Shown one piece after another: positions 1 through 64,000 of a DNA stretch of 64,000 nucleotides. The translations under genes were made by a program, and so were the position numbers. Under the pieces are notes generated by a model that did not search any database, was not told the origin of the DNA, and saw only the letters and a program-made list of their open reading frames with translations. This stretch comes from Citromicrobium sp. (lineage in GTDB: Bacteria > Pseudomonadota > Alphaproteobacteria > Sphingomonadales > Sphingomonadaceae). Position 1 is the stretch's first letter; each line of letters opens with the position of its first letter. Where the stretch lies: contig PBYQ01000004.1 in the NCBI GenBank assembly GCA_002729695.1, positions 46,607-110,606 on the forward strand, given 5' to 3'.

Positions 1-1012
1 CATCCTCGATCATGCCGAGGTAGCCGAGCCCGTCGACCTTGGGGTGCTTCTTCAGGAATTCGCACACCTTCGCGGCGTTCTCGCCCGCGCGCTGCATCCG
101 CAGTTCGACCGTCTCCAGCGAACGCAGCAGCATCCACGCGGTGTTGGGATCGGCGATGCCGCCCATCGTATTGCGGATCATGCGGACGGGATTCATCCAC
201 TTCTTGTCGCCGGCAATGCTGCCCGCAACGAGGTCCGAGTGGCCGCCGACATACTTGGTCAGCGAATAGCACACGATATCCGCACCGTGTTCCAGCGGGC
301 GCTGCCACAGGGGCCCAAGGAAGGTGTTGTCGATCGCGATCGGGCAGTCGGCGGGCAGCGCCGCGTCGCGTGCATCGCGGACCATCTCGATATCGACCAG
401 CGCATTGGTAGGGTTGCCCGGGCTTTCGAGGTAGATCATCGAAACCTTGCCGCCATTCTCCTCGGCCATCGCCTTGGCCTTGGTCAGCACCTCGTCGAAC
501 TGCTCACGTGTCGCGCCTGCGGGGAAGTCGACGTACTTCACGCCGAACTTGGCGAGGATCTTGGCGACGAAGCCTTCGGAGGCTGCATAGAGCGGGCCCG
601 AATGCACGATCACGTCGCCCGCGCTGCAAAAAGCCATCATCATCACGCAGATCGCGGTCATCCCGCTGGAGAAGCACAGCGAATCTTCCGCGCCGTCCCA
701 GATGGCGAGACGATCTTCAAGGATTTCCTGGTTCGGCCCGTTGAAGCGCGAATAGACGAGGCCTTCCGCGCCGCCTTCACGCAGGCCGGTAATCCCTTCG
801 AAGTGGCGCTTGCCGGCAGCCGCGCTTTCGAAAGCGAAGGTGCTGGTCAGGAAGATCGGGGCTTTCAGCGATCCTTCGGAAAGCGCCGGATCGTAGCCAT
901 GGCCCATCATCAGGGTGGACGGCTTCATCTTGCGTCCGTCGATCTTGGTGACCTCGGGCTTGGGCTTGCGGCGGGGGGTGGGGGTTTCGACTGCGTCGAC
1001 GGCGTCGGTCAT
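1..1012 (-). CDS. Cystathionine gamma-synthase family PLP enzyme (C-terminus cut by window edge)
   Basis: The minus-strand frame starts at the ATG at 1012 (protein begins MTDAVETPTPRR) and runs off the left edge after about 337 codons, so the last part of the protein is missing. It belongs to the Cys/Met metabolism PLP-dependent family (fold type I), which handles cystathionine, O-acyl-homoserine or methionine. The PLP-lysine motif SLTKYVGGHSD is present, preceded by the cofactor-phosphate stretch SSGMTAI and the Asp-containing IAIDNTFLGP. The exact reaction (gamma-synthase, O-succinylhomoserine sulfhydrylase or gamma-lyase) cannot be fixed from the sequence alone. The N-terminal extension of about 25 residues before the family core is low-complexity and charged. 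It is a single gene separated by about 160 bases from the next one. Confidence 0.9.
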   Translation of the reverse strand, partial: MTDAVDAVETPTPRRKPKPEVTKIDGRKMKPSTLMMGHGYDPALSEGSLKAPIFLTSTFAFESAAAGKRHFEGITGLREGGAEGLVYSRFNGPNQEILEDRLAIWDGAEDSLCFSSGMTAICVMMMAFCSAGDVIVHSGPLYAASEGFVAKILAKFGVKYVDFPAGATREQFDEVLTKAKAMAEENGGKVSMIYLESPGNPTNALVDIEMVRDARDAALPADCPIAIDNTFLGPLWQRPLEHGADIVCYSLTKYVGGHSDLVAGSIAGDKKWMNPVRMIRNTMGGIADPNTAWMLLRSLETVELRMQRAGENAAKVCEFLKKHPKVDGLGYLGMIED

Positions 1013-1174
1013 GCGAACGGCTTCCTCAAATGCGCCCCCAGGAAGGCGGGGGCTCGGTTTCGAGGCAGTGCCGGGGGCGGCCCGTTCCTAACCTCCGCAG
1101 GAACGCATCTCCACCGGCTGCCGGTTGTCGAACGCGCCATTACCGCCGGGAGTTTCCGCGATCAACTCCCCCTC

Positions 1175-2590
1175 TCAGGCAAACGGCGCGATCGCCCAGA
1201 CGATGCCGACGATGAGCGCGACCCCGGCGAGATCGAGCATCAGCCCGGCGGTGACCATCCGCCCGATGCGGATGCGGCCGGTCGACCAGGCGATCGCGTT
1301 CGGCCCGGTGCCTGCGGGCAGCATGAAGCCCCAGCTTGCCGCAAACGCGACCGGGATGGCGAGCAGTTCGGGCTGCACCCCAAGCGCAAGGATCAGGCTT
1401 GCCACTACCGGTACGATGGCAGACGCGGTGGCCACGTTGCTGGCAAACTCGGTGATCAGCACCACCATCGCGACCACGCACAGCGCCACCAGCAACAGCG
1501 GCACGGCGGATAGCGGCAGCAGCGCATCGCCCAGCCATTGCGCCAGTCCGCTCGCCGTCATCCCCGCCGCCAGCGCGAGCCCGCCGCCGAACATCATGAT
1601 CACGCCCCAGGGTGCGCGGTTGGCCTCGTCCCAGTTGAGCAGCGCGCGTCCGGTGCCGTCCGGCAGCAGGAACAGCGCAAGGCCGGCGGCGATGGCGATC
1701 GTCCCGTCGGTCAGCGAGCCTTTGGGCAGGACCGGCTCAAGCAACGGCTGGCCCAGCCATAGCAGGAACGTGATGGCAACCACGGGGACAAGGCGCTTTT
1801 CCGGGGCGCTCCATTCACGCTCCACCGGGATCGCGGCACGCGCCGCAGCAGGATCGAAGCTGTGCGCACCGACGCGCTGCACCCGTGCGATGATCCACGC
1901 GGCCAGTGGAATGGCCAGGATCACGACGGGCAGGCCATACAACGTCCACTGGGCAAAGCTGATCTTCATCCCGATCGTCTGGTCGAGCAGGCCGACCGCG
2001 ATGGCATTGGTGGGCGAGCCGACCAGCGTACCGAGCCCGCCGATGCTGCAGGCAAAGGCGATCCCCATCGGCAGCGCGCCTGACAGACCATCGGTCGATG
2101 GCGCATCGGCACCCGCCACGTCTCCTGCGGCCAGCACCGCCAGCGCGACGGGCATCATGATCAGCGCGGTCGAGGTGTTGGAGATCATCATCGAGAGGAT
2201 CGCCGCGCTCGCCATGAAGGCCAGCAGCAGTCGGCCCGGGCCCGCATGGGGTCCGGCGAGGCGCAAGATGCCGAGGCTGAGCCGCCGGTGCAGACCGACA
2301 CGCTCGATCGCCAGCGCAATGAACGCGCCGCCAAGGATCAGGAACAAGATCGGCGAATAATACGCGCTGGCGGTCTCCTTCGCGTCCATGACCCCCGCGA
2401 ACGGCAGGACGAGGAACGGCACCAGCGCCGTTGCGGTGAGGGGGAGCGCCTCGGTTATCCACCAGGCGGCCATCAGGACGACCAGCCCCGCAACGATGAA
2501 CCCTTCGCGCGAAAGACCTTCGGGCAGCGGCCCGAAAATTGCCGCGAGCAATGCTATTACGCCCAGCGCAAAGCCGATCGATCTCGTCAT
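1175..2590 (-). CDS. SLC13/DASS-family anion (dicarboxylate) symporter
   Basis: An inner-membrane protein of 471 residues with about eleven hydrophobic segments. It carries the paired Ser-Asn-Thr/Val signatures of the DASS (INDY) family: SNTST at about 137 and SNVAT at about 384, which in the structurally known VcINDY bind sodium and the substrate carboxylates. Expected role is sodium-coupled uptake of C4-dicarboxylates or related anions. The start at 2590 (MTRSIGFALG) is preferred over an upstream in-frame start because GGGAGGGG lies just before it and because the upstream 24 residues are not membrane-like. Substrate is not deducible; sulfate or tricarboxylates are alternatives within the family. 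No transport partner gene is adjacent. Confidence 0.9.
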   Translation of the reverse strand: MTRSIGFALGVIALLAAIFGPLPEGLSREGFIVAGLVVLMAAWWITEALPLTATALVPFLVLPFAGVMDAKETASAYYSPILFLILGGAFIALAIERVGLHRRLSLGILRLAGPHAGPGRLLLAFMASAAILSMMISNTSTALIMMPVALAVLAAGDVAGADAPSTDGLSGALPMGIAFACSIGGLGTLVGSPTNAIAVGLLDQTIGMKISFAQWTLYGLPVVILAIPLAAWIIARVQRVGAHSFDPAAARAAIPVEREWSAPEKRLVPVVAITFLLWLGQPLLEPVLPKGSLTDGTIAIAAGLALFLLPDGTGRALLNWDEANRAPWGVIMMFGGGLALAAGMTASGLAQWLGDALLPLSAVPLLLVALCVVAMVVLITEFASNVATASAIVPVVASLILALGVQPELLAIPVAFAASWGFMLPAGTGPNAIAWSTGRIRIGRMVTAGLMLDLAGVALIVGIVWAIAPFA

Positions 2591-2708
2591 ATTCCCCTCC
2601 CACGCCCGGTGATAGGCAATCGGATGGAGCGGGCAAGGGGGCGGTGATCGATCCGGCCACAACGGACCGTTCAGAAGCGATCAAGCGCCGCGCTGGCATG
2701 GTGCCGGT

Positions 2709-3386
2709 ATGAATGCAGATCGATCCAACCGCACCCGGGCCAGCAGTGCCCGATGGGTGACGGGCGCAATTCTCGCGGCCGCGCTGGCCGGGGGTATGGT
2801 TTCAACCGTGGCCGCACAGAACGATCGGTCGGTGTGGTTCATCGGCCCGATTATTCGCGGAGAGAACTATTCGTTCCGCATGCCTGCGACGATGCGGCCA
2901 TCGCCAGCGGGATCGACCTTCGATTTTCCCTATCCCACCGCAGCAGACGGGCATGTTCACTACGTGACCACGCCGACGCGGTCGCTCGCCAATTCGTCGC
3001 GGATTACCATCCGGTACCGGATCGATGCGGCGCCCGGCACGCGGTTCGTAGCCGAAGAGCATCCGAACGAGACGGCGACCTTGTCGCTTTATTTCCAGCG
3101 GGCGGGCGATCGCTGGACGATGCGAACGCCGTATCACCGCTGGTATTCGCCTTCCAAAAAGGTGGTTCCGTTGTCCGCAGGAACGCACACGATCTCGATC
3201 GCGCTCGACGAAGAATGGATCGCGATGGCCGGCGGGTCGCGCAAAACGCTGTTAGCGGATTTCGATCGCGCTCTGGCGCAGGCAAGCAGTGTCGGCTTCG
3301 TATTCGGATCGGCCAGCGGTCGGGGCCATGGCGTCTATGCCACCGGTCCCGCCCGTTTCACCCTGCTCGATTTCGAGATCGAGTAG
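2709..3386 (+). CDS. Secreted hypothetical protein
   Basis: A 225-residue protein with a basic N-terminus followed by a hydrophobic segment (about residues 17-35) ending near VAAQ, so it is probably exported with cleavage around residue 36. The mature part is rich in beta-strand-like alternation (for example RITIRYRI, THTISIAL, RFTLLDFEIE) and may be a beta-sandwich, but I recognise no family and no catalytic motif. It stands divergent from the DASS transporter and convergent, nine bases apart, with the lipoprotein gene. No function is proposed. Confidence 0.75.
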   Translation: MNADRSNRTRASSARWVTGAILAAALAGGMVSTVAAQNDRSVWFIGPIIRGENYSFRMPATMRPSPAGSTFDFPYPTAADGHVHYVTTPTRSLANSSRITIRYRIDAAPGTRFVAEEHPNETATLSLYFQRAGDRWTMRTPYHRWYSPSKKVVPLSAGTHTISIALDEEWIAMAGGSRKTLLADFDRALAQASSVGFVFGSASGRGHGVYATGPARFTLLDFEIE

Positions 3387-3395
3387 GGCCGCCGG

Positions 3396-4052
3396 TCACT
3401 TCGCGGACATATCGAACGAATACACCCGCCAGCGCAGTTGGTCGGGCGTAGCGCCGGGCACGTCGTTGACCCGGTTGAGCACGATGTCGCCGGTCAGTTT
3501 CTGGCCATTCGAGCCGGTGATGGTGGCCGGAGCTGTGTAGTACGTAGTGCCCGCCGCGCCTTCCATCGTGCCTTTCGGCGCAGAGACCGTGATTTCGCCG
3601 AAATCCGCAAACCGCTTGGTCAGCTGAGCTACACTCGTCTTCTGACGCGCCTGCTGCCGCATCAGGGCATAGGCCTGGTTGAACTCCTTGAGCTCGAGCG
3701 CGCGGCTGAAATACAGCAGGACATTGCGCGCGCCTTCTTCGCCGCGCTCAGCCTCGGCGGTGAGCTTCGGGGGCGTGAGATCGGGATAGCCTTCGTTGAC
3801 GCCCGACCCGTCGGTACAGCCCGGCGGTGGGGTGGGCGAGATATCGGGGTTCGATCCCTCGTCGGAAGCGGCCCCGCCCGCATCGCTGTTCGCACCGGTC
3901 GAGGCAGCATCAGGCGCTGGCGCTCCAGTCGAGACGGGGTCGCTCTCGTCCGCGGAAGGCTCGGGCGCAGGCGCTCCGGCCGCATCGCACGCGGTCAGCG
4001 AAACGGCACAAAGCGGGAGGAGCAGGGCGGCGAGGTGGCGGCGAGTGATCAT
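3396..4052 (-). CDS. Hypothetical lipoprotein
   Basis: A 218-residue protein starting MITRRHLAALLL with a lipobox (SLTAC) about 22 residues in, so it should be lipidated and envelope-anchored. After the Cys comes an 80-residue low-complexity linker rich in Ala, Pro, Asp and Ser, then a compact domain (from about TPPKLTAEAE) containing LKEFNQAYALMRQQ, which looks like a small helical plus beta domain facing the periplasm. An upstream GTG five codons earlier is possible but would lengthen the signal peptide with a second Cys. It lies downstream of infC in the same orientation, where rpmI-rplT would sit in many bacteria; those genes are not here. No function assigned. Confidence 0.75.
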   Translation of the reverse strand: MITRRHLAALLLPLCAVSLTACDAAGAPAPEPSADESDPVSTGAPAPDAASTGANSDAGGAASDEGSNPDISPTPPPGCTDGSGVNEGYPDLTPPKLTAEAERGEEGARNVLLYFSRALELKEFNQAYALMRQQARQKTSVAQLTKRFADFGEITVSAPKGTMEGAAGTTYYTAPATITGSNGQKLTGDIVLNRVNDVPGATPDQLRWRVYSFDMSAK

Positions 4053-4124
4053 GCAGATCAATCGCACGCCACGATTTTTGGTTCCACGAGGTCGCCAAGC
4101 CAGCCGAGCATGGCTGGATGCCGA

Positions 4125-4667
4125 TTATTTGGGCGCGAGCACCATCAGCATCTGCCGGCCTTCGAGGCGCGGGAAGGCTTCGACCTTGGCGATTTCTTCC
4201 ACGTCGTCGCGCACGCGGTTGAGCAGGTCCATGCCGATCTGCTGGTGCGCCATTTCACGCCCGCGGAAGCGGAGGGTGATCTTCACCTTGTCGCCGTTTT
4301 CGATGAACTTGTTCACGTTGCGCATCTTCACGTCGTAGTCGTGCGTGTCGATGTTGGGACGCATTTTGACTTCCTTGATGTCCTGCGTCTTCTGCGTCTT
4401 GCGCGCGAGGTTCGCCTTTTTCTGCGCCTCGTAGCGGTGCTTGCCGACATCGAGGAACTTGCAGACGGGCGGGTCGGCGTTGGGCGAGACTTCGACCAGG
4501 TTCAGGCCGACTTCCGCAGCGCGTTCAATCGCATCGCGCGTGTTGAGGACACCAATGTTCTCCCCGGTCTCGTCGATAACGCGGACCTTGGGGGACTGAA
4601 TAAAATTGTCGTAGCGCGGGCCGCTCTTGGTCGGCGGCTGGAGGGAACGACGGGGTGGACGTGCTAT
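4125..4667 (-). CDS. infC: Translation initiation factor IF-3, apparent AUA start
   Basis: IF-3 binds the 30S subunit, keeps subunits apart and checks start-codon and initiator tRNA pairing. The frame encodes both domains: the N-domain (YDNFIQSPKVRVID, NIGVLNTRDAI), the linker ADPPVCKFLDVGK..YEAQKKA, and the C-domain (EVKMRPNI...DYDVKMRNV...GDKVKITLRFRGREM...MLMVLAPK). No ATG or GTG exists before the N-domain. The best start is ATA at 4667-4665, eight bases after AGGAG, giving 180 residues including initiator Met. A rare start codon is a hallmark of infC, where IF-3 represses its own mRNA by rejecting non-canonical starts (AUU in E. coli). An annotation from the first ATG (4364) would lose the N-domain. 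Confidence 0.92.
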   Translation of the reverse strand: MARPPRRSLQPPTKSGPRYDNFIQSPKVRVIDETGENIGVLNTRDAIERAAEVGLNLVEVSPNADPPVCKFLDVGKHRYEAQKKANLARKTQKTQDIKEVKMRPNIDTHDYDVKMRNVNKFIENGDKVKITLRFRGREMAHQQIGMDLLNRVRDDVEEIAKVEAFPRLEGRQMLMVLAPK

Positions 4668-4681
4668 GGGATGCTCTCCTG
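4655..4681 (-). promoter_or_regulatory. Ribosome binding site and AUA start of infC
   Basis: On the minus strand the sequence reads CACAGGAGAGCATCCC followed by ATA GCA CGT. The AGGAG is a strong Shine-Dalgarno at ordinary spacing from ATA, and no cognate start codon is available nearby in frame. This decides the infC start and suggests classical IF-3 autoregulation. Confidence 0.7.
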
Positions 4682-4776
4682 TGGCGTTGATATACGAGCG
4701 CCGTATTTAGGGCTTTTGCCTGCAATGCGAAAGGGGCTGTCGCAGGTCATGGCGCGATTTGCCGCGCGGCTGAGCT

Positions 4777-5490
4777 TCAGGCCGCGCGTCTTTCGCTTCG
4801 CCAAAGCGGAATGCGGACCAGTTTGTCGCGTACCGCGCACATGGCTTCGACCGTGTCGGCAGGGCTCAAAGCGCGGCGGATCGCCGGGTCGGCTGCGTCC
4901 ATTCCGCCGGTAAGCGTGCCGAATGCGGGCAGGACCATGCGCGGTCCCGCATCGCTTTGCGCCATGACCGCGCAGGGACGGCGGACGCGGCGGCCCCTGA
5001 CCGTTACGTCCAGTTTGGGGTGCCAATGTCCCGAAAGCTCGGGCCGGGATTCGCCGGGCATAGCCTCGTGACGGCAGACGATCCCGCCGATTTCCAGCTC
5101 GGCGTGCAGCGTACCGCCGCAGCGATTCGCCGCCTCATCGGCGTCGGACGGACCATCGTGGTTGCCGGTGATCCACACCCAGTCGACTGCGCGGGTGAGC
5201 GCGCACAGCATCTCGCAGGCGGTGTCTTCCAATCGCGAGGCACCCTCGGCATCGTGGAAATTGTCGCCCAGCGTCACGACCCGTTCGGCCCTCGTTTCCT
5301 CGACGGCTCGCGCCACCCGCTCCAGCGTGGCGCGGCTGTCGTACGGCGGCAGCGGCTGGCCGTGGCTCGCGAAAAAACTGGCTTTTTCGAGATGGAGGTC
5401 GGCGACGAAAAGCGTGCGCTCGCGCGGCCAATAGACCGCACGATCGCTCCGCAAGAGCAATTCTGTCGCACCGAACGAAACGGGAACCAT
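4777..5490 (-). CDS. pdeM: PdeM-like metallophosphoesterase (ligase-associated type)
   Basis: A 237-residue calcineurin-like phosphoesterase. The full metal-binding set is visible: DLH at 31-33, GDNFHD at 75-80, GNHD at 109-112, a later His in CRHEAM, and GHWHP near 170. This pattern and length match the group annotated as ligase-associated DNA damage response endonuclease PdeM, often found with LigD-like ligases and Lhr-type helicases. Those partners are absent here; the gene sits between infC and hemF. The start at 5490 (MVPVSFGATELLL) is preferred to a far upstream in-frame start that would overlap the hemF leader. Substrate (DNA versus cyclic nucleotide) is uncertain. Confidence 0.85.
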   Translation of the reverse strand: MVPVSFGATELLLRSDRAVYWPRERTLFVADLHLEKASFFASHGQPLPPYDSRATLERVARAVEETRAERVVTLGDNFHDAEGASRLEDTACEMLCALTRAVDWVWITGNHDGPSDADEAANRCGGTLHAELEIGGIVCRHEAMPGESRPELSGHWHPKLDVTVRGRRVRRPCAVMAQSDAGPRMVLPAFGTLTGGMDAADPAIRRALSPADTVEAMCAVRDKLVRIPLWRSERRAA

Positions 5491-5560
5491 GGGCCTCACT
5501 TGCCCTAGGCTGGCTGGCTTGGCAAGGGAGGGGGACGGCCCCCGCAACGATGGGAATGAA

Positions 5561-6415
5561 ATGTCCGACTGGTCTGCCCAAACACAGCAAGCGCGCACCT
5601 GGTTCGAATCGCTGCGCGACTCGATCTGCGCCGAGTTCGAAGCGATCGAGCGCGAGGCGGGATCGGATGCGAGCTTCGCCTACACTCCGTGGGACCGCGA
5701 GGAAGAGGGCAACGACAACCCCGGCGGAGGGGTGCAGGGCCTGATGAAGGGCAAGGTGTTCGAAAAGGTCGGCGTCAACGTGTCGACCGTGCACGGCACC
5801 TTCGCGCCCGAATTCGCCAAGACGATCAACGGAGCCGAAGACGACCCGAGCTTTTCGGCCACCGGCATCAGCCTGGTCGCGCACATGGCCAATCCGCACG
5901 TGCCTGCGGTGCACATGAACACGCGCTTCCTCGTCACGGGCAAGGCATGGTTCGGCGGCGGAGCGGACCTCAACCCGCCGATCCCGTACGAAGAGGATAC
6001 GCAGGAATTCCACGCGGCCTTCCGCGCCGCCTGCGCCAAGCATAACCCGACCTATTACGAACGCTTTTCCAAGTGGGCGGAGGAGTATTTCTACATCCCC
6101 CATCGCGGCGTGCATCGCGGCGTGGGCGGGATCTTCTACGACCACCTCGAGTGCGCGGACGAAGCGGCGTTCGCGCGCAATCTCGCCTTTACGCAGGATG
6201 TCGGGCGTACCTTCCTCGAAACCTTCCCGATGCTCGTGCGCCGCCGGATGGAGAGCGATTTCACCGACACGGACAAGCGCACCCAGCTCGAATGGCGCGG
6301 GCGCTACGCCGAGTTCAATCTCGTCTACGACCGGGGCACGCTGTTCGGCCTGAAGACCGGCGGGAATGTCGATGCCATCCTGATGAGCCTGCCCCCGCAG
6401 GCCGAGTGGGCCTGA
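5561..6415 (+). CDS. hemF: Oxygen-dependent coproporphyrinogen-III oxidase
   Basis: HemF oxidatively decarboxylates two propionates of coproporphyrinogen III to make protoporphyrinogen IX in haem and (if present) chlorophyll synthesis. The 284-residue frame from MSDWSAQTQQ has the family signatures: FEKVGVNVSTVHGTF, HMNTRFLVTG, WFGGGADLNPP, HRGVHRGVGGIFYDHL and the C-terminal GGNVDAILMSLPP. Length fits the family (about 280-300). An in-frame start 24 codons upstream lies in a stretch unlike HemF and overlaps the pdeM start, so the ATG at 5561 is used. It is divergent from pdeM with 70 bases between. Confidence 0.96.
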   Translation: MSDWSAQTQQARTWFESLRDSICAEFEAIEREAGSDASFAYTPWDREEEGNDNPGGGVQGLMKGKVFEKVGVNVSTVHGTFAPEFAKTINGAEDDPSFSATGISLVAHMANPHVPAVHMNTRFLVTGKAWFGGGADLNPPIPYEEDTQEFHAAFRAACAKHNPTYYERFSKWAEEYFYIPHRGVHRGVGGIFYDHLECADEAAFARNLAFTQDVGRTFLETFPMLVRRRMESDFTDTDKRTQLEWRGRYAEFNLVYDRGTLFGLKTGGNVDAILMSLPPQAEWA

Positions 6416-6537
6416 CGGGCGGGATATTTCGCGCGCTCGAATTTGCGCAAAATACGCAAAATTAACCTTCGTCCACCTACGCGGTTGCATGTCGTCGCGC
6501 AGTTCCGCCTTCGGCTGGTTACCCAAGGCATTTCTCG

Positions 6538-8580
6538 ATGCGTGTTCTCACGTGCCTCTTCGGCGAACATGACCTGGCGCTTGTCGCACTCGCCGCCATA
6601 CTCTGCATCATCGGTTCGTTCGTTTCCGTTCAGCTGTTTCTTCGTACGATCAGCGCGGGCGGCGGTTCGCGCTTCCACTGGTGCTTTCTCGCCTCGGTGT
6701 GCGCCGGCGCTTCCATCTGGGCGACGCACTTCATCGCCATGCTCGGCTACCAGCCGGGCGTGCGCGTTACCTTCGATGCCACGCTGACAATCGTTTCTGC
6801 CGTCATCGCGATCGCCGGGGTGGGCACCGGGCTGATGCTGTCGGGCCTGAGAAATCGCTGGCTCGCGGCGCTCTGCGGTGGCGGGACGATCGGCCTCGCG
6901 ATCTCTGCGATGCACTATGTCGGAATGTTCGCATATCGGGCGGACGGGATCGTCACATGGCTTCCCGGCTACGTCGCGGCCTCGCTTGCATGCGCGGTGG
7001 TGTTCGGTTCGCTCGCCATAGACCGGTTGCGCGCGCATGATGGCGATCGTCACCCCTGGTTGCCGACGGCGTTCCTGGTGCTTGCCATCGTGATGTTGCA
7101 CTTCGTGGGCATGGCGGCCTTCACCGTCGCGCCTATCGCTGGGTTCGGCAGCGGGCCGCAAAGCGAGGTGTTCGTGGCCATGGCCTCGGCGATCGCGATG
7201 GCTGCGCTCCTGATCGTCGGGACAGGTCTGTCGACCTATCTAGTCGAAATGCGGACGCGCACCGATGCGCAGGACCGGCTGCACCACATCGCGATGCACG
7301 ATACGCTTACCGGGTTGCACAACCGGCATTCGTTCAACAGCGAGCTCCGCCGGAAATCCCACCGGCTGACCAAGGGCGGTCCGCCCTTCGCCCTCATCAT
7401 GATCGATCTCGATCGGTTCAAGCCGGTCAACGATACTCTTGGCCATCCTTACGGGGATCGCGTGCTGAAGGCGGTTGCGACACGCCTGAAAAAGGCTGTG
7501 CGAGAACAGGATATGGTTGCGCGGATCGGTGGCGACGAGTTCGCAGTCCTCGCCGATGGATCGAGCGATCCGATCGTGGTCGGCCATCTGGCGGAACGGA
7601 TTGTGGAAGTCCTGTCCCGACCCTTCGTCATCGGGGGACAGGCGGCGGAAATCGGCGCGAGCGTAGGCATCACCCTGACCTCGGACGGGGAAGTCGATGC
7701 GGACGCACTGATCCAGCAGGTCGATGTCGCCCTGTATCACGCAAAGGAGGAAGGGCGGGGAAGGCACAGTTTCTTCGATCCGTCGCTGACCCAGAAGCTG
7801 CTCGAGCGCAGGCGGCTGGAAGCGGACCTGCGCAGGGCATGCATTCGCGAAGAATTCGAAGTCTTTTTCCAGCCCGTTCTCGATACGCAAAGCCGCGAAT
7901 TCATCGGTGCAGAGGCACTGGTGCGTTGGAACAGCGCGGAGCGCGGGATGGTCTCACCGGCGGTATTCATTCCGATCGCAGAAGAGTTGGGGCTGGTGAA
8001 CACTATCGGGAGCATGGTGCTCGACAGGGCGTGTCACGAAGCCGTTTCCTGGCCCGATCACCTGATGGTGGCTGTCAACGTGTCGCCCGTGCAAATGATG
8101 GGCGGGCGGCTGGCGACGGACATCGCGCAGGTCCTGCACCGTACCGGGCTCGCACCGCATCGGCTGGAGATCGAGATTACCGAAACCGCCCTAGTCGCGG
8201 ACGACGAGCTGGCGCTGCGTTCGCTTGAGGAGGTTCGGGCGCTTGGCGTGAAGATCTCGCTCGACGATTTCGGGACCGGCTTCTCTTCGCTGAGTTATCT
8301 TCACCGCTTCCCGATCGACCGGATCAAGATCGACGGCAGCTTCGTGAACAAGTTGCCTACCGATGCGGGAAGTGCGTCGATCGTGCGAGCGATCGCGCAG
8401 CTGGGTGCCAGCCTGAACATGCAGGTGACCGCCGAAGGGATCGAGACAGACGATCAGTATTCCTTCGTTGCTGAGCAGGGCTGCGGCCATATGCAGGGTT
8501 TCCTATTCAACAAGCCCGTCGATGCGAGGTCGGCCGCGAAATTGTTCGCGTCCGGTTCGTCCAGCCGATCTGCAGCCTGA
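6538..8580 (+). CDS. MHYT-GGDEF-EAL cyclic-di-GMP enzyme
   Basis: A 680-residue membrane protein. The first about 240 residues form seven hydrophobic segments with the three MHYT-type motifs (THFIAML, MHYVGM, LHFVGM), a domain proposed to sense gases or redox through bound metal. Then comes a diguanylate cyclase domain with GGDEF at about 331 and an inhibitory-site motif REQD five residues before it, and a phosphodiesterase domain with EAL at about 459, plus DDFGTGFSSL and AEGIET. Both active sites look intact, so it may make or break c-di-GMP. Start ATG 6538 has AAGG upstream. The BLUF gene follows 12 bases after the stop and is probably co-transcribed. Confidence 0.95.
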   Translation: MRVLTCLFGEHDLALVALAAILCIIGSFVSVQLFLRTISAGGGSRFHWCFLASVCAGASIWATHFIAMLGYQPGVRVTFDATLTIVSAVIAIAGVGTGLMLSGLRNRWLAALCGGGTIGLAISAMHYVGMFAYRADGIVTWLPGYVAASLACAVVFGSLAIDRLRAHDGDRHPWLPTAFLVLAIVMLHFVGMAAFTVAPIAGFGSGPQSEVFVAMASAIAMAALLIVGTGLSTYLVEMRTRTDAQDRLHHIAMHDTLTGLHNRHSFNSELRRKSHRLTKGGPPFALIMIDLDRFKPVNDTLGHPYGDRVLKAVATRLKKAVREQDMVARIGGDEFAVLADGSSDPIVVGHLAERIVEVLSRPFVIGGQAAEIGASVGITLTSDGEVDADALIQQVDVALYHAKEEGRGRHSFFDPSLTQKLLERRRLEADLRRACIREEFEVFFQPVLDTQSREFIGAEALVRWNSAERGMVSPAVFIPIAEELGLVNTIGSMVLDRACHEAVSWPDHLMVAVNVSPVQMMGGRLATDIAQVLHRTGLAPHRLEIEITETALVADDELALRSLEEVRALGVKISLDDFGTGFSSLSYLHRFPIDRIKIDGSFVNKLPTDAGSASIVRAIAQLGASLNMQVTAEGIETDDQYSFVAEQGCGHMQGFLFNKPVDARSAAKLFASGSSSRSAA

Positions 8581-8592
8581 AGGATTGCGAAC

Positions 8593-9030
8593 ATGACATT
8601 GCAGCGCCTGTTCTACACCAGCCGCATCATCGATGATGATGAGGTGCGAGGATCGACTATCGCGCGCCGGATTGCCGAAGCCAGCGCACAGCGGAATGCG
8701 GAGTGCGGCATCACCGGATCGCTGGCCTACATCGACGGACATTTCATTCAGGTGCTCGAGGGCGAAATGTACCCGCTGGAGGACACGTTCGAGCGCATCT
8801 GCAACGATTTCCGTCATCGCGAGATGAAGCTGATCGACTATCAGGCGGTGCCGGCCCGCCTATTTCCTCATTGGCACATGGCGTGCATCACCGAGCAGGA
8901 CGAAGGCCTGGAAGGCCGCGGTAGCTCGCTCTCCGAAATCCGCCTTCTCTCTACCCTCAACGTGCGCGAAGCGTTGACGGCGATGCTCACGCTGGTCGAT
9001 GAAGCCGAGGCGCAAGCGCTCGCCGCCTGA
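8593..9030 (+). CDS. BLUF-domain blue-light sensor protein
   Basis: A 145-residue protein made almost entirely of one BLUF (FAD-binding blue-light sensing) domain. The photoactive residues known from the family are in place: Tyr8 (LFYTSR), Asn35 (RNAECGITG), Gln53 (GHFIQVLEG), and Trp94/Met96 (FPHWHMA). After about residue 105 there is a short helical tail and no output domain, so it must act through a partner. The preceding gene, an MHYT-GGDEF-EAL protein, is the obvious candidate, since BLUF proteins commonly regulate EAL or cyclase enzymes in cis or trans. The stop is adjacent to the stop of the convergent GH16 gene. Confidence 0.93.
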   Translation: MTLQRLFYTSRIIDDDEVRGSTIARRIAEASAQRNAECGITGSLAYIDGHFIQVLEGEMYPLEDTFERICNDFRHREMKLIDYQAVPARLFPHWHMACITEQDEGLEGRGSSLSEIRLLSTLNVREALTAMLTLVDEAEAQALAA

Positions 9031-9894
9031 TCACTCCTCCGGCGCGTAGGCTCTGACCCAGTCGACCAGCATCGCCACATCGCCGGATTTGATCTTGTCG
9101 ACCGTGGCCTGCGGGAGGCCATTATAGGGCTCTTCGACACCGTTGGTCTTGAACGGGTAGGCCCCGCCGAGCGCGAAGTTCAGGATCAGATACTTCGGGT
9201 TGTCGTACGACCACTCGCCGTAGTGCTCCACCATCGGGCGGGTGACGCGGTAGACGGTGCGACCGTCGACCTGGAACACCAGTTCGTCCTTCTTCCACTC
9301 GACCGCGTAGACGTGCCAGTCAGTCACATCCTCGCCATCGGCAAAGAAGTACTTGTTCACCAGCGGCGTCTCGCCCGAATAGCCCGGGCCGTGGAGCGCG
9401 ACCCCGATCCAGTCCTTCTCACCGACATATTCCATGATATCGATCTCGCCCGTGTCGGGCCACCGGTCGTTGCCGAGCATCCACCAGGCGGGCCACACGC
9501 CTTCGGCATCGGGCATCTTGATGCGCGCTTCGGCGCGGCCATGCGTAAAGTCGAACTTGCCCTGGCTCTCGACCCGTCCGGACAGGAAGTCTGCCTTGCG
9601 ATCGGGATGCGGGTCGGTGCCGGGGGCATAGACGGGCCGCAGCATCAGTACGCCGCCATCGGCCCCTTCCACGTCGTCGACGATCGACAACACCTCGGGC
9701 GCGTCGACATAGGCCTGCTGTTCGTTGTTGACCCAGAAATCGGTGCCGATCACGTTCCAATGGTCGCGATCCAGTTCCGCCTCGTTGAACTCGTCGGCCC
9801 ACAGCAACGTGCGTTCACTGGGTTCATGCGCGGCGGCGGGCATGGCGATCATGCAGGTGGCGAGGGCCGAGACGGCCAGTGCGGTACGGATCAT
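9031..9894 (-). CDS. Secreted GH16 family glucanase (laminarinase-like)
   Basis: A 287-residue glycoside hydrolase family 16 enzyme with a cleavable signal peptide (cleavage near PAAAHE, residue 22). Catalytic motif GEIDIMEYV gives Glu150 (nucleophile), Asp152 and Glu155 (acid/base) in the ExDxxE spacing of beta-1,3-glucanases rather than the ExDxE of lichenases. Other family landmarks are WADEFN at 32 and VWPAWWML at 133. Expected to cut beta-1,3- or related glucans, such as laminarin, outside the cytoplasm. The RBS GAGAGGAAATCG is strong. A LacI-style palindrome lies just upstream (9913-9926). Agarase or carrageenase specificity within GH16 cannot be excluded. Confidence 0.92.
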   Translation of the reverse strand: MIRTALAVSALATCMIAMPAAAHEPSERTLLWADEFNEAELDRDHWNVIGTDFWVNNEQQAYVDAPEVLSIVDDVEGADGGVLMLRPVYAPGTDPHPDRKADFLSGRVESQGKFDFTHGRAEARIKMPDAEGVWPAWWMLGNDRWPDTGEIDIMEYVGEKDWIGVALHGPGYSGETPLVNKYFFADGEDVTDWHVYAVEWKKDELVFQVDGRTVYRVTRPMVEHYGEWSYDNPKYLILNFALGGAYPFKTNGVEEPYNGLPQATVDKIKSGDVAMLVDWVRAYAPEE

Positions 9895-9912
9895 CGATTT
9901 CCTCTCCTCTTA

Positions 9913-9926
9913 TGTGAACGTTCTCA
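9913..9926. promoter_or_regulatory. Candidate LacI-type operator upstream of the GH16 gene
   Basis: TGTGAACGTTCTCA is palindromic at 12 of 14 positions around a central CG, the general form of LacI/GalR-family operators. It lies about 20-30 bases before the GH16 start, suited to repressing that gene. No LacI-family gene is in the window, so the regulator would be elsewhere. Confidence 0.4.
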
Positions 9927-10084
9927 TGACATAAGGCGGCGCGATATTCCAGTCCCTGGCTTACGCCGCAGATCGCTGCTGAACCGGCCACGCGGTTGAC
10001 GCGCATCGGCGGGTGTCCGAAAGGCTGGGGCACGCTTTTCGCCGCACCGCGTTGAACAGACCAAATCAGTTTCCGGAGACCGAG

Positions 10085-11992
10085 ATGTATCGTGCCGCCA
10101 CCCTCGCAGCCCTGGCCGTGTTGGCTTCCGCCTGTACCACGATGGATGCCGAGGGGGATACGATGCAGACCGACACTGCGATGGTCTCCCCGATCCTGAC
10201 CACGCCCGAAGCGGTCGACGACCAGACCTACGCGCAGCCGCAGGTCGCGCGGGTCACGCACGTGGCGCTCGACCTCGATCTGGATTTTGACTCGCAGCGG
10301 GTCGGCGGCACCGCCACGCTCGACGTGCTGGCAAAGCCGGGTGCGGACAAGATCGTGCTCGACAGCAACGGGCTGATGATCCGCTCGGTCACCGACGGGC
10401 AGGGGCGCACGCTCGCCTACACGCTAGGCGACACGGTTGAAGCTGGGGGCAAGGGCGCTCCGCTGACGATCATGCTCGACGGCGCGAAGAAAATCGTAAT
10501 CGCCTATGATGCCCCCGCCGATGCCGAGGCACTGCAATGGCTGACGCCCGAGCAGACTGCGGGAGGCAAGTATCCCTACCTCTTCAGCCAAGGCCAGGCG
10601 ATCCTCAACCGCACGTGGATCCCGACGCAGGACAGCCCGGGCATCCGCCAGACCTGGGAAGCGCGGATCACCGCGCCCAAGCCGCTCGATGTGGTGATGA
10701 GCGGCGTGCGTCAGGGCGAGCCCGAAGACCTCGGCAATGGTCGCCGCGCATTCCGGTTCGTGATGGACAAGCCCGTTCCGCCTTACCTGATCGCGCTGGC
10801 CGCGGGGGACATCGATTTCCGCGCTACCGGCCCGCGCACCGGCGTCTGGGCGGAGCCTTCGACCCTCGACCGGGCCTATAACGAGGTCGCCGATACCGAG
10901 CAGCTCGTGGAAGCTGCCGAGGAGCTTTACGGCGACTACCGCTGGGGCCGCTACGACATGATCGTGCTGCCGCCCTCGTTCCCCTACGGGGGCATGGAAA
11001 ACCCGGTAATGACCTTCCTCACGCCGACCTTCATCGCGAGCGACCGGTCGAACAACGGGCTGGTCGCGCACGAGCTTGCGCATAGCTGGTCGGGCAATCT
11101 CGTCACCAATGCGGTGTGGGGCGACGGCTGGCTCAACGAAGGCGTGACCTCCTATTTCGAAAACCGCATCGTCGAAAAGGTTTACGGCAAGAAACGCTCC
11201 GAACAGGAGGCCGCGCTCGCCTACGCCAATATCATCGAAACGTTGAACGAAGTCGGCGCGGACGCGCCCGGCACCGCGCTTCACAATGATGGCGAAGGCG
11301 AGCTGATCGGAAGCGCGATTGCCTACGACAAGGGGCACTTCTTCATGCGCACGCTCGAGCGCGCGGTGGGCCGCGACCGGTTCGACGCATGGTTGCGCCA
11401 GTGGTTCGACAACCATGCGTTCCAGCCGGCGACCAGCCAGCTGCTATACGACGACATGCTGGCAAACCTCGTCACCTCGCCCGCCGAGGCGAAGCAGCTG
11501 AAGCTCTATGAATGGATTTTCGAACCCGGTCTGCCGAGCAACGTCGCCAAGCCCGATCCGCAAGCCTTTGCCACGGTTGACGCGGCGGTGGCCGCCTATG
11601 CCGACAACGGGGCGATCCCGACCAGCTGGAGCGACTGGAGCGCTGCCGAGCAGATGCGCTTCCTCGACAATATTCCCAAGCAGCGCACTGCCGCTCAGCT
11701 CGCCGCGCTCAACGATGCGTTGGGGCTGGCGGAAACCGGGAACAATGAAGTGCTGTTCCTGTGGCTCGAACTGGCGCTGGCCAATCGCTACGATCCGGCG
11801 GTGCCGCAAGCGGAGACGTTCCTGTCCGAAATCGGCCGCGCCAAGTTTATCCGTCCGCTGTTCGCGGTGCTGATGGACCAGGGTGACTGGGGTAAGCCGA
11901 TTGCGAAACGCATCTACGCCAAGACGCGCGATAGCTACCATGCCGTCACGCGTGCCGGCGTCGACCGGCTGATGGAAAAGGACAAGGGCTGA
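10085..11992 (+). CDS. M1-family aminopeptidase, lipoprotein
   Basis: A 635-residue zinc metallopeptidase of the gluzincin M1 family. The zinc site HELAH (329-333) is followed after 18 residues by Glu352 in WLNEG, and the substrate N-terminus recognition motif YGGMEN lies at about 300. It removes N-terminal residues from peptides; the C-terminal about 180 residues resemble the helical domain of leukotriene-A4-hydrolase-type members. Start MYRAATLAALAVLASAC is chosen at 10085, with GGAGACCGAG before it, because it gives a proper lipobox (ASAC), placing the enzyme in the envelope. An in-frame start 24 codons upstream lacks signal character. Confidence 0.94.
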   Translation: MYRAATLAALAVLASACTTMDAEGDTMQTDTAMVSPILTTPEAVDDQTYAQPQVARVTHVALDLDLDFDSQRVGGTATLDVLAKPGADKIVLDSNGLMIRSVTDGQGRTLAYTLGDTVEAGGKGAPLTIMLDGAKKIVIAYDAPADAEALQWLTPEQTAGGKYPYLFSQGQAILNRTWIPTQDSPGIRQTWEARITAPKPLDVVMSGVRQGEPEDLGNGRRAFRFVMDKPVPPYLIALAAGDIDFRATGPRTGVWAEPSTLDRAYNEVADTEQLVEAAEELYGDYRWGRYDMIVLPPSFPYGGMENPVMTFLTPTFIASDRSNNGLVAHELAHSWSGNLVTNAVWGDGWLNEGVTSYFENRIVEKVYGKKRSEQEAALAYANIIETLNEVGADAPGTALHNDGEGELIGSAIAYDKGHFFMRTLERAVGRDRFDAWLRQWFDNHAFQPATSQLLYDDMLANLVTSPAEAKQLKLYEWIFEPGLPSNVAKPDPQAFATVDAAVAAYADNGAIPTSWSDWSAAEQMRFLDNIPKQRTAAQLAALNDALGLAETGNNEVLFLWLELALANRYDPAVPQAETFLSEIGRAKFIRPLFAVLMDQGDWGKPIAKRIYAKTRDSYHAVTRAGVDRLMEKDKG

Positions 11993-12041
11993 TCGCCCTT
12001 TTTGCGTTGCAATAGACGGCCCACGACCGCACATCTGAGGT

Positions 12042-14135
12042 ATGTTGCGGCAATACGAACTGGTTGAGCGGGTCAAAGCGTACGATCCGGACGCGGATGA
12101 GGCGATGCTCAACCACGCCTATGTCTATACCGTGCAGAAGCACGGGACGCAGAAGCGCGCGAGCGGGGACCCCTATTTCAGCCACCCGGTAGAGGTCGCC
12201 GGCCTGATGACCGACCTGCGGCTGGACCAGCAGACCATTGCCACCGCGCTGCTGCACGACACGGTCGAGGACACGCTCGCCACGATCGAGGATATCGAGG
12301 CCAATTTCGGGCCCGAGATCGCCCGGCTGGTCGATGGCGTGACCAAGCTCTCCAAGATCGAGCAGTTGCCCGAAAACGAGCGTGCGGCCGAAAACCTGCG
12401 CAAGTTCCTGCTCGCCATGAGCGAGGATATCCGCGTGCTGCTGGTCAAGCTGGGCGACCGGCTGCACAATATGCGCACGCTCCACTTCATCAGCAAGGAA
12501 GAGAAGCGCCGCAGAATCGCGCGCGAGACGATGGATATCTACGCGCCGCTGGCGGAGCGCGTGGGCATGTACGAATACATGCGCGAGATGCAGGCGCTCG
12601 CGTTCGAGCAGCTGGAGCCTGAAGCCTTCGCCACGATCACCGGCCGGCTGGAGGAAATCCGCAGTCAGGACAGCGGGCAGGTCGACGCGATCGCGCTCGC
12701 GATCAAGCAGGCGCTGGCCGAAGCGGGGCTGAGCGTCGAGGTGTCGGGGCGCGAAAAGCACCCCTATTCCATCTGGAAGAAGATGGCCGAGCGGCACCTG
12801 CCTTTCGATCAAGTGACCGACATCTTCGCCTTTCGCGTGATTACCGAAAGCGTCGAGGACTGCTACCGCGCGATGGGTGTGCTGCACACGGTGTGGCAGT
12901 TCATTCCGGGCAAGTTCAAGGATTACATCTCCACGCCGAAGAGCAATGGCTATCGCAGCCTGCACACTTCGTTGATCTACGAGAATTCGATGCGGGTGGA
13001 GGTGCAGATACGGACCCGGGAAATGCACCGGACCAACGAATTCGGCCTTGCCGCGCACTGGGCCTACAAGCAGCACGACCGGCCCGACGGGCAGGTCGGC
13101 TGGCTGCGCGACCTGATCGAGATCGTCGACGCCAGCCACGATCCAGACGAGCTGCTCGAACACACGCGGCTGGCGATCTACCAGGACCGGATTTTCGCCT
13201 TCTCCCCCAAGGGGGCGCTGTTCCAGCTGCCCAAGGGCGCGACGCCGGTCGATTTCGCCTTCGCCGTGCATACCGATCTGGGCGCGGCGACGGTCGGCGC
13301 GAAGATCAACGGACGCCACATGCCGCTGCGCACGCCGCTGTCGAACGGCGACGTGGTCGAGATCATCAAGGGCAGCGAGGCGGAGCCGCAGCTATCCTGG
13401 CTGGGCTTCGTGGTGACGGGCAAGGCGCGCGCCGCGATCCGCCGCGCAGTGCGCAACAAGGAACGCGAAGACGTCGCCGAACTCGGCTCCAAACTCTACG
13501 ACCAGATCGCCGCGCGCACCCCCGCCAAGGTCGGCAAGAAGGCGCTACGCGAGGCGCTGAAACGGCTCGGGATGGAGGATGAGGAAGACCTCATGTACGC
13601 GATCGGCGCGGCGGAGATTTCCGATCACGAGGTGATGGAAGCGCTGGTCCCCGGCAGCACCGCCGATTTCGAGGAAGACCCCGACTGGACGCGGCACCGA
13701 AAGCAGGCGATCTCGATCAAGGGGCTCAAGTCGGGCAATGCCTACACGCTCGCCGAATGCTGCCACCCTGTACCGGGTGACCGGATCGTTGGTCTGAGGC
13801 GCAAGGGCGAGAGTGTGGAGGTGCACAATATCCAGTGCCTCAGCCTTGCCAACGGGATCGACAATGACTGGCTCGATCTCGACTGGGGCAGCCGCTCGGG
13901 CATGGCGACGGGGCGGCTGCTGGTCACGCTGTACGACCGGCGCGGGACGATCGCCGAGATGGCCAATATCGTTGCGCGCAACAACGCCGATGTGCGCAGC
14001 CTCGACAAGGTGCGGATCGAAGATCCCTTCGCGACCTACGAGATCGATATCGAGGTGCAGGATCTTGCCCACCTCACCCGCATTCTGAGCGCACTGCGCG
14101 CGAGCGATGCGGTCGCGCAGGCGGAAAGGGTATGA
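12042..14135 (+). CDS. rsh: Bifunctional (p)ppGpp synthetase/hydrolase (RelA/SpoT homologue)
   Basis: A 697-residue Rsh protein that controls the stringent response alarmone. Domains in order: HD hydrolase (His72-Asp73 in LLHDTVED, so the hydrolase site looks active), synthetase (about 220-340, with KSNGYRSLHTSL and VEVQIRTREMH), TGS (about 385-450, FSPKGALFQLPKGATPVDFAF), a helical/zinc-finger-like region with AECCHPVPGD, and a C-terminal ACT domain (about 620-697). Alphaproteobacteria normally have a single such enzyme. The start lies 49 bases after the M1 peptidase stop; its stop overlaps the start of the VOC gene by four bases (ATGA). Confidence 0.96.
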   Translation: MLRQYELVERVKAYDPDADEAMLNHAYVYTVQKHGTQKRASGDPYFSHPVEVAGLMTDLRLDQQTIATALLHDTVEDTLATIEDIEANFGPEIARLVDGVTKLSKIEQLPENERAAENLRKFLLAMSEDIRVLLVKLGDRLHNMRTLHFISKEEKRRRIARETMDIYAPLAERVGMYEYMREMQALAFEQLEPEAFATITGRLEEIRSQDSGQVDAIALAIKQALAEAGLSVEVSGREKHPYSIWKKMAERHLPFDQVTDIFAFRVITESVEDCYRAMGVLHTVWQFIPGKFKDYISTPKSNGYRSLHTSLIYENSMRVEVQIRTREMHRTNEFGLAAHWAYKQHDRPDGQVGWLRDLIEIVDASHDPDELLEHTRLAIYQDRIFAFSPKGALFQLPKGATPVDFAFAVHTDLGAATVGAKINGRHMPLRTPLSNGDVVEIIKGSEAEPQLSWLGFVVTGKARAAIRRAVRNKEREDVAELGSKLYDQIAARTPAKVGKKALREALKRLGMEDEEDLMYAIGAAEISDHEVMEALVPGSTADFEEDPDWTRHRKQAISIKGLKSGNAYTLAECCHPVPGDRIVGLRRKGESVEVHNIQCLSLANGIDNDWLDLDWGSRSGMATGRLLVTLYDRRGTIAEMANIVARNNADVRSLDKVRIEDPFATYEIDIEVQDLAHLTRILSALRASDAVAQAERV

Positions 14136-14494
14136 CCGCGCTGCTCGCGTATGATCACGTGCAGCTGGCCATCCCGCGCGGTGGCGAGGACCGGATGCGC
14201 GCCTTTTTCGTCGACCTGATCGGGATGCGCGAAGTACCCAAGCCCGATACGCTCTCGTCGGAGGGTTGCTGGTTCGAAGCTGGGACGGTGTCGCTCCACA
14301 TCGGTGTGGATTCCGATTTCCGCCCTGCGACCAAGGCGCACCCGGCCTTCCTGACCGACGATCTGGCGGGCCTGCGCGCGCGGCTGGAAGGGGCAGGGGT
14401 GACGTGCCGCGCCGACAAGCCGGTGGAAGGCTACCAGCGGTTCTTCGCGGACGATCCTTTCGGCAACCGGCTGGAGTTCATGCAGAAGGTCTAG
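14132..14494 (+). CDS. VOC (glyoxalase/dioxygenase) superfamily protein
   Basis: A 120-residue single-domain protein of the vicinal oxygen chelate fold. Typical features are the opening YDHVQLAIPRGGEDRMRAFFVDLIGM, SLHIGVDSDF in the middle and the closing FADDPFGNRLEFMQKV with the metal-ligand Glu. The family covers glyoxalases, antibiotic-resistance proteins and dioxygenases; the reaction cannot be predicted. It is translationally coupled to rsh by an ATGA overlap and its stop overlaps the convergent GNAT gene by four bases. Confidence 0.88.
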   Translation: MTALLAYDHVQLAIPRGGEDRMRAFFVDLIGMREVPKPDTLSSEGCWFEAGTVSLHIGVDSDFRPATKAHPAFLTDDLAGLRARLEGAGVTCRADKPVEGYQRFFADDPFGNRLEFMQKV

Positions 14495-15024
14495 TTGCGC
14501 GCGAGGTCTGCAGCCTTGGGCCAGTGCATGCGGAAGCGGATTTCGTCGGGTGCCTTGTCCCAGTCGGAGACCAGGCGCTCTGCAATAGTGGCGCCCAGCT
14601 CCAGGTAGAAGCCGACCGCACTCTCGTTCCGTTCGAACACCCACAAGTAAAGGCCTTTCGCTGGCTCGCGCGCGGCAGTGCGGCGCGCGGCTTCGACCAG
14701 CAAGGCCTTCCCCGCACCCTGTCCGCGCACCGCTGCGGCGCTGTGGAGATTGTCGACAAACCCGCCCCATGCCGGTTCGCGCTCGTGAAACAGGCTGACG
14801 AAGCCGACGATGCCTTGGTCGTTCTCGGCCACAACAACCTCCATGTCCGGGGCAGGGGAGGTCAGCCGCTCGCGCCACACGGCGTGGCGGTCTTCGATCA
14901 CCGGGCCGGCGAGGTAGGCGGGGTCGAGGATGGCTGCATAGGCGCTCCGCCAGTTGGCCGTATGAAGCGTCGCAATCGCGTCCGCATCGGCAGCAGTGGC
15001 GGTGCGCAGCGCGAAGGCGCTCAC
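14491..15024 (-). CDS. GNAT-family N-acetyltransferase
   Basis: A 177-residue GCN5-related acetyltransferase. The acetyl-CoA phosphate-binding motif A is clear (NLHSAAAVRGQGAGKALL), followed by LYLWVFERNESAVGFYLELGA, the usual motif B. Substrate unknown; similar proteins acetylate small amines or ribosomal protein termini. The start codon is GTG and overlaps the stop of the upstream cyclophilin gene as GTGA, so it is the last gene of the minus-strand cyclophilin operon. Confidence 0.9.
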   Translation of the reverse strand: MSAFALRTATAADADAIATLHTANWRSAYAAILDPAYLAGPVIEDRHAVWRERLTSPAPDMEVVVAENDQGIVGFVSLFHEREPAWGGFVDNLHSAAAVRGQGAGKALLVEAARRTAAREPAKGLYLWVFERNESAVGFYLELGATIAERLVSDWDKAPDEIRFRMHWPKAADLARN

Positions 15025-16061
15025 TCGGCCGCCACCGCGCGGATCGGGACGGGGATGTTGCAGATATCCGCGCCGTCCGCCGACGTGACGAAAAATGGAT
15101 CGCGGCGGTGCGCGCGCGCGTCCACGTATTGCGCGAAGCTGTCGCTATCGGTGGCGAGATACTCGAAGTGCGGGCGCTCGCCCTTGGGCAGCTCGGCGGC
15201 AAGGCGGACCGAGACGATCGGCACGCGCTTGGCCGGGTCAGCGTAGTAGCTCGCAGGCCCCTTGCCGCGCGGCAGGCTGGAGAGGTGCTCGATCCCGTCG
15301 ACTACGCGACCCACGACTGCGAGGTTGCGGTCGAGATGGCGCGGCGCATGGCCGATCACGGCATAGAGCTGCGATCCGTCGCCCGTATCGGGCGGATTTC
15401 CGCGACCGACCCCGACCATGCCGTAGCAGTGTACGGGCCAGGCATTCGCTGGGACAGTCGTGATCGCGCCTTTTCTACGTCCGTTGACCAGATCCATTGC
15501 AATGGGAAAACCGGCAGAGAAACCCCACGCATCGGTATATGGATCAGGCGTGGTGTAGCTGGTCGAAGTTACTATGCGCATTGGCGGGCGAACATACTCC
15601 TCTTCATCTCGGGGCCCGCCACTATCGTAAATCCGCCCGAACATGCCTTGTGCGAAATCGGCGGTATAGTCCTGCTTGGACATCACCTTCAGCCCATCGG
15701 GCACGGGCTTTTCCGCGATCCCCATTCCGGGGTCAGGCTGGCCCCACTGGACGACATAATTGTCCTGCACCCGCAGGATCGCCATCCCGTCCCAGTATTT
15801 GGCCTTCGCGAGCGTGCGGATGTTGTCGACCCATCCCTGGCTGAAGGGCGCGCCGATCAGCTGGATCACGACCTTGCGCGCATTGCCCTCGGCATCGGGA
15901 GCGAGCGTCATCACGAGCAGGTCTTGCGGAGCTATCGTCACCCAGTCGCGCGAAGGCGCGGTGGCCACGATCTCGCCCGGCGACCGCACGGCGTCCTGTG
16001 CCACGCCCGGTGCGGCCAGCGCCAGCGCGGCGAGAGCGAGCGCTCCCTGACGCAGCATCAT
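15021..16061 (-). CDS. Secreted cyclophilin-type peptidylprolyl isomerase (copy 1)
   Basis: A 346-residue exported protein (signal peptide MMLRQGALALAALALAAPGVAQ). The mature part resembles the cyclophilin fold: VVIQLIGAPFSQGWVDNIRTLAKAKYWDG, then ILRVQDNYVVQWGQPD where classical cyclophilins have FHRV..FM.QGGD, and YGMVGVGRG for the GM.NAG strand. The catalytic Arg position is kept but the preceding Phe-His is not, so isomerase activity is uncertain. It is larger than a minimal cyclophilin because of a roughly 70-residue insertion and a C-terminal extension. Start overlaps the stop of its paralogue by four bases (ATGA). Confidence 0.85.
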   Translation of the reverse strand: MMLRQGALALAALALAAPGVAQDAVRSPGEIVATAPSRDWVTIAPQDLLVMTLAPDAEGNARKVVIQLIGAPFSQGWVDNIRTLAKAKYWDGMAILRVQDNYVVQWGQPDPGMGIAEKPVPDGLKVMSKQDYTADFAQGMFGRIYDSGGPRDEEEYVRPPMRIVTSTSYTTPDPYTDAWGFSAGFPIAMDLVNGRRKGAITTVPANAWPVHCYGMVGVGRGNPPDTGDGSQLYAVIGHAPRHLDRNLAVVGRVVDGIEHLSSLPRGKGPASYYADPAKRVPIVSVRLAAELPKGERPHFEYLATDSDSFAQYVDARAHRRDPFFVTSADGADICNIPVPIRAVAAE

Positions 16062-17002
16062 TCGCCCTTCACTTGGCGCACCGGGTAGGTCAGCGCGCAG
16101 ATATCATAGTCGCTCGGCGGTTCGCTGTAGAAGGGGTTGGGCTGGATCAGCGCGGTCTGCCACTGCGCGAAGGTGTCGCTCTCGGTCTTGAGGTACTTGT
16201 ACTGCGGCCGCGCATCGGGCGCGAGATCGCTTGCCACCCGCGCCCATGCGATCGTCAGCGGGTCCTGTCCCTCGGCATAGAAACCCATTTCGCCGGTCCC
16301 CGGCGGCTGGGTGCGCAGCAGGTCGAGCCCCTCGACCACGCGGCCGACCATCGCGAGGTTGCGATCGAGCCGCCGCGGCGCGTGGCCGATGATCGTGTAG
16401 AGCGTGTCGCCGCGCCCGGTCGCCGGATCGACGTCGCGTGCCACGCCGACCATGCCGGGGCAGTGCAGCGGCCAGTCCGCCGTCCCGTCGGTCGCGATCG
16501 GCCAACCGCCCTTGAACATGGCGACCGGCGCGTAGGCATCGCAGAAGGCGTTGTCGAAGACGCGGTCTTCGCACGGGTTGGGGAGCGAGACCGGCTCCGA
16601 CAGCGGGTGGATGAAATCGGCGCGGCCGACCTCCTCCAGGCCCTCCATCGGCGCGCGATCTTCGTTCGGGTCGCCCCATTGCGCGACGAAGCCGGGCGCG
16701 ATGCGATAGACCGAGGAATTGGTATCCCACCAACCACCTTGCGCCAGCTGGCGCATGTTGCGGACCCACTTCTGGCTCCACGGCGCGTCCATCAGCTGGA
16801 TCACGATCCGCCGCTCGCTGCCGTCGGGCGCGGGGGCGAGCTGGAAGACCAGCAGATCAACGGGAGCGATTTCCTGCCACGCATCTGCGGGTGCCGCCTC
16901 GAGCACCTCCTTGGGGCTGGGCGGAGGCGGCGATTCCGCCTCTTGCGCGAAAGCTGCGGTGCCAAGCGCGAGCGCGGCGATAAGCGTGATGGCTCTTTTC
17001 AT
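16058..17002 (-). CDS. Secreted cyclophilin-type peptidylprolyl isomerase (copy 2)
   Basis: A 314-residue paralogue of the gene immediately downstream, with the same layout: signal peptide (MKRAITLIAALALGTAAFAQ), RIVIQLMDAPWSQKWVRNMRQLAQGGWWD, VYRIAPGFVAQWGDPN, CPGMVGVARDVD, TLYTIIGHAPRRLDRNLAMVGRVVEG. The active-site Arg is present (VYR), but the usual His is not. Probably periplasmic folding factor or a substrate-binding derivative. ATG 17002 is chosen for its tidy signal peptide; ATG 17020 six codons upstream is an alternative. The two copies most likely arose by tandem duplication followed by strong divergence. Confidence 0.85.
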   Translation of the reverse strand: MKRAITLIAALALGTAAFAQEAESPPPPSPKEVLEAAPADAWQEIAPVDLLVFQLAPAPDGSERRIVIQLMDAPWSQKWVRNMRQLAQGGWWDTNSSVYRIAPGFVAQWGDPNEDRAPMEGLEEVGRADFIHPLSEPVSLPNPCEDRVFDNAFCDAYAPVAMFKGGWPIATDGTADWPLHCPGMVGVARDVDPATGRGDTLYTIIGHAPRRLDRNLAMVGRVVEGLDLLRTQPPGTGEMGFYAEGQDPLTIAWARVASDLAPDARPQYKYLKTESDTFAQWQTALIQPNPFYSEPPSDYDICALTYPVRQVKGE

Positions 17003-17066
17003 GGAGACAGGGTCTGCCATCAAATGACGCTATCTCAAACCCCGCAAGCTCAGGACGCGCGGATTC

Positions 17067-17477
17067 TCAATCGGGCTGGTCCGCCAGGTCCTCCAGCGCG
17101 TGCATGTCCTCGTCCGACAAGCCGAAGTGATGGCCGATCTCGTGGATCACGACGTGCAGCACCAGATGCTCCAGCGTCTCGTCGCCGCGCTCCGCCCATT
17201 CGTCGAGGATCGGGCGGCGGAACAGGCGGATGCGGTTGGGGAGCTGGCCCGACATCTCGATGCTGCGCTCGGTCAGGGCATGGCCTTCGTACACGCCGCT
17301 CAGCTCGAACGGGTCTTCGATGCCGAGGTCGCGTAAAGTCTCCGCATCGGCAAAGTCCTCCACCGCGAAAACGACGTCGCCCAGCTGTTCACGGAAGGCT
17401 TGCGGAAGGGCGGCGATCGCCTTGAGTCCGAGAGCTTCCATCTCGTCGAGCGTGATCGGGGTGCCGAATTCTCTCAT
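17067..17477 (-). CDS. Small zincin-like metallopeptidase-family protein
   Basis: A 136-residue cytoplasmic protein of the short metallopeptidase family (formerly DUF1025) with HEIGHHFGLSDEDMHALE near its C-terminus: HExxH plus an acidic residue a few positions later, the expected zinc site. The N-terminal part (LPQAFREQLGDVVFAVEDFAD) is typical of the family. Proteolytic activity has not been generally demonstrated for these proteins. It is the first gene of the minus-strand group leading to the two cyclophilins (64-base gap). Confidence 0.9.
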   Translation of the reverse strand: MREFGTPITLDEMEALGLKAIAALPQAFREQLGDVVFAVEDFADAETLRDLGIEDPFELSGVYEGHALTERSIEMSGQLPNRIRLFRRPILDEWAERGDETLEHLVLHVVIHEIGHHFGLSDEDMHALEDLADQPD

Positions 17478-17559
17478 GCCCGATGCCTAGCGGAGCATCC
17501 GCGCCTTGCGAAGCGCCGGGAACGCAGCTAGGTGCCCTCCCTTCCCGAACGGGCGATGC

Positions 17560-17650
17560 GGAGCGGTGGCCGAGTGGTCGAAGGCGCACGCCTGGAAAGT
17601 GTGTATACGGTAACCCCGTATCGAGGGTTCGAATCCCTCCCGCTCCGCCA
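17560..17650 (+). tRNA. tRNA-Ser (anticodon GGA)
   Basis: The 91-base sequence folds as a class II tRNA. Acceptor GGAGCGG pairs with CCGCTCC, D-stem GCC/GGC, anticodon stem CACGC/GTGTG around loop CTGGAAA (anticodon GGA), long variable arm TACGG/CCGTA, T-stem GAGGG/CCCTC around TTCGAAT, and an encoded GCCA 3' end. It reads UCC and UCU serine codons. Confidence 0.97.
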
Positions 17651-17792
17651 TCCGATTAGAAGCATCTTATTCGCGGCCAGCCGTTATTTCGCTGCACATC
17701 TACGTGTCAGTGGTTGCCTTGGCGGGGACTGCTCAAAAAGGGCGCGGTAGACGCGGCATCTGACCTTGAGTTTGGCTTGGTGAACGGCTGGC

Positions 17793-18734
17793 TCAATTCG
17801 AAAATGTCGAGCGGATCTGGTTGAGCAGCCAACGCAGGCCCGCGTCGTCCCCCTTCTCCGTCGCCCAGCCGAGGAAAATCTTCGACTTGGGGTATTCGAA
17901 CGGCACCGGCAGGATTCTCAAGCGGTGGATCGGCGCGACGATTTCTGCGTAGCGGCGCGGGACGACAGCGATGAGATCGGTCGTCGCGACGGTCACCGCA
18001 AGGCTTGCCGCATTCGGCAGGGTTACCACCATCCGCCGATCGATGGCTGCCGCGCGCACTTGCCTTGCTGTGGGGAGGTGCAGCCGCATCTGTTTCTGCA
18101 GGGCGGCATGTCCGTTGGCCGCAAATTCCTCGCGCGACAATTCGTGGCCGATCCGCGGATGGCCTTCGCGCACCACGCAGACCGCCTCAGCGTCTGCGAG
18201 GGGCTCCAGCGTGACGCCGTTTTGCTCGTGGAGCGAATTGTCTATGATGACATCCGCATCGCCATTGGTCAGCGCCTCGTGCGGACGCCCCCAGTTAGGC
18301 GTGACGACCTCGAGCGAGCAGGCCGACTGCGCTTCGTCGAGAGCCCTGACCAATGGCGGCAGTACCGACGGCACGCTGAAATCGTGGAGCAGCAGACGGA
18401 ATTGCCTGTTGGCCGTAGCGACGTCGAAATCGCTGTCGTAGGCCAGGCCCCGGCGTAGCGCGCCCAGTGCATCCGTCACCGGGGGCAGCAGGCTCATCGC
18501 CTTGGGAGTGGGCTTCATGCCCCGATCCACGCGGACAAAAAGCTGGTCGGAGAAATGCGCGCGCAAACGCGACAGAGCATTGCTGACGGTCGGCTGGCTC
18601 ATCCCCAGAACGCGTGCCGCCTGGCTGACGCTGCCCGTCTGATAGACCGTCTCGAAAATGATCAGGAGGTTGAGGTCGAGCTTGCGCAGATCGCGGCTCT
18701 CCCGATGGCGTTGCTCGCGCGCTGTGTCGTCCAT
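17793..18734 (-). CDS. LysR-family transcriptional regulator
   Basis: A 313-residue LysR-type regulator. The winged helix-turn-helix is at about residues 15-75 (LDLNLLIIFETVYQTGSVSQAARVLGMSQPTVSNALSRLR), followed by a two-lobe effector domain. The dimer-linker and LFVRVDRGMKPTPKA are typical of the NodD/NahR/LinR-like branch (TPKA). The start MDDTAREQRH at 18734 is preferred, with AAGG upstream; an in-frame start 21 codons earlier lacks support. It is divergent from the giant autotransporter gene, 244 bases apart, with a perfect dyad between (18837-18859), so it may control that gene. Confidence 0.92.
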   Translation of the reverse strand: MDDTAREQRHRESRDLRKLDLNLLIIFETVYQTGSVSQAARVLGMSQPTVSNALSRLRAHFSDQLFVRVDRGMKPTPKAMSLLPPVTDALGALRRGLAYDSDFDVATANRQFRLLLHDFSVPSVLPPLVRALDEAQSACSLEVVTPNWGRPHEALTNGDADVIIDNSLHEQNGVTLEPLADAEAVCVVREGHPRIGHELSREEFAANGHAALQKQMRLHLPTARQVRAAAIDRRMVVTLPNAASLAVTVATTDLIAVVPRRYAEIVAPIHRLRILPVPFEYPKSKIFLGWATEKGDDAGLRWLLNQIRSTFSN

Positions 18735-18836
18735 TATTCGCCTTCGAAATATAATCGACGTGATATGCACGGGCCCATGCGTCCACTTTTCCCTCATTTC
18801 AAGTGTCTTAAGGGTAAACGGCGGTTAGTATTCGCC

Positions 18837-18859
18837 ATTCAAATATGTCCTATTTGAAT
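18837..18859. promoter_or_regulatory. Perfect 9-5-9 inverted repeat between lysR and autotransporter 1
   Basis: ATTCAAATA, spacer TGTCC, then TATTTGAAT: both arms match perfectly. It lies about 100 bases before the lysR start and 120 before the autotransporter start, the usual zone for a shared LysR-type operator. The symmetric T-N11-A of classic LysR boxes is not evident, so the bound protein is an inference. Confidence 0.5.
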
Positions 18860-18896
18860 TTCCGCGGTTGTGACTCTCCAACCCAACTGCTTGACC

Positions 18897-18918
18897 GCGC
18901 AGGCAAAAATACCTGCGC
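18897..18918 (+). other. Hairpin in the leader of autotransporter 1
   Basis: GCGCAGG and CCTGCGC form a perfect seven-pair stem around the eight-base loop CAAAAATA, about 60 bases before the start codon. It could be part of the 5' untranslated region or a regulator site; it lacks a U-run, so it is not an obvious terminator. Confidence 0.35.
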
Positions 18919-18978
18919 ATGCGAAGATTCTCCACGAGTCGATGCCGCGCAACTCGCTGTATCACAGGGGAAATTTCG

Positions 18979-21900
18979 ATGGGTCTCACGGTCGCGCAAA
19001 GCGGTGGCAACGGCAATTCCGTCAATCGCAAGGCCCGCACGCTGCGCCGAGCTGCGCTGATCGGCGGGGCCTCAGCCCTCGCGCTGACAATCGCAGCGCC
19101 CGCCTTTGCACAGGATGGTGGCGGTAGTGGCGGCAATGGTCGGCATGTCGGTGCTGGCGGCGCAGGAGGGGCTGGGCCCGATGGGCAGGATGGCGCGGAT
19201 GGAGAGACTGGAGTCTATAATGGGTCTGCCCAGGGTGCCGGCGGCGGCGGCGGCGGTGCCGGCGGCGGCGATGGCGGCGCCGGTGGCGCAGGGCGTGATG
19301 CAAATAATATCCCCAGGCCTGGGGCAGCAGGCGGCGCTGGCGGGACGGGCCCCGGTGGCGACGGGCAAGCAGGTGATGCAGCAAACTTCGACAACGGGTC
19401 AGGCGGCGGCGGCGGCGGCGCGCATGGCATTTCCACTACCGATCTGAACGGTTCGCTTGTAAACACATCTGTCACAGGTGGTGCCGGTGGAGCAGGCGGC
19501 AGTGGATCGTCCGGTGTAGGTTACGGCGGCGGCGGCGGCGGCGGCGAAGGCGGCTATGGCGTGGTTTTCCGTGCCAATACCGGCCTGCTCTTTTCGACAA
19601 ATTCCTCGATCAACGGCGGTGCGGGAGGAAATGGCGGCGATGCTGGTTTTTCCAACGCTGGCAATGGAGGTACCGGCGGAGTCGGCGTCTATTTAGCGGG
19701 TGGCGGCGCGATCTTCACAAATGCTGGCGCGGTTACCGGTGGAGCCGGTGGCGCAGCTGGAGCTAGCAATATTCCCTCTTTGAAAGGGCTTGCCGGTTCC
19801 GGCGGATCCGGCGTGTATGGCTCCAGTATGAAGGTCATTAACGCAGGCAGCATCAGTGGTGGCCTGTCCGGTGACGGTGTGACACGCGCGAACGCCGTAA
19901 CCTTCGGCGTGGGCGCGAATGTGTTCGAATACCAGGCGGGTAGCAGCGTCACCGGCAATGTGGTCGGCGATGGCAACGATCTGTTCCGCCTCAGTGGCAC
20001 GAACAACGGCAGCTTCGATGTCGGCCAGTTCGGGTCGACCTATCAGGGTTTCAGCAGTTTTGCGAAAATAGGTACCTCGGTCTTCACCCTAACCGGCACG
20101 ACGACGCAGCTTACACCGTGGACCATCACTGCCGGCACGTTGGCGATTACCAGCGACGCGGCGCTGGGCGATAGCTCGGGCGCACTGACCTTCGGCGGGA
20201 CCGCTGCGCTGCGCACGGATGCCGACGTCGCGATGGCGCGAGATATCGTCCTGGGCGGGGCCCCGATTTTCGACATTTCGGCGGGAACCACCCTGACGCT
20301 GGCCTCCACGCTGTCGGGCTCCGCGTTTCAGGTTGAGAAGACAGGTTCGGGCACGCTGGTTCTCAGCGGCGATAACAGCAGTATCAACGATTTTCTGGTA
20401 ATTAACCAGGGAACCCTGCGGCTGGCCACCTCGAACGCCTGGGGCGGATACGTCGAATTAGCGGACGGCTCCACGCTGGATTACGTCGATGGCGTGACGA
20501 TCACCAACCGATTGCAAAACTTCGACGACGGAGTGGTCACGCTCAACCAGTCGGGCGGTAGCGCGACGCAGGCAGCAGAGTTTTTTGCTACCGGCATGGA
20601 TGTCGTAAAGACCGGCAGTGGCAACCTGACCCTTGCCAACAGCAACTATTATTCGGGAACGACCACGGTTGCCGAAGGAACGCTGACGGCTGCCCATCGG
20701 TTCGCTCTCGGGGTGACCGGTACCGGTCCCAATCCCTCCCCTGCCGGCATCACCATCGTGCAGGATGGCGCCACGCTGGCACTCGACGATGTCACAACCG
20801 CAGAGAGCATCAGCATTACGGGCGGAGGCACGGCGGGCGCGGGCGCATTGCAAAATCTGCGCGGAAATTCGCGGATCGAAGGGGCAGTTGCCCTCGCCGG
20901 GGAATCCGTGATCGGGGTCGGTCAGGGCGCGCTTACCATCGCAGGCGTCATCTCGGGCGCGGCCGGCATTGCCAAGACGGGCGCGGGCAGTCTGACGCTG
21001 TCGGGCGCGAATACCTATACGGGCACCACCACGGTTTCCGAAGGCACGTTGACCGTTGCCAATAATGGCGCCCTGGGCACGGCCGATGGCGGCACCATCG
21101 TACAGGATGGGGCGACGCTGGCGTTCAATGCGCCGGTTCTCAACATCGCCGACGCGATCAGCATCACGGGCACCGGTGCTTCGGGGGCAGGGGCCCTTCG
21201 GCTGCAGAACGGGGATACCTCGCTCAACGGCCTCGTCACGCTGACGGGTGACAGCAGGGTCGTCGTGAACGAAGGCGGGATCAATTTCCGCGGGGGCGTG
21301 ACCGGCGATTACGATCTTACGCTCAACGGGCTCGGCAACCTACAGCGTGTGGTCGCCTTCAGCAGCGATCTCGATATTGGCGACAACGACGTGATCGCCG
21401 ACAATATCACCGTGGCATTCTACGCCGGCAACAGCTTCACCGGGGACGTCAGGATCAATTCCAGCACGCTGGAACTGGCGGCAGGTGGCGCGAGCACGAT
21501 CGACGACAATGCGCGTCTGACGATGACCGCTTCGGGCCGGTTCGTGCGGCTGACGCTTTACCAGGACGAAACTATCGGCTCGCTTGCCGGCTCCAGCGGC
21601 TTCATCTCCGCCGGGAATGGAGACCGTGTGCTGACGCTGGGTGGAGACAACACCAGCACCAGCTTCGGCGGCGAATTCATCACCGGGGGCGGCACCCTGT
21701 CGGTGGTCAAGACCGGTACGGGCACGATGACGCTGTCGCGTGCCTCCAACTTCCAGAACAACCCATTCCTGGGCGGGTTCACCATTGCGGGCGGTACGCT
21801 CGCCATTTCGGCGGATCGGGTCCTGGGCGCGGATTCCGCCGCGCTGACGTTCGACGGCGCGGACGCAACGCTACGGACGCTGGCCGACCTCAGCAGCGCC

Positions 21901-24900
21901 CGCAATATCTCGCTGACTGGCGGCGGCATATTCGAGACGGATGCCGATACCACCGCCACCTTCTCCGGCGTCGTGTCCGGGAATGGCAGCCTCACCAAAA
22001 CTGGCACCGGCACGCTCGAACTCACCGGCGCAAACACTTATACCGGCGAGACTTCGCTCGACGCGGGAACGATCCGCATCGGTGCCAATAGCGCGCTGGG
22101 CACCAATGGCCTGACTGCCGCCGACGGCACGACGCTCGATTTCGCCGATGGCATTTCCATCACCAACAACATCGTGCCCAATGGCAATCTCACGCTGAAC
22201 CAGTCCGGTGGCAGCGCATCGCATTCGGGCGCCATCACCGGGCCCGGCGGGATCACCAAGACCGGCACCGGAGCCCTGACGCTTGCGGGCATTCAGACAT
22301 ACGACGGGGTTACGACGGTCGCCGAGGGCACGCTGGCCGTATCCAGCGACTTCTCGCTCGGCAGCACGGTCGGCAACACCATCGTCGCAGATGGCGCCAC
22401 GCTCGACCTGCAGGGCGTAACGACGTCGGAAGCAATCACGATTTCGGGCACCGGCGTGAACGGCGCCGGGGCACTGCGCAATTCCAACCAGTACGCCAGA
22501 CTCAACGGACGCGTGACCCTGGCCGCCGATTCCACGATCGGATCGGGTCCATCGACGCTTGAGCTGCGAGGCGGGATCGAGGGCAATCACGATCTTACCG
22601 TCAATGCTGCAGCGATCATGTATATCAGTTCCGACCTTGCGATCGGCGATGGCGATCTGACCATCGACGGCACGGGCATCGTGGTACTGGAGCGCGACAA
22701 CAGCTTCACCGGAGACGTCACGGTCAACGGCGGGCGTCTGACTTCGGGCGCGGACGACGGGACCGTTTACGACACCATCGACGATACCGCCGCGCTCACG
22801 CTTGGCACAGGCACATCCTGGCGGCTGGCGCAGAGCGACGAGACGATCGGCTCGCTCTCGGGCAATGGCGATGTCTACATCGACGGTTTTCTTACCAGCG
22901 GACGGATCGCGCGGCTGACTGTCGGTGGCAACAATGCGTCGACCACCTTCGGCGGGCGGTTGCGCGAACAGAACATCGGCGTCCTGTCGCTGACCAAGAC
23001 CGGTGGCGGCGCGCTGACGCTGACGGGCGATAACACCTATAGCGGCGGCACGATTCTCGAGCGCGGCACGCTCATTCTCGGGACGTCCACTGCGCTGGGC
23101 ACGGGGACGCTCCAGGCGGCGAACGATACGAGTCTGCTCCTTGCCGACGGTATCAACGTCGCCAACGCGATCGAATTGACCGGCGATGCGTCGGGCAATC
23201 TGGTCTTCGGCGGAGGAAGCGGCGAAGCGACCGTTTCGGGCGTCATCAGCGGCGCGGCTGCAATCGCAAAGGTCGATCCCGGCACGCTCGTGCTGACCGG
23301 CGCGAACACCTATACCGGTGGCACGCAGATCTTCGAAGGAACGATCGCGATCGGTTCCGATGCAGCGCTCGGGGACGAGGGCGGAGCGATCCGCATCACC
23401 GGCCCGAACGGCACGCTGCGGACGACAGCGGAATTCACGCTTTATCACGACATCGTACTGGATGCGTCGGGTAGCATCGATACCGACGCCAATATCAGTA
23501 CGCTCATGTACGGCTACGTATCGGGCGCGGGCAGCCTCACCAAAAAGGGTGCCGGCACGCTCAATCTCCTCGAAGGCAATACCTATGGCGGCGATACATT
23601 CCTGACCGAGGGCACGCTGGGGATCTACGGCAGTGATGCACTCAGCACCGGCCGGCTGTTCGCCAGCGATGCCACGACCATCACCTACGGCCGGTATGAT
23701 ATCGGCAATGCGGTTCAGATTTCCGGGAATGTTCGCGCAAATATGGACTTCGGCACCGCGACGCAAAGCGGCGTCGTTTCCGGCTCAGGCGCTCTCACTA
23801 AAATCGGCGGTGGGACCATCCGGCTGTCGGTCGCCAACACCTATACCGGCGGCACGACGCTCTCGCAGGGCGGGCTCTTCCTCGGCAACAACAGCGCGCT
23901 GGGCACCGGCTCGCTGACCGCTGCGGACGGCACGCTGCTTTCCTTCGGCAACAACCTGCGCATCACGAGTGCGATGACACTCAACGGCCAGGTCTCTTTC
24001 GAACAGGAAGGGGGCACTGCCGAACTCAGGAATGCGATCTCTGGAACTGGCGGGATTACCAAGACCGGGTCCGGCGAGCTGAACATTTCCGGCGCGAACG
24101 ACTACACAGGTGAGACACTGGTCTCCGCCGGCAGCCTGAGGCTTGTCAGCGCAGGAACCCTGGGCACGACCGACGGCGGCGTGAGGGTTCTGGATGGAGC
24201 GTCGCTCACTCTGGATGCGACCACCCTGACCGAAGGCGTCACGATTTCGGGCGCAGGCCTGGGCGGCACGGGCGCGCTGCGCGCAACGCGCCTCAACTCA
24301 ACGGTTTCGGGACCGATCACGCTCGCCGATGCAGCGACGATCGGGTCGGAGGTATCCGGGTTCAGGATTACCGGTGGTATCACCGGCGATCACGACCTTG
24401 CGATCGCCGGAGGCGGCAGCACCATAATCGAGGGCGGGCTGAACATCGGCACCGGCGTGCTGACGAAAAACAGCACCGGCAACCTTACCCTGGGTGGAGA
24501 CAGCACTTTCGCAGGGGGCACGCTGCTCAATGCGGGCAGGCTTTTCGTGCTGTCCGACCGCGCGCTCGGTACCGGTACGCTGACCGCTGCCGATGGCACC
24601 CGGCTGACCTTCAACAACCCTGCAAATCTTGCGAACGACGTTACGCTGAACGGCAATCTCGGCGTCGGAACATATTTCTCCGGGGGTACGCTGAGCGGGG
24701 TCGTCTCGGGAAGCGGCTCGCTCACCAAGGAGTTGAGCGGAACGCTGACCCTTTCGGGAGCGAATACCTACGAGGGGGGTACTTTCCTCACCTCGGGCGG
24801 GCTGCGCCTTGTAAACGATGGCGCACTGGGCATGGGAGCGCTGACCGCTTCCGACAGCACGCTGATCGAATATGCGAACGGCGTAACGATCGGCAACGCG

Positions 24901-27900
24901 ATCGCACTGAACGGCGTCGTCGAGCTCAGTCCCACCACTGGTACTTCCGAACAGACCGGGCTGATTTCGGGCGACGGGACCCTGAACAAGGTCGGTACCG
25001 GCCTGCTGCTGCTCGACGGCGCGAACACCTATACCGGCGGGACACGGATCAGCGGCGGCGTGCTTGCAATCGGATCCGACGCATCGCTGGGCGCTGCATC
25101 GAGTGCGCTTACCTTCTCAGGCTTTAATAATGCCACTTTGCAGTTGCGTGGCTATTGGAACACCTCGCGCGCGATCAACATCAACGCGGTGAGCGCCAAG
25201 ATCGACAATTTCGGCTACGATGCCGATATCGCCGGATCGATCACGGGTGGTGGCGTGCTTGCCCTGTTCGGATCGGGCACCGTCACGCTCTCGGGCACCA
25301 ACACCCATTCGGGTGGCACGTACCTGTACGGCGGCAGGCTCGTGTTGACGAACAGTTCGGCTGTCGGAACCGGCGACATGTTCGCCAACAACGCGACCAC
25401 CATCAGCCTCGCGAGCGCCGTGGGCCTGAACAACGATCTCGAATTTACGGGCGATATCGTGTTCGATCAGTCCGCGGGCGACGCAAGTTTCGCTGGGGGG
25501 ATCACCCAGTTCGATACAGGTTCTCTCACGAAGACAGGCGCGGGCAATCTGGTCCTGTCAGGGGCGAGCACCTATTATGGCAATACCGTGGTTGCCGAAG
25601 GCACCCTTACCGCAACCAGTGCGTCTGCGCTGGGTAGCACGGAGGGTGGCACGATCGTGCGCGACGGCGCCTCGCTTGCGCTGAATGGCACGTTCGACCT
25701 TGCCGAATCGCTCCATCTCTCCGGCACGGGTGTGCTCGGCCTCGGCGCGCTGCAACAGAGAGGCGGGCAAGTCGGCATCGACGGTTCGATCACGCTCGAC
25801 GCAGCATCCACGATCGCTTCCTACTCCGGCACGCTCACGCTGAACGGCGGTGTTTCGGGTGCCCACGACCTTGCAATCGGAGGCGATGTGAACATTGCAT
25901 CCGATGTGCAGATAGGGGCGGGCACCCTGACGATGAACGCCGGGGCCACGCTGACCCTGACCGGCAACAACACCTACACCGGCGGAACGGTGCTCAATGC
26001 CGGGACCGTCGTCATCGGCAACGAAAGTGCCTTTGGCACCGGGACGATCACCGCTCGCAACGCAACAATCGGTTTCGGCGCAGCCGACATCGCGCTGTCG
26101 AACGCGATCGATCTTCAGGGTGGGCTGACGCTCGATATCGGTGGCACGAATGCACAGGTGGACGGCGGCATCTCGGGCGCCGGAATGGTTCTCATCATGG
26201 GCTCCGGGACCATGCAGCTGTCGGGGGCCAATACCTATAGCGGCAATACGGGGCTGGTGGACGCCACGCTTACCCTGGCAAACGATTCGGCTTTGGGTAC
26301 CAGCACGCTGTTGGCCGGAGCAGGTTCGACGGTCGATTATGCGGACGGTGTCACGATCGGCAACCTCGTGGGTCTGACGGGCGGCGTCTTTATGAACCAG
26401 GGCCTCGGCTCTGCGACGCAAAGCGGCCTTATCGAGGGTGCCGACAGCAGTCTGACCAAGACCGGCACAGGCATTCTGACGCTGACGGGGAGGAACACCT
26501 ATACGGGCGGCACGAACGTACAGGCGGGCACGCTGCTGGTGAACGGCGACCAGAGCGCTGCGACCGGTCTGACGAGCGTGTTCGGGGGCGCGACGCTGGG
26601 CGGCAAAGGCGTTGTCGGGGGCGACGTGACGCTGGCCGATGGTGCGTCGCTCAACCCGGGCACCAGCCCGGGCACGCTGACCATCAACGGCAACCTGGCG
26701 CTTTCGGGCGGCTCGATCCTCAACTTCGAGTTCGGCGAAGCCGGTGTCGCGGGCGGTTCGCTGAACGATCTGGTCAATGTCGGCGGCGATCTGACGCTCG
26801 ACGGCACGCTCAACGTAACCACCTCGGCAGGCGGCACCTTCGGCGCCGGCGTTTATCGTGTGTTCAACTACGACGGCACGCTGACCGACAATGGCCTCGA
26901 CCTGGGTTCGACGCCGACCGACAGCGTGTTCGTGCAGACCTCGGTCGCGAACCAGGTCAACCTGGTCAACTCAGCGGGCCTTACCTTCGGTTTCTGGGAC
27001 GGAGCTGCCGGGGCGAACAACGATGCGATCGATGGCGGCGACGGCGTCTGGCAGAGCGGTTCGGGCAACGCGAATTGGACCGGTGCCAACGGTGCCATCA
27101 ACGGCGCATACGACGATGGCACCTTCGCGATCTTCCAGGGTGTGGCGGGCAACGTCTCCATCGACAATTCGCTAGGCGATGTAACCGCATCGGGCTTGCA
27201 GTTCGTGACCAACGACTATGTGATCGATGGCGACACACTAACGCTGACAGGCGGTGCACAATCGACGATCCGCGTGGGCGACGGCACCGCAGGCGGCGCG
27301 GGCGTCACCGCGACTATCGCGGCTGACATCGGGGGCGCGACGCAGCTCGTGAAGACCGATCTGGGAACGCTCGTCCTCTCCGGCGACAACACCTATACCG
27401 GTGGCACCAGCCTCGCCAACGGCACCCTCGTTCTGGGCAGCAGCGATGCGCTTGGCACAGGTACGCTCAGCGCTGCCGATGGAACACAAATCGAGTATCG
27501 CAGCCTTACGGGCATCGTCAGCATCGCGAACGCGATCGAACTGACTGGCGCAGTCGACTTCGCAGTGGACGGGGCCGACGCCTTCCAGAACGGTCGTATT
27601 TCGGGCTCGGGATCGGTGCAGAAGCTTGGCTTCGGGTATCTCAATCTGACTGGCTTCAACAGCTATTCCGGTGGGACGACGATCGGCAACGGCACGCTGG
27701 CTATCGAACGTGACGAGTCGCTGGGTGCGGCATCGGGTGCGTTGACCTTTGCCGGTGGACAGACCACGCTGCGCCTGCTCGGCGATTGGGGCACATCGCG
27801 CACCATCGCACTTAACGGCTCTCAGGCGATCATCGACGATTTCGGCTGGAATGCCGACATCTCCGGGACGATCTCGGGTACGGGAGCTCTTACGCTCGAC

Positions 27901-30900
27901 GGTTCGGGCACGGTCACTCTGTCGGGCAGGAACACCTACCAGGGCGGCACGAGCCTGCGCGGCGGCGCGCTGACGCTGAGGAACAATGCCGGGCTCGGCA
28001 CGGGCTCGCTGGCGACCGCTGGCGGCACGACCGTTTCGCTGGCCGACGGACTCACTATCGCGAACGCCGTGCGACTTGGTGGCAGGACGACCGTCGAAAG
28101 TGCTGGCGCATCCACGCTGTCGGGCCAGATTTCGGGCACCGGTTCACTCCTCAAGACGGGCACGGGCACGCTGACATTATCGGGTGCCAACCTCTATACC
28201 GGCGGCACTACGCTTTCTGAGGGTGCGCTGGCGTTGGGCAGCAACAATGCACTCGGCAGCGGGGCGCTGAGTGCCGCAGACGGCGCCACGGTGGTGTATG
28301 GCGACGGTGTAGCAATCGACAATGCGGTGAATCTGACCGGCGCGGTGAGCTTCGACCAAACCGGCGCCAGCGCATCGCAGCGCGGCGTGATGACCGGCTC
28401 GGGCTCGCTCACCAAGAACGGCACCGGCACCTTCACCGTGACCGGCAACAATACCTATTCCGGCACAACCACGATTGCGGGCGGCACGCTGAAGGTGACG
28501 AGCAACGATGCTCTCGGCACCACGGCAGGCGGCACGATCGTGGAGAACGGCGCGACGCTGGCGCTGGCCGGGTTGTTCGGCCTTAATGTGCAGGAGAACA
28601 TCACGCTGGCTGGCAGCGGAGTGGGTGGCAGCGGAGCCCTGCGCGCCGATGGCGGGATCAATACCGTCGGCGGCCAGCTCACCCTGACCGATGCGACGAC
28701 CATCGCGTCCAATGCCGCGCTGTCCCTCTTGGGTGGGATCACGGGCGATTACGACCTGACGATTACCGGGCGAACGACCCTGATCCGATCGGATCTTGCC
28801 ATCGGCACCCATTCACTGATCGTAGATGCGGGTCTCGTCTCGCTCGAGAGCAACAACAGCTTTACCGGCGATGTGATCGTCAAGAGCGGCACCCTGCAAC
28901 TGGGCGCGGGCGACGGCGACAGCACCATCGGCGATATGGCGCGCCTGACGGTGAACGCGGGCGCAACTGTAGATGTAGCGCAGGCGGGCGAGACTATCGG
29001 CTCGCTCACGGGCAGCGGGCAAGTGACGTCCTATGGCGGAGACCGTCGCCTCACCCTCGGTGGCGATAACAGCTCCACCACGTTTTCCGGCACGCTGACG
29101 CAATATGACGGTGCCAGCCTTGCGCTGACCAAGGTCGGCGGGGGAACCTTCACCCTGACGGGCGAGAACAGCTATACCGGCGGCACGAGCCTCGACGCGG
29201 GCGCGCTCGTCATCGGCAGCGACGCTGCGCTCGGCACGGGTGCGTTGAATGCGGCGGGCGGCACTGCGATCGGTTTCATCGGCGACCGCACCCTCGGTAA
29301 CGCGATTGGCTTGAGCGGTGCCGTGGCACTCGACACAGACGCAAACAGCGTCATTCAAAACGGCGTAGTTTCGGGGACCGGCACGCTTGCGAAGACCGGC
29401 ACTGGCACGCTCACCCTGGCAGGTGCCAACAGCTATACTGGCGGCACGGACGTTCTTGCGGGCACCCTGCTGGTAAACGGCGACCAGAGCGCTGCGACCG
29501 GTCAGACGAGCGTGTTCGGTGGCGCGACGCTGGGAGGAAATGGTACGATCGGCGGCGATGTCACGCTGGCCGATGGCGCCTCGCTCAACCCGGGCACCAG
29601 CCCGGGCACCCTGACCATCGACGGCAACCTGGCGCTTTCGGGCGGTTCGATCCTCAACTTCGAATTCGGAGAGGCCGGAGTCGCGGGCGGTTCGCTTAAC
29701 GATCTGGTCAATGTGGGTGGCGACCTGACGCTCGACGGCACGCTCAACGTCAGCAGGACGGCGGGCGGCACTTTCGGAGCCGGCGTCTACCGCGTGTTCA
29801 ATTACGACGGCGCGCTGACCGACAACGGCCTCATGCTCGGGTCGGCGCCGACAGCCAACCTGTACATCCAGACCTCGGTCGCGAACCAGGTCAACCTGAT
29901 CAACACCACCGGGATGACCTTCGGCTTCTGGGATGGCGCTGCGGGAGCCAGCAACGGCACGATCGACGGCGGCGACGGCGTCTGGCAGAACAGCACGGGC
30001 AACCTCAACTGGACCGGGGCGAACGGTGCCTCCAACGGCGCATATGATGACGGTACCTACGCCATCTTCCAGGGCGCGGCGGGGACGGTCAGCATCGATA
30101 CCTCGCTCGGCGATGTGACCGCTTCGGGCGCGCAGTTCGTGACCGATGGCTACGTCATCGGTGGCGACACGCTGACGCTGACCGGTAGTGCGGAATCGAT
30201 CATCCGCGTGGGTGATGGCACCGCAAGCGGTGCGAACGTTACCACCACCATCGCGGCCGACATCGCGGGGGCGACCCGCCTGATCAAAACCGATCTCGGC
30301 ACGCTCGTCCTGTCGGGCGACAACAGCTACACCGGCGGAACCAGCCTGGAAGACGGCGCGCTGGTGCTGGGCAGCGACAAGGCGCTGGGAACGGGTACGC
30401 TTAGCGCGGAAGAAGGGACAGCAATCGGTTTCGTCGCCGATCTCACCATTGCCAACGCGGTGGCTCTCGACGGCACCGTCGCTTTCGATACCGGCGCAAA
30501 CAGCGTCACGCAGGACGGCGTAGTTTCCGGCGGCGGTACGCTGGCCAAGATCGGAAGCGGCACCCTCAGCCTGACGGCCGCAAACACCTATGCAGGCACG
30601 ATCGACGTGCAGGCGGGTACGCTCGCGAACAGCGGCACGGTTTCAGCCGTGATCAACCGCGCAGCTTTTACCAACAGCGGCATCGCAGGCGACGTTGGCA
30701 ATACCGGCACGCTCGACAACAGCGGCACGCTGGCCAGCCTCGTCAACGAAGGTACCGCGATCCTGGATACGACCAGTATTGTTTCGGGGAGCGTCAGCAA
30801 CCTCGCCGGAGCGAACCTTTCGTCGAGCGGCACCCTGAGCGGTGCGGTCGTCAACGAAGGAACGTTCAACGCACAGGGCGCTGCGAACGCTACGATTTCC

Positions 30901-33900
30901 AACCAAGGGGCTGGGCGGTTCACCGTCACCGGCGATCTTGCATCGAACGGGTCGGACATCCGCAACCTCGGCACTGCGGTACTGTCCGTCATGGGGGGCA
31001 ACCTCGCCGGGGTCGGTACGCTGCTCAACGCATCGTCCGGCGCAGGCGGCGACGCTGGGCTGACGATTGCGGAGGGCCGCACGCTGGCGGCTGACCTGGT
31101 CGCCAATAGCGGCGAGATCCTGCTCGGCGGCACTCTCGCGGCCAGGCTGGAGCAGTCGGCCGGAATGCTGACGAACAATGGTGCCGTAACCGGCGACCTC
31201 ATCGCGAGCGGCGGCACCGTGACCGGCGCGGGCAGCTTTGGCGGCGACGTGACGATCCTCGCCGATGCCACCTTCGCCCCCGGAACCGTGGGTAGTGCGG
31301 CGACGCTCGACATTGGCGGGGTGTTCGGGCTTGGCGGAACGGCCAGCTACGATCTTGTTACTGCGGATGTTATCGGCGGCGCGGACAACGACCTGATTGC
31401 CGCGGGCAGCGTGGTCATCGACGGCGGCACGCTCGACCTCAACAACGCGGGCGCGGGCACCTATCGCCTCGTCAACACAGGCGGTGCGGGCAGTATCGCA
31501 ATCGGCGACTACGACCTCGTCAACGCGGCAGAGGGCTCGCGGATCTACACGACCGGCGGCGGGCAGTTCCTCAATGTGCAGGTCGGCTTCCTCTCGACCC
31601 AGTACTGGGATGGCAGCGCGAACGCAGGCAATGGAGCCATCGATGGCGGTTCCGGCGTCTGGACCAATGCACCCGGCGGGACGAACTGGACCGTCGCGAC
31701 CGGCACTTTGAACAATTCGTGGCAGGGAACTGCCAACCCTCCGGTCACCGCGGTCTTCGGCGGAACGGCCGGCACGGTCTCGGTCGATGACGGCGCGGGC
31801 TATATCGGCTTCGGCGCGATGCGCTTCGACGAGAACGGATACGTCATCGCCGACGCCGGTGACGGCGCTACGCCAGTTCTGGGCGCGAACGGCTCCGCTG
31901 CGAACGTCTTTGCAGGCATTGCCAGCAGCGAGGGCGGCATCGCCAGCACGATCACGGTGGCGGATGCGAACAACACCGCGCGGATCGAGGCTGGAATCGC
32001 GGGTGTGTCCCCGACAACGGGCCTGATCGTCGATGGCGCGGGCACGCTCGAGCTGGCAGGCAATAACGAGGGTCTGACCGGCACCATTGCGGTCCTCGAC
32101 GGAACGCTGCGCGCGAGCGGCGGCGCGGCGGTTTCGAACGCTTCCGCCGTCATCCTGCGTGGGGATGCGCGGTTCGAAATCGCCGACGACGAAGCGATCG
32201 GCGCCCTCGACGGCGGAGCGGCCACCACTGTCGCACTTGGCGGCAATAGCCTGATCGCCGGCGTCAACGGCGACGATACGACCTTCGGCGGCGTCATCTC
32301 GGGCACCGGCGACTTCGTGAAGGCCGGGGCGGGCACGCTGACCCTCACCGGCGCAAACACCTATACCGGCATCACCGGGGTGACGGACGGTGCCCTGATC
32401 CTCGGCGCGGACAATGTCCTTGCGGACGACACGGCGGTGGCGGTTCAAAGCGCGACGCTTGATCTGCAAGGTCATTCCGATACCGTTGGCATGGTCCAGC
32501 TGGTCGATGGCGTCCTGGCGGGTTCGGGGACGCTGAGCGCAGCTCAATACCAGCTTGCCGACGCGCAGGTGGATGCCAACCTCGGCACGGGTGCGCTTTT
32601 CCAGACCGGCGGCACGTCCGTACTCGGCGGGACGTCGGCGGCAGACATCGTCGCAATCGGCGCAGGCACGCTTCGCCTCGGGGCGAACGAGCGGCTCACC
32701 GATAGCGCGAGTGTGCAGGTCGACGAGAACGCAACGTTCGACCTTGCCGGGACGAGCGAGACGATTGCCGCGCTCTACGGGATGGGTTCGCTCGATCTGG
32801 GAGCGGGACGACTGACGCTGGGCGGCACCGGGCTCGACTCGGGCTTCGGCGGGCTGCTCACCGGCACCGGGACGCTGGCCAAGACTGGCAGCGGCATGTT
32901 CACGCTGCTGGGTGACCAGCAGGGCTGGACCGGCGATCTCAAAGTGCAGGGCGGCACGCTGCGGTTCGTCGGCAATAGCGGTGGCGGAGCGCTCATTTCG
33001 GGCGGCATGCTGTCGGGCAATGCAAGTTTTGCATCCGCGCTTACGATGACGGGTGGCACGATCTCCCCGGGCATCGCGGATGCACCGATAGGCGTCATCA
33101 CTGCGCAGACGATCGACCTGACCGGAGGAACGGCGCTGTTCGACTTCCGCTCGCCAGTATCCGGCGGCGGGGCCGACATGCTGCTGGCCAGCGGTGCGAT
33201 CACCATCTCGGGCACGCAAGTGTCGATCGCCAGCGATGACCCGCGCACCAGCTTCCCGGCAGTCCAGCGGTACGCGATCGTGCAGGGCAACAGCCTGAGC
33301 GGCACCTTCGCCAATGGCGATAGCTTCGAGCAGATGGAGGGCGAGCCGCAGCTGTTCTGGCGCCTGCGCTACGATCTTGTCGAAAATGGCGTGGCGCTGG
33401 AAGTGCGGCGGACGTACGACTTCGCCGCCAATCTAAGCGAGGGCCGGACGCCCAACCAGATCGCGGTGGCGACCACGCTCAGCAAGGGACAGCTGGATAT
33501 TGGTGATGCGTTCTCCGACGCGATCCTGCCGCTGAGCGATCTGGAGGAATCCGATCAGCTGCGCGCGTTCGATAGTATGGGGGGCGAAAGCCTGACCAGC
33601 GCAACGACTGCCGCCTTCATCGAAGGCCAGCGTTTCGCCGACCTACTGACCCAGCGCATTTACTCCAAGGCACTGATGAAGGCCGACACGAATGGTCCCA
33701 CGCAAGCCCGCTCGCTGGCACCGGTTCGGGCGGGCGAGGCGAATGCCCTGTCCGCACCGGACATCGCCTCGGTCTCGATGTGGATGCAGGGCTTCGGCGG
33801 TGCCACGCAGCTCGATGGAGACGCGGTGACGCGCGACCTGCGCACCGACGCCAGCGGTTTCGCCGGTGGTATCGAGGCGCGCTACGGCGTGTTCAAGGTA

Positions 33901-34608
33901 GGCGTCGCCGGTGGCTACACCGACGGCAGCTACGACGTCCGGTCGCTCGGGGCGAGCATGCAGGGTGAGTCAGTGCATGTTGGTGGCTACCTGGGTTACG
34001 AGGGCGAGGCAGCCTTCGCGGGGCTGTTCGGCGCCTATCAGAAGAGCGACGTCGACAGCACGCGTTCGGTCGCTGCGGCCAACAGCTCGCCGCTCATTGC
34101 ACAGGCGCAAATCGACATGGAGGGGCGCACGCTTGGCGGCTTTGCGGGTTATCGTGCGCCGGTTGGCGGGGGCCTCGTCCTCGCGCCGATGGTGGGTGTG
34201 GCCAACATCCGCATCAAGCGCGACGGTTTTGATGAAACCGGGGCGGCCCCCCTGAACCTGCAGGTGTCGAAAGAAACGCGCAATGTCACCTACGGCACCG
34301 CACAACTGCGCCTGAGCACGGTAACCCCTGTCGGGGGAGGGACGTTCGAGCCGTACCTCGCTGGCGGGGTCGAGCGCTACTGGGGCGACCGGGGCGCGGT
34401 CAGCGACATGAAGTTTGCCGGTGCTGCGGGCGACATGGGTTCGTTCCGGATCATCGGTGCTCCGCTTGAGGAGACGGTAGGTGTCGTCGGCGCAGGCTTC
34501 GACGTGCGGCCGAACGATCGCTTCGAAATCGGTGCAAGCGCAAGCGCGCGCGTTGGAGAGCGCGTCACTCAGGGCACCGTGGAAATGCACGCACGTATCC
34601 GCTTCTGA
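18979..34608 (+). CDS. Giant autotransporter adhesin, 5209 residues
   Basis: A type Va secreted surface protein. The start at 18979 has AGGGG upstream. A long basic signal peptide (about 44 residues, ending PAFAQ) is followed by a Gly-rich segment to about residue 290, then several thousand residues of beta-strand repeats of the autotransporter-associated (PATR) type: LTKTGTGTLTLSGANTYTGGT, some 20-30 times. The protein ends in a beta-barrel domain (about 4935-5209, from SMWMQGFGG) with terminal Phe (ARIRF), as expected for BamA-assembled barrels. No protease motif or cleavage site was recognised. A near-duplicated 330-residue block occurs twice (see repeats). Probably an adhesin or biofilm matrix protein; ligand unknown. 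Divergent from a LysR regulator; closed by three hairpins. Confidence 0.95.
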   Translation: MGLTVAQSGGNGNSVNRKARTLRRAALIGGASALALTIAAPAFAQDGGGSGGNGRHVGAGGAGGAGPDGQDGADGETGVYNGSAQGAGGGGGGAGGGDGGAGGAGRDANNIPRPGAAGGAGGTGPGGDGQAGDAANFDNGSGGGGGGAHGISTTDLNGSLVNTSVTGGAGGAGGSGSSGVGYGGGGGGGEGGYGVVFRANTGLLFSTNSSINGGAGGNGGDAGFSNAGNGGTGGVGVYLAGGGAIFTNAGAVTGGAGGAAGASNIPSLKGLAGSGGSGVYGSSMKVINAGSISGGLSGDGVTRANAVTFGVGANVFEYQAGSSVTGNVVGDGNDLFRLSGTNNGSFDVGQFGSTYQGFSSFAKIGTSVFTLTGTTTQLTPWTITAGTLAITSDAALGDSSGALTFGGTAALRTDADVAMARDIVLGGAPIFDISAGTTLTLASTLSGSAFQVEKTGSGTLVLSGDNSSINDFLVINQGTLRLATSNAWGGYVELADGSTLDYVDGVTITNRLQNFDDGVVTLNQSGGSATQAAEFFATGMDVVKTGSGNLTLANSNYYSGTTTVAEGTLTAAHRFALGVTGTGPNPSPAGITIVQDGATLALDDVTTAESISITGGGTAGAGALQNLRGNSRIEGAVALAGESVIGVGQGALTIAGVISGAAGIAKTGAGSLTLSGANTYTGTTTVSEGTLTVANNGALGTADGGTIVQDGATLAFNAPVLNIADAISITGTGASGAGALRLQNGDTSLNGLVTLTGDSRVVVNEGGINFRGGVTGDYDLTLNGLGNLQRVVAFSSDLDIGDNDVIADNITVAFYAGNSFTGDVRINSSTLELAAGGASTIDDNARLTMTASGRFVRLTLYQDETIGSLAGSSGFISAGNGDRVLTLGGDNTSTSFGGEFITGGGTLSVVKTGTGTMTLSRASNFQNNPFLGGFTIAGGTLAISADRVLGADSAALTFDGADATLRTLADLSSARNISLTGGGIFETDADTTATFSGVVSGNGSLTKTGTGTLELTGANTYTGETSLDAGTIRIGANSALGTNGLTAADGTTLDFADGISITNNIVPNGNLTLNQSGGSASHSGAITGPGGITKTGTGALTLAGIQTYDGVTTVAEGTLAVSSDFSLGSTVGNTIVADGATLDLQGVTTSEAITISGTGVNGAGALRNSNQYARLNGRVTLAADSTIGSGPSTLELRGGIEGNHDLTVNAAAIMYISSDLAIGDGDLTIDGTGIVVLERDNSFTGDVTVNGGRLTSGADDGTVYDTIDDTAALTLGTGTSWRLAQSDETIGSLSGNGDVYIDGFLTSGRIARLTVGGNNASTTFGGRLREQNIGVLSLTKTGGGALTLTGDNTYSGGTILERGTLILGTSTALGTGTLQAANDTSLLLADGINVANAIELTGDASGNLVFGGGSGEATVSGVISGAAAIAKVDPGTLVLTGANTYTGGTQIFEGTIAIGSDAALGDEGGAIRITGPNGTLRTTAEFTLYHDIVLDASGSIDTDANISTLMYGYVSGAGSLTKKGAGTLNLLEGNTYGGDTFLTEGTLGIYGSDALSTGRLFASDATTITYGRYDIGNAVQISGNVRANMDFGTATQSGVVSGSGALTKIGGGTIRLSVANTYTGGTTLSQGGLFLGNNSALGTGSLTAADGTLLSFGNNLRITSAMTLNGQVSFEQEGGTAELRNAISGTGGITKTGSGELNISGANDYTGETLVSAGSLRLVSAGTLGTTDGGVRVLDGASLTLDATTLTEGVTISGAGLGGTGALRATRLNSTVSGPITLADAATIGSEVSGFRITGGITGDHDLAIAGGGSTIIEGGLNIGTGVLTKNSTGNLTLGGDSTFAGGTLLNAGRLFVLSDRALGTGTLTAADGTRLTFNNPANLANDVTLNGNLGVGTYFSGGTLSGVVSGSGSLTKELSGTLTLSGANTYEGGTFLTSGGLRLVNDGALGMGALTASDSTLIEYANGVTIGNAIALNGVVELSPTTGTSEQTGLISGDGTLNKVGTGLLLLDGANTYTGGTRISGGVLAIGSDASLGAASSALTFSGFNNATLQLRGYWNTSRAININAVSAKIDNFGYDADIAGSITGGGVLALFGSGTVTLSGTNTHSGGTYLYGGRLVLTNSSAVGTGDMFANNATTISLASAVGLNNDLEFTGDIVFDQSAGDASFAGGITQFDTGSLTKTGAGNLVLSGASTYYGNTVVAEGTLTATSASALGSTEGGTIVRDGASLALNGTFDLAESLHLSGTGVLGLGALQQRGGQVGIDGSITLDAASTIASYSGTLTLNGGVSGAHDLAIGGDVNIASDVQIGAGTLTMNAGATLTLTGNNTYTGGTVLNAGTVVIGNESAFGTGTITARNATIGFGAADIALSNAIDLQGGLTLDIGGTNAQVDGGISGAGMVLIMGSGTMQLSGANTYSGNTGLVDATLTLANDSALGTSTLLAGAGSTVDYADGVTIGNLVGLTGGVFMNQGLGSATQSGLIEGADSSLTKTGTGILTLTGRNTYTGGTNVQAGTLLVNGDQSAATGLTSVFGGATLGGKGVVGGDVTLADGASLNPGTSPGTLTINGNLALSGGSILNFEFGEAGVAGGSLNDLVNVGGDLTLDGTLNVTTSAGGTFGAGVYRVFNYDGTLTDNGLDLGSTPTDSVFVQTSVANQVNLVNSAGLTFGFWDGAAGANNDAIDGGDGVWQSGSGNANWTGANGAINGAYDDGTFAIFQGVAGNVSIDNSLGDVTASGLQFVTNDYVIDGDTLTLTGGAQSTIRVGDGTAGGAGVTATIAADIGGATQLVKTDLGTLVLSGDNTYTGGTSLANGTLVLGSSDALGTGTLSAADGTQIEYRSLTGIVSIANAIELTGAVDFAVDGADAFQNGRISGSGSVQKLGFGYLNLTGFNSYSGGTTIGNGTLAIERDESLGAASGALTFAGGQTTLRLLGDWGTSRTIALNGSQAIIDDFGWNADISGTISGTGALTLDGSGTVTLSGRNTYQGGTSLRGGALTLRNNAGLGTGSLATAGGTTVSLADGLTIANAVRLGGRTTVESAGASTLSGQISGTGSLLKTGTGTLTLSGANLYTGGTTLSEGALALGSNNALGSGALSAADGATVVYGDGVAIDNAVNLTGAVSFDQTGASASQRGVMTGSGSLTKNGTGTFTVTGNNTYSGTTTIAGGTLKVTSNDALGTTAGGTIVENGATLALAGLFGLNVQENITLAGSGVGGSGALRADGGINTVGGQLTLTDATTIASNAALSLLGGITGDYDLTITGRTTLIRSDLAIGTHSLIVDAGLVSLESNNSFTGDVIVKSGTLQLGAGDGDSTIGDMARLTVNAGATVDVAQAGETIGSLTGSGQVTSYGGDRRLTLGGDNSSTTFSGTLTQYDGASLALTKVGGGTFTLTGENSYTGGTSLDAGALVIGSDAALGTGALNAAGGTAIGFIGDRTLGNAIGLSGAVALDTDANSVIQNGVVSGTGTLAKTGTGTLTLAGANSYTGGTDVLAGTLLVNGDQSAATGQTSVFGGATLGGNGTIGGDVTLADGASLNPGTSPGTLTIDGNLALSGGSILNFEFGEAGVAGGSLNDLVNVGGDLTLDGTLNVSRTAGGTFGAGVYRVFNYDGALTDNGLMLGSAPTANLYIQTSVANQVNLINTTGMTFGFWDGAAGASNGTIDGGDGVWQNSTGNLNWTGANGASNGAYDDGTYAIFQGAAGTVSIDTSLGDVTASGAQFVTDGYVIGGDTLTLTGSAESIIRVGDGTASGANVTTTIAADIAGATRLIKTDLGTLVLSGDNSYTGGTSLEDGALVLGSDKALGTGTLSAEEGTAIGFVADLTIANAVALDGTVAFDTGANSVTQDGVVSGGGTLAKIGSGTLSLTAANTYAGTIDVQAGTLANSGTVSAVINRAAFTNSGIAGDVGNTGTLDNSGTLASLVNEGTAILDTTSIVSGSVSNLAGANLSSSGTLSGAVVNEGTFNAQGAANATISNQGAGRFTVTGDLASNGSDIRNLGTAVLSVMGGNLAGVGTLLNASSGAGGDAGLTIAEGRTLAADLVANSGEILLGGTLAARLEQSAGMLTNNGAVTGDLIASGGTVTGAGSFGGDVTILADATFAPGTVGSAATLDIGGVFGLGGTASYDLVTADVIGGADNDLIAAGSVVIDGGTLDLNNAGAGTYRLVNTGGAGSIAIGDYDLVNAAEGSRIYTTGGGQFLNVQVGFLSTQYWDGSANAGNGAIDGGSGVWTNAPGGTNWTVATGTLNNSWQGTANPPVTAVFGGTAGTVSVDDGAGYIGFGAMRFDENGYVIADAGDGATPVLGANGSAANVFAGIASSEGGIASTITVADANNTARIEAGIAGVSPTTGLIVDGAGTLELAGNNEGLTGTIAVLDGTLRASGGAAVSNASAVILRGDARFEIADDEAIGALDGGAATTVALGGNSLIAGVNGDDTTFGGVISGTGDFVKAGAGTLTLTGANTYTGITGVTDGALILGADNVLADDTAVAVQSATLDLQGHSDTVGMVQLVDGVLAGSGTLSAAQYQLADAQVDANLGTGALFQTGGTSVLGGTSAADIVAIGAGTLRLGANERLTDSASVQVDENATFDLAGTSETIAALYGMGSLDLGAGRLTLGGTGLDSGFGGLLTGTGTLAKTGSGMFTLLGDQQGWTGDLKVQGGTLRFVGNSGGGALISGGMLSGNASFASALTMTGGTISPGIADAPIGVITAQTIDLTGGTALFDFRSPVSGGGADMLLASGAITISGTQVSIASDDPRTSFPAVQRYAIVQGNSLSGTFANGDSFEQMEGEPQLFWRLRYDLVENGVALEVRRTYDFAANLSEGRTPNQIAVATTLSKGQLDIGDAFSDAILPLSDLEESDQLRAFDSMGGESLTSATTAAFIEGQRFADLLTQRIYSKALMKADTNGPTQARSLAPVRAGEANALSAPDIASVSMWMQGFGGATQLDGDAVTRDLRTDASGFAGGIEARYGVFKVGVAGGYTDGSYDVRSLGASMQGESVHVGGYLGYEGEAAFAGLFGAYQKSDVDSTRSVAAANSSPLIAQAQIDMEGRTLGGFAGYRAPVGGGLVLAPMVGVANIRIKRDGFDETGAAPLNLQVSKETRNVTYGTAQLRLSTVTPVGGGTFEPYLAGGVERYWGDRGAVSDMKFAGAAGDMGSFRIIGAPLEETVGVVGAGFDVRPNDRFEIGASASARVGERVTQGTVEMHARIRF
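19113..19560 (+). repeat. Gly-rich low-complexity segment of autotransporter 1
   Basis: Runs of GGC/GGT codons encode poly-Gly patches separated by short Asp/Asn/Ala stretches (GAGGAGPDGQDGADG, AGGGGGGAGGGDGGAGGAG, then GSGGGGGGAHG and GGGGGGGEGGYG). The pattern G-G-X resembles glycine-rich adhesive or PGRS-like sequence. Simple GGC runs here are prone to slippage. Confidence 0.85.
26490..27480 (+). repeat. Internal duplication in autotransporter 1, copy A
   Basis: Aligns without gaps to 29424-30414 at a constant offset of 2934 bases (978 codons), with long runs of near-identical bases. It encodes AGTLLVNGDQSAATG, GASLNPGTSPGTLTI, LNFEFGEAGVAGGSLNDL and FWDGAAGANN, then a return to the TYTGGT repeats. 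Confidence 0.85.
29424..30414 (+). repeat. Internal duplication in autotransporter 1, copy B
   Basis: Second copy of the 26490-27480 block, keeping the reading frame and length. A third, much more diverged relative of its tryptophan-rich portion (YWDGSANAGNGAIDGGSGVW) occurs at about 31603-31760. Confidence 0.85.
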
Positions 34609-34631
34609 CCAAGTCCCTTCAGGGTCAGATC

Positions 34632-34714
34632 ATCGCCCGTCCGCCCAGAGGCGGGCGATTTCGGGCCGCCCGATCGGTGACGACGGGCGGCCCGGCTTTG
34701 CCGGGAAAGCCGGG
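34632..34714 (+). terminator. Cluster of three hairpins after autotransporter 1
   Basis: Three successive stem-loops: ATCGCCCG/CGGGCGAT (34632-34659, followed by TTTC), a perfect ten-pair GGGCCGCCCG/CGGGCGGCCC (34663-34693), and a perfect nine-pair CCCGGCTTT/AAAGCCGGG (34691-34714). The last two share three bases, so they are mutually competing. They lie between two convergent genes and probably act as a terminator for both directions. Confidence 0.6.
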
Positions 34715-34755
34715 CTCATTCGCAGAGTAATCTGGCGCTTCGCATCCTCACCCCT

Positions 34756-35034
34756 TCAATCGGGTTTGGCGGCAGCGATCATGTCCATCATGTTGCGGGC
34801 AGCATCCCTGTCGGCAGGGTCTTCGAAGGCGACATCGAGATCGGGGGCCGAGTCGAGCATGTAGAGCAGCGTCCAGAGCGCGAAGCGCCGACCCCGGTCG
34901 CGCTCCAGACCAAAGTCGACCAGCATTCGATCGATCCCTGCGGGAAACGCACCGGGGTCTACCTCTGCCAGATCCACGGTGCCGAAATAGCGCAACAAGA
35001 GGTCCTGCATTTCCATGCCACTGCGGTAGCGCAC
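34756..35034 (-). CDS. Small hypothetical protein
   Basis: A 92-residue, probably cytoplasmic protein, mostly helical by appearance (MQDLLLRYFGTVDLAEV, FALWTLLYMLDSAPDLDVAF, RDAARNMMDMIAAAKPD). No signal peptide or known motif. The start could be the GTG at 35034 or the ATG at 35016; the GTG frame gives MRYRSGMEMQ. Codon use is like its neighbours, and I have the impression of similar short proteins in related sphingomonads, but I cannot verify that. Function unknown. Confidence 0.6.
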   Translation of the reverse strand: MRYRSGMEMQDLLLRYFGTVDLAEVDPGAFPAGIDRMLVDFGLERDRGRRFALWTLLYMLDSAPDLDVAFEDPADRDAARNMMDMIAAAKPD

Positions 35035-35172
35035 GGGGCACTTCGTGCATAGCCGAGGGGTCCTTTATGTGAACCCGTCCGGCCGCGACCGCGAAAATCC
35101 GCTTTGGCGCGACATGCCCATGCGCCGGTCAATGGTCCGCGCGGCGGCAACCCGCCTGCTGGATGGCGTTAC

Positions 35173-36270
35173 CTAGCGCAGGCTGTTTAGCAGCGAACCA
35201 AGCTCAACCTGCCCATGAACGCCGGTTTTGGCGAAGATGCGCTTGAGGTGTGAACGCACTGTGCTGGGCGCGATGCCGGTTGCCTTGGCGATGGCGTTCG
35301 GCGACTGGCCGTGCGCGATCAGAGCCGCGATCCGGCTTTCGGTCTTCGTCAGGGCAAACACCTGCTGCGCGAGCGTGGCGAGCCGCTCGGTCTGGTCGCT
35401 CACCACGCTTGGCACGACGATGACCGCACGCGTCAGTCGCAGACGCTCGGTGACAGGGAGGGGCCGAAGCAGGACATGCATCGGCGCACCGCCAGCATCG
35501 TGAATGACGACGCTGCTGCCCGAACCCAGCGGATCGACCGCGCGCTGGAACGCGCTTTCGAATTGGCCGGCGTCCTTCGCGTAGGCAGGCAGAAGCCGGT
35601 TAAGCCGGACTGTCAGCCAGTGTCCTTCGGCGAGCATCGCCTCTGCCTGCGGAGACATTGCCACGATCTGACCGCCGACATTGCAGATGAAGATCGGCTT
35701 TGCGAGACTTTCGAAGCTCTGCGCAACCAGCTGGATCTGGTCGCCTTCGAGCGCGAGCTGCAAATCCACAGCATTGCGGAGGGCGAGCGCGAGCAGATCG
35801 AAGGTCTTCTCCTGTTCGCGCGACATTTCGCCTTGCGCCGGATCGCGTATGACGCCGGCACCGATGATCAGGTTCTCGTCCTTGCGGATGTTGATGAGCT
35901 TGCAATAGCCCATCCGGTTGTCCGTGATCCATGCGCCGAACTCCGGTGAACGGGAGGCATCGAGGTCGGGCGTCAGGGAGTGGTCGTCGAAGGCGACCAT
36001 CTCGGGCGCGAATAGACCCACCCGCATCCGCGAATTGATGTGCGGATCGGCTCCGCCGACCTCGACGAACGTCGCCAATGCAGCCGGGTCCGTCTCGGTC
36101 ATGACGTTGTACTGGATGCCAGAGGGCGTCCCGATCCCGATAAGCTGCCCGGTTCGGCTGCCCGTCGCCGCAGCGAACGATGCCATCGCTTCATCCCAGG
36201 CGGCGAGCCCGAACGCAGCTCGCGAAATCAGATGTAACGCTTCGTCGATTGCCTTTGTCGGCACTGTCAC
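35173..36270 (-). CDS. LuxR-family transcriptional regulator with N-terminal sensor region
   Basis: A 365-residue regulator. The C-terminal about 65 residues form a LuxR/GerE helix-turn-helix (FALTKTESRIAALIAHGQSPNAIAKATGIAPSTVRSHLKRIFAKTG). The N-terminal 290 residues have PAS-like stretches (PIFICNVGGQIVAMSPQAEAML at about 195) and no receiver Asp or autoinducer-domain signature, so the signal is unknown and it is not a classical response regulator. GTG start at 36270, preceded by GGGGGGAT. It is divergent from autotransporter 2; the gap has an 11-8-11 inverted repeat 62 bases upstream of this gene. Confidence 0.9.
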   Translation of the reverse strand: MTVPTKAIDEALHLISRAAFGLAAWDEAMASFAAATGSRTGQLIGIGTPSGIQYNVMTETDPAALATFVEVGGADPHINSRMRVGLFAPEMVAFDDHSLTPDLDASRSPEFGAWITDNRMGYCKLINIRKDENLIIGAGVIRDPAQGEMSREQEKTFDLLALALRNAVDLQLALEGDQIQLVAQSFESLAKPIFICNVGGQIVAMSPQAEAMLAEGHWLTVRLNRLLPAYAKDAGQFESAFQRAVDPLGSGSSVVIHDAGGAPMHVLLRPLPVTERLRLTRAVIVVPSVVSDQTERLATLAQQVFALTKTESRIAALIAHGQSPNAIAKATGIAPSTVRSHLKRIFAKTGVHGQVELGSLLNSLR

Positions 36271-36642
36271 ATCCCCCCTGTTGCGGGTGTGAAGTGCGTT
36301 GGTCAGAAAAAAATGTCCAGACCTGAAAACCTACCCCAAATGGGGGTTGTGCCACTTGGGGTGGCTCAATAAAAAAATTCCAGCGATTCTGGGGGGATGA
36401 TCAGTTGCCCAAGAGAGGACTTTCGGGCGCGTACACTTTTCGAAGTGGCGTAGCTTGCGAAGTAGTGTTGTCTTGCGTTGGGCCGCTACCCAACGCCTCT
36501 GGGCGTTGTAGTCGCCCATCGGGCCCAGCGAACCTAAATCAGAAATAGCAGATATTTGCCCGTGCGCCGGCCCGAGAGCCGATGCGCGCGATCTTAAGTG
36601 ATTAATATCGTTTCGTGTTTTCGCAAGTCAGGGAAAGTCTTC
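36271..36642. other. Divergent intergenic region between luxR gene and autotransporter 2
   Basis: These 372 bases contain no convincing gene. They hold an A-tract (36307-36313), the 11-8-11 inverted repeat at 36333-36362, a second A-run (36371-36377), and a small perfect hairpin CAACGCC-TCTG-GGCGTTG at 36491-36508 in what would be the leader of autotransporter 2. The region is AT-richer than its neighbours near the inverted repeat, as expected for promoters. Confidence 0.6.
36333..36362. promoter_or_regulatory. 11-8-11 inverted repeat, candidate LuxR-protein operator
   Basis: Left arm ACCCCAAATGG and right arm CCACTTGGGGT match at ten of eleven positions, separated by GGGTTGTG. Flanked by A-runs on both sides. 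The left arm alone is also a small palindrome (CCCCAAATGGGG). Its position close upstream of the LuxR-type gene and in front of autotransporter 2 suits a shared operator. Confidence 0.5.
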
Positions 36643-39600
36643 ATGTCGAGCAGCAAAATGGTTTCGTCCGCGGCAGTACACACCAGCCTCCGTAAGGGAT
36701 TTCTGGTCTCCACGGCGATGTCCCTCACTTTCGCGTCCTCTGCATTCGCCGCAGAGCCGGTCGTAATCGACCAGGACGAAGCCATCGATTACACTGCGGA
36801 AACGCTGGAAGGCTCGCCCGAGGCGCTGGTCCTCAAGAGCAACGAGGGCGGCATCACCGCCGATGTGGATTCGACGACTGCGACTTCGACGGATCCCGAT
36901 AATACGCTGGATATCATTTCGCTTCAAACCTCGGGTGGGGCCATCGACGCGACCTTCGGTTCGATCACTTCGACCGGGACGGGACAAGTTTTCGCCGTTC
37001 GCGCGCAAAGCGGGTCTGGAGACATCGATGTTGATGTCGGCACCATCGATCTGGCTGGGGATTTCACGGCTGGCGTGATCGCACAAAGCGAAACAGGTAA
37101 CATCTCCCTCGCAGCCGAAAGCGTCAACCTTGCCGGAACCAACCTAGGAGATTTTGGCGGTTCGACTGGTGACGGTCTTGTTGCCGTCACAGGCGGCATG
37201 GCGGATGTATCGATCGACGAGGGCCACACGGACGCCCTCTATGGTTCCGTCGCCGTCGCGCTCGGCGGTGAGGGCGCACGAGTCGAAAGCGGATCGGCAT
37301 CGACCAGCGGGGACCAGGGCGTCGTGCTGTATGCTGGCAGCAATAACGGCGACGCACTGGTCATCAGCGGCTCGATCGAAATGACTGGCGTCCGCGGCGC
37401 CGGTATCGACTCGATCGCAGACAACGGCGTGGCAACGGTAGAGAGCGGGACGATCACAGGTGCGGGAACCGGAGTGCTCGGCATCTTCGCCCGTGGACGC
37501 AACGGGGTCGACATTGCTTCGGGCGAGGTGAATGTCGGCGGAGTCGGGATTTATGGCAATTCGAGCGAGGGGACCGTCAAGCTGGTCACTACGGGCGACA
37601 TCTCGTCGACCAACACCACCGCGATCGACCTTCGGGGCCTGAACGTCGACCTCACCATCGGTGAAGGTACGACGGTGTCCAGCACCGCGCCCAACAGTGC
37701 CGATAATAACGGAACCTACCTGTCCGCCGTAAACGTCCAGGCGGGCAACGACGCGACTGTTAAGAACAATGGTCTGATTACGGCGCAAAACGACGCTGTT
37801 GCGCTTTATGTGATCGGCGGCGGCATTTTGAACATCGATGCAGGCGATGTGACCCAAACGGGCAACTCCTTCGCCGTTCTGGGCCGGAGCACGGCCGAGT
37901 CGGGCGTTACGGGCGTCACGATCAACGCAGGCACCGTAACTGGTGCCCGGGGCATCCGCGCGGAAACGCCCAACGGCGCAGACATTGCCATCAATACCAC
38001 CGGCGACGTCACCGGAACGTCAGGCAACGCGATCAGCATATCCAGCCAGGGCGGCTTCACGGTGACCACCGCAGCCGATACGACCATAACCGGAAACGGG
38101 ACGTCGGTGATTGCGGGCGGAGCCCTCGGCGGCAGCGCCAGCGTCACCAACGATGGCACCGTTGTCGGGCTCGGCAATACCGAGAGCGGGATCGGCGTCA
38201 CCGCCCGTGACGATGTCACGATCGTCTCCAACATCGTCACGGTCGAAGGGGCTACTGCGCCTTCGGGCCAGTTCAAGTCCGGCGGCATCAACGCGGCCAG
38301 CCTGATGGGGGGCGACATTTCGATCGCTTCGAACAGCATCGAAGTTGGCGGTCAGCAACGCTACGGTATTGCGGCCGACACCATTGGTGAGGGCAGTATC
38401 TCCGTCACCAGCGGAACGATCACCCACGAGGCGGACGAATTCTCGACCATCTGGGCGCAGACCGATAGCGGTGCGATCACGATCGAAAGTGGTTCGATCG
38501 TCAACGACGGTGTCTCGGCGAAGGGTATCGAGGCGATCAGCCAGTCCGGCGACGTCTCGATTACGAGCGAAAGCCTGATCAACACCGCAGAAGGCGGCGG
38601 CAATGTCGAGGCGGATCTGTACGCCGAAGGTATCTTTGCCAACACCGGTGGTGCCATCACGATTGATAGCGGGCTGAGCGAAGTTTACGGGTTTGCTGCC
38701 AGTGGCATCGTGGCTCTTTCGGCAAGCGATATTTCGATCACTGCCGACACCACCATCTCGCACGGCGAATTTTCGCAGGCACTGTATGCCGGCACCCGTT
38801 CCGGCGACGTGACGATCACCAGCGCAGAGGTCGTTTCGGACCTGGGTTCTGGCATCTACGGCGGCAGCGACGCCGGTGACATCACGATCAATTCGGGCAC
38901 GGCAGTTGCCGGTATCAACGGTTCGGGCGTTATCGGATCGACCTTCGACGGGGATGTGACCATCACCACCGGGGCAATCACTGCCGGTCGCTTCGGCGTG
39001 CTCGCCGATGCGACCGATGTCGCCAGCGTCGACGTTCAGGGCGATATTGCTGCAGGCGGGAACTACGACAACGGCCGGTTGAGCTACGCTGTCTATGCGA
39101 GGGGCGACGTGGCCAACATCACGACCGCTGAGGGCACGACCAGCACGGGTGTGGATCGCGGCCTCCTGGCTGCGGGCCAGAGCGGAGTGACAATCGATAA
39201 CGCGGGCACCGCAGCCGCGTCTGCAGGAACCGGCAGCGCTATTTACGCCACTGCCACCGGCGACATCTCGATCACATCCAACTCGGTCGTTCTTTCCGGA
39301 GAAGGCGCGGACCCAGGCGCAGATGAAACCACCGGTTTCCGCAAGGGCCAGGGTGGCATCGTCGCGATCACCGACGGAGCGATCACGATCGACAGCGCCG
39401 ATGCGACGGTGTCGGGCGACCACCGCTTCGGCATCTACGCGCAGAGCGATGGACCGATCGACGTCACCTCAGGCTCTCTGGCCTACGAGGCTGCCGATTC
39501 CTCGGGCATCTTCATCCTCGGCGGGAGCGGCGACGTCACGGTGACCAGCGACACGCTGATCGCCAACGGCATGAGCGGTTCCGGCGTTGTGGCGCGCAGC

Positions 39601-42600
39601 GGCTCGGGCAACATCACGGTGGATGCGGGCACCACCACGCTCACCGCAGAGGGGATTTTTGGCAATTACACCGCCGATGCGGTCTTTGCGCAATCCAACA
39701 GCGGCGACGTAACCATCACCAGCCAGGATGCTTCGACTGCCGGTTTTGGTGGCAGCGCCGTTGTCGGTATCGGCAAGAATGTCTCGATTAACAGCGCCCT
39801 CGCCCGGACCTCCGGGGAGAATGGGGTTGCTGTCTACGGATTGAGCAATGCGCCAGGCGGTACAGTCAACATCGACAGCCAGACGATCGAGATGTCCGGC
39901 AATGATGGCGCAGCTCTCTACGCCATCGCCAATAATGGCGGGTCCGCAGTGGTGCGGGTGGATGACATCACCGCCACCGGCGAGACGTCTGTCGGCATTT
40001 ACGCGTCGGCCACCAATGTCGATCTGACCATCGATGGCGACGTGTCGATCGGGGGCAATGCGGTCAACCTGCGCAGTGTTGGCGGAACCGCCATGATGAC
40101 CGTCAACGGGTCGCTCAGCTCGACTACCGGCATCGGCGTGTCGAGCTTCGCCCAAACGTCGGATATCACCGTGTCCGAAGGTGGCAGCATCACGGCGGCG
40201 CGCGCGGCAATCGCAATCACTAACAGTTCGCCAGGCTTTTCCGACACCGTCTATATTCGCAACGAGGGTTCGATCTCTGGCAGCGCCGCGGTCTACTCCA
40301 ACCCGACACAGAGCGGTCTGTTCGCCGACGTCTATGTGCTCAATGACGGCACCCTTACCGGCACGAGCGGCTACGCCGTCTATACCGGCGCTGGGTCGGA
40401 CACGCTCGAACTGACCGAGCGTTCCGTCGTCAACGGCGTCGTCGATCTGGGCGAGGGGGAAGACCGCCTGACGCTCGACTTCAATGATGAAGCGGAAGAG
40501 GGCGCGATCGGCCAGGTGGCAGCGTCAGTCAACGTCGAGGGCCTGAACGTAGACACCGGCACCTGGCGTGCAGAAACGGGCAACTCGCTCTACGATTTCA
40601 TCGAAATCGAAGAGGGAGCCGAACTGATCGTTGCACAGGTCGACGGCTATCTCGCGGTAGCCGCGCCCGTGGTCGAACTCGATGGTACGCTGAATCTTGA
40701 TCTGACCAGCGATACCGAAGCTGGCGAACTCACCGGCTTGGTGATCGCCGGCGCCGGTTCGGTCGTCCTCTCGGGCCCGGCGACCCTGCTGGTCGACGAT
40801 GCGACCGGCCTTCAGTACACCGGCGGCACCTTCGTGGAGAACGGCACGCTGCTGCTCACCACCGAGTACGACGGCGATATCACGACCTCCGGCGACGGCA
40901 CGTTCCAGCTGGGGGCCGGCGGGACCGACGGAGACTACACCGGAAACCTGACCAACAACGGCACCTTCCTGTTCAATCGCAGCGACGATTACGAAATGCT
41001 GGGTGACTTCAACGGCTCGGGTTCGCTGGTGAAGGATGGCGAAGGGACGCTGTATTTCGGCGGCGCCTACGGCTTCACCGGTACTACGACCGTCCTCAAC
41101 GGCGTGATCGGTCTGTCGGGTACCATCGATCCCGAAGCCACCATCGACCTGTCGAGCGGGGCAACCTTCGACCTCAGCCAGGTTTCGGGCGGCAGTGCGA
41201 CCCTTGCCGGACTGACCGGCAGCGGCGGTACGCTGGTACTGGGCACCACCTCGGTGACGGTTGCCCAGGATGGCGACACCACCTTCACCGGCTCGCTGCA
41301 GGGCACCGGTGCCTTCACCAAGACCGGTACGGGCGATCTGAAGCTGCAAGGGGACTCGCCGGATTACGTGGGCGAGGCGTCGGTTTCGGGCGGTACGCTG
41401 TCGGTAAACGGCAACTATTCCAACGCCACTTTCGTCATCAACTCGGGCGGCACGCTGGGCGGCAACGGGACCCTGGGACCGGTCACGATCAACGGCGGCA
41501 CCTTCGCGCCGGGTAACTCGATCGACACCATCACGGTTGCAGGCAATCTCGTTCTCGATGCCACGTCGGTCTACGAGGTCGAAGTCAACGCTGCCGGCCA
41601 GAACGACCGTGCCAACGTAACCGGCACCGCCACGCTGGGCGGTGCGACGGTCAGCGTTCTGGCGGCAAACGGCCGCTATGGCGGTAGCACCGACTACACG
41701 ATCCTGAGCGCGGCTGGCGGGCTGAACGGCACCTTTGGGTCCGTCACCAGCAATCTCGCCTTCCTGACCCCGTCGCTCAGCTACTCCGGCACCGACGTCA
41801 CGCTTACGCTTGCACGCAACGATATCGACTTCGCTGCAGTGGGCGCGAACGTGAACCAGAAAAACGTTGCGGCTGCGCTCGAATCGCTCGGCGTCGGCAA
41901 TGCGGTGTTCGAGGAAGTTCTCCTGCTGACCGACACCAGCGCGCAGACCGGCTTCCAGTCTGCGACCGGCGAGTTGCACCCGGCCGTGTCCTCTGCCCTC
42001 GTTGAAACCAACCAGACCCTGCGTCGTCAGATGCTGCAGGCACCGTCCGCACGGACGAACGGCGCGTTCGGTTGGGGTTCGATGATCGGCAGCTTCGGGG
42101 GTGCCGATGCAACCTCGAACACGACCGATCTCAAGACCCGGACCGTTGGCTTGATGGGCGGCCTCGGCATTGGCGGTGGCGGCTTCGAGGCCCGCATCGG
42201 TGGCGGCGTGACGGACGACAGGTTCGAACAGAACGGCACTGCGGATGCGACCTCGACCTTCCTCATCGGGCAGGCCGGCTTCGACAACGGCAAGGGCCTC
42301 TCGGCCAAGATCGGCGCAAGCTACACGTGGCACGACGTCGAAACTCAGCGTCGCGCGGCTCTCGGGGTGATCGATAACAGCCTGATGGCGACCTACGATG
42401 CGACCAGTCTGATGGCCTATGGCCAGGTCGATCTCCTGTTCCCGATCGGCGGATCGCTCGCGGTCGGGCCTACGGCAGGCCTGAGCTACGTGCGTACCGA
42501 GGTCGACGGGTTCAGCGAAACCGGAGGGGCGCTGGCGCTGACCACCGGCGCCACCGAGCGCGACGTCACCTACGGCTCGATCGGGTTCAAGCTGGAGGGC

Positions 42601-42861
42601 GTTGGTGCGAAGGTTCGTCCGATGGCTTCGGCTAGCTGGCGGCATGCATGGGGCGATCGCGACACCGCGAACACCTTTGCCTTCGCGGGCTCGTCCAGCT
42701 TCACCACCTTCGGTCCGATGATCGAGAAAGACGCCGCAGAGGTGCTGCTGGGTCTGGAACTGGGCGATGGCCCCGTCACCGCCAGTGCCGGCTATGCGGG
42801 CCACATCGGCAGCGAGTGGCAGGATCACTCGGGCCAGATCACCGTCCAGATCGCCTTCTGA
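36643..42861 (+). CDS. Autotransporter 2, 2072 residues
   Basis: Type Va secreted protein. Start ATG 36643 has CAGGGAAAG upstream; a GTG at 36598 is less likely. Signal peptide of about 36 residues (FASSAFA|AEP). The passenger (about 40-1390) consists of irregular beta-helix-like repeats with the recurring motif SGDVTITS or GDISIAS plus Asn/Gly turns, unlike the PATR repeats of autotransporter 1. A shorter PATR-like section follows (about 1390-1640, FTGTTTVLNGVIGLSG, LGGNGTLGPVTINGGTFAPGNS). The barrel domain spans about 1807-2072 and ends VQIAF. No enzymatic motif seen. Probably a surface adhesin, perhaps under the divergent LuxR-type regulator. A clear terminator follows. Confidence 0.95.
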   Translation: MSSSKMVSSAAVHTSLRKGFLVSTAMSLTFASSAFAAEPVVIDQDEAIDYTAETLEGSPEALVLKSNEGGITADVDSTTATSTDPDNTLDIISLQTSGGAIDATFGSITSTGTGQVFAVRAQSGSGDIDVDVGTIDLAGDFTAGVIAQSETGNISLAAESVNLAGTNLGDFGGSTGDGLVAVTGGMADVSIDEGHTDALYGSVAVALGGEGARVESGSASTSGDQGVVLYAGSNNGDALVISGSIEMTGVRGAGIDSIADNGVATVESGTITGAGTGVLGIFARGRNGVDIASGEVNVGGVGIYGNSSEGTVKLVTTGDISSTNTTAIDLRGLNVDLTIGEGTTVSSTAPNSADNNGTYLSAVNVQAGNDATVKNNGLITAQNDAVALYVIGGGILNIDAGDVTQTGNSFAVLGRSTAESGVTGVTINAGTVTGARGIRAETPNGADIAINTTGDVTGTSGNAISISSQGGFTVTTAADTTITGNGTSVIAGGALGGSASVTNDGTVVGLGNTESGIGVTARDDVTIVSNIVTVEGATAPSGQFKSGGINAASLMGGDISIASNSIEVGGQQRYGIAADTIGEGSISVTSGTITHEADEFSTIWAQTDSGAITIESGSIVNDGVSAKGIEAISQSGDVSITSESLINTAEGGGNVEADLYAEGIFANTGGAITIDSGLSEVYGFAASGIVALSASDISITADTTISHGEFSQALYAGTRSGDVTITSAEVVSDLGSGIYGGSDAGDITINSGTAVAGINGSGVIGSTFDGDVTITTGAITAGRFGVLADATDVASVDVQGDIAAGGNYDNGRLSYAVYARGDVANITTAEGTTSTGVDRGLLAAGQSGVTIDNAGTAAASAGTGSAIYATATGDISITSNSVVLSGEGADPGADETTGFRKGQGGIVAITDGAITIDSADATVSGDHRFGIYAQSDGPIDVTSGSLAYEAADSSGIFILGGSGDVTVTSDTLIANGMSGSGVVARSGSGNITVDAGTTTLTAEGIFGNYTADAVFAQSNSGDVTITSQDASTAGFGGSAVVGIGKNVSINSALARTSGENGVAVYGLSNAPGGTVNIDSQTIEMSGNDGAALYAIANNGGSAVVRVDDITATGETSVGIYASATNVDLTIDGDVSIGGNAVNLRSVGGTAMMTVNGSLSSTTGIGVSSFAQTSDITVSEGGSITAARAAIAITNSSPGFSDTVYIRNEGSISGSAAVYSNPTQSGLFADVYVLNDGTLTGTSGYAVYTGAGSDTLELTERSVVNGVVDLGEGEDRLTLDFNDEAEEGAIGQVAASVNVEGLNVDTGTWRAETGNSLYDFIEIEEGAELIVAQVDGYLAVAAPVVELDGTLNLDLTSDTEAGELTGLVIAGAGSVVLSGPATLLVDDATGLQYTGGTFVENGTLLLTTEYDGDITTSGDGTFQLGAGGTDGDYTGNLTNNGTFLFNRSDDYEMLGDFNGSGSLVKDGEGTLYFGGAYGFTGTTTVLNGVIGLSGTIDPEATIDLSSGATFDLSQVSGGSATLAGLTGSGGTLVLGTTSVTVAQDGDTTFTGSLQGTGAFTKTGTGDLKLQGDSPDYVGEASVSGGTLSVNGNYSNATFVINSGGTLGGNGTLGPVTINGGTFAPGNSIDTITVAGNLVLDATSVYEVEVNAAGQNDRANVTGTATLGGATVSVLAANGRYGGSTDYTILSAAGGLNGTFGSVTSNLAFLTPSLSYSGTDVTLTLARNDIDFAAVGANVNQKNVAAALESLGVGNAVFEEVLLLTDTSAQTGFQSATGELHPAVSSALVETNQTLRRQMLQAPSARTNGAFGWGSMIGSFGGADATSNTTDLKTRTVGLMGGLGIGGGGFEARIGGGVTDDRFEQNGTADATSTFLIGQAGFDNGKGLSAKIGASYTWHDVETQRRAALGVIDNSLMATYDATSLMAYGQVDLLFPIGGSLAVGPTAGLSYVRTEVDGFSETGGALALTTGATERDVTYGSIGFKLEGVGAKVRPMASASWRHAWGDRDTANTFAFAGSSSFTTFGPMIEKDAAEVLLGLELGDGPVTASAGYAGHIGSEWQDHSGQITVQIAF

Positions 42862-42884
42862 CGATCCTGTAACGACCAAGAGAG

Positions 42885-42917
42885 GCGGTCGCCGGTTCTA
42901 ACCGGCGGCCGCTTTTT
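42885..42917 (+). terminator. Rho-independent terminator of autotransporter 2
   Basis: GCGGTCGCCGGTT and AACCGGCGGCCGC form a 12- to 13-pair stem with one G-T wobble and a tiny loop, followed immediately by TTTTT. It lies 23 bases after the stop codon. Confidence 0.9.
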
Positions 42918-43295
42918 GTTTGTCCGGGGCAAACGCCGCCAGTTCTCGATCTAATGGGCCTGATCGTCCGCACCGATCCCCGCTTCGCAATGCTCGCCGA
43001 AGAGGCCGGCGTATTGCAGGATCGCGCTCCGGCACAGCGTCCCGCGACACCGGCGCCCGCCGTCGGGATCGTTCCGGCCATGCACCAGCCGCATAATGCG
43101 AGCATCACGGTCTCACGACCGGCTGACCGGAAAGAAGAGCTGCGCCCGCAGATCAATTTTCCGGCCGCGATGGAAGGGCCGCGATCGAACGGGCTTTCCG
43201 CCTGAAGCATTCCCGATGACGGCCCCGGCGAAGGAATCCTCGTTGGGGCCTATCGGGTGGGGAGCGTCCTCAAGGGGTGCTCCCCTACGCATTCG
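42918..43295. other. Intergenic region between autotransporter 2 and tetR
   Basis: These 378 bases contain no gene I can support firmly; the only open frame with ordinary codon use is the doubtful 83-codon frame at 42954. A perfect seven-pair hairpin GGGGAGC/GCTCCCC (43259-43285) lies 11 bases downstream of the tetR stop and may end that transcript, though no U-run follows. Confidence 0.5.
42954..43205 (+). CDS. Doubtful small hypothetical protein
   Basis: An 83-codon frame (MGLIVRTDPRFAMLAEEAGV...) with codon third positions about three-quarters G or C, roughly what real genes here show, but without a Shine-Dalgarno sequence, signal peptide or recognisable family. It could be a remnant of a larger gene or chance. 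It begins 37 bases after the autotransporter 2 terminator. Confidence 0.25.
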   Translation: MGLIVRTDPRFAMLAEEAGVLQDRAPAQRPATPAPAVGIVPAMHQPHNASITVSRPADRKEELRPQINFPAAMEGPRSNGLSA

Positions 43296-43934
43296 TCAAG
43301 CACTGGCCTGCGGAACCTGCTCGGTCTCCAGGCCCGCCCCCCTGATAAAGAAGTCGATCCGCGTGCGCAGGCGTTCGGGGGAAGGGTCCAGCCCGGCACC
43401 GTGGCTGATCGCATCGGTGTGGACGTCGCTGAAGAACAGGTCGAGGAACATGTCGCTCAGCATGTCCGGCGTGCCGGTCATCGGAATGCCGAGATCCTGC
43501 CAATATGCGAAAAGCGTCTTGAGCGAAGCGTGGTCGCGTTTTGCGGTGCGTTCGAAAAAGTTCCGCGCGAAGTCCACGTCCTGAACGCTGCGTGAAATGA
43601 CGATCCGCACCAGCGCGACGACTTCGGGGTCGAGGAAATGCGTGCGCAGACCTTGCGCGACGCGATGAAGCACTTCGCTGGGGGAGCCGCCCTGGGCGAA
43701 CGCATGCTGGATGATGAGTTCACCCGAAGCCGCCTTTTCGAAGACGACGGCTTCCAGCAGCCCGTCCTTGTTCCCGAACACCTTGTAGACTGTCGCGAGG
43801 GAGCCTCCTGCGCGCTCGACTATCTCGCCCAAGGTCGTGCGCTCGAAGCCTTGTTCGACAAAAAGGCTCCGCGCAGCGTCGATAATCGCCCGCTTTCGAC
43901 GATCCAAGCGGCAGAATTCGGGCACGTCGGTCAT
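43296..43934 (-). CDS. TetR-family transcriptional repressor
   Basis: A 212-residue TetR/AcrR-type regulator. The DNA-binding domain is at about residues 13-60 (RAIIDAARSLFVEQGFERTTLGEIVERAGGSLATVYKVFGNKDGLLEAV). The C-terminal part (MLSDMFLDLFFSDVHTD) resembles the AefR/TetR_C_7-like group common beside efflux pumps. It is divergent from the RND operon with a perfect palindrome between them, so it most likely represses both itself and the pump until a ligand binds. Confidence 0.93.
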   Translation of the reverse strand: MTDVPEFCRLDRRKRAIIDAARSLFVEQGFERTTLGEIVERAGGSLATVYKVFGNKDGLLEAVVFEKAASGELIIQHAFAQGGSPSEVLHRVAQGLRTHFLDPEVVALVRIVISRSVQDVDFARNFFERTAKRDHASLKTLFAYWQDLGIPMTGTPDMLSDMFLDLFFSDVHTDAISHGAGLDPSPERLRTRIDFFIRGAGLETEQVPQASA

Positions 43935-43971
43935 ATTTGCGAATCTCTAGCATTACGGGTTGCGGGGCAAG

Positions 43972-43991
43972 GGTGTAATCGCTATTACACC
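43972..43991. promoter_or_regulatory. Perfect 8-4-8 palindrome, probable TetR operator
   Basis: GGTGTAAT, spacer CGCT, ATTACACC, both arms perfect. It lies 38 bases upstream of tetR and 38 bases before the efflux adaptor gene, exactly midway in the divergent gap, as for AcrR/AefR-type autoregulated operators. Confidence 0.75.
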
Positions 43992-44028
43992 TTCGCACCT
44001 GCACAATAGCTGACTGAAAGCTTCCCCC

Positions 44029-45222
44029 ATGAAGTCGATCCTCGCGGGCCTGGCTGCCTGTTTTCTGCTCACGGCGTGTTCGTCCAGCGAAGAGCCTCCG
44101 GCACCCCAGGCCGTTCCGGTCAAGACGGTCACCGTCGCCCGCCAGGCGGTCCCGAACGTCATCGAACTGCCCGGACGGGTGGAGCCGGTGCGCACTGCCG
44201 AGGTGCGTGCCCGCGTTACCGGCATCGTGCAGGCACGCCTGTACGAGGAAGGGACCGACGTGCGGGCGGGGCAGCCGTTGTTCCGCATCGACCCGCGCGA
44301 ATTGCGCGCCAGCTACGCGCAGACTCAGGCCGCGCTGACCCGTGCGAGGGCCACAGCCGCCAATGCGCGCGCCGTGGTCGACCGCTATCGCCCGCTGGTT
44401 GAGGAGAACGCGATCAGCGGACAGGAATACGACGCCGCGCTTGCCGCGGCGCGTGAGGCAGAAGCCAACGTCGCGCAGATTCGCGCCCAGCTCCAGGCGT
44501 CCTCGCTCCAGCTCGGTTACACCACCGTGCGTGCGCCGATTTCGGGGCGTGCGGGCCGTGCGGCAGTGACCGAAGGCGCGCTCGTCAGCCAGGGCGAGGG
44601 CACACTGATGACGACAATCGAACAGATTTCGCCCGTCTATGTCAGCTTCGCGCAGGCCGCGAGCGAGGTCCTGAAGCTGCGCCGTGCGATCTCCGCCGGC
44701 GATGTGGACCTCGACGATAACGACCAGATCGAGGTGCGGCTGAGCTTCTCGGACGGCACCGAATACCCGATCCCCGGTTATATCGACTTCCTCGCATTCT
44801 CGGTTGACCAGCAGACCGGCACGGTCGAGCTGCGCGCCGAATTCCCCAATCCCGAACGTCTGTTGCTGCCCGGCGAATTCGTCCGTGCGCAAATCTATGC
44901 AGGCCAGATCGAAAACGGCCTCACCGTGCCACAGCGCGCCGTATCTTTGACCAAGGAAGGCGGCACGGTTTATGTCGTCGACAAGCAGGGACAGGCTGCC
45001 ATGCGCCCGATCAAGCTGGGCGCGATGGTCGACGGCAACTGGATCGTCGAAAGCGGTCTGAAGCCGGGTGACAAGGTCATCGTCAGCAACCTGCAGAAGA
45101 TTCGCCCCGGCGCGCCGGTAAAGATTGCCAATGCTCCGACAGGTCAGAAACCGGCCGGCAAGACGCCCGCAGCCAAGAAACCCGCCGACAAGCAGACCGC
45201 ACGCACCAGCGGAGCCGAGTAA
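44029..45222 (+). CDS. RND efflux periplasmic adaptor (membrane fusion lipoprotein)
   Basis: A 397-residue membrane fusion protein of the AcrA/MexA type. It has a lipobox (LLTACSSS, Cys about residue 19), lipoyl halves (VRARVTGIVQARLYEEGTDVRAGQPLFRIDP and LGYTTVRAPISGRAGRAAVTEGALVSQGEG) flanking an alpha-hairpin, then beta-barrel and membrane-proximal domains. The C-terminus has an unusual Lys/Pro/Ala-rich tail (KPAGKTPAAKKPADK) that may interact with the envelope. First gene of a three-gene operon; the permease starts three bases after its stop. It links the inner-membrane pump to the outer-membrane channel. Confidence 0.96.
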   Translation: MKSILAGLAACFLLTACSSSEEPPAPQAVPVKTVTVARQAVPNVIELPGRVEPVRTAEVRARVTGIVQARLYEEGTDVRAGQPLFRIDPRELRASYAQTQAALTRARATAANARAVVDRYRPLVEENAISGQEYDAALAAAREAEANVAQIRAQLQASSLQLGYTTVRAPISGRAGRAAVTEGALVSQGEGTLMTTIEQISPVYVSFAQAASEVLKLRRAISAGDVDLDDNDQIEVRLSFSDGTEYPIPGYIDFLAFSVDQQTGTVELRAEFPNPERLLLPGEFVRAQIYAGQIENGLTVPQRAVSLTKEGGTVYVVDKQGQAAMRPIKLGAMVDGNWIVESGLKPGDKVIVSNLQKIRPGAPVKIANAPTGQKPAGKTPAAKKPADKQTARTSGAE

Positions 45223-45225
45223 ATC

Positions 45226-48200
45226 ATGGCACGCTTCTTCATCGACCGGCCCATCTTCGCCTGGGTCGTCTCGCTGGGCATTCTGCTCGCGGGCTTCATG
45301 GCACTGCGCGCCCTCCCGATCGAGCAATATCCCGATGTCGCTCCGCCATCGCTTGCCATCAGCCTGGTCTATCCCGGCGCCGATGCCGAGACGCTGGAGG
45401 AAAACGTCACCCAAGTGATCGAGCAGCAGCTCAACGGGGTCGAGGGCTTTCTCTACATGTCCTCGTCCAGCCTTTCGAACGGCACCGCGAGCATCACGCT
45501 GACCTTCGAAGCGGGGACCGACATCGATATCGCGCAGACCGAGGTTCAGAACCGGTTGAGCACGGTCGAAGCGCGGCTGCCCGAAGAGGTTCGCCGACAA
45601 GGTATCACCGTGCGGCAGGCGAACGATGGATTCCTGCTGATCGTTGCCCTGACGTCCAAGGGCGGCGCTTACGACACGACCGATCTCGGCAACATCGCCT
45701 CAACGCAGGTGATCGACGAGTTGCGGCGTGTGCCCGGCGTGGGCGACGTGCAGTTGTTCGGATCGCAATATGCCATGCGTATCTGGCTCGATCCCGACGC
45801 GCTCGCTTCCTACAACCTCTCCCCCAGCGCGGTTCTCGCCGCGATCCGCGAACAGAACGCGCAGACCGCAGGCGGTTCGATCGGTGCGCAGCCGGTCAGT
45901 GGCGAACAAGAAATCACCGCGACGATCTCCACCGATGGCCGCTTTACGACGCCCGAAGAGTTCGAGAACATCATTTTGCGCGCCAGCAATGGGGCTGCGG
46001 TGGTGCGGCTGGGCGAAGTCGCGCGGGTCGAGATCGGTGCGCAGAGCTATGCCACGTCGACCACCCTCAACGGCAAGCCGATGGCGGGGATGGCGGTCCA
46101 GCTCGCGACCGGTGCCAATGCCCTTGCGGCGGCTGAAGGCGTGAAGGAACGTCTGGAGGAAATCCAGGGAAGCCTGCCGGGCGATGTCACCTGGTCGATC
46201 CCCTACGACACCACGCCCTTCGTCGAGGCATCGGTCGAGGAAGTGGTGAAGACGCTGGTCGAGGCGATGTTCCTCGTGTTTCTCGTCATGTTCCTCTTTC
46301 TGCAGAACTGGCGTGCGACATTGATCCCGACGCTGGTCGTGCCGATCGCGCTCGCCGGTGCATGCCTTGGCCTGTGGCTTTTCGGCTTTTCGATCAACGT
46401 GCTGTCGCTGTTCGGCATGGTGCTGGCGATCGGTATTCTGGTCGATGACGCGATCGTGGTGATCGAGAATGTCGAGCGGATCATGCGCGAGGAAGGCCTG
46501 CCGCCGGTGCAGGCCACGCGCAAGGCGATGGGGCAGATCAGCGGCGCGATCATCGGCATCACGCTGGTACTGGTCGCAGTGTTTCTCCCGATGGCATTCT
46601 TCCCCGGGTCGACGGGCGGAATCTATCGCCAGTTCTCCGTGACGCTTGCTATCGCGATCTTCTTCTCCGCGTTCCTCGCCCTGTCGCTCACCCCCGCGCT
46701 GTGCGCGACCTTCCTGAAGCCGATTACCAAGGGTCATGACGACGAGGCTGAGGTCGAGATCGACGAAGAGGCCGAGGCCCAGCCCGGCTGGCGTGGGCGT
46801 CTGGCGCGCGCGCGGGGCAAGGCCGCGCGCTTCTTCGCCGGGTTCAATCGCTGGTTCGCGCGGATGCGTGAAAAGTACGGGCGCACGAACGATCGCATCC
46901 TGTCGCGCCCTTGGCGAGCCTTCGCAGTGTTCCTCGCGCTCGGCCTGGTTACGGTGCTGTTGTTCATGCGGCTTCCCACCGCCTTCCTGCCGACCGAGGA
47001 TCAGGGGTACCTGATCACGGCCGTTCAAGCGCCTCCGGGTGCCACCACGGAACGCCTCGACGAGTCGCTCGAACAGGTCACGGATTACTGGATGGCGCGC
47101 GAAGAGGTGGCAGACCTGGTGGTCGTGCGCGGGTTCAGCTTCTTCGGTCAGGGGCAGAACAATGCAATCATGTTCTCCTCCTTCGAGCCGTGGGGCGAAC
47201 GAACCGGCAAAGGCAGCAGCGCGGGCGAAATGCTGGCCGACGCGACCGGTCGGTTCAGCCAGATCGACGGCGCCCTCGCCTTCGTGATCCAGCCACCCGC
47301 GATTCAGTCGCTGGGCGAGGCGAGTGGCTTCACTCTCAAACTGCAGGACCGCGGCGGGCTTGGCCGTGAAGCGTTGACCGCTGCGCGCGATCAGTTGCTC
47401 GGCATGGCATCGCAGAATCCGATGATCGCCAACTTGCGGCCCGAGGACCAAGGGCCAAGCCCCGAGGTCGAGATCGACATCGATCGCGTGCAGGCGCGCG
47501 CGCTCGGCCTGTCGTTGAGCGATGTGAATGCGGCGCTGTCGATCACCTTCGGCTCGGCCTATGCGAACGACTTCAACCGCGATGGCCGCGTGCTGCAAGT
47601 CCTCGTGCAGGCGGATGCGCCTTATCGCATGACGCCCGAAGACGTGCTCGCGCTGCGCATTCCCAATGCGGAAGGCGAACTGGTGCCCTTCAGCGCCTTT
47701 GCCAGCGCGGACTGGTCGGCCTCGCCAGCCAGCCTGTCGCGCTATAACGGCTATCCCGCCATGACCTTGTCGGGCATGGCGGCACCGGGCAAATCCTCTG
47801 GCGCTGCACTGACGGCAATGGAAGAGATGGCGGCCCAGTTGCCGCCCGGCATCGGCTACGAATGGACCGGCATTTCCTACGAGGAAAAGCAGGCAGGCGG
47901 GCAGATCGGCTTGCTGCTCGGCCTGTCGGTCGTGGTCGTGTTCCTGGTGCTGGCTGCGCTGTACGAAAGCTGGGCGGTGCCGCTCGCCGTGCTACTGATC
48001 GTCCCGATGGGTGTGCTGGGTGCGGTGCTGTTCTCGATGCTGCGCGGGTTGTCGGCGGACGTTTATTTCAACGTCGGGATGATCACTATCATCGGTCTCG
48101 CCGCCAAGAACGCGATCCTGATCGTCGAATTCGCGATCGAGGAAGAACAGCGTGGGTTGCGCCGGATCGATGCCGTCAAGGCGGCTGCACGCCTGCGTTT

Positions 48201-48471
48201 GCGGCCGATCATCATGACCTCGCTCGCCTTTACCATGGGGATGGTCCCGCTGGTGCTGGCAAGCGGCGCGGGTGCCGCCAGCCGTATCGCGGTCGGCACC
48301 GGGGTGATGGGCGGCATGATCGCCGCGACCGTGCTGGGCATCTTCCTGATCCCGATGCTTTACCTGCTGGTCCGCCGGAACATCAGCCGCAAGCAGCCGC
48401 ACGCCGCGGGGCATCTGGACGAGCCGGAAGACAGCAAACCCGGCGCTGAGGCCGAAGGGGAGAAAGCCTGA
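45226..48471 (+). CDS. RND multidrug efflux permease (HAE1 type)
   Basis: A 1081-residue proton-driven pump of the AcrB/MexB family with twelve membrane segments and two large periplasmic loops. The proton relay is present: Asp407-Asp408 (LVDDAIVVIENVER) and Lys961 (GLAAKNAILIVEFA). The N-terminus MARFFIDRPIFAWV is typical. It is longer than AcrB (1049) mainly because the cytoplasmic loop between the two halves carries an extra acidic then basic stretch (HDDEAEVEIDEEAEAQPG, then an Arg-rich helix, about 505-560). Substrates probably hydrophobic drugs, bile-salt-like compounds or solvents. Its stop overlaps the next start (TGATG). Confidence 0.97.
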   Translation: MARFFIDRPIFAWVVSLGILLAGFMALRALPIEQYPDVAPPSLAISLVYPGADAETLEENVTQVIEQQLNGVEGFLYMSSSSLSNGTASITLTFEAGTDIDIAQTEVQNRLSTVEARLPEEVRRQGITVRQANDGFLLIVALTSKGGAYDTTDLGNIASTQVIDELRRVPGVGDVQLFGSQYAMRIWLDPDALASYNLSPSAVLAAIREQNAQTAGGSIGAQPVSGEQEITATISTDGRFTTPEEFENIILRASNGAAVVRLGEVARVEIGAQSYATSTTLNGKPMAGMAVQLATGANALAAAEGVKERLEEIQGSLPGDVTWSIPYDTTPFVEASVEEVVKTLVEAMFLVFLVMFLFLQNWRATLIPTLVVPIALAGACLGLWLFGFSINVLSLFGMVLAIGILVDDAIVVIENVERIMREEGLPPVQATRKAMGQISGAIIGITLVLVAVFLPMAFFPGSTGGIYRQFSVTLAIAIFFSAFLALSLTPALCATFLKPITKGHDDEAEVEIDEEAEAQPGWRGRLARARGKAARFFAGFNRWFARMREKYGRTNDRILSRPWRAFAVFLALGLVTVLLFMRLPTAFLPTEDQGYLITAVQAPPGATTERLDESLEQVTDYWMAREEVADLVVVRGFSFFGQGQNNAIMFSSFEPWGERTGKGSSAGEMLADATGRFSQIDGALAFVIQPPAIQSLGEASGFTLKLQDRGGLGREALTAARDQLLGMASQNPMIANLRPEDQGPSPEVEIDIDRVQARALGLSLSDVNAALSITFGSAYANDFNRDGRVLQVLVQADAPYRMTPEDVLALRIPNAEGELVPFSAFASADWSASPASLSRYNGYPAMTLSGMAAPGKSSGAALTAMEEMAAQLPPGIGYEWTGISYEEKQAGGQIGLLLGLSVVVVFLVLAALYESWAVPLAVLLIVPMGVLGAVLFSMLRGLSADVYFNVGMITIIGLAAKNAILIVEFAIEEEQRGLRRIDAVKAAARLRLRPIIMTSLAFTMGMVPLVLASGAGAASRIAVGTGVMGGMIAATVLGIFLIPMLYLLVRRNISRKQPHAAGHLDEPEDSKPGAEAEGEKA

Positions 48472-49895
48472 TGAAGCGCTTCATGGCTCTCGCACTATTG
48501 TCCACCGCGCTGGCCGGGTGTGCCAGCATGGCGCCCGAGCACGTCCGGCCCGAAGCGGCGACCGCGCCCGCGTTCGACCCCGAATACCGGCCCGATGGGG
48601 AGGTAGTCGCATCCGAGCTGTCCTATCGCGAATGGTTCACCGACCCCCGGCTGGTCGGCCTGATCGGCAATGCGCTGGAGAACAACCGGGATCTGCTCGC
48701 CGCGACCGCGCGGATCGAGCAGGCCCGTGCGCGCTACCGCATCCAGGACAGCCGCCGTCTGCCGATGGTGGTTGCCAATGGCAGCGCGACCCGTTCGCGG
48801 CAGCCACTCGGAGCAAATTCGGCGGTTAACGCGGGCGATGTCGAGGGGGCACCGGCGTCGATCACCTCCAACCGGTTCGAGGTCGGCGTGGGCGTCAGCG
48901 CTTTCGAACTCGACTTCTGGGGCCGCATCGCGAGTCTGAGCGAGCAGGCGCGGGCGCAATACCTCGCTACTGTCGCGGCGCAGCGGGCATTCTACCTGTC
49001 GTTGATCGCCGATACCGCGACGACCTATTACGAGATCGTCGAGACAGAGGAACAGATCGCGCTGGCCGAGGCGACCGCGCAGAGCCGCCGTGAAGGCTTG
49101 CGGATCGCCAAGCTCAGGCTCGATGCCGGAGTGACGTCCGCGCTGCCGTACCGTCAGGCGGAAACGCTGCTGACGCAGGCCGAGCAGCAGCTGGCGAACG
49201 AGAAGCTGTCGCTCGCGCAGTTGCGCAACCAACTTGCCGTGCTCGTCGGCGGGACCGTGCCCGAGGGATTGCCCGAAGGCCGCACGCTGGCGGAACAAGG
49301 CGACAAGCGTCGCCTTGCCGCGGGGCTTCCGTCGGACCTGCTGCTGGTGCGACCCGACATCATCGCAGCCGAGGAACAGCTGCGCGCAGCGCGGGCCAAT
49401 ATCGGCGCGGCGCGGGCGGCATTCTTCCCGACGATCTCGCTCACCGGGAACGCGGGTTTCTCGTCCAACAGCCTCGACGGGCTGTTCTCCTCCGACGGGC
49501 TAGGCTGGAGCTTCGGCCCGAGCATCTCGCTCCCCATCTTCGACTGGGGCGGGCGCGAGGCCGATCTCGATCTGGCGAAGGCGCTGGAGGTGGAGCAGGT
49601 CGCGAATTACGACAGGACCGTGCAGACCGCCTTCCGCGAAGTGTCCGACTCGCTCGCCGGGCGACGCTACCTCGCGGAACAGGTCGAAACGCTTGAGCGC
49701 GGGGTCGAGGCGCAGGAGCGGATCGCTCGCCTTGCGCGCCTGCGTTATCGCGAAGGGGTGGCCGATTACCTCGAAGTCCTAGATGCCGAGCGCAACCTGT
49801 TCAGTGCGCGTCAGCAATTGCTCGCGACCGAACGCGCATGGTTGCAGAACCGTGCGACGCTGTTCGTGGCGCTTGGCGGGGGCGACGACCGCTAG
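48471..49895 (+). CDS. NodT-family outer membrane efflux lipoprotein
   Basis: A 474-residue OprM/NodT-type trimeric channel. Signal peptide with lipobox (STALAGCASM, Cys about 17). Two outer-membrane efflux repeats are visible, each with long helices: the first around LVGLIGNALENNRDLLAATARIEQARARYR, the second around RPDIIAAEEQLRAARANIGAARAAFFPTISLTG, and a closing ARLRYREGVADYLEVLDAERNLFSARQQLL. It completes the tripartite pump. The start is coupled to the permease stop. It converges with the MobA-like gene, 23 bases apart. Confidence 0.96.
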   Translation: MKRFMALALLSTALAGCASMAPEHVRPEAATAPAFDPEYRPDGEVVASELSYREWFTDPRLVGLIGNALENNRDLLAATARIEQARARYRIQDSRRLPMVVANGSATRSRQPLGANSAVNAGDVEGAPASITSNRFEVGVGVSAFELDFWGRIASLSEQARAQYLATVAAQRAFYLSLIADTATTYYEIVETEEQIALAEATAQSRREGLRIAKLRLDAGVTSALPYRQAETLLTQAEQQLANEKLSLAQLRNQLAVLVGGTVPEGLPEGRTLAEQGDKRRLAAGLPSDLLLVRPDIIAAEEQLRAARANIGAARAAFFPTISLTGNAGFSSNSLDGLFSSDGLGWSFGPSISLPIFDWGGREADLDLAKALEVEQVANYDRTVQTAFREVSDSLAGRRYLAEQVETLERGVEAQERIARLARLRYREGVADYLEVLDAERNLFSARQQLLATERAWLQNRATLFVALGGGDDR

Positions 49896-49918
49896 AGTTC
49901 GCCATGGCTGCGATCGGC

Positions 49919-50476
49919 TTATTGCCGGTTTGTCAGGTCGGATGGAGTGTCGACATCGATCAGCATGTCGCTGGTCTGCGGTGCAATCACCAACGCATTC
50001 GGAAGGGAAAGGCTGCGCGCACCCCTGTCTTCGTCGAGGGTCCGCAATTGGGCGAAGTGTTCCTGCCCGAAAGCAGCGGGGTTTCCCGCGCTCCCGTCTG
50101 GCTGGCGAGTGAAAATCGCTCCGGTTTCCTGGCCGAGCAAGCGCAGGTGCGCTGGCTCCATCAGCGGCATGTCTGCCAGCGCGATGACGACGCGATCATG
50201 ATGCGCAGCGGCGCAGACCCCTGCGGCGATCGATGTGCCAAGGCCACGCTCCGCATCGGGGTTCACCACAGGCCGCCATTTCTCACGGGCGGTGACGCGG
50301 GAATGCTCCCCGATCACAAGGTACAGGCTCTCGAACCCTGCGCTCTCCGCTGCCGCAGCCGCCCATTCCCAAAGCGGTCTGCCGCGAAACAGGACGGTGA
50401 GCTTGTCGCTACCAAACCGTTCGCTGCGGCCTGCGGCGAGCAGGATCAGCGCAATAGACGGATCAAGCGGTGGCAT
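49919..50476 (-). CDS. MobA/MocA-like molybdopterin nucleotidyltransferase
   Basis: A 185-residue NTP-transferase of the MobA/MocA family. The nucleotide motif LLAAGRSERFGSDK is at about 12-25 and the metal motif ALADMPLM at about 100; GSAGNPAAFG lies further on. In the PaoABC system the partner MocA makes molybdopterin cytosine dinucleotide from CTP, and the position as last gene of the aldehyde oxidoreductase operon suggests the same. The start MPPLDPSIAL is at 50476; it overlaps the upstream XdhC-like gene by 14 bases. CTP versus GTP preference cannot be decided by eye. Confidence 0.9.
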   Translation of the reverse strand: MPPLDPSIALILLAAGRSERFGSDKLTVLFRGRPLWEWAAAAAESAGFESLYLVIGEHSRVTAREKWRPVVNPDAERGLGTSIAAGVCAAAHHDRVVIALADMPLMEPAHLRLLGQETGAIFTRQPDGSAGNPAAFGQEHFAQLRTLDEDRGARSLSLPNALVIAPQTSDMLIDVDTPSDLTNRQ

Positions 50477-51314
50477 GCAGCCGCTCGTACTGTCCGACGA
50501 TTTCGGCGAGCGCCGACAGAGCAAGCGCTTGCGGCGCCTTGCAAGACGGGATCAGTCCGATGGGGCTGCGGATGCGTGCGATCCGCTCTTCGGGTACACC
50601 GCGTTCGGTCAGAGCGAGTGTGCGCGCGATCCGTGCATTCTCACCACCCTGAGCGCCAATGTAGAACGCTTCGCTGGCCAGCGCCTGCTCGAGCAGTGGC
50701 AGTTCCCATTCGTGATCGTGAAACAGCAGCAGCGCTGCCGTCCACGGGTCGAGTTGGCAATCCTCCGCCGTCCGACCCAGCGTCAGCCGATCCTTATCGT
50801 AGGTGACGAGTTCGATACCCATTGCGGCTGCAAGCGCACCCAGACCAGTGAGTTCAGGACCCTCGCCAAAAGCCGCAATCCTCAGGGAGGGCAGGTAGCG
50901 ACGCTCCGGCAGAGGCGAGATCTCGGGCAGACCGATCTTCGCGGGTTGGCGATCCACTAGCTTATCCAGCGCGCGGCGGCACGCTCTGCGGTCCGGCGCC
51001 GGGTCGAGCAGGATGTCCAGACCACCGCCACAAGGCAGGCGAAAATCGATCTTGGGGGAGCCTCGCCCGTAGCGGATGACCTTGGGATATTCGAGCGCAC
51101 GAATATCCACCGCCAGCTGCGCTTCTAGGCAGCCGTCCGCGAGGCTGCCTATCGTGCTCCCATCCGGCAACACCGCCAGCTGTGCGCCCAATCGGCGCGA
51201 GAAGCTGCCGTCGATGCCGACGATGGTACACAGCCCGACGCCAACCTCGCGGGCCGCCGCGAGTGCTGCGTGATCGTCCCCTAGCGCCGCATCTCGCGTC
51301 AGCTCGGCAAGCAT
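50463..51314 (-). CDS. XdhC/PaoD-like molybdenum cofactor insertion protein
   Basis: A 283-residue XdhC-CoxI family protein. It has the N-terminal XdhC domain (VGLCTIVGIDGSFSRRLGAQLAV, GSTIGSLADGCLEAQL, IDFRLPCGGGLDILL) and a C-terminal Rossmann-like domain (AAFGEGPELTGLGALAAAMGIELVTYDKD ... QGGENARIARTLALTERGVPEERIARIRSPIGL). These chaperones bind the cytosine dinucleotide cofactor, allow its sulfuration and load it into the large subunit. ATG 51314 shares one base with the upstream stop (TGATG); longer in-frame upstream sequence overlaps the large subunit and is not coding. Confidence 0.92.
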   Translation of the reverse strand: MLAELTRDAALGDDHAALAAAREVGVGLCTIVGIDGSFSRRLGAQLAVLPDGSTIGSLADGCLEAQLAVDIRALEYPKVIRYGRGSPKIDFRLPCGGGLDILLDPAPDRRACRRALDKLVDRQPAKIGLPEISPLPERRYLPSLRIAAFGEGPELTGLGALAAAMGIELVTYDKDRLTLGRTAEDCQLDPWTAALLLFHDHEWELPLLEQALASEAFYIGAQGGENARIARTLALTERGVPEERIARIRSPIGLIPSCKAPQALALSALAEIVGQYERLHATA

Positions 51315-53503
51315 CAGTCGGGCATCGCGGCGAGCACGCGGTCGGGGGTCATCGGGAAGTCGAAGACGCGTGCACCGCTTGCATTGTAGATCGCGTTGGC
51401 GATCGCCGCCGCGCCGCCGCACATGCCGAGCTCGCCGATGCCCTTGGCCTGGATCGGGCTGGCCGCCGGATCGCGTTCCTCCACCATGATGACATCCAGG
51501 TCGGGCACATCGCGGTGCACGGGCACATGGTATTCGGCGAGGTCCGGGTTGACGAGGTGGCCGTCGCGCGGATCGAATTCCAGCGCTTCGGTCAGCGCGA
51601 CGCCGATGCTCCACGTGATCCCACCGAGGCACTGCGAGCGGGCGGTCTTGTGGTTGAGCACCCGCCCGAACCCGAACGCACCGAGCATCCGGTCGACGCG
51701 GGCTTCCCCGGTGAATCGATTCACGCGCACTTGCGCAAAAAACGCGCCGAAGCCCGAGGCCGTATAATCATCCGCGATGTCGCCGGGCTCGTAATACCCT
51801 TCGCGCGCAAGATCCTTGCCATCGAGGAGGTCGACGATGCTCTCGCCCGATCCTGCCTTGCCGTCTGAAAGGTCCAGTTCGGCTTCCTCGACGTCGAGAC
51901 GCGATGCCAGCTCCTCGCGGATCGCCTGACATGCGACATAGACGGCGGAGCCGATCGAGGCCGCACCCCAGCTTCCGCCCGAGCCTGGCCCACGCGGATG
52001 GCGGGTATCGCCAAGGTCGACCAGCACGCGGTCGGGGGACAACCCCAGCATTTCGCCCGCAATCTGGCTGAGGATCGTGTAGGTACCCGTGCCGATGTCG
52101 GTCATGTCGGTCTCGACCAGCGCAGTCCCGTCCGGCTTCAGCGTGACGCGGGCCTTTGCCTCCGAAACATTGTGCACGCGCGCGGCACTGGCCATTCCGG
52201 TGCCGACCCACCATTCGCCTTCGCGGGTCTGGCGGGGTTTGCGCGGGCCACGGTCCCAGCCGAACGCTTCTGCGCCCTGCCTGAGACATTCTGCCAGCTT
52301 GTGCGACGAGAAGGGCAGACCCTCTTCGGGGTTCTTTTCGGGGATATTCTTCAGGCGCAGTTCGACGGGGTCGATCCCGACTTCCTCGGCCAGCACGTCC
52401 ATCGCCGCTTCCAGCGCGGGCATGCCGACGGCCTCGCCCGGCGCACGCACCGAACCGGCGGTCATTCTGTGGATGCGCGCGACCTTTAGCATCAACTCGC
52501 GGTTCTCGCCGCCGTAGAGGAAGTGCGAGGATTGCAGCACCGGCTCGGCGAACTCCTCGCCGGGCAGGTTCGAGACCAGCGCTTCGTGACCGAACCCGGT
52601 CAACGTGCCGTTCGCGTCTGTGCAGAGCCGCAGCCGCTGTGTCGTTTCCGAACGGCGCATGATGCACTGGAACACCTGCTGGCGCGACATCACGACGCGG
52701 ACGGGGCGGCCAAGCTCTTTCGCCGCAATCGATGCCGCGACTGCTTCTTCGCTGATGCCGAGCTTCGATCCGAACCCGCCGCCGACGAACCGCGAGACGA
52801 GGCGGATATCGCCCTCCTCCATATCCAGCGCGTCGGCCAGTTCGCTTATATTGTAGTTCAGCATCTGGAGCGATGCGTAGACGGTCAGCTTGTCGCCATC
52901 CCACTGTGCGATGGCCGCGTGTGGCTCCATCGCGGCGGAGGCATGACCCCTGGTGGTATAGGTCACATCGACCGAATGAGTAGCTTCGCTCATCGCGTGG
53001 GCGAGATCGCCCTGATGGACGGTCTCGTCCTCCTGCTCTTCGGGTTCGACCGTGTTCGGATCGAGCGGGGCGCCTTCCTCCACCCGATATTCGATCGCCA
53101 GATGCTTTGTCGCATCGCGCGCCTGTTCGAATGTTTCGGCAACGACCAGCGCGATCGGCTGACCCCAGTAGCAGACGGTCTTCGGCTTCTGCTGCGGCGC
53201 TTCGTCGGCGGTGCCCTGCGCAGCGCGGGTGGTCAGCCGGGGATCGTCGATCACCGCGATGACACCGGGCATGGCGAGCGCAGCGTCCCTGTCGATCGAG
53301 GTCACTTCGCCGCGCGTGATGGTCGAGGTGACGAGCACCCCTTCCGCGCAATTATCGATTGAATATTCGGCAGCGTAGGTCGCCGTCCCGGTGACTTTCG
53401 CCAGACCTTCTACGCGCGGAAGAGCCTTGCCGATCACGCCCTGCCTCATGTCGTCGAGACGATTGCTCTCGTCCGGCTTGTCCTGCTTGAAATGCACGGT
53501 CAC
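51314..53503 (-). CDS. Molybdenum hydroxylase large subunit (PaoC/YagR-like aldehyde oxidoreductase)
   Basis: A 729-residue molybdopterin-binding subunit. Family features: N-terminal aldehyde oxidase/xanthine dehydrogenase domain (VEGLAKVTGTATYAAEY), FVGGGFGSKLG, MTAGSVRAPGEAVGMPALE, GSGGSWGAASIGSA, and near the C-terminus AKGIGELGMCGGAAAIANA, whose Glu is the expected catalytic base. Length matches E. coli PaoC (about 730), not the longer eukaryotic-type XdhB. It should oxidise aldehydes or N-heterocycles with water as oxygen source. GTG start at 53503 follows GGAGGAAGC and overlaps the medium-subunit stop (GTGA). Confidence 0.93.
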   Translation of the reverse strand: MTVHFKQDKPDESNRLDDMRQGVIGKALPRVEGLAKVTGTATYAAEYSIDNCAEGVLVTSTITRGEVTSIDRDAALAMPGVIAVIDDPRLTTRAAQGTADEAPQQKPKTVCYWGQPIALVVAETFEQARDATKHLAIEYRVEEGAPLDPNTVEPEEQEDETVHQGDLAHAMSEATHSVDVTYTTRGHASAAMEPHAAIAQWDGDKLTVYASLQMLNYNISELADALDMEEGDIRLVSRFVGGGFGSKLGISEEAVAASIAAKELGRPVRVVMSRQQVFQCIMRRSETTQRLRLCTDANGTLTGFGHEALVSNLPGEEFAEPVLQSSHFLYGGENRELMLKVARIHRMTAGSVRAPGEAVGMPALEAAMDVLAEEVGIDPVELRLKNIPEKNPEEGLPFSSHKLAECLRQGAEAFGWDRGPRKPRQTREGEWWVGTGMASAARVHNVSEAKARVTLKPDGTALVETDMTDIGTGTYTILSQIAGEMLGLSPDRVLVDLGDTRHPRGPGSGGSWGAASIGSAVYVACQAIREELASRLDVEEAELDLSDGKAGSGESIVDLLDGKDLAREGYYEPGDIADDYTASGFGAFFAQVRVNRFTGEARVDRMLGAFGFGRVLNHKTARSQCLGGITWSIGVALTEALEFDPRDGHLVNPDLAEYHVPVHRDVPDLDVIMVEERDPAASPIQAKGIGELGMCGGAAAIANAIYNASGARVFDFPMTPDRVLAAMPD

Positions 53504-54486
53504 GACGCTTCCTCCACGGCTTGTTCGAGGACGGCGTGCAGCGTTCGCCGCGCCAGCGGAATCTTGAAATCGTTCTCCCCGAAACCCTGCGCATCTTCGA
53601 GCAGGATGTCGGCAGCGCGATCGAAAAGTTCGGGGGAGGGGGCTTTGCCGATCAGCGCGTCTGCGACGCGCGGATCGTGCCACGGCTTGTGCGCCACGCC
53701 CCCGAACGCGAGATCGGCGCGGGAAAACCTGCCGTCTTCGAGTTCGACGATGGCAGCGACCGAAACCAGCGCGAAGGCATAGGACGAGCGTTCGCGCACC
53801 TTGCGATAGAGCTGCGTCCCACCGACCGGGGCGGGGAGGGTGATCGCGGTGATGATCTCGCCCGGTTCGAGCACGTTCTCGCGCCAGGGTGTGTCACCGG
53901 GGAGGCAGTGGAAATCGCGAACGGGGACTGTCCGGCTGCCGCCATCGGAAGTGGCGATCTGGACCTGCGCATCGAGCGCGCTCAGAGCCACGGCCATGTC
54001 GCCCGGATAGGTGGCAATGCATTGATCGCTGGTGCCGAGAATGGCGTGAAGCTTCGCAATCCCGTCGATCGCTCCGCAGCCGCTGCCCGGTTCGCGCTTG
54101 TTGCAGGGTTGGTCGATATTGGTGAAGTAGTAGCACCGCGTCCGCTGGCACAGGTTTCCGCCGTTCGTCGCTTTGTTGCGCAGCTGCTGGGTCGCGCCGG
54201 CGAGGATTGCGCGCGACAGAACCGGATAGTCGGCGCGCACGCGTGGATGGACCGCTGTTTCGGTATTGGTCGCAAGCGCCCCGATGGACAGGCCGCCATC
54301 GTCGGTATCTTCGATTTCAGCGAAACCGACGCGATTGATGTCGGCGAGCTGGCTCGGCGTTTCGACCTGCAACTTCATCAGATCGAGGAGGTTGGTGCCG
54401 CCGGCGATGGCCATCGCCCGGTCGTCCGAGACGGTCTGCGAGGCATCGGTCAGAGTGCGGGCGCGGGTGTAGGAGAATGGCCTCAT
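53500..54486 (-). CDS. Molybdenum hydroxylase FAD subunit with extra 4Fe-4S motif (PaoB/YagS-like)
   Basis: A 328-residue CO-dehydrogenase-flavoprotein-type subunit that passes electrons from the iron-sulfur centres to FAD. FAD motifs AIAGGTNLLDLMK (about 47) and NKATNGGNL are present. Between them and the C-terminal domain lies CQRTRCYYF...CNKREPGSGC, the four-Cys insertion that holds an extra 4Fe-4S cluster in PaoB and a few relatives, which supports assignment to the PaoABC branch rather than ordinary xanthine dehydrogenase. Start ATG 54486 overlaps the small-subunit stop (ATGA). Confidence 0.93.
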   Translation of the reverse strand: MRPFSYTRARTLTDASQTVSDDRAMAIAGGTNLLDLMKLQVETPSQLADINRVGFAEIEDTDDGGLSIGALATNTETAVHPRVRADYPVLSRAILAGATQQLRNKATNGGNLCQRTRCYYFTNIDQPCNKREPGSGCGAIDGIAKLHAILGTSDQCIATYPGDMAVALSALDAQVQIATSDGGSRTVPVRDFHCLPGDTPWRENVLEPGEIITAITLPAPVGGTQLYRKVRERSSYAFALVSVAAIVELEDGRFSRADLAFGGVAHKPWHDPRVADALIGKAPSPELFDRAADILLEDAQGFGENDFKIPLARRTLHAVLEQAVEEAS

Positions 54487-54989
54487 GCGCTCTGCTCCGC
54501 CACATCGCGAATGGCGGCGACGATGTTGGCGTAAGCGCCGCAGCGACACAGGTTGCCGCTCATGCGTTCGCGGATTTCTTCGCCGGAGATTTCTACGGCA
54601 CCTTCCAGCGTCTCGCTAGCATCGCTCGGCCAGCCATTGGCGATTTCGGTGAGCATTGCGGTGGCGGAGCAGATTTGTCCCGGCGTGCAGTAGCCGCACT
54701 GATAGCCATCGTGTTCGACGAAGGCTTTCTGAAGCGCGGATGGTTCGTCCGGCGTACCCAGCCCCTCGATCGTGGTGACCTCGTCTCCGTCATGCATCGC
54801 AGCCAGCGTCAGGCAGCTGTTGATCCGCACACCGTTGACGATGACCGTGCAGGCCCCGCACTGTCCGTGATCGCAACCCTTCTTGGTTCCGGTCAGGCCC
54901 ACGTCCTGACGCAGGAAATCCAGCAGGGTAACGCGGGGATCGTCGGGCACGGAATGCGGCGCGCCGTTTACGGAGATTGTCTGGGCCAA
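54483..54989 (-). CDS. Molybdenum hydroxylase 2Fe-2S subunit (PaoA-like, no Tat signal)
   Basis: A 168-residue subunit with two 2Fe-2S clusters: the plant-ferredoxin-type Cys39, Cys44, Cys47, Cys59 and the helical-domain Cys98, Cys101, Cys148, Cys150. First gene of the operon small-medium-large-XdhC-MobA. Start codon is TTG at 54989, fixed by AGGAGG five bases before it. Unlike E. coli PaoA, whose long Tat leader takes the complex to the periplasm, this protein begins directly with the ferredoxin domain, and no upstream in-frame twin-Arg sequence is evident, so the enzyme is probably cytoplasmic. Confidence 0.93.
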   Translation of the reverse strand: MAQTISVNGAPHSVPDDPRVTLLDFLRQDVGLTGTKKGCDHGQCGACTVIVNGVRINSCLTLAAMHDGDEVTTIEGLGTPDEPSALQKAFVEHDGYQCGYCTPGQICSATAMLTEIANGWPSDASETLEGAVEISGEEIRERMSGNLCRCGAYANIVAAIRDVAEQSA

Positions 54990-55044
54990 GTTCGCCTCCT
55001 TCCCCCGCCTAACTCATCGGAAGGGTTAGGGGTCCGAAAACGAC

Positions 55045-55078
55045 CAAAGGTTATGAATGAGCAAAGGTTATGAATGAG
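55045..55078. repeat. Perfect 17-base tandem duplication
   Basis: CAAAGGTTATGAATGAG occurs twice head to tail. It lies 56-89 bases upstream of the oxidoreductase operon start, where it could duplicate a promoter element or operator. Confidence 0.9.
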
Positions 55079-55138
55079 ATCGGGGAGCGATGCCGTCGCT
55101 GCTTCTTTTCAAGGGCGTACGATCACGATGGACGCTGT

Positions 55139-55173
55139 GTTGCGCCGAAACCGGGGGGCGGTTTCGGCGCAAC
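55139..55173. terminator. 15-pair perfect hairpin downstream of autotransporter 3
   Basis: GTTGCGCCGAAACCG and CGGTTTCGGCGCAAC pair completely around a GGGGG loop. It lies about 100 bases after the autotransporter 3 stop. No U-run follows on the minus strand, so it may be a transcript-end stabiliser or Rho-assisted terminator rather than a classical one. Confidence 0.5.
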
Positions 55174-55198
55174 GACGAGTACGGGATCGACCGAGGTC

Positions 55199-55229
55199 GC
55201 GACCCATTGCGGGATCGGCAATGGGTCGC
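55199..55229. terminator. 12-pair perfect hairpin downstream of autotransporter 3
   Basis: GCGACCCATTGC and GCAATGGGTCGC pair completely around GGGATCG, 45 bases after the autotransporter 3 stop on the minus strand. No U-run. Together with the 55139 hairpin it probably marks the end of the autotransporter transcript. Confidence 0.45.
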
Positions 55230-55253
55230 AAGGCCCGACTCGCCTGTTCGATC

Positions 55254-55277
55254 TCTGGGCCTAGTTTCTGGGCCTAG
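55254..55277. repeat. 11-base direct repeat at the autotransporter 3 stop codon
   Basis: TCTGGGCCTAG occurs at 55254-55264 and again at 55267-55277. The second copy contains the TAG stop (read on the minus strand), so the first is a duplicate of the gene end. Confidence 0.85.
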
Positions 55278-58200
55278 AACGCCAGTCGCAGCGATCCCCG
55301 CAAGGTAAGCGCGGTTTTGTCGTTGCGGTCTTCGGCACCGACTTCGCCGCTCATTTCGAACATGTCGCTGCCGCCCAGCGCGCGCAGACGTGCGAACCAG
55401 CCGTTGCTGCGCTGTTCGGGATCGAGCGTGAAGGGCGTGCCGCCCTCGAAACTTGCGGTGGTCGAGCCAAGTTCTCCACCGACGACCTCGCGCCAGCCAC
55501 CCTCGACCTCGGTGCGGAACCAGTTCTCGTCGCGAGGACCATTGCCGGTGAAATTGATGCCAACCGTCATCCCGCCGTTGACCGCGAATTCATCGCTTTT
55601 GCGGTCTTCGACGGTGAGGTTGAGCGCCTCGCTGCCACCTGTTTCGGTGTAGCCATCCTCGTCCAGGCTGACGTAATCGGCGGAGACCGCCGGGCGTGCG
55701 AAGAAGGCGCCACTGCCGCCGATCTCGTACGCCATGCCTGCGCTGGCCGTCATCAGCGTGCCGCCCCAGTCGCCCTGTATCTGACGCTCGACGTCTTTGC
55801 CGTCGAGGGTGTAGCGGAACAGGCGCCAGCCGTCGGCATCCACCTTGCCGATCGACCCGCGACCGAAGGCGGTGAAGCCGCCCCAGTGACCGCGCCAGTA
55901 GGCACCCAGTTCGTAGGTGTCGGAGTTCGCGCTCTGGTCGCCGCCAAGCTGGTCGTACTCGTTCCACATCCAGGTCGCCGAGAGGCCGAAGGCACCGAGC
56001 TTGGTGTCCACTTCTCCAGCGGCCGAGAAGCCGAACCCGCCGAGATCGTAGGCTGCCGTCTCACCGGCATCCTTGTCGCTGCTCCACAGCGCCGAGCTGA
56101 GGATAATGTCGACACCGCCGATGGAATAGACGGGGCTTGGCGGATCGGCCAGCTGCCGGGCAAATGCGCGCGAACCGAGGCTGATCCCTTCGAAGGTTCC
56201 GCCCGCATGGTCCGGCAACATCCGGCTGACTGTCGAGCGGAAGACGTCTCCGTCACTGATGCCGAGGAAGACCTGTTCGATATCGTCGTCGTTTCCAAGC
56301 GCGGAGAAGATTGCGTCGTATGCCGACGTCTCCGACCGGTTGAGGCCAAGTTCCGTGGCGGTCCGCTTTACGATGTCGATTACGATCTGGTTGGCATTGG
56401 CAGGCGTACCGAAGTCGGCCTTGAACAGGAACGGCATCGCGCCGGTGGCGAGTTCGAGATCGGCAGCGCCCGTCAGCGATCCGGCCTCGAGCACGAGATA
56501 GCTGCCTTCCGCATCATCGACATTGGCAAGCTTGATGCCCAGCTTGGCCCCGTCGGCGAAGCTGGCCGCACCCGCCACGTCGTAGAGCGAGCCTGCGCCC
56601 GCATCCTTGTCGAGCGTGGCGACGAGCAGGCCGTTGGCACCCACGCTCAACGAGCCGAGCGAGGTGGGGGACGCAAGGTCGAGCGCTCCGCCGGTCAGGT
56701 TGACGGCCAGCGAGCCCGAATTGGCGAGCGCGCCAGTGAAATAGGCGGTCCCGGCGATGGTGAGCGTATCCGCACCTCCTCCGAAGTCTGCGGTCCCGCT
56801 GAAGAGCGAGCTTCCCGACAGGCTCATCGTGTCGTTACCCGCCCCGAATGTGGCATTGCCGTATTGCCAGGCATCGCCCGAAAGCGTGTAGCTGTTGGCG
56901 CCCGCACCGAAGAAGGCATCGCCTTCGAAGGTGCCGTCGGCCAGGTCGAGCGTATCGCTACCAGTGCCCAAACGGATGTCGCCCTTGATCGATGGGGCCG
57001 TCTTCCCGGAGGCTACGACGGTTTGCTTGATCGTCGCCCCGGTGGTGTTCGCCGTGAGGTCGATGGCGAGGTTGCGATCGGAATCGGCCTTCGCTCCGCT
57101 CGCTTCGATCCCGCCGCTGTTCTCGATCAAGGTCACGGTCCCGCTGGAGTCGAGAATGGCGGTTGCGCTTCCACCTTCGCCGACGGTGGCCTTGATCAGG
57201 CCGCTATTCGCGATCGTGCCGAGCTGCGCGCCGGTATTGACCTTGACGGCAATCGCCGTGGAATTCGCGGTTGCCCCGCTCTTGGCTTCGATACCGCCCG
57301 CATTCTGGATCTTGGGTACGCTTGCCCCGGCCCCCAGGCGCAGCGCGGTCGCATCTGCGTCCCTGGAGGTTGCGCCAACCCCGCCGGTGATGCCGATGCC
57401 GTTGGCGACGGTTACCGCGCCGCCCTGTCCGCCGATGACGAGGCCATTGGCGTCGACACCGGTGTAGAGGCCGGCCCCGACGATCGTACCGTCGATCTGG
57501 ACGCCGAATTTCGCCGCAGTGCTCTGGACCGGGCCGATCGCGATATCGCGCCCGGCAGCGCCGATCACGACGGCGGGAGCGGCCCCGTAGCTGGTAATCT
57601 TGGCGATGCCTTCCTTGGCATCCTCGATCCCATCGCCATCCTCGTCGTTGTTGCTGGCGTTGTTGTTTGCGGGCGGAATGGCGAAGACGATCCCGCCGGT
57701 GACATCGCCTTCGATCAGTACGGCCGAGCCGCCCTGGAGAAGGTCGTCCGCGTCGAGCTTGGAAGGGTCGCTGGGTACCGTGGTGTAGCGATATCCGGTC
57801 GAGCTGATGGTGCCCTGGATATCCATCGCACCGGTCACGTCGCCCGCGAAGTGCACGCCGACCGCATCCTCGCCCTGCGCGCTGATCGATCCGGCAACCC
57901 GTACGTCGCCAGTCACCGCCTGCGCGTAGAGGCCGGTGGTGCGGTCGCCGACGACCTTGATCGTACCGTCGTTGCGCACCTTGCCGGTCTGCGCGCCGCC
58001 CAGCCAGATGCCGGCCGAATCATTGCCTTCGACGGTGATCGTCCCGGTGTTGGTGATCGCGCCTGCGTGCGTGCCATCGGTGCGGATGCCGAAGCGGTTG
58101 GAGCCGAGCGCGAAGGGCCCGTCCAGATCGCCATCATTATCGGTGTCGGTCGGGGTGTAGGGCTCGTCGATGGTGATCGTGCCCGAATTGTTGATCTCGC

Positions 58201-58477
58201 CCGTCGTGCCGGAAACGGCCAGGATGCCCGTTGCATTGCTGGCATTGCCGATGGTCACGGCGCCCTGGTTCACGACCTTGTGATCGCTGTCCATCGTCAC
58301 CGCCGTGCCCGAGCTGACCACGACCGATCCGGTCGATGTGATGGTGATCGAGTCGGGGGTGTTGTTCTTGACCGTGGAGGTCTGGACCGGGGTCGTCCGC
58401 TTGGTGGTGATGTCCTCCGCATGGGCGGGCACGGCAATCGCCAGAAGGGCGGTGGAGGCTAGCAGTGTGGTACGCAT
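55274..58477 (-). CDS. Autotransporter 3, 1067 residues, behind a TonB receptor
   Basis: Type Va secreted protein starting MRTTLLASTALLAIAVPAHA|ED, signal peptide of about 20 residues, with GAGG upstream. The passenger has Asn/Gly-turn beta-helix repeats (GEINNSGTITIDE, AITNTGTITVEGNDSAGIWLGG) and two Asp-rich loops, DTDNDGDLDG (about 110) and NNDEDGDGIED (about 275), that resemble calcium-binding DxDxDG loops. A run of ladder-like strands (SDTLDLADGTFEGDAFFGAGANSYTLSGD) precedes the barrel domain (about 795-1067), which ends LRLAF. It begins 80 bases after the stop of an STN-type TonB receptor on the same strand, so it is probably part of that FecI/FecR-controlled unit. Ligand unknown. Confidence 0.93.
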   Translation of the reverse strand: MRTTLLASTALLAIAVPAHAEDITTKRTTPVQTSTVKNNTPDSITITSTGSVVVSSGTAVTMDSDHKVVNQGAVTIGNASNATGILAVSGTTGEINNSGTITIDEPYTPTDTDNDGDLDGPFALGSNRFGIRTDGTHAGAITNTGTITVEGNDSAGIWLGGAQTGKVRNDGTIKVVGDRTTGLYAQAVTGDVRVAGSISAQGEDAVGVHFAGDVTGAMDIQGTISSTGYRYTTVPSDPSKLDADDLLQGGSAVLIEGDVTGGIVFAIPPANNNASNNDEDGDGIEDAKEGIAKITSYGAAPAVVIGAAGRDIAIGPVQSTAAKFGVQIDGTIVGAGLYTGVDANGLVIGGQGGAVTVANGIGITGGVGATSRDADATALRLGAGASVPKIQNAGGIEAKSGATANSTAIAVKVNTGAQLGTIANSGLIKATVGEGGSATAILDSSGTVTLIENSGGIEASGAKADSDRNLAIDLTANTTGATIKQTVVASGKTAPSIKGDIRLGTGSDTLDLADGTFEGDAFFGAGANSYTLSGDAWQYGNATFGAGNDTMSLSGSSLFSGTADFGGGADTLTIAGTAYFTGALANSGSLAVNLTGGALDLASPTSLGSLSVGANGLLVATLDKDAGAGSLYDVAGAASFADGAKLGIKLANVDDAEGSYLVLEAGSLTGAADLELATGAMPFLFKADFGTPANANQIVIDIVKRTATELGLNRSETSAYDAIFSALGNDDDIEQVFLGISDGDVFRSTVSRMLPDHAGGTFEGISLGSRAFARQLADPPSPVYSIGGVDIILSSALWSSDKDAGETAAYDLGGFGFSAAGEVDTKLGAFGLSATWMWNEYDQLGGDQSANSDTYELGAYWRGHWGGFTAFGRGSIGKVDADGWRLFRYTLDGKDVERQIQGDWGGTLMTASAGMAYEIGGSGAFFARPAVSADYVSLDEDGYTETGGSEALNLTVEDRKSDEFAVNGGMTVGINFTGNGPRDENWFRTEVEGGWREVVGGELGSTTASFEGGTPFTLDPEQRSNGWFARLRALGGSDMFEMSGEVGAEDRNDKTALTLRGSLRLAF

Positions 58478-58557
58478 TTGGGTCCTCGTCTCGGATCGTA
58501 TCGACCCGCATGACGGAGCCCGCGCGGCGCAACCTTGGCGCTCCGGCAAGTTTATTT

Positions 58558-60930
58558 TCAGAAGCTGGCGTCGATACCGAGGCGGATCGTGCGCGGCTGG
58601 AGCGGGGTGATATGCTCGCGCCCGACCGCGAAGGGCGTGCCGAGCGCGAAACGGTTGCCCTCGACATCGGCGATGTTCGTGATGCCCAGTGAAATGCCGA
58701 GGCTGTCACGCCCCACGCGGAGCACGAGGCCGCTGTCGAAATAGTCACCCTGCAACTCGCCGAGTTCCGGACCCAGGCCGAGGCGCGATTTGCCGATATA
58801 GCTGGCCCAGCCCTTTGCGGTCAGCTCAAGATTTCCGGCAAGCGTCCTGCGGTAGTCGATGCCCGCCCGCCCCGCATACCGGGCGATGTTTGGGACCTGC
58901 ATCGTACGGGTCAGAAAAGCGGCTTCGGGCTGGTCGATCGCGCTGTCGTTGTAGGTGAAGCCGCCGTTCACGCGCAGCGCGGGGGCCAACTCCACGCTGC
59001 CGGCGATGCTGGCGGTCCAGACACGGCCATCGCCGATATTGGCGGTGCTCGGCAAGCCGAAGGCATCGATGAAATCGGCCTGGATGTCGCGCCAGCGGGT
59101 ATGCGCGACGCTGGCGGTCAGATCGAAAGGACCGCGTCCCGGTCGCCCGTGACGCAGCCCGAATTCAAAGGTTGCCGCCCGATCATTGCGGAAACGGCGC
59201 ACGAAGTTGCCTTCGATGGCGAGCCCGCCGGGCCGAAACCCCTCCTGATAACGGAGGTATAGACTGGTTTCGGGTAAGACCTGGGCGAGCAGCGAAAAGG
59301 ACGGGAGGAAGGCCGTCTCGTCGCGGCTGGCGGTGATCTCGCGTCCGGCGAGGGCGATGGCTAGCGGAACGTCCTCCCCCGCACCGCCGAGTTGCGATCG
59401 CGTGTAGCGTGCGCCCGCGGTGGCGATCAGGCCTTCGAACAGGCGCGCATTCGCTTCCCCGTAAAGCGTGAATTCGGACACCTCGTTGAGGACGCCCGTG
59501 GCACTCGCGCTAAGCTCGTCGGTTTCGAGCGACCGGTTCAGCTGGGTCCGGTTCTCGGTCAGGCTGATGCCCGCGAGCCAGCCGAAGCGGCGGCCCAGCG
59601 GCTGCCAGAGCCGCGTCTCGTTTGCGATCATGCGGGTGTCGTTGCGCTGGGTGAACAGGCGCGGCGCGCCGCCGGGTGCGGTCGCATCGTACCGCTCTTC
59701 CAGATCGTGCCAGGCGATACCGGTGGAGGACCGGAATTGGACGGCCCCGAATTCGCCGGAGATGATGAACTGTCCTTGCGTGTAGTCAGCCTCCGCCCCT
59801 TCGCGAACACGCGCTGCCCGCGTCAGCGAGGGGCCGAAGCGATCGGCATACTGGCTGTCTGCGGCGCGGGTCGACTGGCCGAGCGCGATGAGGTCGGCCG
59901 TCCAGCCGGGCGCGAATTCGAGCCGGGCGATTGCGCGACCGCCGAGGATGTCCGTCCGGTTGACGTCGTTACGCCCCAGCAGGGGCTTGTCGATATAGCC
60001 GCCCTGCGTCGCGCCATCGACCACCAGACGCAAAGCGGCGCTGTCGCCTGCCAGCGGCAGGTTGAGCATCGCATTCACGTCGGCGCCCGGCTGGCCGTGT
60101 TGCGTGACCGATCCGCCGACCATACCCGACGCGTCGAACATACCCAGCTCCGGCTCGTTGGGCACCAGCCGGATGATGCCGCCGAGCGATCCTGCACCGT
60201 AAAGCGTCCCCTGAGGGCCTTCGAGCACTTCGACCCGGCGCAGGTCAGACAATCGCAAATCGGGGTCGGGCGAATTGTAACTCAGCCGCAGGTCGCCAAG
60301 GTACTGCCCAACGGTCGCCTGTGTCGGCCCGGTGAAGCTCGAATCCGCGATCCCGCGAATGAACAGCTTGTTGCGCCCGCTACCGAGATAGGTGGAAGAG
60401 ACGGTCGCCACCTGCTCCGCAATCTTCTCGGTCCCGCCGATCCCCCCGAACTCGAGATCGTCGCCATCGAGCAGGGAGACCTGCCCTGCGAATTCTTCCA
60501 GCCGTGCGCTTCGCTTGCTGGCGACGACCACGATCTCGACTGGGGGCGGAGGCGGAGGCGGGGGCGCGGCCTCGCTGGGCGGCACGACAGGGCGCGGCTT
60601 GCGGGTACGGGGTTGAACGGCCTTGCGACGTGGGCTTTCGGCAGCTTCCATCCGCCATGCCGACGGCCCGACCGAGACTGCCCGCGCGTCTGCCATTCGG
60701 GCGAGGCGACGGATCGCGTCCTCCGGGGCCATCCTGCCTCGAAGCGCCTTCACCTGTCTTTTCGCCAAAGCCGGATCGGTGATCACGATGCTGGTGCGCG
60801 TCTGGCGTGCGAGCACGATGGCCGCATCCGAAAGCGTCCCCGCAGGGGAGTGCACCGCGACGCGCTCCGCCGCGGCGGGGGCAGACAGCAGCGCGACGAA
60901 CGCGGCCAGAAGGATCCAGACGATCCGCAT
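58558..60930 (-). CDS. TonB-dependent receptor with N-terminal STN signalling domain
   Basis: A 790-residue outer-membrane transducer of the FecA/FpvA class. After a signal peptide (to about AAAERV, residue 21) comes the STN domain (about 22-110, LSDAAIVLARQTRTSIVI) that contacts a FecR protein in the periplasm, a Pro-rich linker with eight consecutive prolines, a TonB-box-like VEIVVVASKR, the plug (ELEFGGIGGTEKIAEQV region, RRVEVLEGPQGTLYGAGSLGGIIRLV) and a 22-strand barrel with terminal Phe (RLGIDASF). It starts one base after the fecR stop. The cargo is unknown; besides siderophores, sphingomonad receptors of this kind also import sugars. Followed by autotransporter 3. Confidence 0.94.
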   Translation of the reverse strand: MRIVWILLAAFVALLSAPAAAERVAVHSPAGTLSDAAIVLARQTRTSIVITDPALAKRQVKALRGRMAPEDAIRRLARMADARAVSVGPSAWRMEAAESPRRKAVQPRTRKPRPVVPPSEAAPPPPPPPPVEIVVVASKRSARLEEFAGQVSLLDGDDLEFGGIGGTEKIAEQVATVSSTYLGSGRNKLFIRGIADSSFTGPTQATVGQYLGDLRLSYNSPDPDLRLSDLRRVEVLEGPQGTLYGAGSLGGIIRLVPNEPELGMFDASGMVGGSVTQHGQPGADVNAMLNLPLAGDSAALRLVVDGATQGGYIDKPLLGRNDVNRTDILGGRAIARLEFAPGWTADLIALGQSTRAADSQYADRFGPSLTRAARVREGAEADYTQGQFIISGEFGAVQFRSSTGIAWHDLEERYDATAPGGAPRLFTQRNDTRMIANETRLWQPLGRRFGWLAGISLTENRTQLNRSLETDELSASATGVLNEVSEFTLYGEANARLFEGLIATAGARYTRSQLGGAGEDVPLAIALAGREITASRDETAFLPSFSLLAQVLPETSLYLRYQEGFRPGGLAIEGNFVRRFRNDRAATFEFGLRHGRPGRGPFDLTASVAHTRWRDIQADFIDAFGLPSTANIGDGRVWTASIAGSVELAPALRVNGGFTYNDSAIDQPEAAFLTRTMQVPNIARYAGRAGIDYRRTLAGNLELTAKGWASYIGKSRLGLGPELGELQGDYFDSGLVLRVGRDSLGISLGITNIADVEGNRFALGTPFAVGREHITPLQPRTIRLGIDASF

Positions 60931-60931
60931 T

Positions 60932-61894
60932 CTAGCGTGCGTCCAGTACCCAGCCCGTTTTGCCCTTGCGGACAGAGATGCCCAACAGGGCCCCGATCGC
61001 CTGCGGATCGTCCTTCAGCGGTGCAATCAGCACGCTGCCGGAGACCGACTGGGTTTCGTTACCCGGCGCAGCCGTGAAGTCGATGCCCGTCGCCCGGCTC
61101 AGATCGGTGGCGACGCGGGCAAGGCTCGCTTGCTGGAAGGTCAGCCGCCCATCGCGCCATTCGCCAATCATCTCGGGTGCGACGCTGCTCACCTCGTAAT
61201 CGCTCGAACCGGCTGCACTGGTGAGCACTTCGCCCGGATCGACCCGCACGTTCTGGCCTTGCGGATTGAACAGCACGGCCCCTTGCGACACGGCGACGGT
61301 CAATTCACCATTCCCGGTCCGCACATCGAACACGGTGCCGATATCGACCAGCCGGTCCTCCCCGATAGCAACCGTGAAGGGCTCGCTGGCGTCGTGGTGG
61401 AGCGTGAACAGCGCTTGCCCGTCCTCGAGCCTTGCGAAGTGATCGCCTTCTTCACCGAGAACCAGCTTCGAACCGCCCGCCAATTCGATCGATCCGCCAT
61501 CGTCGAGCGCGATCAGGCGCGTTTCACCGGGCAGGGTGCTGTAGGTCGTCGGTCCGCCTTCTGCCTGCCACATCCCGAATGCTACCAGCGCAGCGAGCCC
61601 TGCGACCAGCGCGCCATTAAACCATCGCCGGCTGACGCGCCGATCTGTGGGCTCGTCATTGTCATCGTTGTCCGCCATCGGACGTGCTGCCTCTGCCTCT
61701 GCGCCATCGTCCGCAGCAGCGGCGATGGCGTCATAGGCTGCGGCATGCGCAGGATCGGCTTCGAGCCAGTCTGTGAAGCCTTCCCAGTCGTCGAAGGCCG
61801 GGTCGCCAGTACGCACGGCCCAGGCCAGCGCGTCTTCCCGAATGGTATCGTCATGCAACACGATGCAAATCTCCTGCTGCAAGGACGGAGACAT
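60932..61894 (-). CDS. FecR-family anti-sigma factor
   Basis: A 320-residue inner-membrane regulator. Cytoplasmic N-terminal region with the FecR_N/DUF4880 pattern (EDALAWAVRTGDPAFDDWEGFTDWLEADPAHAAAYD), one membrane segment at about 90-108 (ALVAGLAALVAFGMW), then the periplasmic FecR domain (LPGETRLIALDDGGSIELAGGSKL) and a C-terminal STN-like domain (LTFQQASLARVATDLSRATGIDF). It holds and relays signal to the preceding ECF sigma factor. ATG 61894 is chosen because GAGG precedes it; a TTG nine bases upstream overlaps the sigma stop and is an alternative. It overlaps or abuts fecI and the receptor gene closely. Confidence 0.93.
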   Translation of the reverse strand: MSPSLQQEICIVLHDDTIREDALAWAVRTGDPAFDDWEGFTDWLEADPAHAAAYDAIAAAADDGAEAEAARPMADNDDNDEPTDRRVSRRWFNGALVAGLAALVAFGMWQAEGGPTTYSTLPGETRLIALDDGGSIELAGGSKLVLGEEGDHFARLEDGQALFTLHHDASEPFTVAIGEDRLVDIGTVFDVRTGNGELTVAVSQGAVLFNPQGQNVRVDPGEVLTSAAGSSDYEVSSVAPEMIGEWRDGRLTFQQASLARVATDLSRATGIDFTAAPGNETQSVSGSVLIAPLKDDPQAIGALLGISVRKGKTGWVLDAR

Positions 61895-61899
61895 GGACG

Positions 61900-62418
61900 T
61901 CAAACCTCATCCATACGCTCCTTCAACTCGGTGAGTGCGCGATAGGCGCGGCGCAAATCGCTCTCGACCGTGCTCAGGCTGACCCCGAATTCCTCTGCGA
62001 TTTTGCGCTGCGGAACTTCGTCGACGCGGTGCCGGCGGAAGATCGCGGCGGGGCGGGGGCCCAGTTCGTCGAGCGTCCGCTGCGCAAGCCGGGCATATTC
62101 CTGCCCCAAGACGACGCGCTCCGCCGAAGGGGCATCCGACTGGTCCGTCCCCGTGCCGCCGCTCGCCTCGGTCCAGTTGCGTTCGCGCTGCGCGGCCTGC
62201 TTTGCCGATCGGTAGTGATCGATCATCAGCCGGTTCGCAATGCTGAACAGGTAGGCTTTGGGCGACGCGATCGGGCCGGGCTTCGCGCTGCTCACCTTGA
62301 TCCACACCTCTTGCAGCAGGTCTTCCGCCGTATCGCCCGCACCGCGCGCGCGCAGGAACCGGAGCAGCTGGTCGCGATGCTCTTGGAAGGCGAGTGCAAG
62401 GGGTGTGGGGGCGGACAA
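61900..62418 (-). CDS. FecI-like ECF sigma-70 factor
   Basis: A 172-residue ECF sigma factor. Region 2 (FQEHRDQLLRFLRARGAGDTAEDLLQEVWIKV ... PKAYLFSIANRLMIDHYRS) and region 4 (LGPRPAAIFRRHRVDEVPQRKIAEEFGVSLSTVESDLRRAYRAL) are both complete; region 3 is absent as usual. It should direct RNA polymerase to the promoter of the receptor and perhaps autotransporter 3 when the receptor is occupied. First gene of the sigma/FecR/receptor/autotransporter group; 176 bases separate it from the sulfatase upstream. Confidence 0.95.
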   Translation of the reverse strand: MSAPTPLALAFQEHRDQLLRFLRARGAGDTAEDLLQEVWIKVSSAKPGPIASPKAYLFSIANRLMIDHYRSAKQAAQRERNWTEASGGTGTDQSDAPSAERVVLGQEYARLAQRTLDELGPRPAAIFRRHRVDEVPQRKIAEEFGVSLSTVESDLRRAYRALTELKERMDEV

Positions 62419-62532
62419 TGTCAGTGTCGTCGGGGTTCGAGGAAGTGCGCTGAATAGGCGCGATGGCCGACGCGCGAAAGGTCTATGTCCTCCAGCATGG
62501 CTGGGGATCGCATGTCAGCTCGCCGTGGTGCG

Positions 62533-62572
62533 ACCCGGACGGCGCGCGTCACCGCGAGATACGCGTCCGGGT
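62533..62572 (-). terminator. Weak candidate terminator after the sulfatase gene
   Basis: ACCCGGACG and CGTCCGGGT form a perfect nine-pair stem with a 22-base loop that can add further G-C pairs. It lies 22 bases beyond the sulfatase stop on the minus strand, but no U-run follows. Confidence 0.35.
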
Positions 62573-62594
62573 GATGCGTCTCGCCGTGCCGGCA

Positions 62595-64000
62595 TCAGTT
62601 CGCCCAATAGGTGTATTCGTCGCCATCCTCGTATGTGTCCGCCAGTGTCTTGTCGATCATGACGGGCATCTTCACGACCGACGGATAGAGCGGCGGTTTG
62701 CGGTTGCGGTGATGCGCGGCGAGCATGGTGCGCAGGCGCTTTTCCTGCTCGGGACGCTTGCCGATCAGATTGACCCGCTCGGTCGGGTCGTTCGACAGAT
62801 CGTACAGCCATGCCTTCTTGCGGACATCGTCGGTCATCAGCTTCCAGTCGCCCGCGCGCACCGCACTGATCGTTCCGCTTTGCCAGAAGATCGCGCCGTC
62901 CGGCCGTTTAAGCGGGCCATCGCCCTTCGCGACCGGCAGCAAATCGACTCCGTCGATCGGTCGATCTCCGGGCAGGGTGGCCCCAGCCGCAGCGGCGATG
63001 GTGCTGAACAGGTCCACATGGGTTGCCGGATCGCGCACCTGCCGCCCTGCGGGGAGCTGCGCGGGCCAGCGCATCATCAGCGGAACTCGCACGCCCCCTT
63101 CGAACAGGGTGATCTTCCAGCCGCGATAGGGCGCGTTCACATCGGGCAGGCCGATATAACCCGGCGCGCCATTATCGCTGGAGAAGAGGACCAGCGTGTT
63201 ATCGGCGAGCCCTTCTTCCTCCAGCTTGTCGAGAATACGCCCCACGCTTCGGTCGAGCGCGCGGACCATCGCTGCATAGACGCGGAGCCGATGCGGCTGG
63301 ATGTCGCCCACAGCTTCGTAATCTTCGCGCGTGGCCTGCAACGGCGAATGCACTGCCCAGTGCGCGAGGTAGAGGAAGAACGGCCGATCCTTGTTGGCAT
63401 CGATTGCGGACAGAGCCTCGTCGGTCCAGTAATCGGTCAGGTAACCGCCCGGCGTAAAGGCCTGCGACCGGTCGAAGCGATTGCCGAAGCGTGCCCGTGC
63501 CCACAGGAAGCGGTCGACCGGATCGAAATCCACCGGCGCATTTACCACGCGCGGATCGTCCTTCGGAAGGTAGCCGAGTTCGCTCAGGACGAGGCTGTGA
63601 TCGAAGCCCTGTGTCAGCGCGTCGAATTCGCGCGCCTCCCCCATGTGCCACTTGCCGATATGCATCGTGCTGTAGCCGCGCGCTTTCAGCAATTCGGCGA
63701 TGGTGATCTCGCTCGCGGGGAGGCCCTGCTCGGCGAAGGGAGGCGCGTCGTGATTGGCCTGCGCGTCGTATTCGATCGGCGGCAGGTCGGGGCGGATGTC
63801 TTCGTTCACAGTCGTCACCACGCGCGCCATATTGTCGGGCGTGGGGGTGAACTCGAAGCCGGTACGAGTCGGGTAACGGCCGGACATCAGCATCGCGCGG
63901 GACGGGGCGCAGGTCGCGTTGCCGGCGTACCCTTGCGTGAAGTTGACGCCATCGCGCGCGATCCGGTCGATGTTCGGGGTCGGGACCAGACCCCCTGCCA
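62595..64000 (-). CDS. Arylsulfatase-family sulfatase (N-terminus cut by window edge)
   Basis: The minus-strand frame runs in from the right edge for 468 codons to the stop at 62595. The formylglycine motif CAPSR is present, with the Cys codon at 63911-63909, in the context YAGNATCAPSRAMLMSGRYPTRTG, preceded by PTPNIDRIARDGV. Other family marks are HIGKWHMG, LAHWAVHSPLQA, FSSDNGAPGY and KITLFEGGVRVPLMMRWPAQL. It hydrolyses sulfate esters; in marine bacteria such enzymes strip sulfate from algal polysaccharides. A first-ATG call at 63893 would lose the catalytic Cys, so the true start is outside the window. Signal peptide cannot be seen. Confidence 0.94.
   Translation of the reverse strand, partial: AGGLVPTPNIDRIARDGVNFTQGYAGNATCAPSRAMLMSGRYPTRTGFEFTPTPDNMARVVTTVNEDIRPDLPPIEYDAQANHDAPPFAEQGLPASEITIAELLKARGYSTMHIGKWHMGEAREFDALTQGFDHSLVLSELGYLPKDDPRVVNAPVDFDPVDRFLWARARFGNRFDRSQAFTPGGYLTDYWTDEALSAIDANKDRPFFLYLAHWAVHSPLQATREDYEAVGDIQPHRLRVYAAMVRALDRSVGRILDKLEEEGLADNTLVLFSSDNGAPGYIGLPDVNAPYRGWKITLFEGGVRVPLMMRWPAQLPAGRQVRDPATHVDLFSTIAAAAGATLPGDRPIDGVDLLPVAKGDGPLKRPDGAIFWQSGTISAVRAGDWKLMTDDVRKKAWLYDLSNDPTERVNLIGKRPEQEKRLRTMLAAHHRNRKPPLYPSVVKMPVMIDKTLADTYEDGDEYTYWAN

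Follow-up and report, generated by a model that had tools for sequence, protein, structure and literature searches.

Organization of the locus

The window (the whole 64,000-nucleotide stretch of Citromicrobium sp. DNA that we analysed) carries four genes on its minus strand, which encode an ECF sigma factor, a FecR-type anti-sigma factor (fecR), a TonB-dependent receptor with a signalling (STN) domain and an autotransporter (Table 1). A first-pass annotation had described the first three genes as nearly gapless and had placed the start of the autotransporter 80 bases past the receptor stop on the same strand. Both points were borne out: the sigma and fecR genes overlap by 4 nt, the receptor gene begins 1 nt after fecR, and an 80-nt gap (58478-58557) precedes the autotransporter gene. 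We took the ATG at 58477 as the autotransporter start and set aside a longer, TTG-started reading frame extending to 58549, which stems from mechanical listing. For fecR, the positions of a promoter-like site and a ribosome-binding site indicate that the GTG at 61861 is likely the true start.

A simple scan revealed no sigma-70-type promoters in 54500-63500, and Rfam returned no match at gathering scores within 54900-63000. In the receptor-autotransporter gap, a terminator scan found nothing, so read-through from the receptor into the autotransporter may occur, and RNA folding of the gap was no better than that of shuffled sequences (z -0.84). The terminator-like hairpin 3' of the autotransporter was missed by the same scan, which requires a T-run.

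The N-terminal piece of the receptor matched Pfam STN in a single-sequence search with an E value of 0.0065, below the cut-off, and the domain was not listed for the whole receptor. A profile built from 16 receptors, which also matches FyuA, placed the N-terminal region in alignment with the corresponding signalling domains in FecA, FpvA, HasR and a pseudobactin receptor, its positions 15-103 pairing with residues 24-112 of FecA (1kmo). The locus thus shows the composition of a FecIR-type system, that is, an ECF sigma factor, a FecR-domain anti-sigma factor and a TonB-dependent receptor encoded together, with an N-terminal STN domain on the receptor as judged from the 16-receptor profile and a sub-cut-off single-sequence Pfam match.

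The autotransporter is a single polypeptide with a passenger and a C-terminal PF03797 barrel, which assigns it to type Va, its signal peptide being recognized by eye only. Its predicted structure (mean pLDDT 90.5) comprises the passenger, helices and the barrel. The translocator fold resembles those of EstA (3kvn; Z 29.4 over 339 residues) and NalP (1uyn; Z 28.5 over 274 residues); however, EstA carries an esterase and NalP a protease, whereas the passenger here is predicted to be a long beta-helix. For this passenger, structure alignment of the model gave a Z of 27.7 with Vag8 (rmsd 7.1 over 374 residues) and of 22.4 with pertactin (rmsd 4.3 over 418 residues). Foldseek and VIA listings for the autotransporter contained beta-helix and barrel likenesses and no function.

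Table 1. Features of the locus, in positions of the window
Feature	Position	Strand	Remarks
ECF sigma factor gene	61900..62418	-	172 aa from TTG; Pfam Sigma70_r2 and r4_2; TIGR02937
Sigma residue 156 (Arg)	61951..61953	-	in helix VESDLRRAY, putative region 4.2 -35 recognition helix
ECF-type promoter-like site before fecR	61884..61908	-	GAGG-N16-CCGTC; overlaps the sigma stop codon
FecR-type anti-sigma gene (fecR)	60932..61903	-	Pfam FecR and DUF4880
TonB-dependent receptor (transducer) gene	58558..60930	-	790 aa; Pfam Plug and TonB barrel
Receptor signalling (STN) domain	60622..60888	-	about residues 15-103; profile alignment and weak Pfam STN match
ECF-type promoter-like site of the autotransporter	58512..58537	-	CAAGGTT-N12-CTCCGTC; in the receptor-autotransporter gap
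Autotransporter gene	55274..58477	-	1067 aa; PF03797 E 5.1e-19
Beta-helical passenger	56363..58417	-	about residues 21-705; predicted structure
Passenger loop, calcium-type motif DxDxDGDxDG	58097..58165	-	residues 105-127; pattern in 74/80 units, biased upward in the named half, where the motif was one of two search patterns
Passenger loop, EF-hand-like motif DEDGDGIEDAKE	57602..57655	-	residues 275-292; pattern in 73/80 units
Translocator beta-barrel	55277..56113	-	residues 789-1067; likeness to EstA and NalP barrels
Terminator-like hairpin 3' of the autotransporter	55139..55173	-	15-bp perfect inverted repeat; segment fold z -5.19

Conservation of the gene unit

The adjacency of signalling genes and autotransporter, on which the first-pass annotation had built its proposal, proved to be conserved across genomes. 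Complete units numbered 85, or 80 after dropping five whose 600-base autotransporter segment duplicated that of another; 60 of these non-identical units follow the order of the window (sigma-fecR-receptor-autotransporter) and 20 the order autotransporter-sigma-fecR-receptor. They come from the family of the window and from named sphingomonads. Since 40 of 57 autotransporter-family loci, the window included, are complete units, the gene order is not due to chance. Autotransporter homologues do also stand alone, as would be expected of neighbours brought together by accident with no regulatory link, but the 80 units in two orders and the covariation between sigma factor and promoter described below make this exceedingly improbable.

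Two promoter-like sites covary with the sigma factor

Two promoter-like sites with the consensus (A/C)GG-N17-CGT(C/T) recur in the units, one upstream of the autotransporter and one upstream of fecR. The autotransporter site is present in 74 of the 80 units, namely in 55/60 with the order of the window and in 19/20 with the autotransporter first, where it heads the whole unit. Found in both orders, it is tied to the autotransporter gene and not to a position within the unit. The fecR site, in turn, occurs in 58/60 units of the window order versus 1/20 of the autotransporter-first order. As background, 190-nt windows drawn at random from these loci contained (A/C)GG-N17-CGTC in 5.9% and NGG-N17-CGT(C/T) in 12.8% of cases. 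With leave-one-out matrices, the autotransporter site outranked every other site of its locus in 30 of 40 units, a count that is partly circular because a pattern had served to choose the 35 sites for training from the same loci. The matrix of this first set reached a score of at least 12 in 30 of the 40 named units, which lay outside the training. Misses of the matrix test include a split autotransporter (L078), a partial autotransporter match (L281) and a contig edge (L228). L078 has a site upstream of its first autotransporter fragment, L281 has one scoring 23.4 just upstream of the partial match, and L058 passes the matrix test while failing the pattern scan. Before the sigma gene, a site scoring 10 or more was found in 2/40 units, and reading the upstream sequences of 23 units by eye disclosed nothing obvious. 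As its gene has no such site, the sigma factor is probably not autoregulated in the order of the window.

Lone autotransporters carried the site in 3/17 cases from the family search and in 1/26 of the named ones tested. One of them (L065) has an A-type site, yet its genome holds no sigma homologue at E <= 1e-15. Second autotransporter copies in sigma-carrying genomes (L072, L073, L077) have no site, nor do the autotransporters L074 and L075, whose genomes encode sigma relatives 43-48% identical.

Residue 156 of the sigma factor lies in a stretch that we take to be the -35 recognition helix of ECF sigma factors. It is Gln in all 14 members of one sigma clade and Arg in all 66 others, and it tracks the -35 sequence at both sites, Arg occurring with AGG and Gln with CGG. 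At the autotransporter site, Arg units are A-type in 62/66 cases (4 without a site) and Gln units C-type in 12/14 (2 without); at the fecR site, C is found in 12/14 Gln units (2 without) and A in 46/66 Arg units (18 without, 1 T, 1 C). The Gln units L056 and L063 have neither site, and 8 of the 12 Gln autotransporter sites take the form (A/G)CGGGT. We also examined the match between residue and site in 20 further loci picked for a receptor homologue. Arg loci without an adjacent autotransporter (L115-L118) have AGG and Gln paralogues (L119, L120, L121, L128) have CGG, while the other 12 did not bear on the question: 9 have no site, L127 and L133 are T-type, and the C-type site of L129 falls inside the coding end. 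The same pairing appears in two genomes that encode the autotransporter and a sigma relative (identity of 53% or more) at a distance from each other: AAGG matches an Arg sigma factor about 1.2 Mb away (L054), and CGG a Gln sigma factor about 0.2 Mb away (L061). As Gln is confined to one clade, the Arg/Gln split may be a single evolutionary event, with which two promoters changed. The base change in the fecR site may partly reflect protein change, because its -35 element overlaps the last sigma codons.

Comparison across genomes therefore establishes a conserved unit with two sites that covary with its sigma factor. Because residue 156 tracks both sites, we regard it as very probable that the autotransporter, like the anti-sigma-receptor pair, is a direct target of its own sigma factor, and we read the locus as a Has/Fec-type cell-surface signalling unit whose sigma factor has a classical (type Va) autotransporter as its direct, dedicated target. 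Ligand binding to the receptor would let the signalling domain relieve the FecR-like anti-sigma factor, as established for the family and presumed here. The freed sigma factor would then read two promoters, one at the end of its own gene for fecR and the receptor, and one in the 80-nt gap for the autotransporter, which would expose at the cell surface a long beta-helix bearing calcium-type loops. We infer that both sites are active promoters and that the ligand induces the unit.

The proposal that the autotransporter is a regulated output is well supported by this comparison, through the conserved unit and a gap site that tracks the sigma factor. The first-pass annotation had counted an independent promoter and terminator in the gap against it; an ECF-type promoter-like site is indeed present there and no terminator was found, and since the sequence of this site tracks the unit's own sigma factor, it strengthens the idea. 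Transcription of the autotransporter solely by read-through from the receptor, with no promoter in the gap, would suit the short gap and the lack of a detected terminator. It is nonetheless improbable, as the conserved gap site has a fixed spacing and is kept where the autotransporter comes first or lies remote (L054, L061), a persistence on which we rejected the operon-only reading.

Because a single residue covaries with a single base at two promoters, the units lend themselves to a simple test of how ECF sigma factors can switch specificity and still keep their regulon.

Relation to known systems

In the Has haem system of Serratia marcescens, as an excerpt of PMC9249621 describes it, HasI raises its anti-sigma gene and receptor and not itself, a behaviour that the placement of the sites here may parallel, and HasI-HasS-HasR works with HasA as an extracellular partner. 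The HasI -35 sequence TTTACGGGTTT precedes hasS and hasR and is required for hasS transcription (same excerpt); it resembles the CGGGT form of most Gln-type autotransporter sites. In contrast, the Arg units, window included, bear AAGG/GAGG, and the counterpart here is a type Va autotransporter preceded by a promoter-like site of its own, whereas Has employs a hemophore with its own secretion proteins. FecIRA of Escherichia coli likewise has sigma factor, anti-sigma factor and STN receptor in adjacent genes, but FecI controls a single promoter, before fecA (excerpt of PMC9249621), whereas sites precede both fecR and the autotransporter here.

The pairing of cell-surface signalling with type V secretion, which the first-pass annotation had called little described, has precedents. 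In PUMA3 (VreA-VreI-VreR) of Pseudomonas aeruginosa, cell-surface signalling controls a nearby type V exoprotein (excerpts of PMC2729926 and PMC5422565), although this output is the type Vb pair TpsA/TpsB (PdtA/PdtB) within a larger regulon including type II secretion genes, whereas the output here has its own PF03797 barrel and is type Va. PUMA3 seemingly lacks control of its own receptor (PMC2729926), while here fecR-receptor bears the same type of site as the autotransporter. HxuCBA of Haemophilus influenzae also encodes a TonB receptor with a beta-helical type V surface protein, but it relies on two-partner secretion and Fur regulation, and the excerpted text of PMC5422565 does not mention ECF sigma control. 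Our literature search (titles and abstract openings, few subscription papers, no preprints) found no account of a FecIR-receptor-autotransporter unit; relative to it, a classical autotransporter as conserved, dedicated output of cell-surface signalling has not been described.

Possible roles of the passenger

Among 28 aligned autotransporters, mean pairwise identity was 0.57 for residues 21-268, 0.50 for residues 293-705 and 0.48 for the barrel, so that conservation of the passenger was no lower than that of the barrel; the calcium-type loops reached 0.68 (first) and 0.62 (second). The calcium-type motifs were found in 0/6 of the weakest autotransporter relatives and in 8/13 and 10/13 of 13 other lone sphingomonad autotransporters. 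Among 24 of the mostly caulobacterial loci without a unit, the first motif occurred in 24/24, partly because the search had used it, and the EF-hand-like one in 18/24.

Two roles would be compatible with control by the sigma factor. The autotransporter may be a surface partner of the receptor, as the first-pass annotation had suggested, its passenger capturing or positioning ligand and sigma control serving uptake. This is possible, if doubtful. It agrees with the conservation of the passenger and its loops, with the analogy to HxuA-HxuC and HasA-HasR, and with the co-occurrence of autotransporter and receptor in 45 of 149 genomes (autotransporter only 8, receptor only 14, neither 82), counted in searches that scored the best few candidates per genome and whose absences are no proof. 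It fits less well with autotransporter homologues lacking a receptor, found in 8/53 autotransporter-positive genomes (receptor threshold E <= 1e-80) and at 29 mostly caulobacterial loci without the unit, some with short flanks, and with the receptor units L115, L116 and L117, which have no adjacent autotransporter and no autotransporter match in their genomes. Should the passenger help the receptor, a type Va partner would join the known TonB-receptor helpers.

Alternatively, the autotransporter may be an adhesion or biofilm output upon sensing of nutrients or neighbours, with no role in uptake, which we consider a realistic option, though somewhat short of an even chance. Homologues without a receptor would be expected in this case, the switching on of PdtA by PUMA3 offers a precedent by analogy, and the modelled beta-helix resembles the Vag8 and pertactin passengers, a shared fold that shows no function; however, the passenger is conserved more strongly than is usual in host-facing adhesins.

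A more specific proposal, which we deem rather unlikely, is a calcium-dependent surface co-receptor whose beta-helix would gather ligand for the TonB receptor, the signal of which would amplify both. If true, a TonB-dependent transducer and a type Va autotransporter would form an uptake-and-sensing machine kept across sphingomonads, both promoters of which record a natural switch in sigma specificity, Gln/CGG versus Arg/AGG.

Genome-wide distribution of the sites

Returning to the autotransporter as a proposed dedicated sigma target, the exact sequence CAAGGY-N14-TCCGTC occurs once in the draft genome of the window, at the autotransporter. Allowing one mismatch yielded 28 matches versus 35 in the reversed control, and among the loci around the remaining 27 matches the top score was 17.6, against 25.5 for the autotransporter site. 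With one exact site and one-mismatch matches below the reversed control, we rejected a wider regulon in this genome. Sphingomonads are rich in TonB receptors (excerpt of PMC9249621), and a receptor-linked sigma factor here comes with a predicted promoter, a very small set of strict sites in the window's genome and a testable output. As no promoter motif was found for FecI targets in S. meliloti (excerpt of PMC6180224), it would be useful to have a promoter of the FecI type defined in an alphaproteobacterium.

The strict form CAAGGYT-N12-CTCCGTC was found 32 times in 38 autotransporter- or receptor-bearing genomes versus 0 in 38 without, the latter being genomes absent from the autotransporter and receptor match lists, with low-similarity sigma homologues excluded only for G100. 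Matches with the correct spacing numbered 107 versus 41 in the control for the former genomes and 43 versus 28 for the latter, while a spacing one base too long, taken as a control for spacing, gave 23 versus 30 in 38 genomes. Given further strict sites elsewhere, the regulon may be wider in some genomes. We examined 20 stretches around site matches not belonging to autotransporters; in four genomes (G102, G071, G138, G079), DUF4136 lipoproteins are preceded by a strict or near-strict site.

Gene layout and conservation

The first-pass annotation had described almost gapless sigma, anti-sigma and STN receptor genes with an autotransporter (AT) starting 80 nt further on, on the same strand. Coordinates, all on the minus strand and without gaps between the first three genes, and Pfam assignments agree. 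Support for the signalling domain of the receptor comes from a profile that matched the structures of FecA, FpvA, HasR and a pseudobactin receptor.

Features of the AT unit and its surroundings in the window
Feature	Position	Strand	Basis or remark
Sigma factor gene	61900-62418	-	Pfam
fecR (anti-sigma)	60932-61903	-	Pfam
STN-type TonB-dependent receptor	58558-60930	-	Pfam; signalling domain from profile-to-structure match
Autotransporter	55274-58477	-	Pfam
Another autotransporter, 5229 aa ORF	18919-34608	+	PF03797 match
Another autotransporter, 2087 aa ORF	36598-42861	+	PF03797 match
Sulfatase	62595-63893	-	PF00884; adjoins sigma gene
Molybdopterin hydroxylase genes (MoCoBD, FAD-binding, 2Fe-2S subunits)	51314-54989	-	Downstream of unit

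With the AT protein as query, 53 of 149 same-family genomes had matches at E <= 1e-10, of which the best span the full length, passenger included; in the genome of locus L078 the match is broken into two parts. The receptor was matched at E <= 1e-80 in 59/149 genomes. Tallied from both match lists, 45 genomes hold AT and receptor, 8 only the AT, 14 only the receptor and 82 neither. Flanks were retrieved for 56 AT loci and the window was added; 40 of these 57 loci, window included, are complete units. A separate scan of named genomes yielded at least 77 loci, of which 45 join the complete-unit set (85 in total, less the 40), from Novosphingobium, Sphingopyxis, Sphingomonas, Sphingobium, Blastomonas, Pelagerythrobacter, Stakelama, other sphingomonads and MAGs, two of the latter carrying only broad labels (L222, Alphaproteobacteria; L288, Proteobacteria). 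The remaining 32, classed by reading, comprise 29 mostly caulobacterial loci without any unit, some with short flanks, two Sphingomonas AT loci without one (L229, L233) and a truncated contig (L252).

Removal of five units with identical AT segments left 80 (40 from the family search, including the window, and 40 named). A lack of conserved adjacency, which the first-pass annotation had named as evidence against its reading, is not what we found: the four genes share one strand in all 80 non-identical units, ordered sigma-fecR-receptor-AT in 60 (receptor-AT gap: median 97 nt, <= 200 nt in 52/60, longest 950) and AT-sigma-fecR-receptor in 20 (AT-sigma gap: median 258.5 nt). The AT-first order is scattered in separate places of the sigma tree, so rearrangement probably happened more than once, the genes nonetheless staying together. 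The unit is genuine and represents a variant form of cell-surface signalling that has been conserved.

Promoter-like sites before the autotransporter and fecR

By reading, the receptor-AT gaps contain CCAAGGCTG...CTCCGTC at constant spacing. A matrix was trained on 35 pattern-picked AT upstream sites, leaving out each locus in turn; scores >= 10 were reached upstream of 35/57 ATs, 8/40 fecR (13/40 at >= 8), 2/40 sigma and 0/40 receptor genes. Among the named units, outside the training set, 30/40 scored >= 12. In the family-search set the AT site was top-ranked of the whole locus in 30/40 units. At fecR, the site runs across the stop codon of the sigma gene (GATGAGG..TGA..CTCCGTC). Written as (A/C)GG-N17-CGT(C/T), the AT site is present in 55/60 sigma-first and 19/20 AT-first units, the fecR site in 58/60 and 1/20, respectively; in random 190-nt windows, (A/C)GG-N17-CGTC occurs in 5.9% and NGG-N17-CGT(C/T) in 12.8%. 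These counts suggest that the putative AT promoter of AT-first units can serve the entire unit, the internal site being mostly missing.

Covariation of sigma residue 156 with the -35 base

Three technical cases aside, the AT sites that the first matrix failed to pick up come from 14 units forming one sigma clade (support 0.989). Residue 156, in the putative recognition helix, is Gln in those 14 and Arg in the other 66. In Gln units CGG replaces AGG at unchanged spacing, both before the AT (12/14; two without site) and before fecR (12/14; two without site). In Arg units the AT site is A-type in 62/66 and absent in four, with additional matches among the 62 (five C-type, one T-type, one G-type); the fecR site is A-type in 46/66, absent in 18, T only in one and C only in one.

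Twenty further loci were selected because they hold a receptor homologue; eight had informative junctions: Arg sigma with AGG in L115-L118, and Gln sigma with CGG in L119, L120, L121 and L128. The other 12 comprise nine without a site, two T-type (L127, L133) and one C-type within a coding end (L129); in L130 and L134, both among these 12, residue 156 is Ala. At L116 (8236-8560, minus strand, genome G069) the site is kept just past the receptor, and a tannase/feruloyl esterase gene replaces the AT.

Lone ATs from the family search carried a site in 3/17 cases and none in 14: A-type in L054, with an Arg sigma elsewhere in the genome; C-type in L061, with a Gln sigma elsewhere; and A-type in L065, yet no sigma was found in that genome. 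Those 14 include L072, L073 and L077, which are second copies of the AT in genomes that do carry the sigma factor. Among named lone ATs, 1/26 has a site. A caveat is that the Arg/Gln split may be one event; the strength of the putative sigma-promoter link is that two promoter-like sites per unit agree. The proposed mechanism is strongly supported by comparison: the conserved gap site and the covariation make it very probable that the AT is a regulated output, as first suggested, and a direct target of the unit's sigma factor.

Possible further targets

The exact AT site occurs once in the window's genome. Across 38 genomes with AT or receptor the site pattern gave 107 matches versus 41 for the reversed control, and across 38 genomes without such hits 43 versus 28; the stricter CAAGGYT form gave 32 versus 0 between the two sets. 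On inspection, 17 of these 32 sites precede an AT (one of them, in G114, sits farther up within the receptor-AT gap) and two precede fecR. Others stand ahead of genes for DUF4136 lipoproteins, for an OmpA-like protein and for a glycosyltransferase; some species may therefore have a wider regulon. The same ECF-type site stands before DUF4136 lipoprotein genes in four genomes (L166, L168, L179, L181), possible regulon members.

Autotransporter protein

The predicted structure (mean pLDDT 90.5) comprises a beta-helix (~residues 21-705) resembling Vag8 and pertactin, a helical linker and a 279-residue barrel resembling EstA and NalP. Over 28 aligned AT proteins, the passenger (identity 0.57 and 0.50) is no less conserved than the barrel (0.48). 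Calcium-type motifs mark two passenger loops; the first is retained in 74/80 units, a count biased upward for named loci because that motif helped find them, and the second in 73/80. Both motifs also occur in unlinked caulobacterial homologues (24/24 and 18/24), so the basic function of the AT seems independent of this receptor. The AT may be a receptor helper or a separate surface output.

Relation to known systems

A literature search by titles and abstract openings found no description of a sigma-fecR-receptor-AT unit. According to PMC9249621, HasI switches on hasS and hasR without acting on its own gene, a logic resembling that predicted for the present unit type, and its -35 element, TTTACGGGTTT, resembles the CGGGT form in 8/12 Gln AT sites. 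PMC2729926 reports that VreI overexpression raises tpsA/tpsB expression and remarks on a conserved association with two-partner secretion genes. PMC5422565 treats PdtA and HxuA-HxuC, PMC6180224 reports no motif found for S. meliloti FecI, and excerpts of PMC10413115 and PMC11637429 have no direct bearing on the unit.

Neighbouring genes

In the draft genome (46 contigs, 93% complete), PF03797 is matched three times, always inside the window: the unit's AT and the 5229 and 2087 aa ORFs. For the latter protein, hmmscan at 1e-5 found no family despite its PF03797 match in the genome search. The window's sulfatase gene lies beside sigma, and in L229 a sulfatase-like ORF, identified by eye, comes after the lone AT; this may be coincidence. 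Receptor-sigma units at L115, L123, L127 and L129 lie near glycosyltransferase-like genes (L115 by Pfam, the others by eye).
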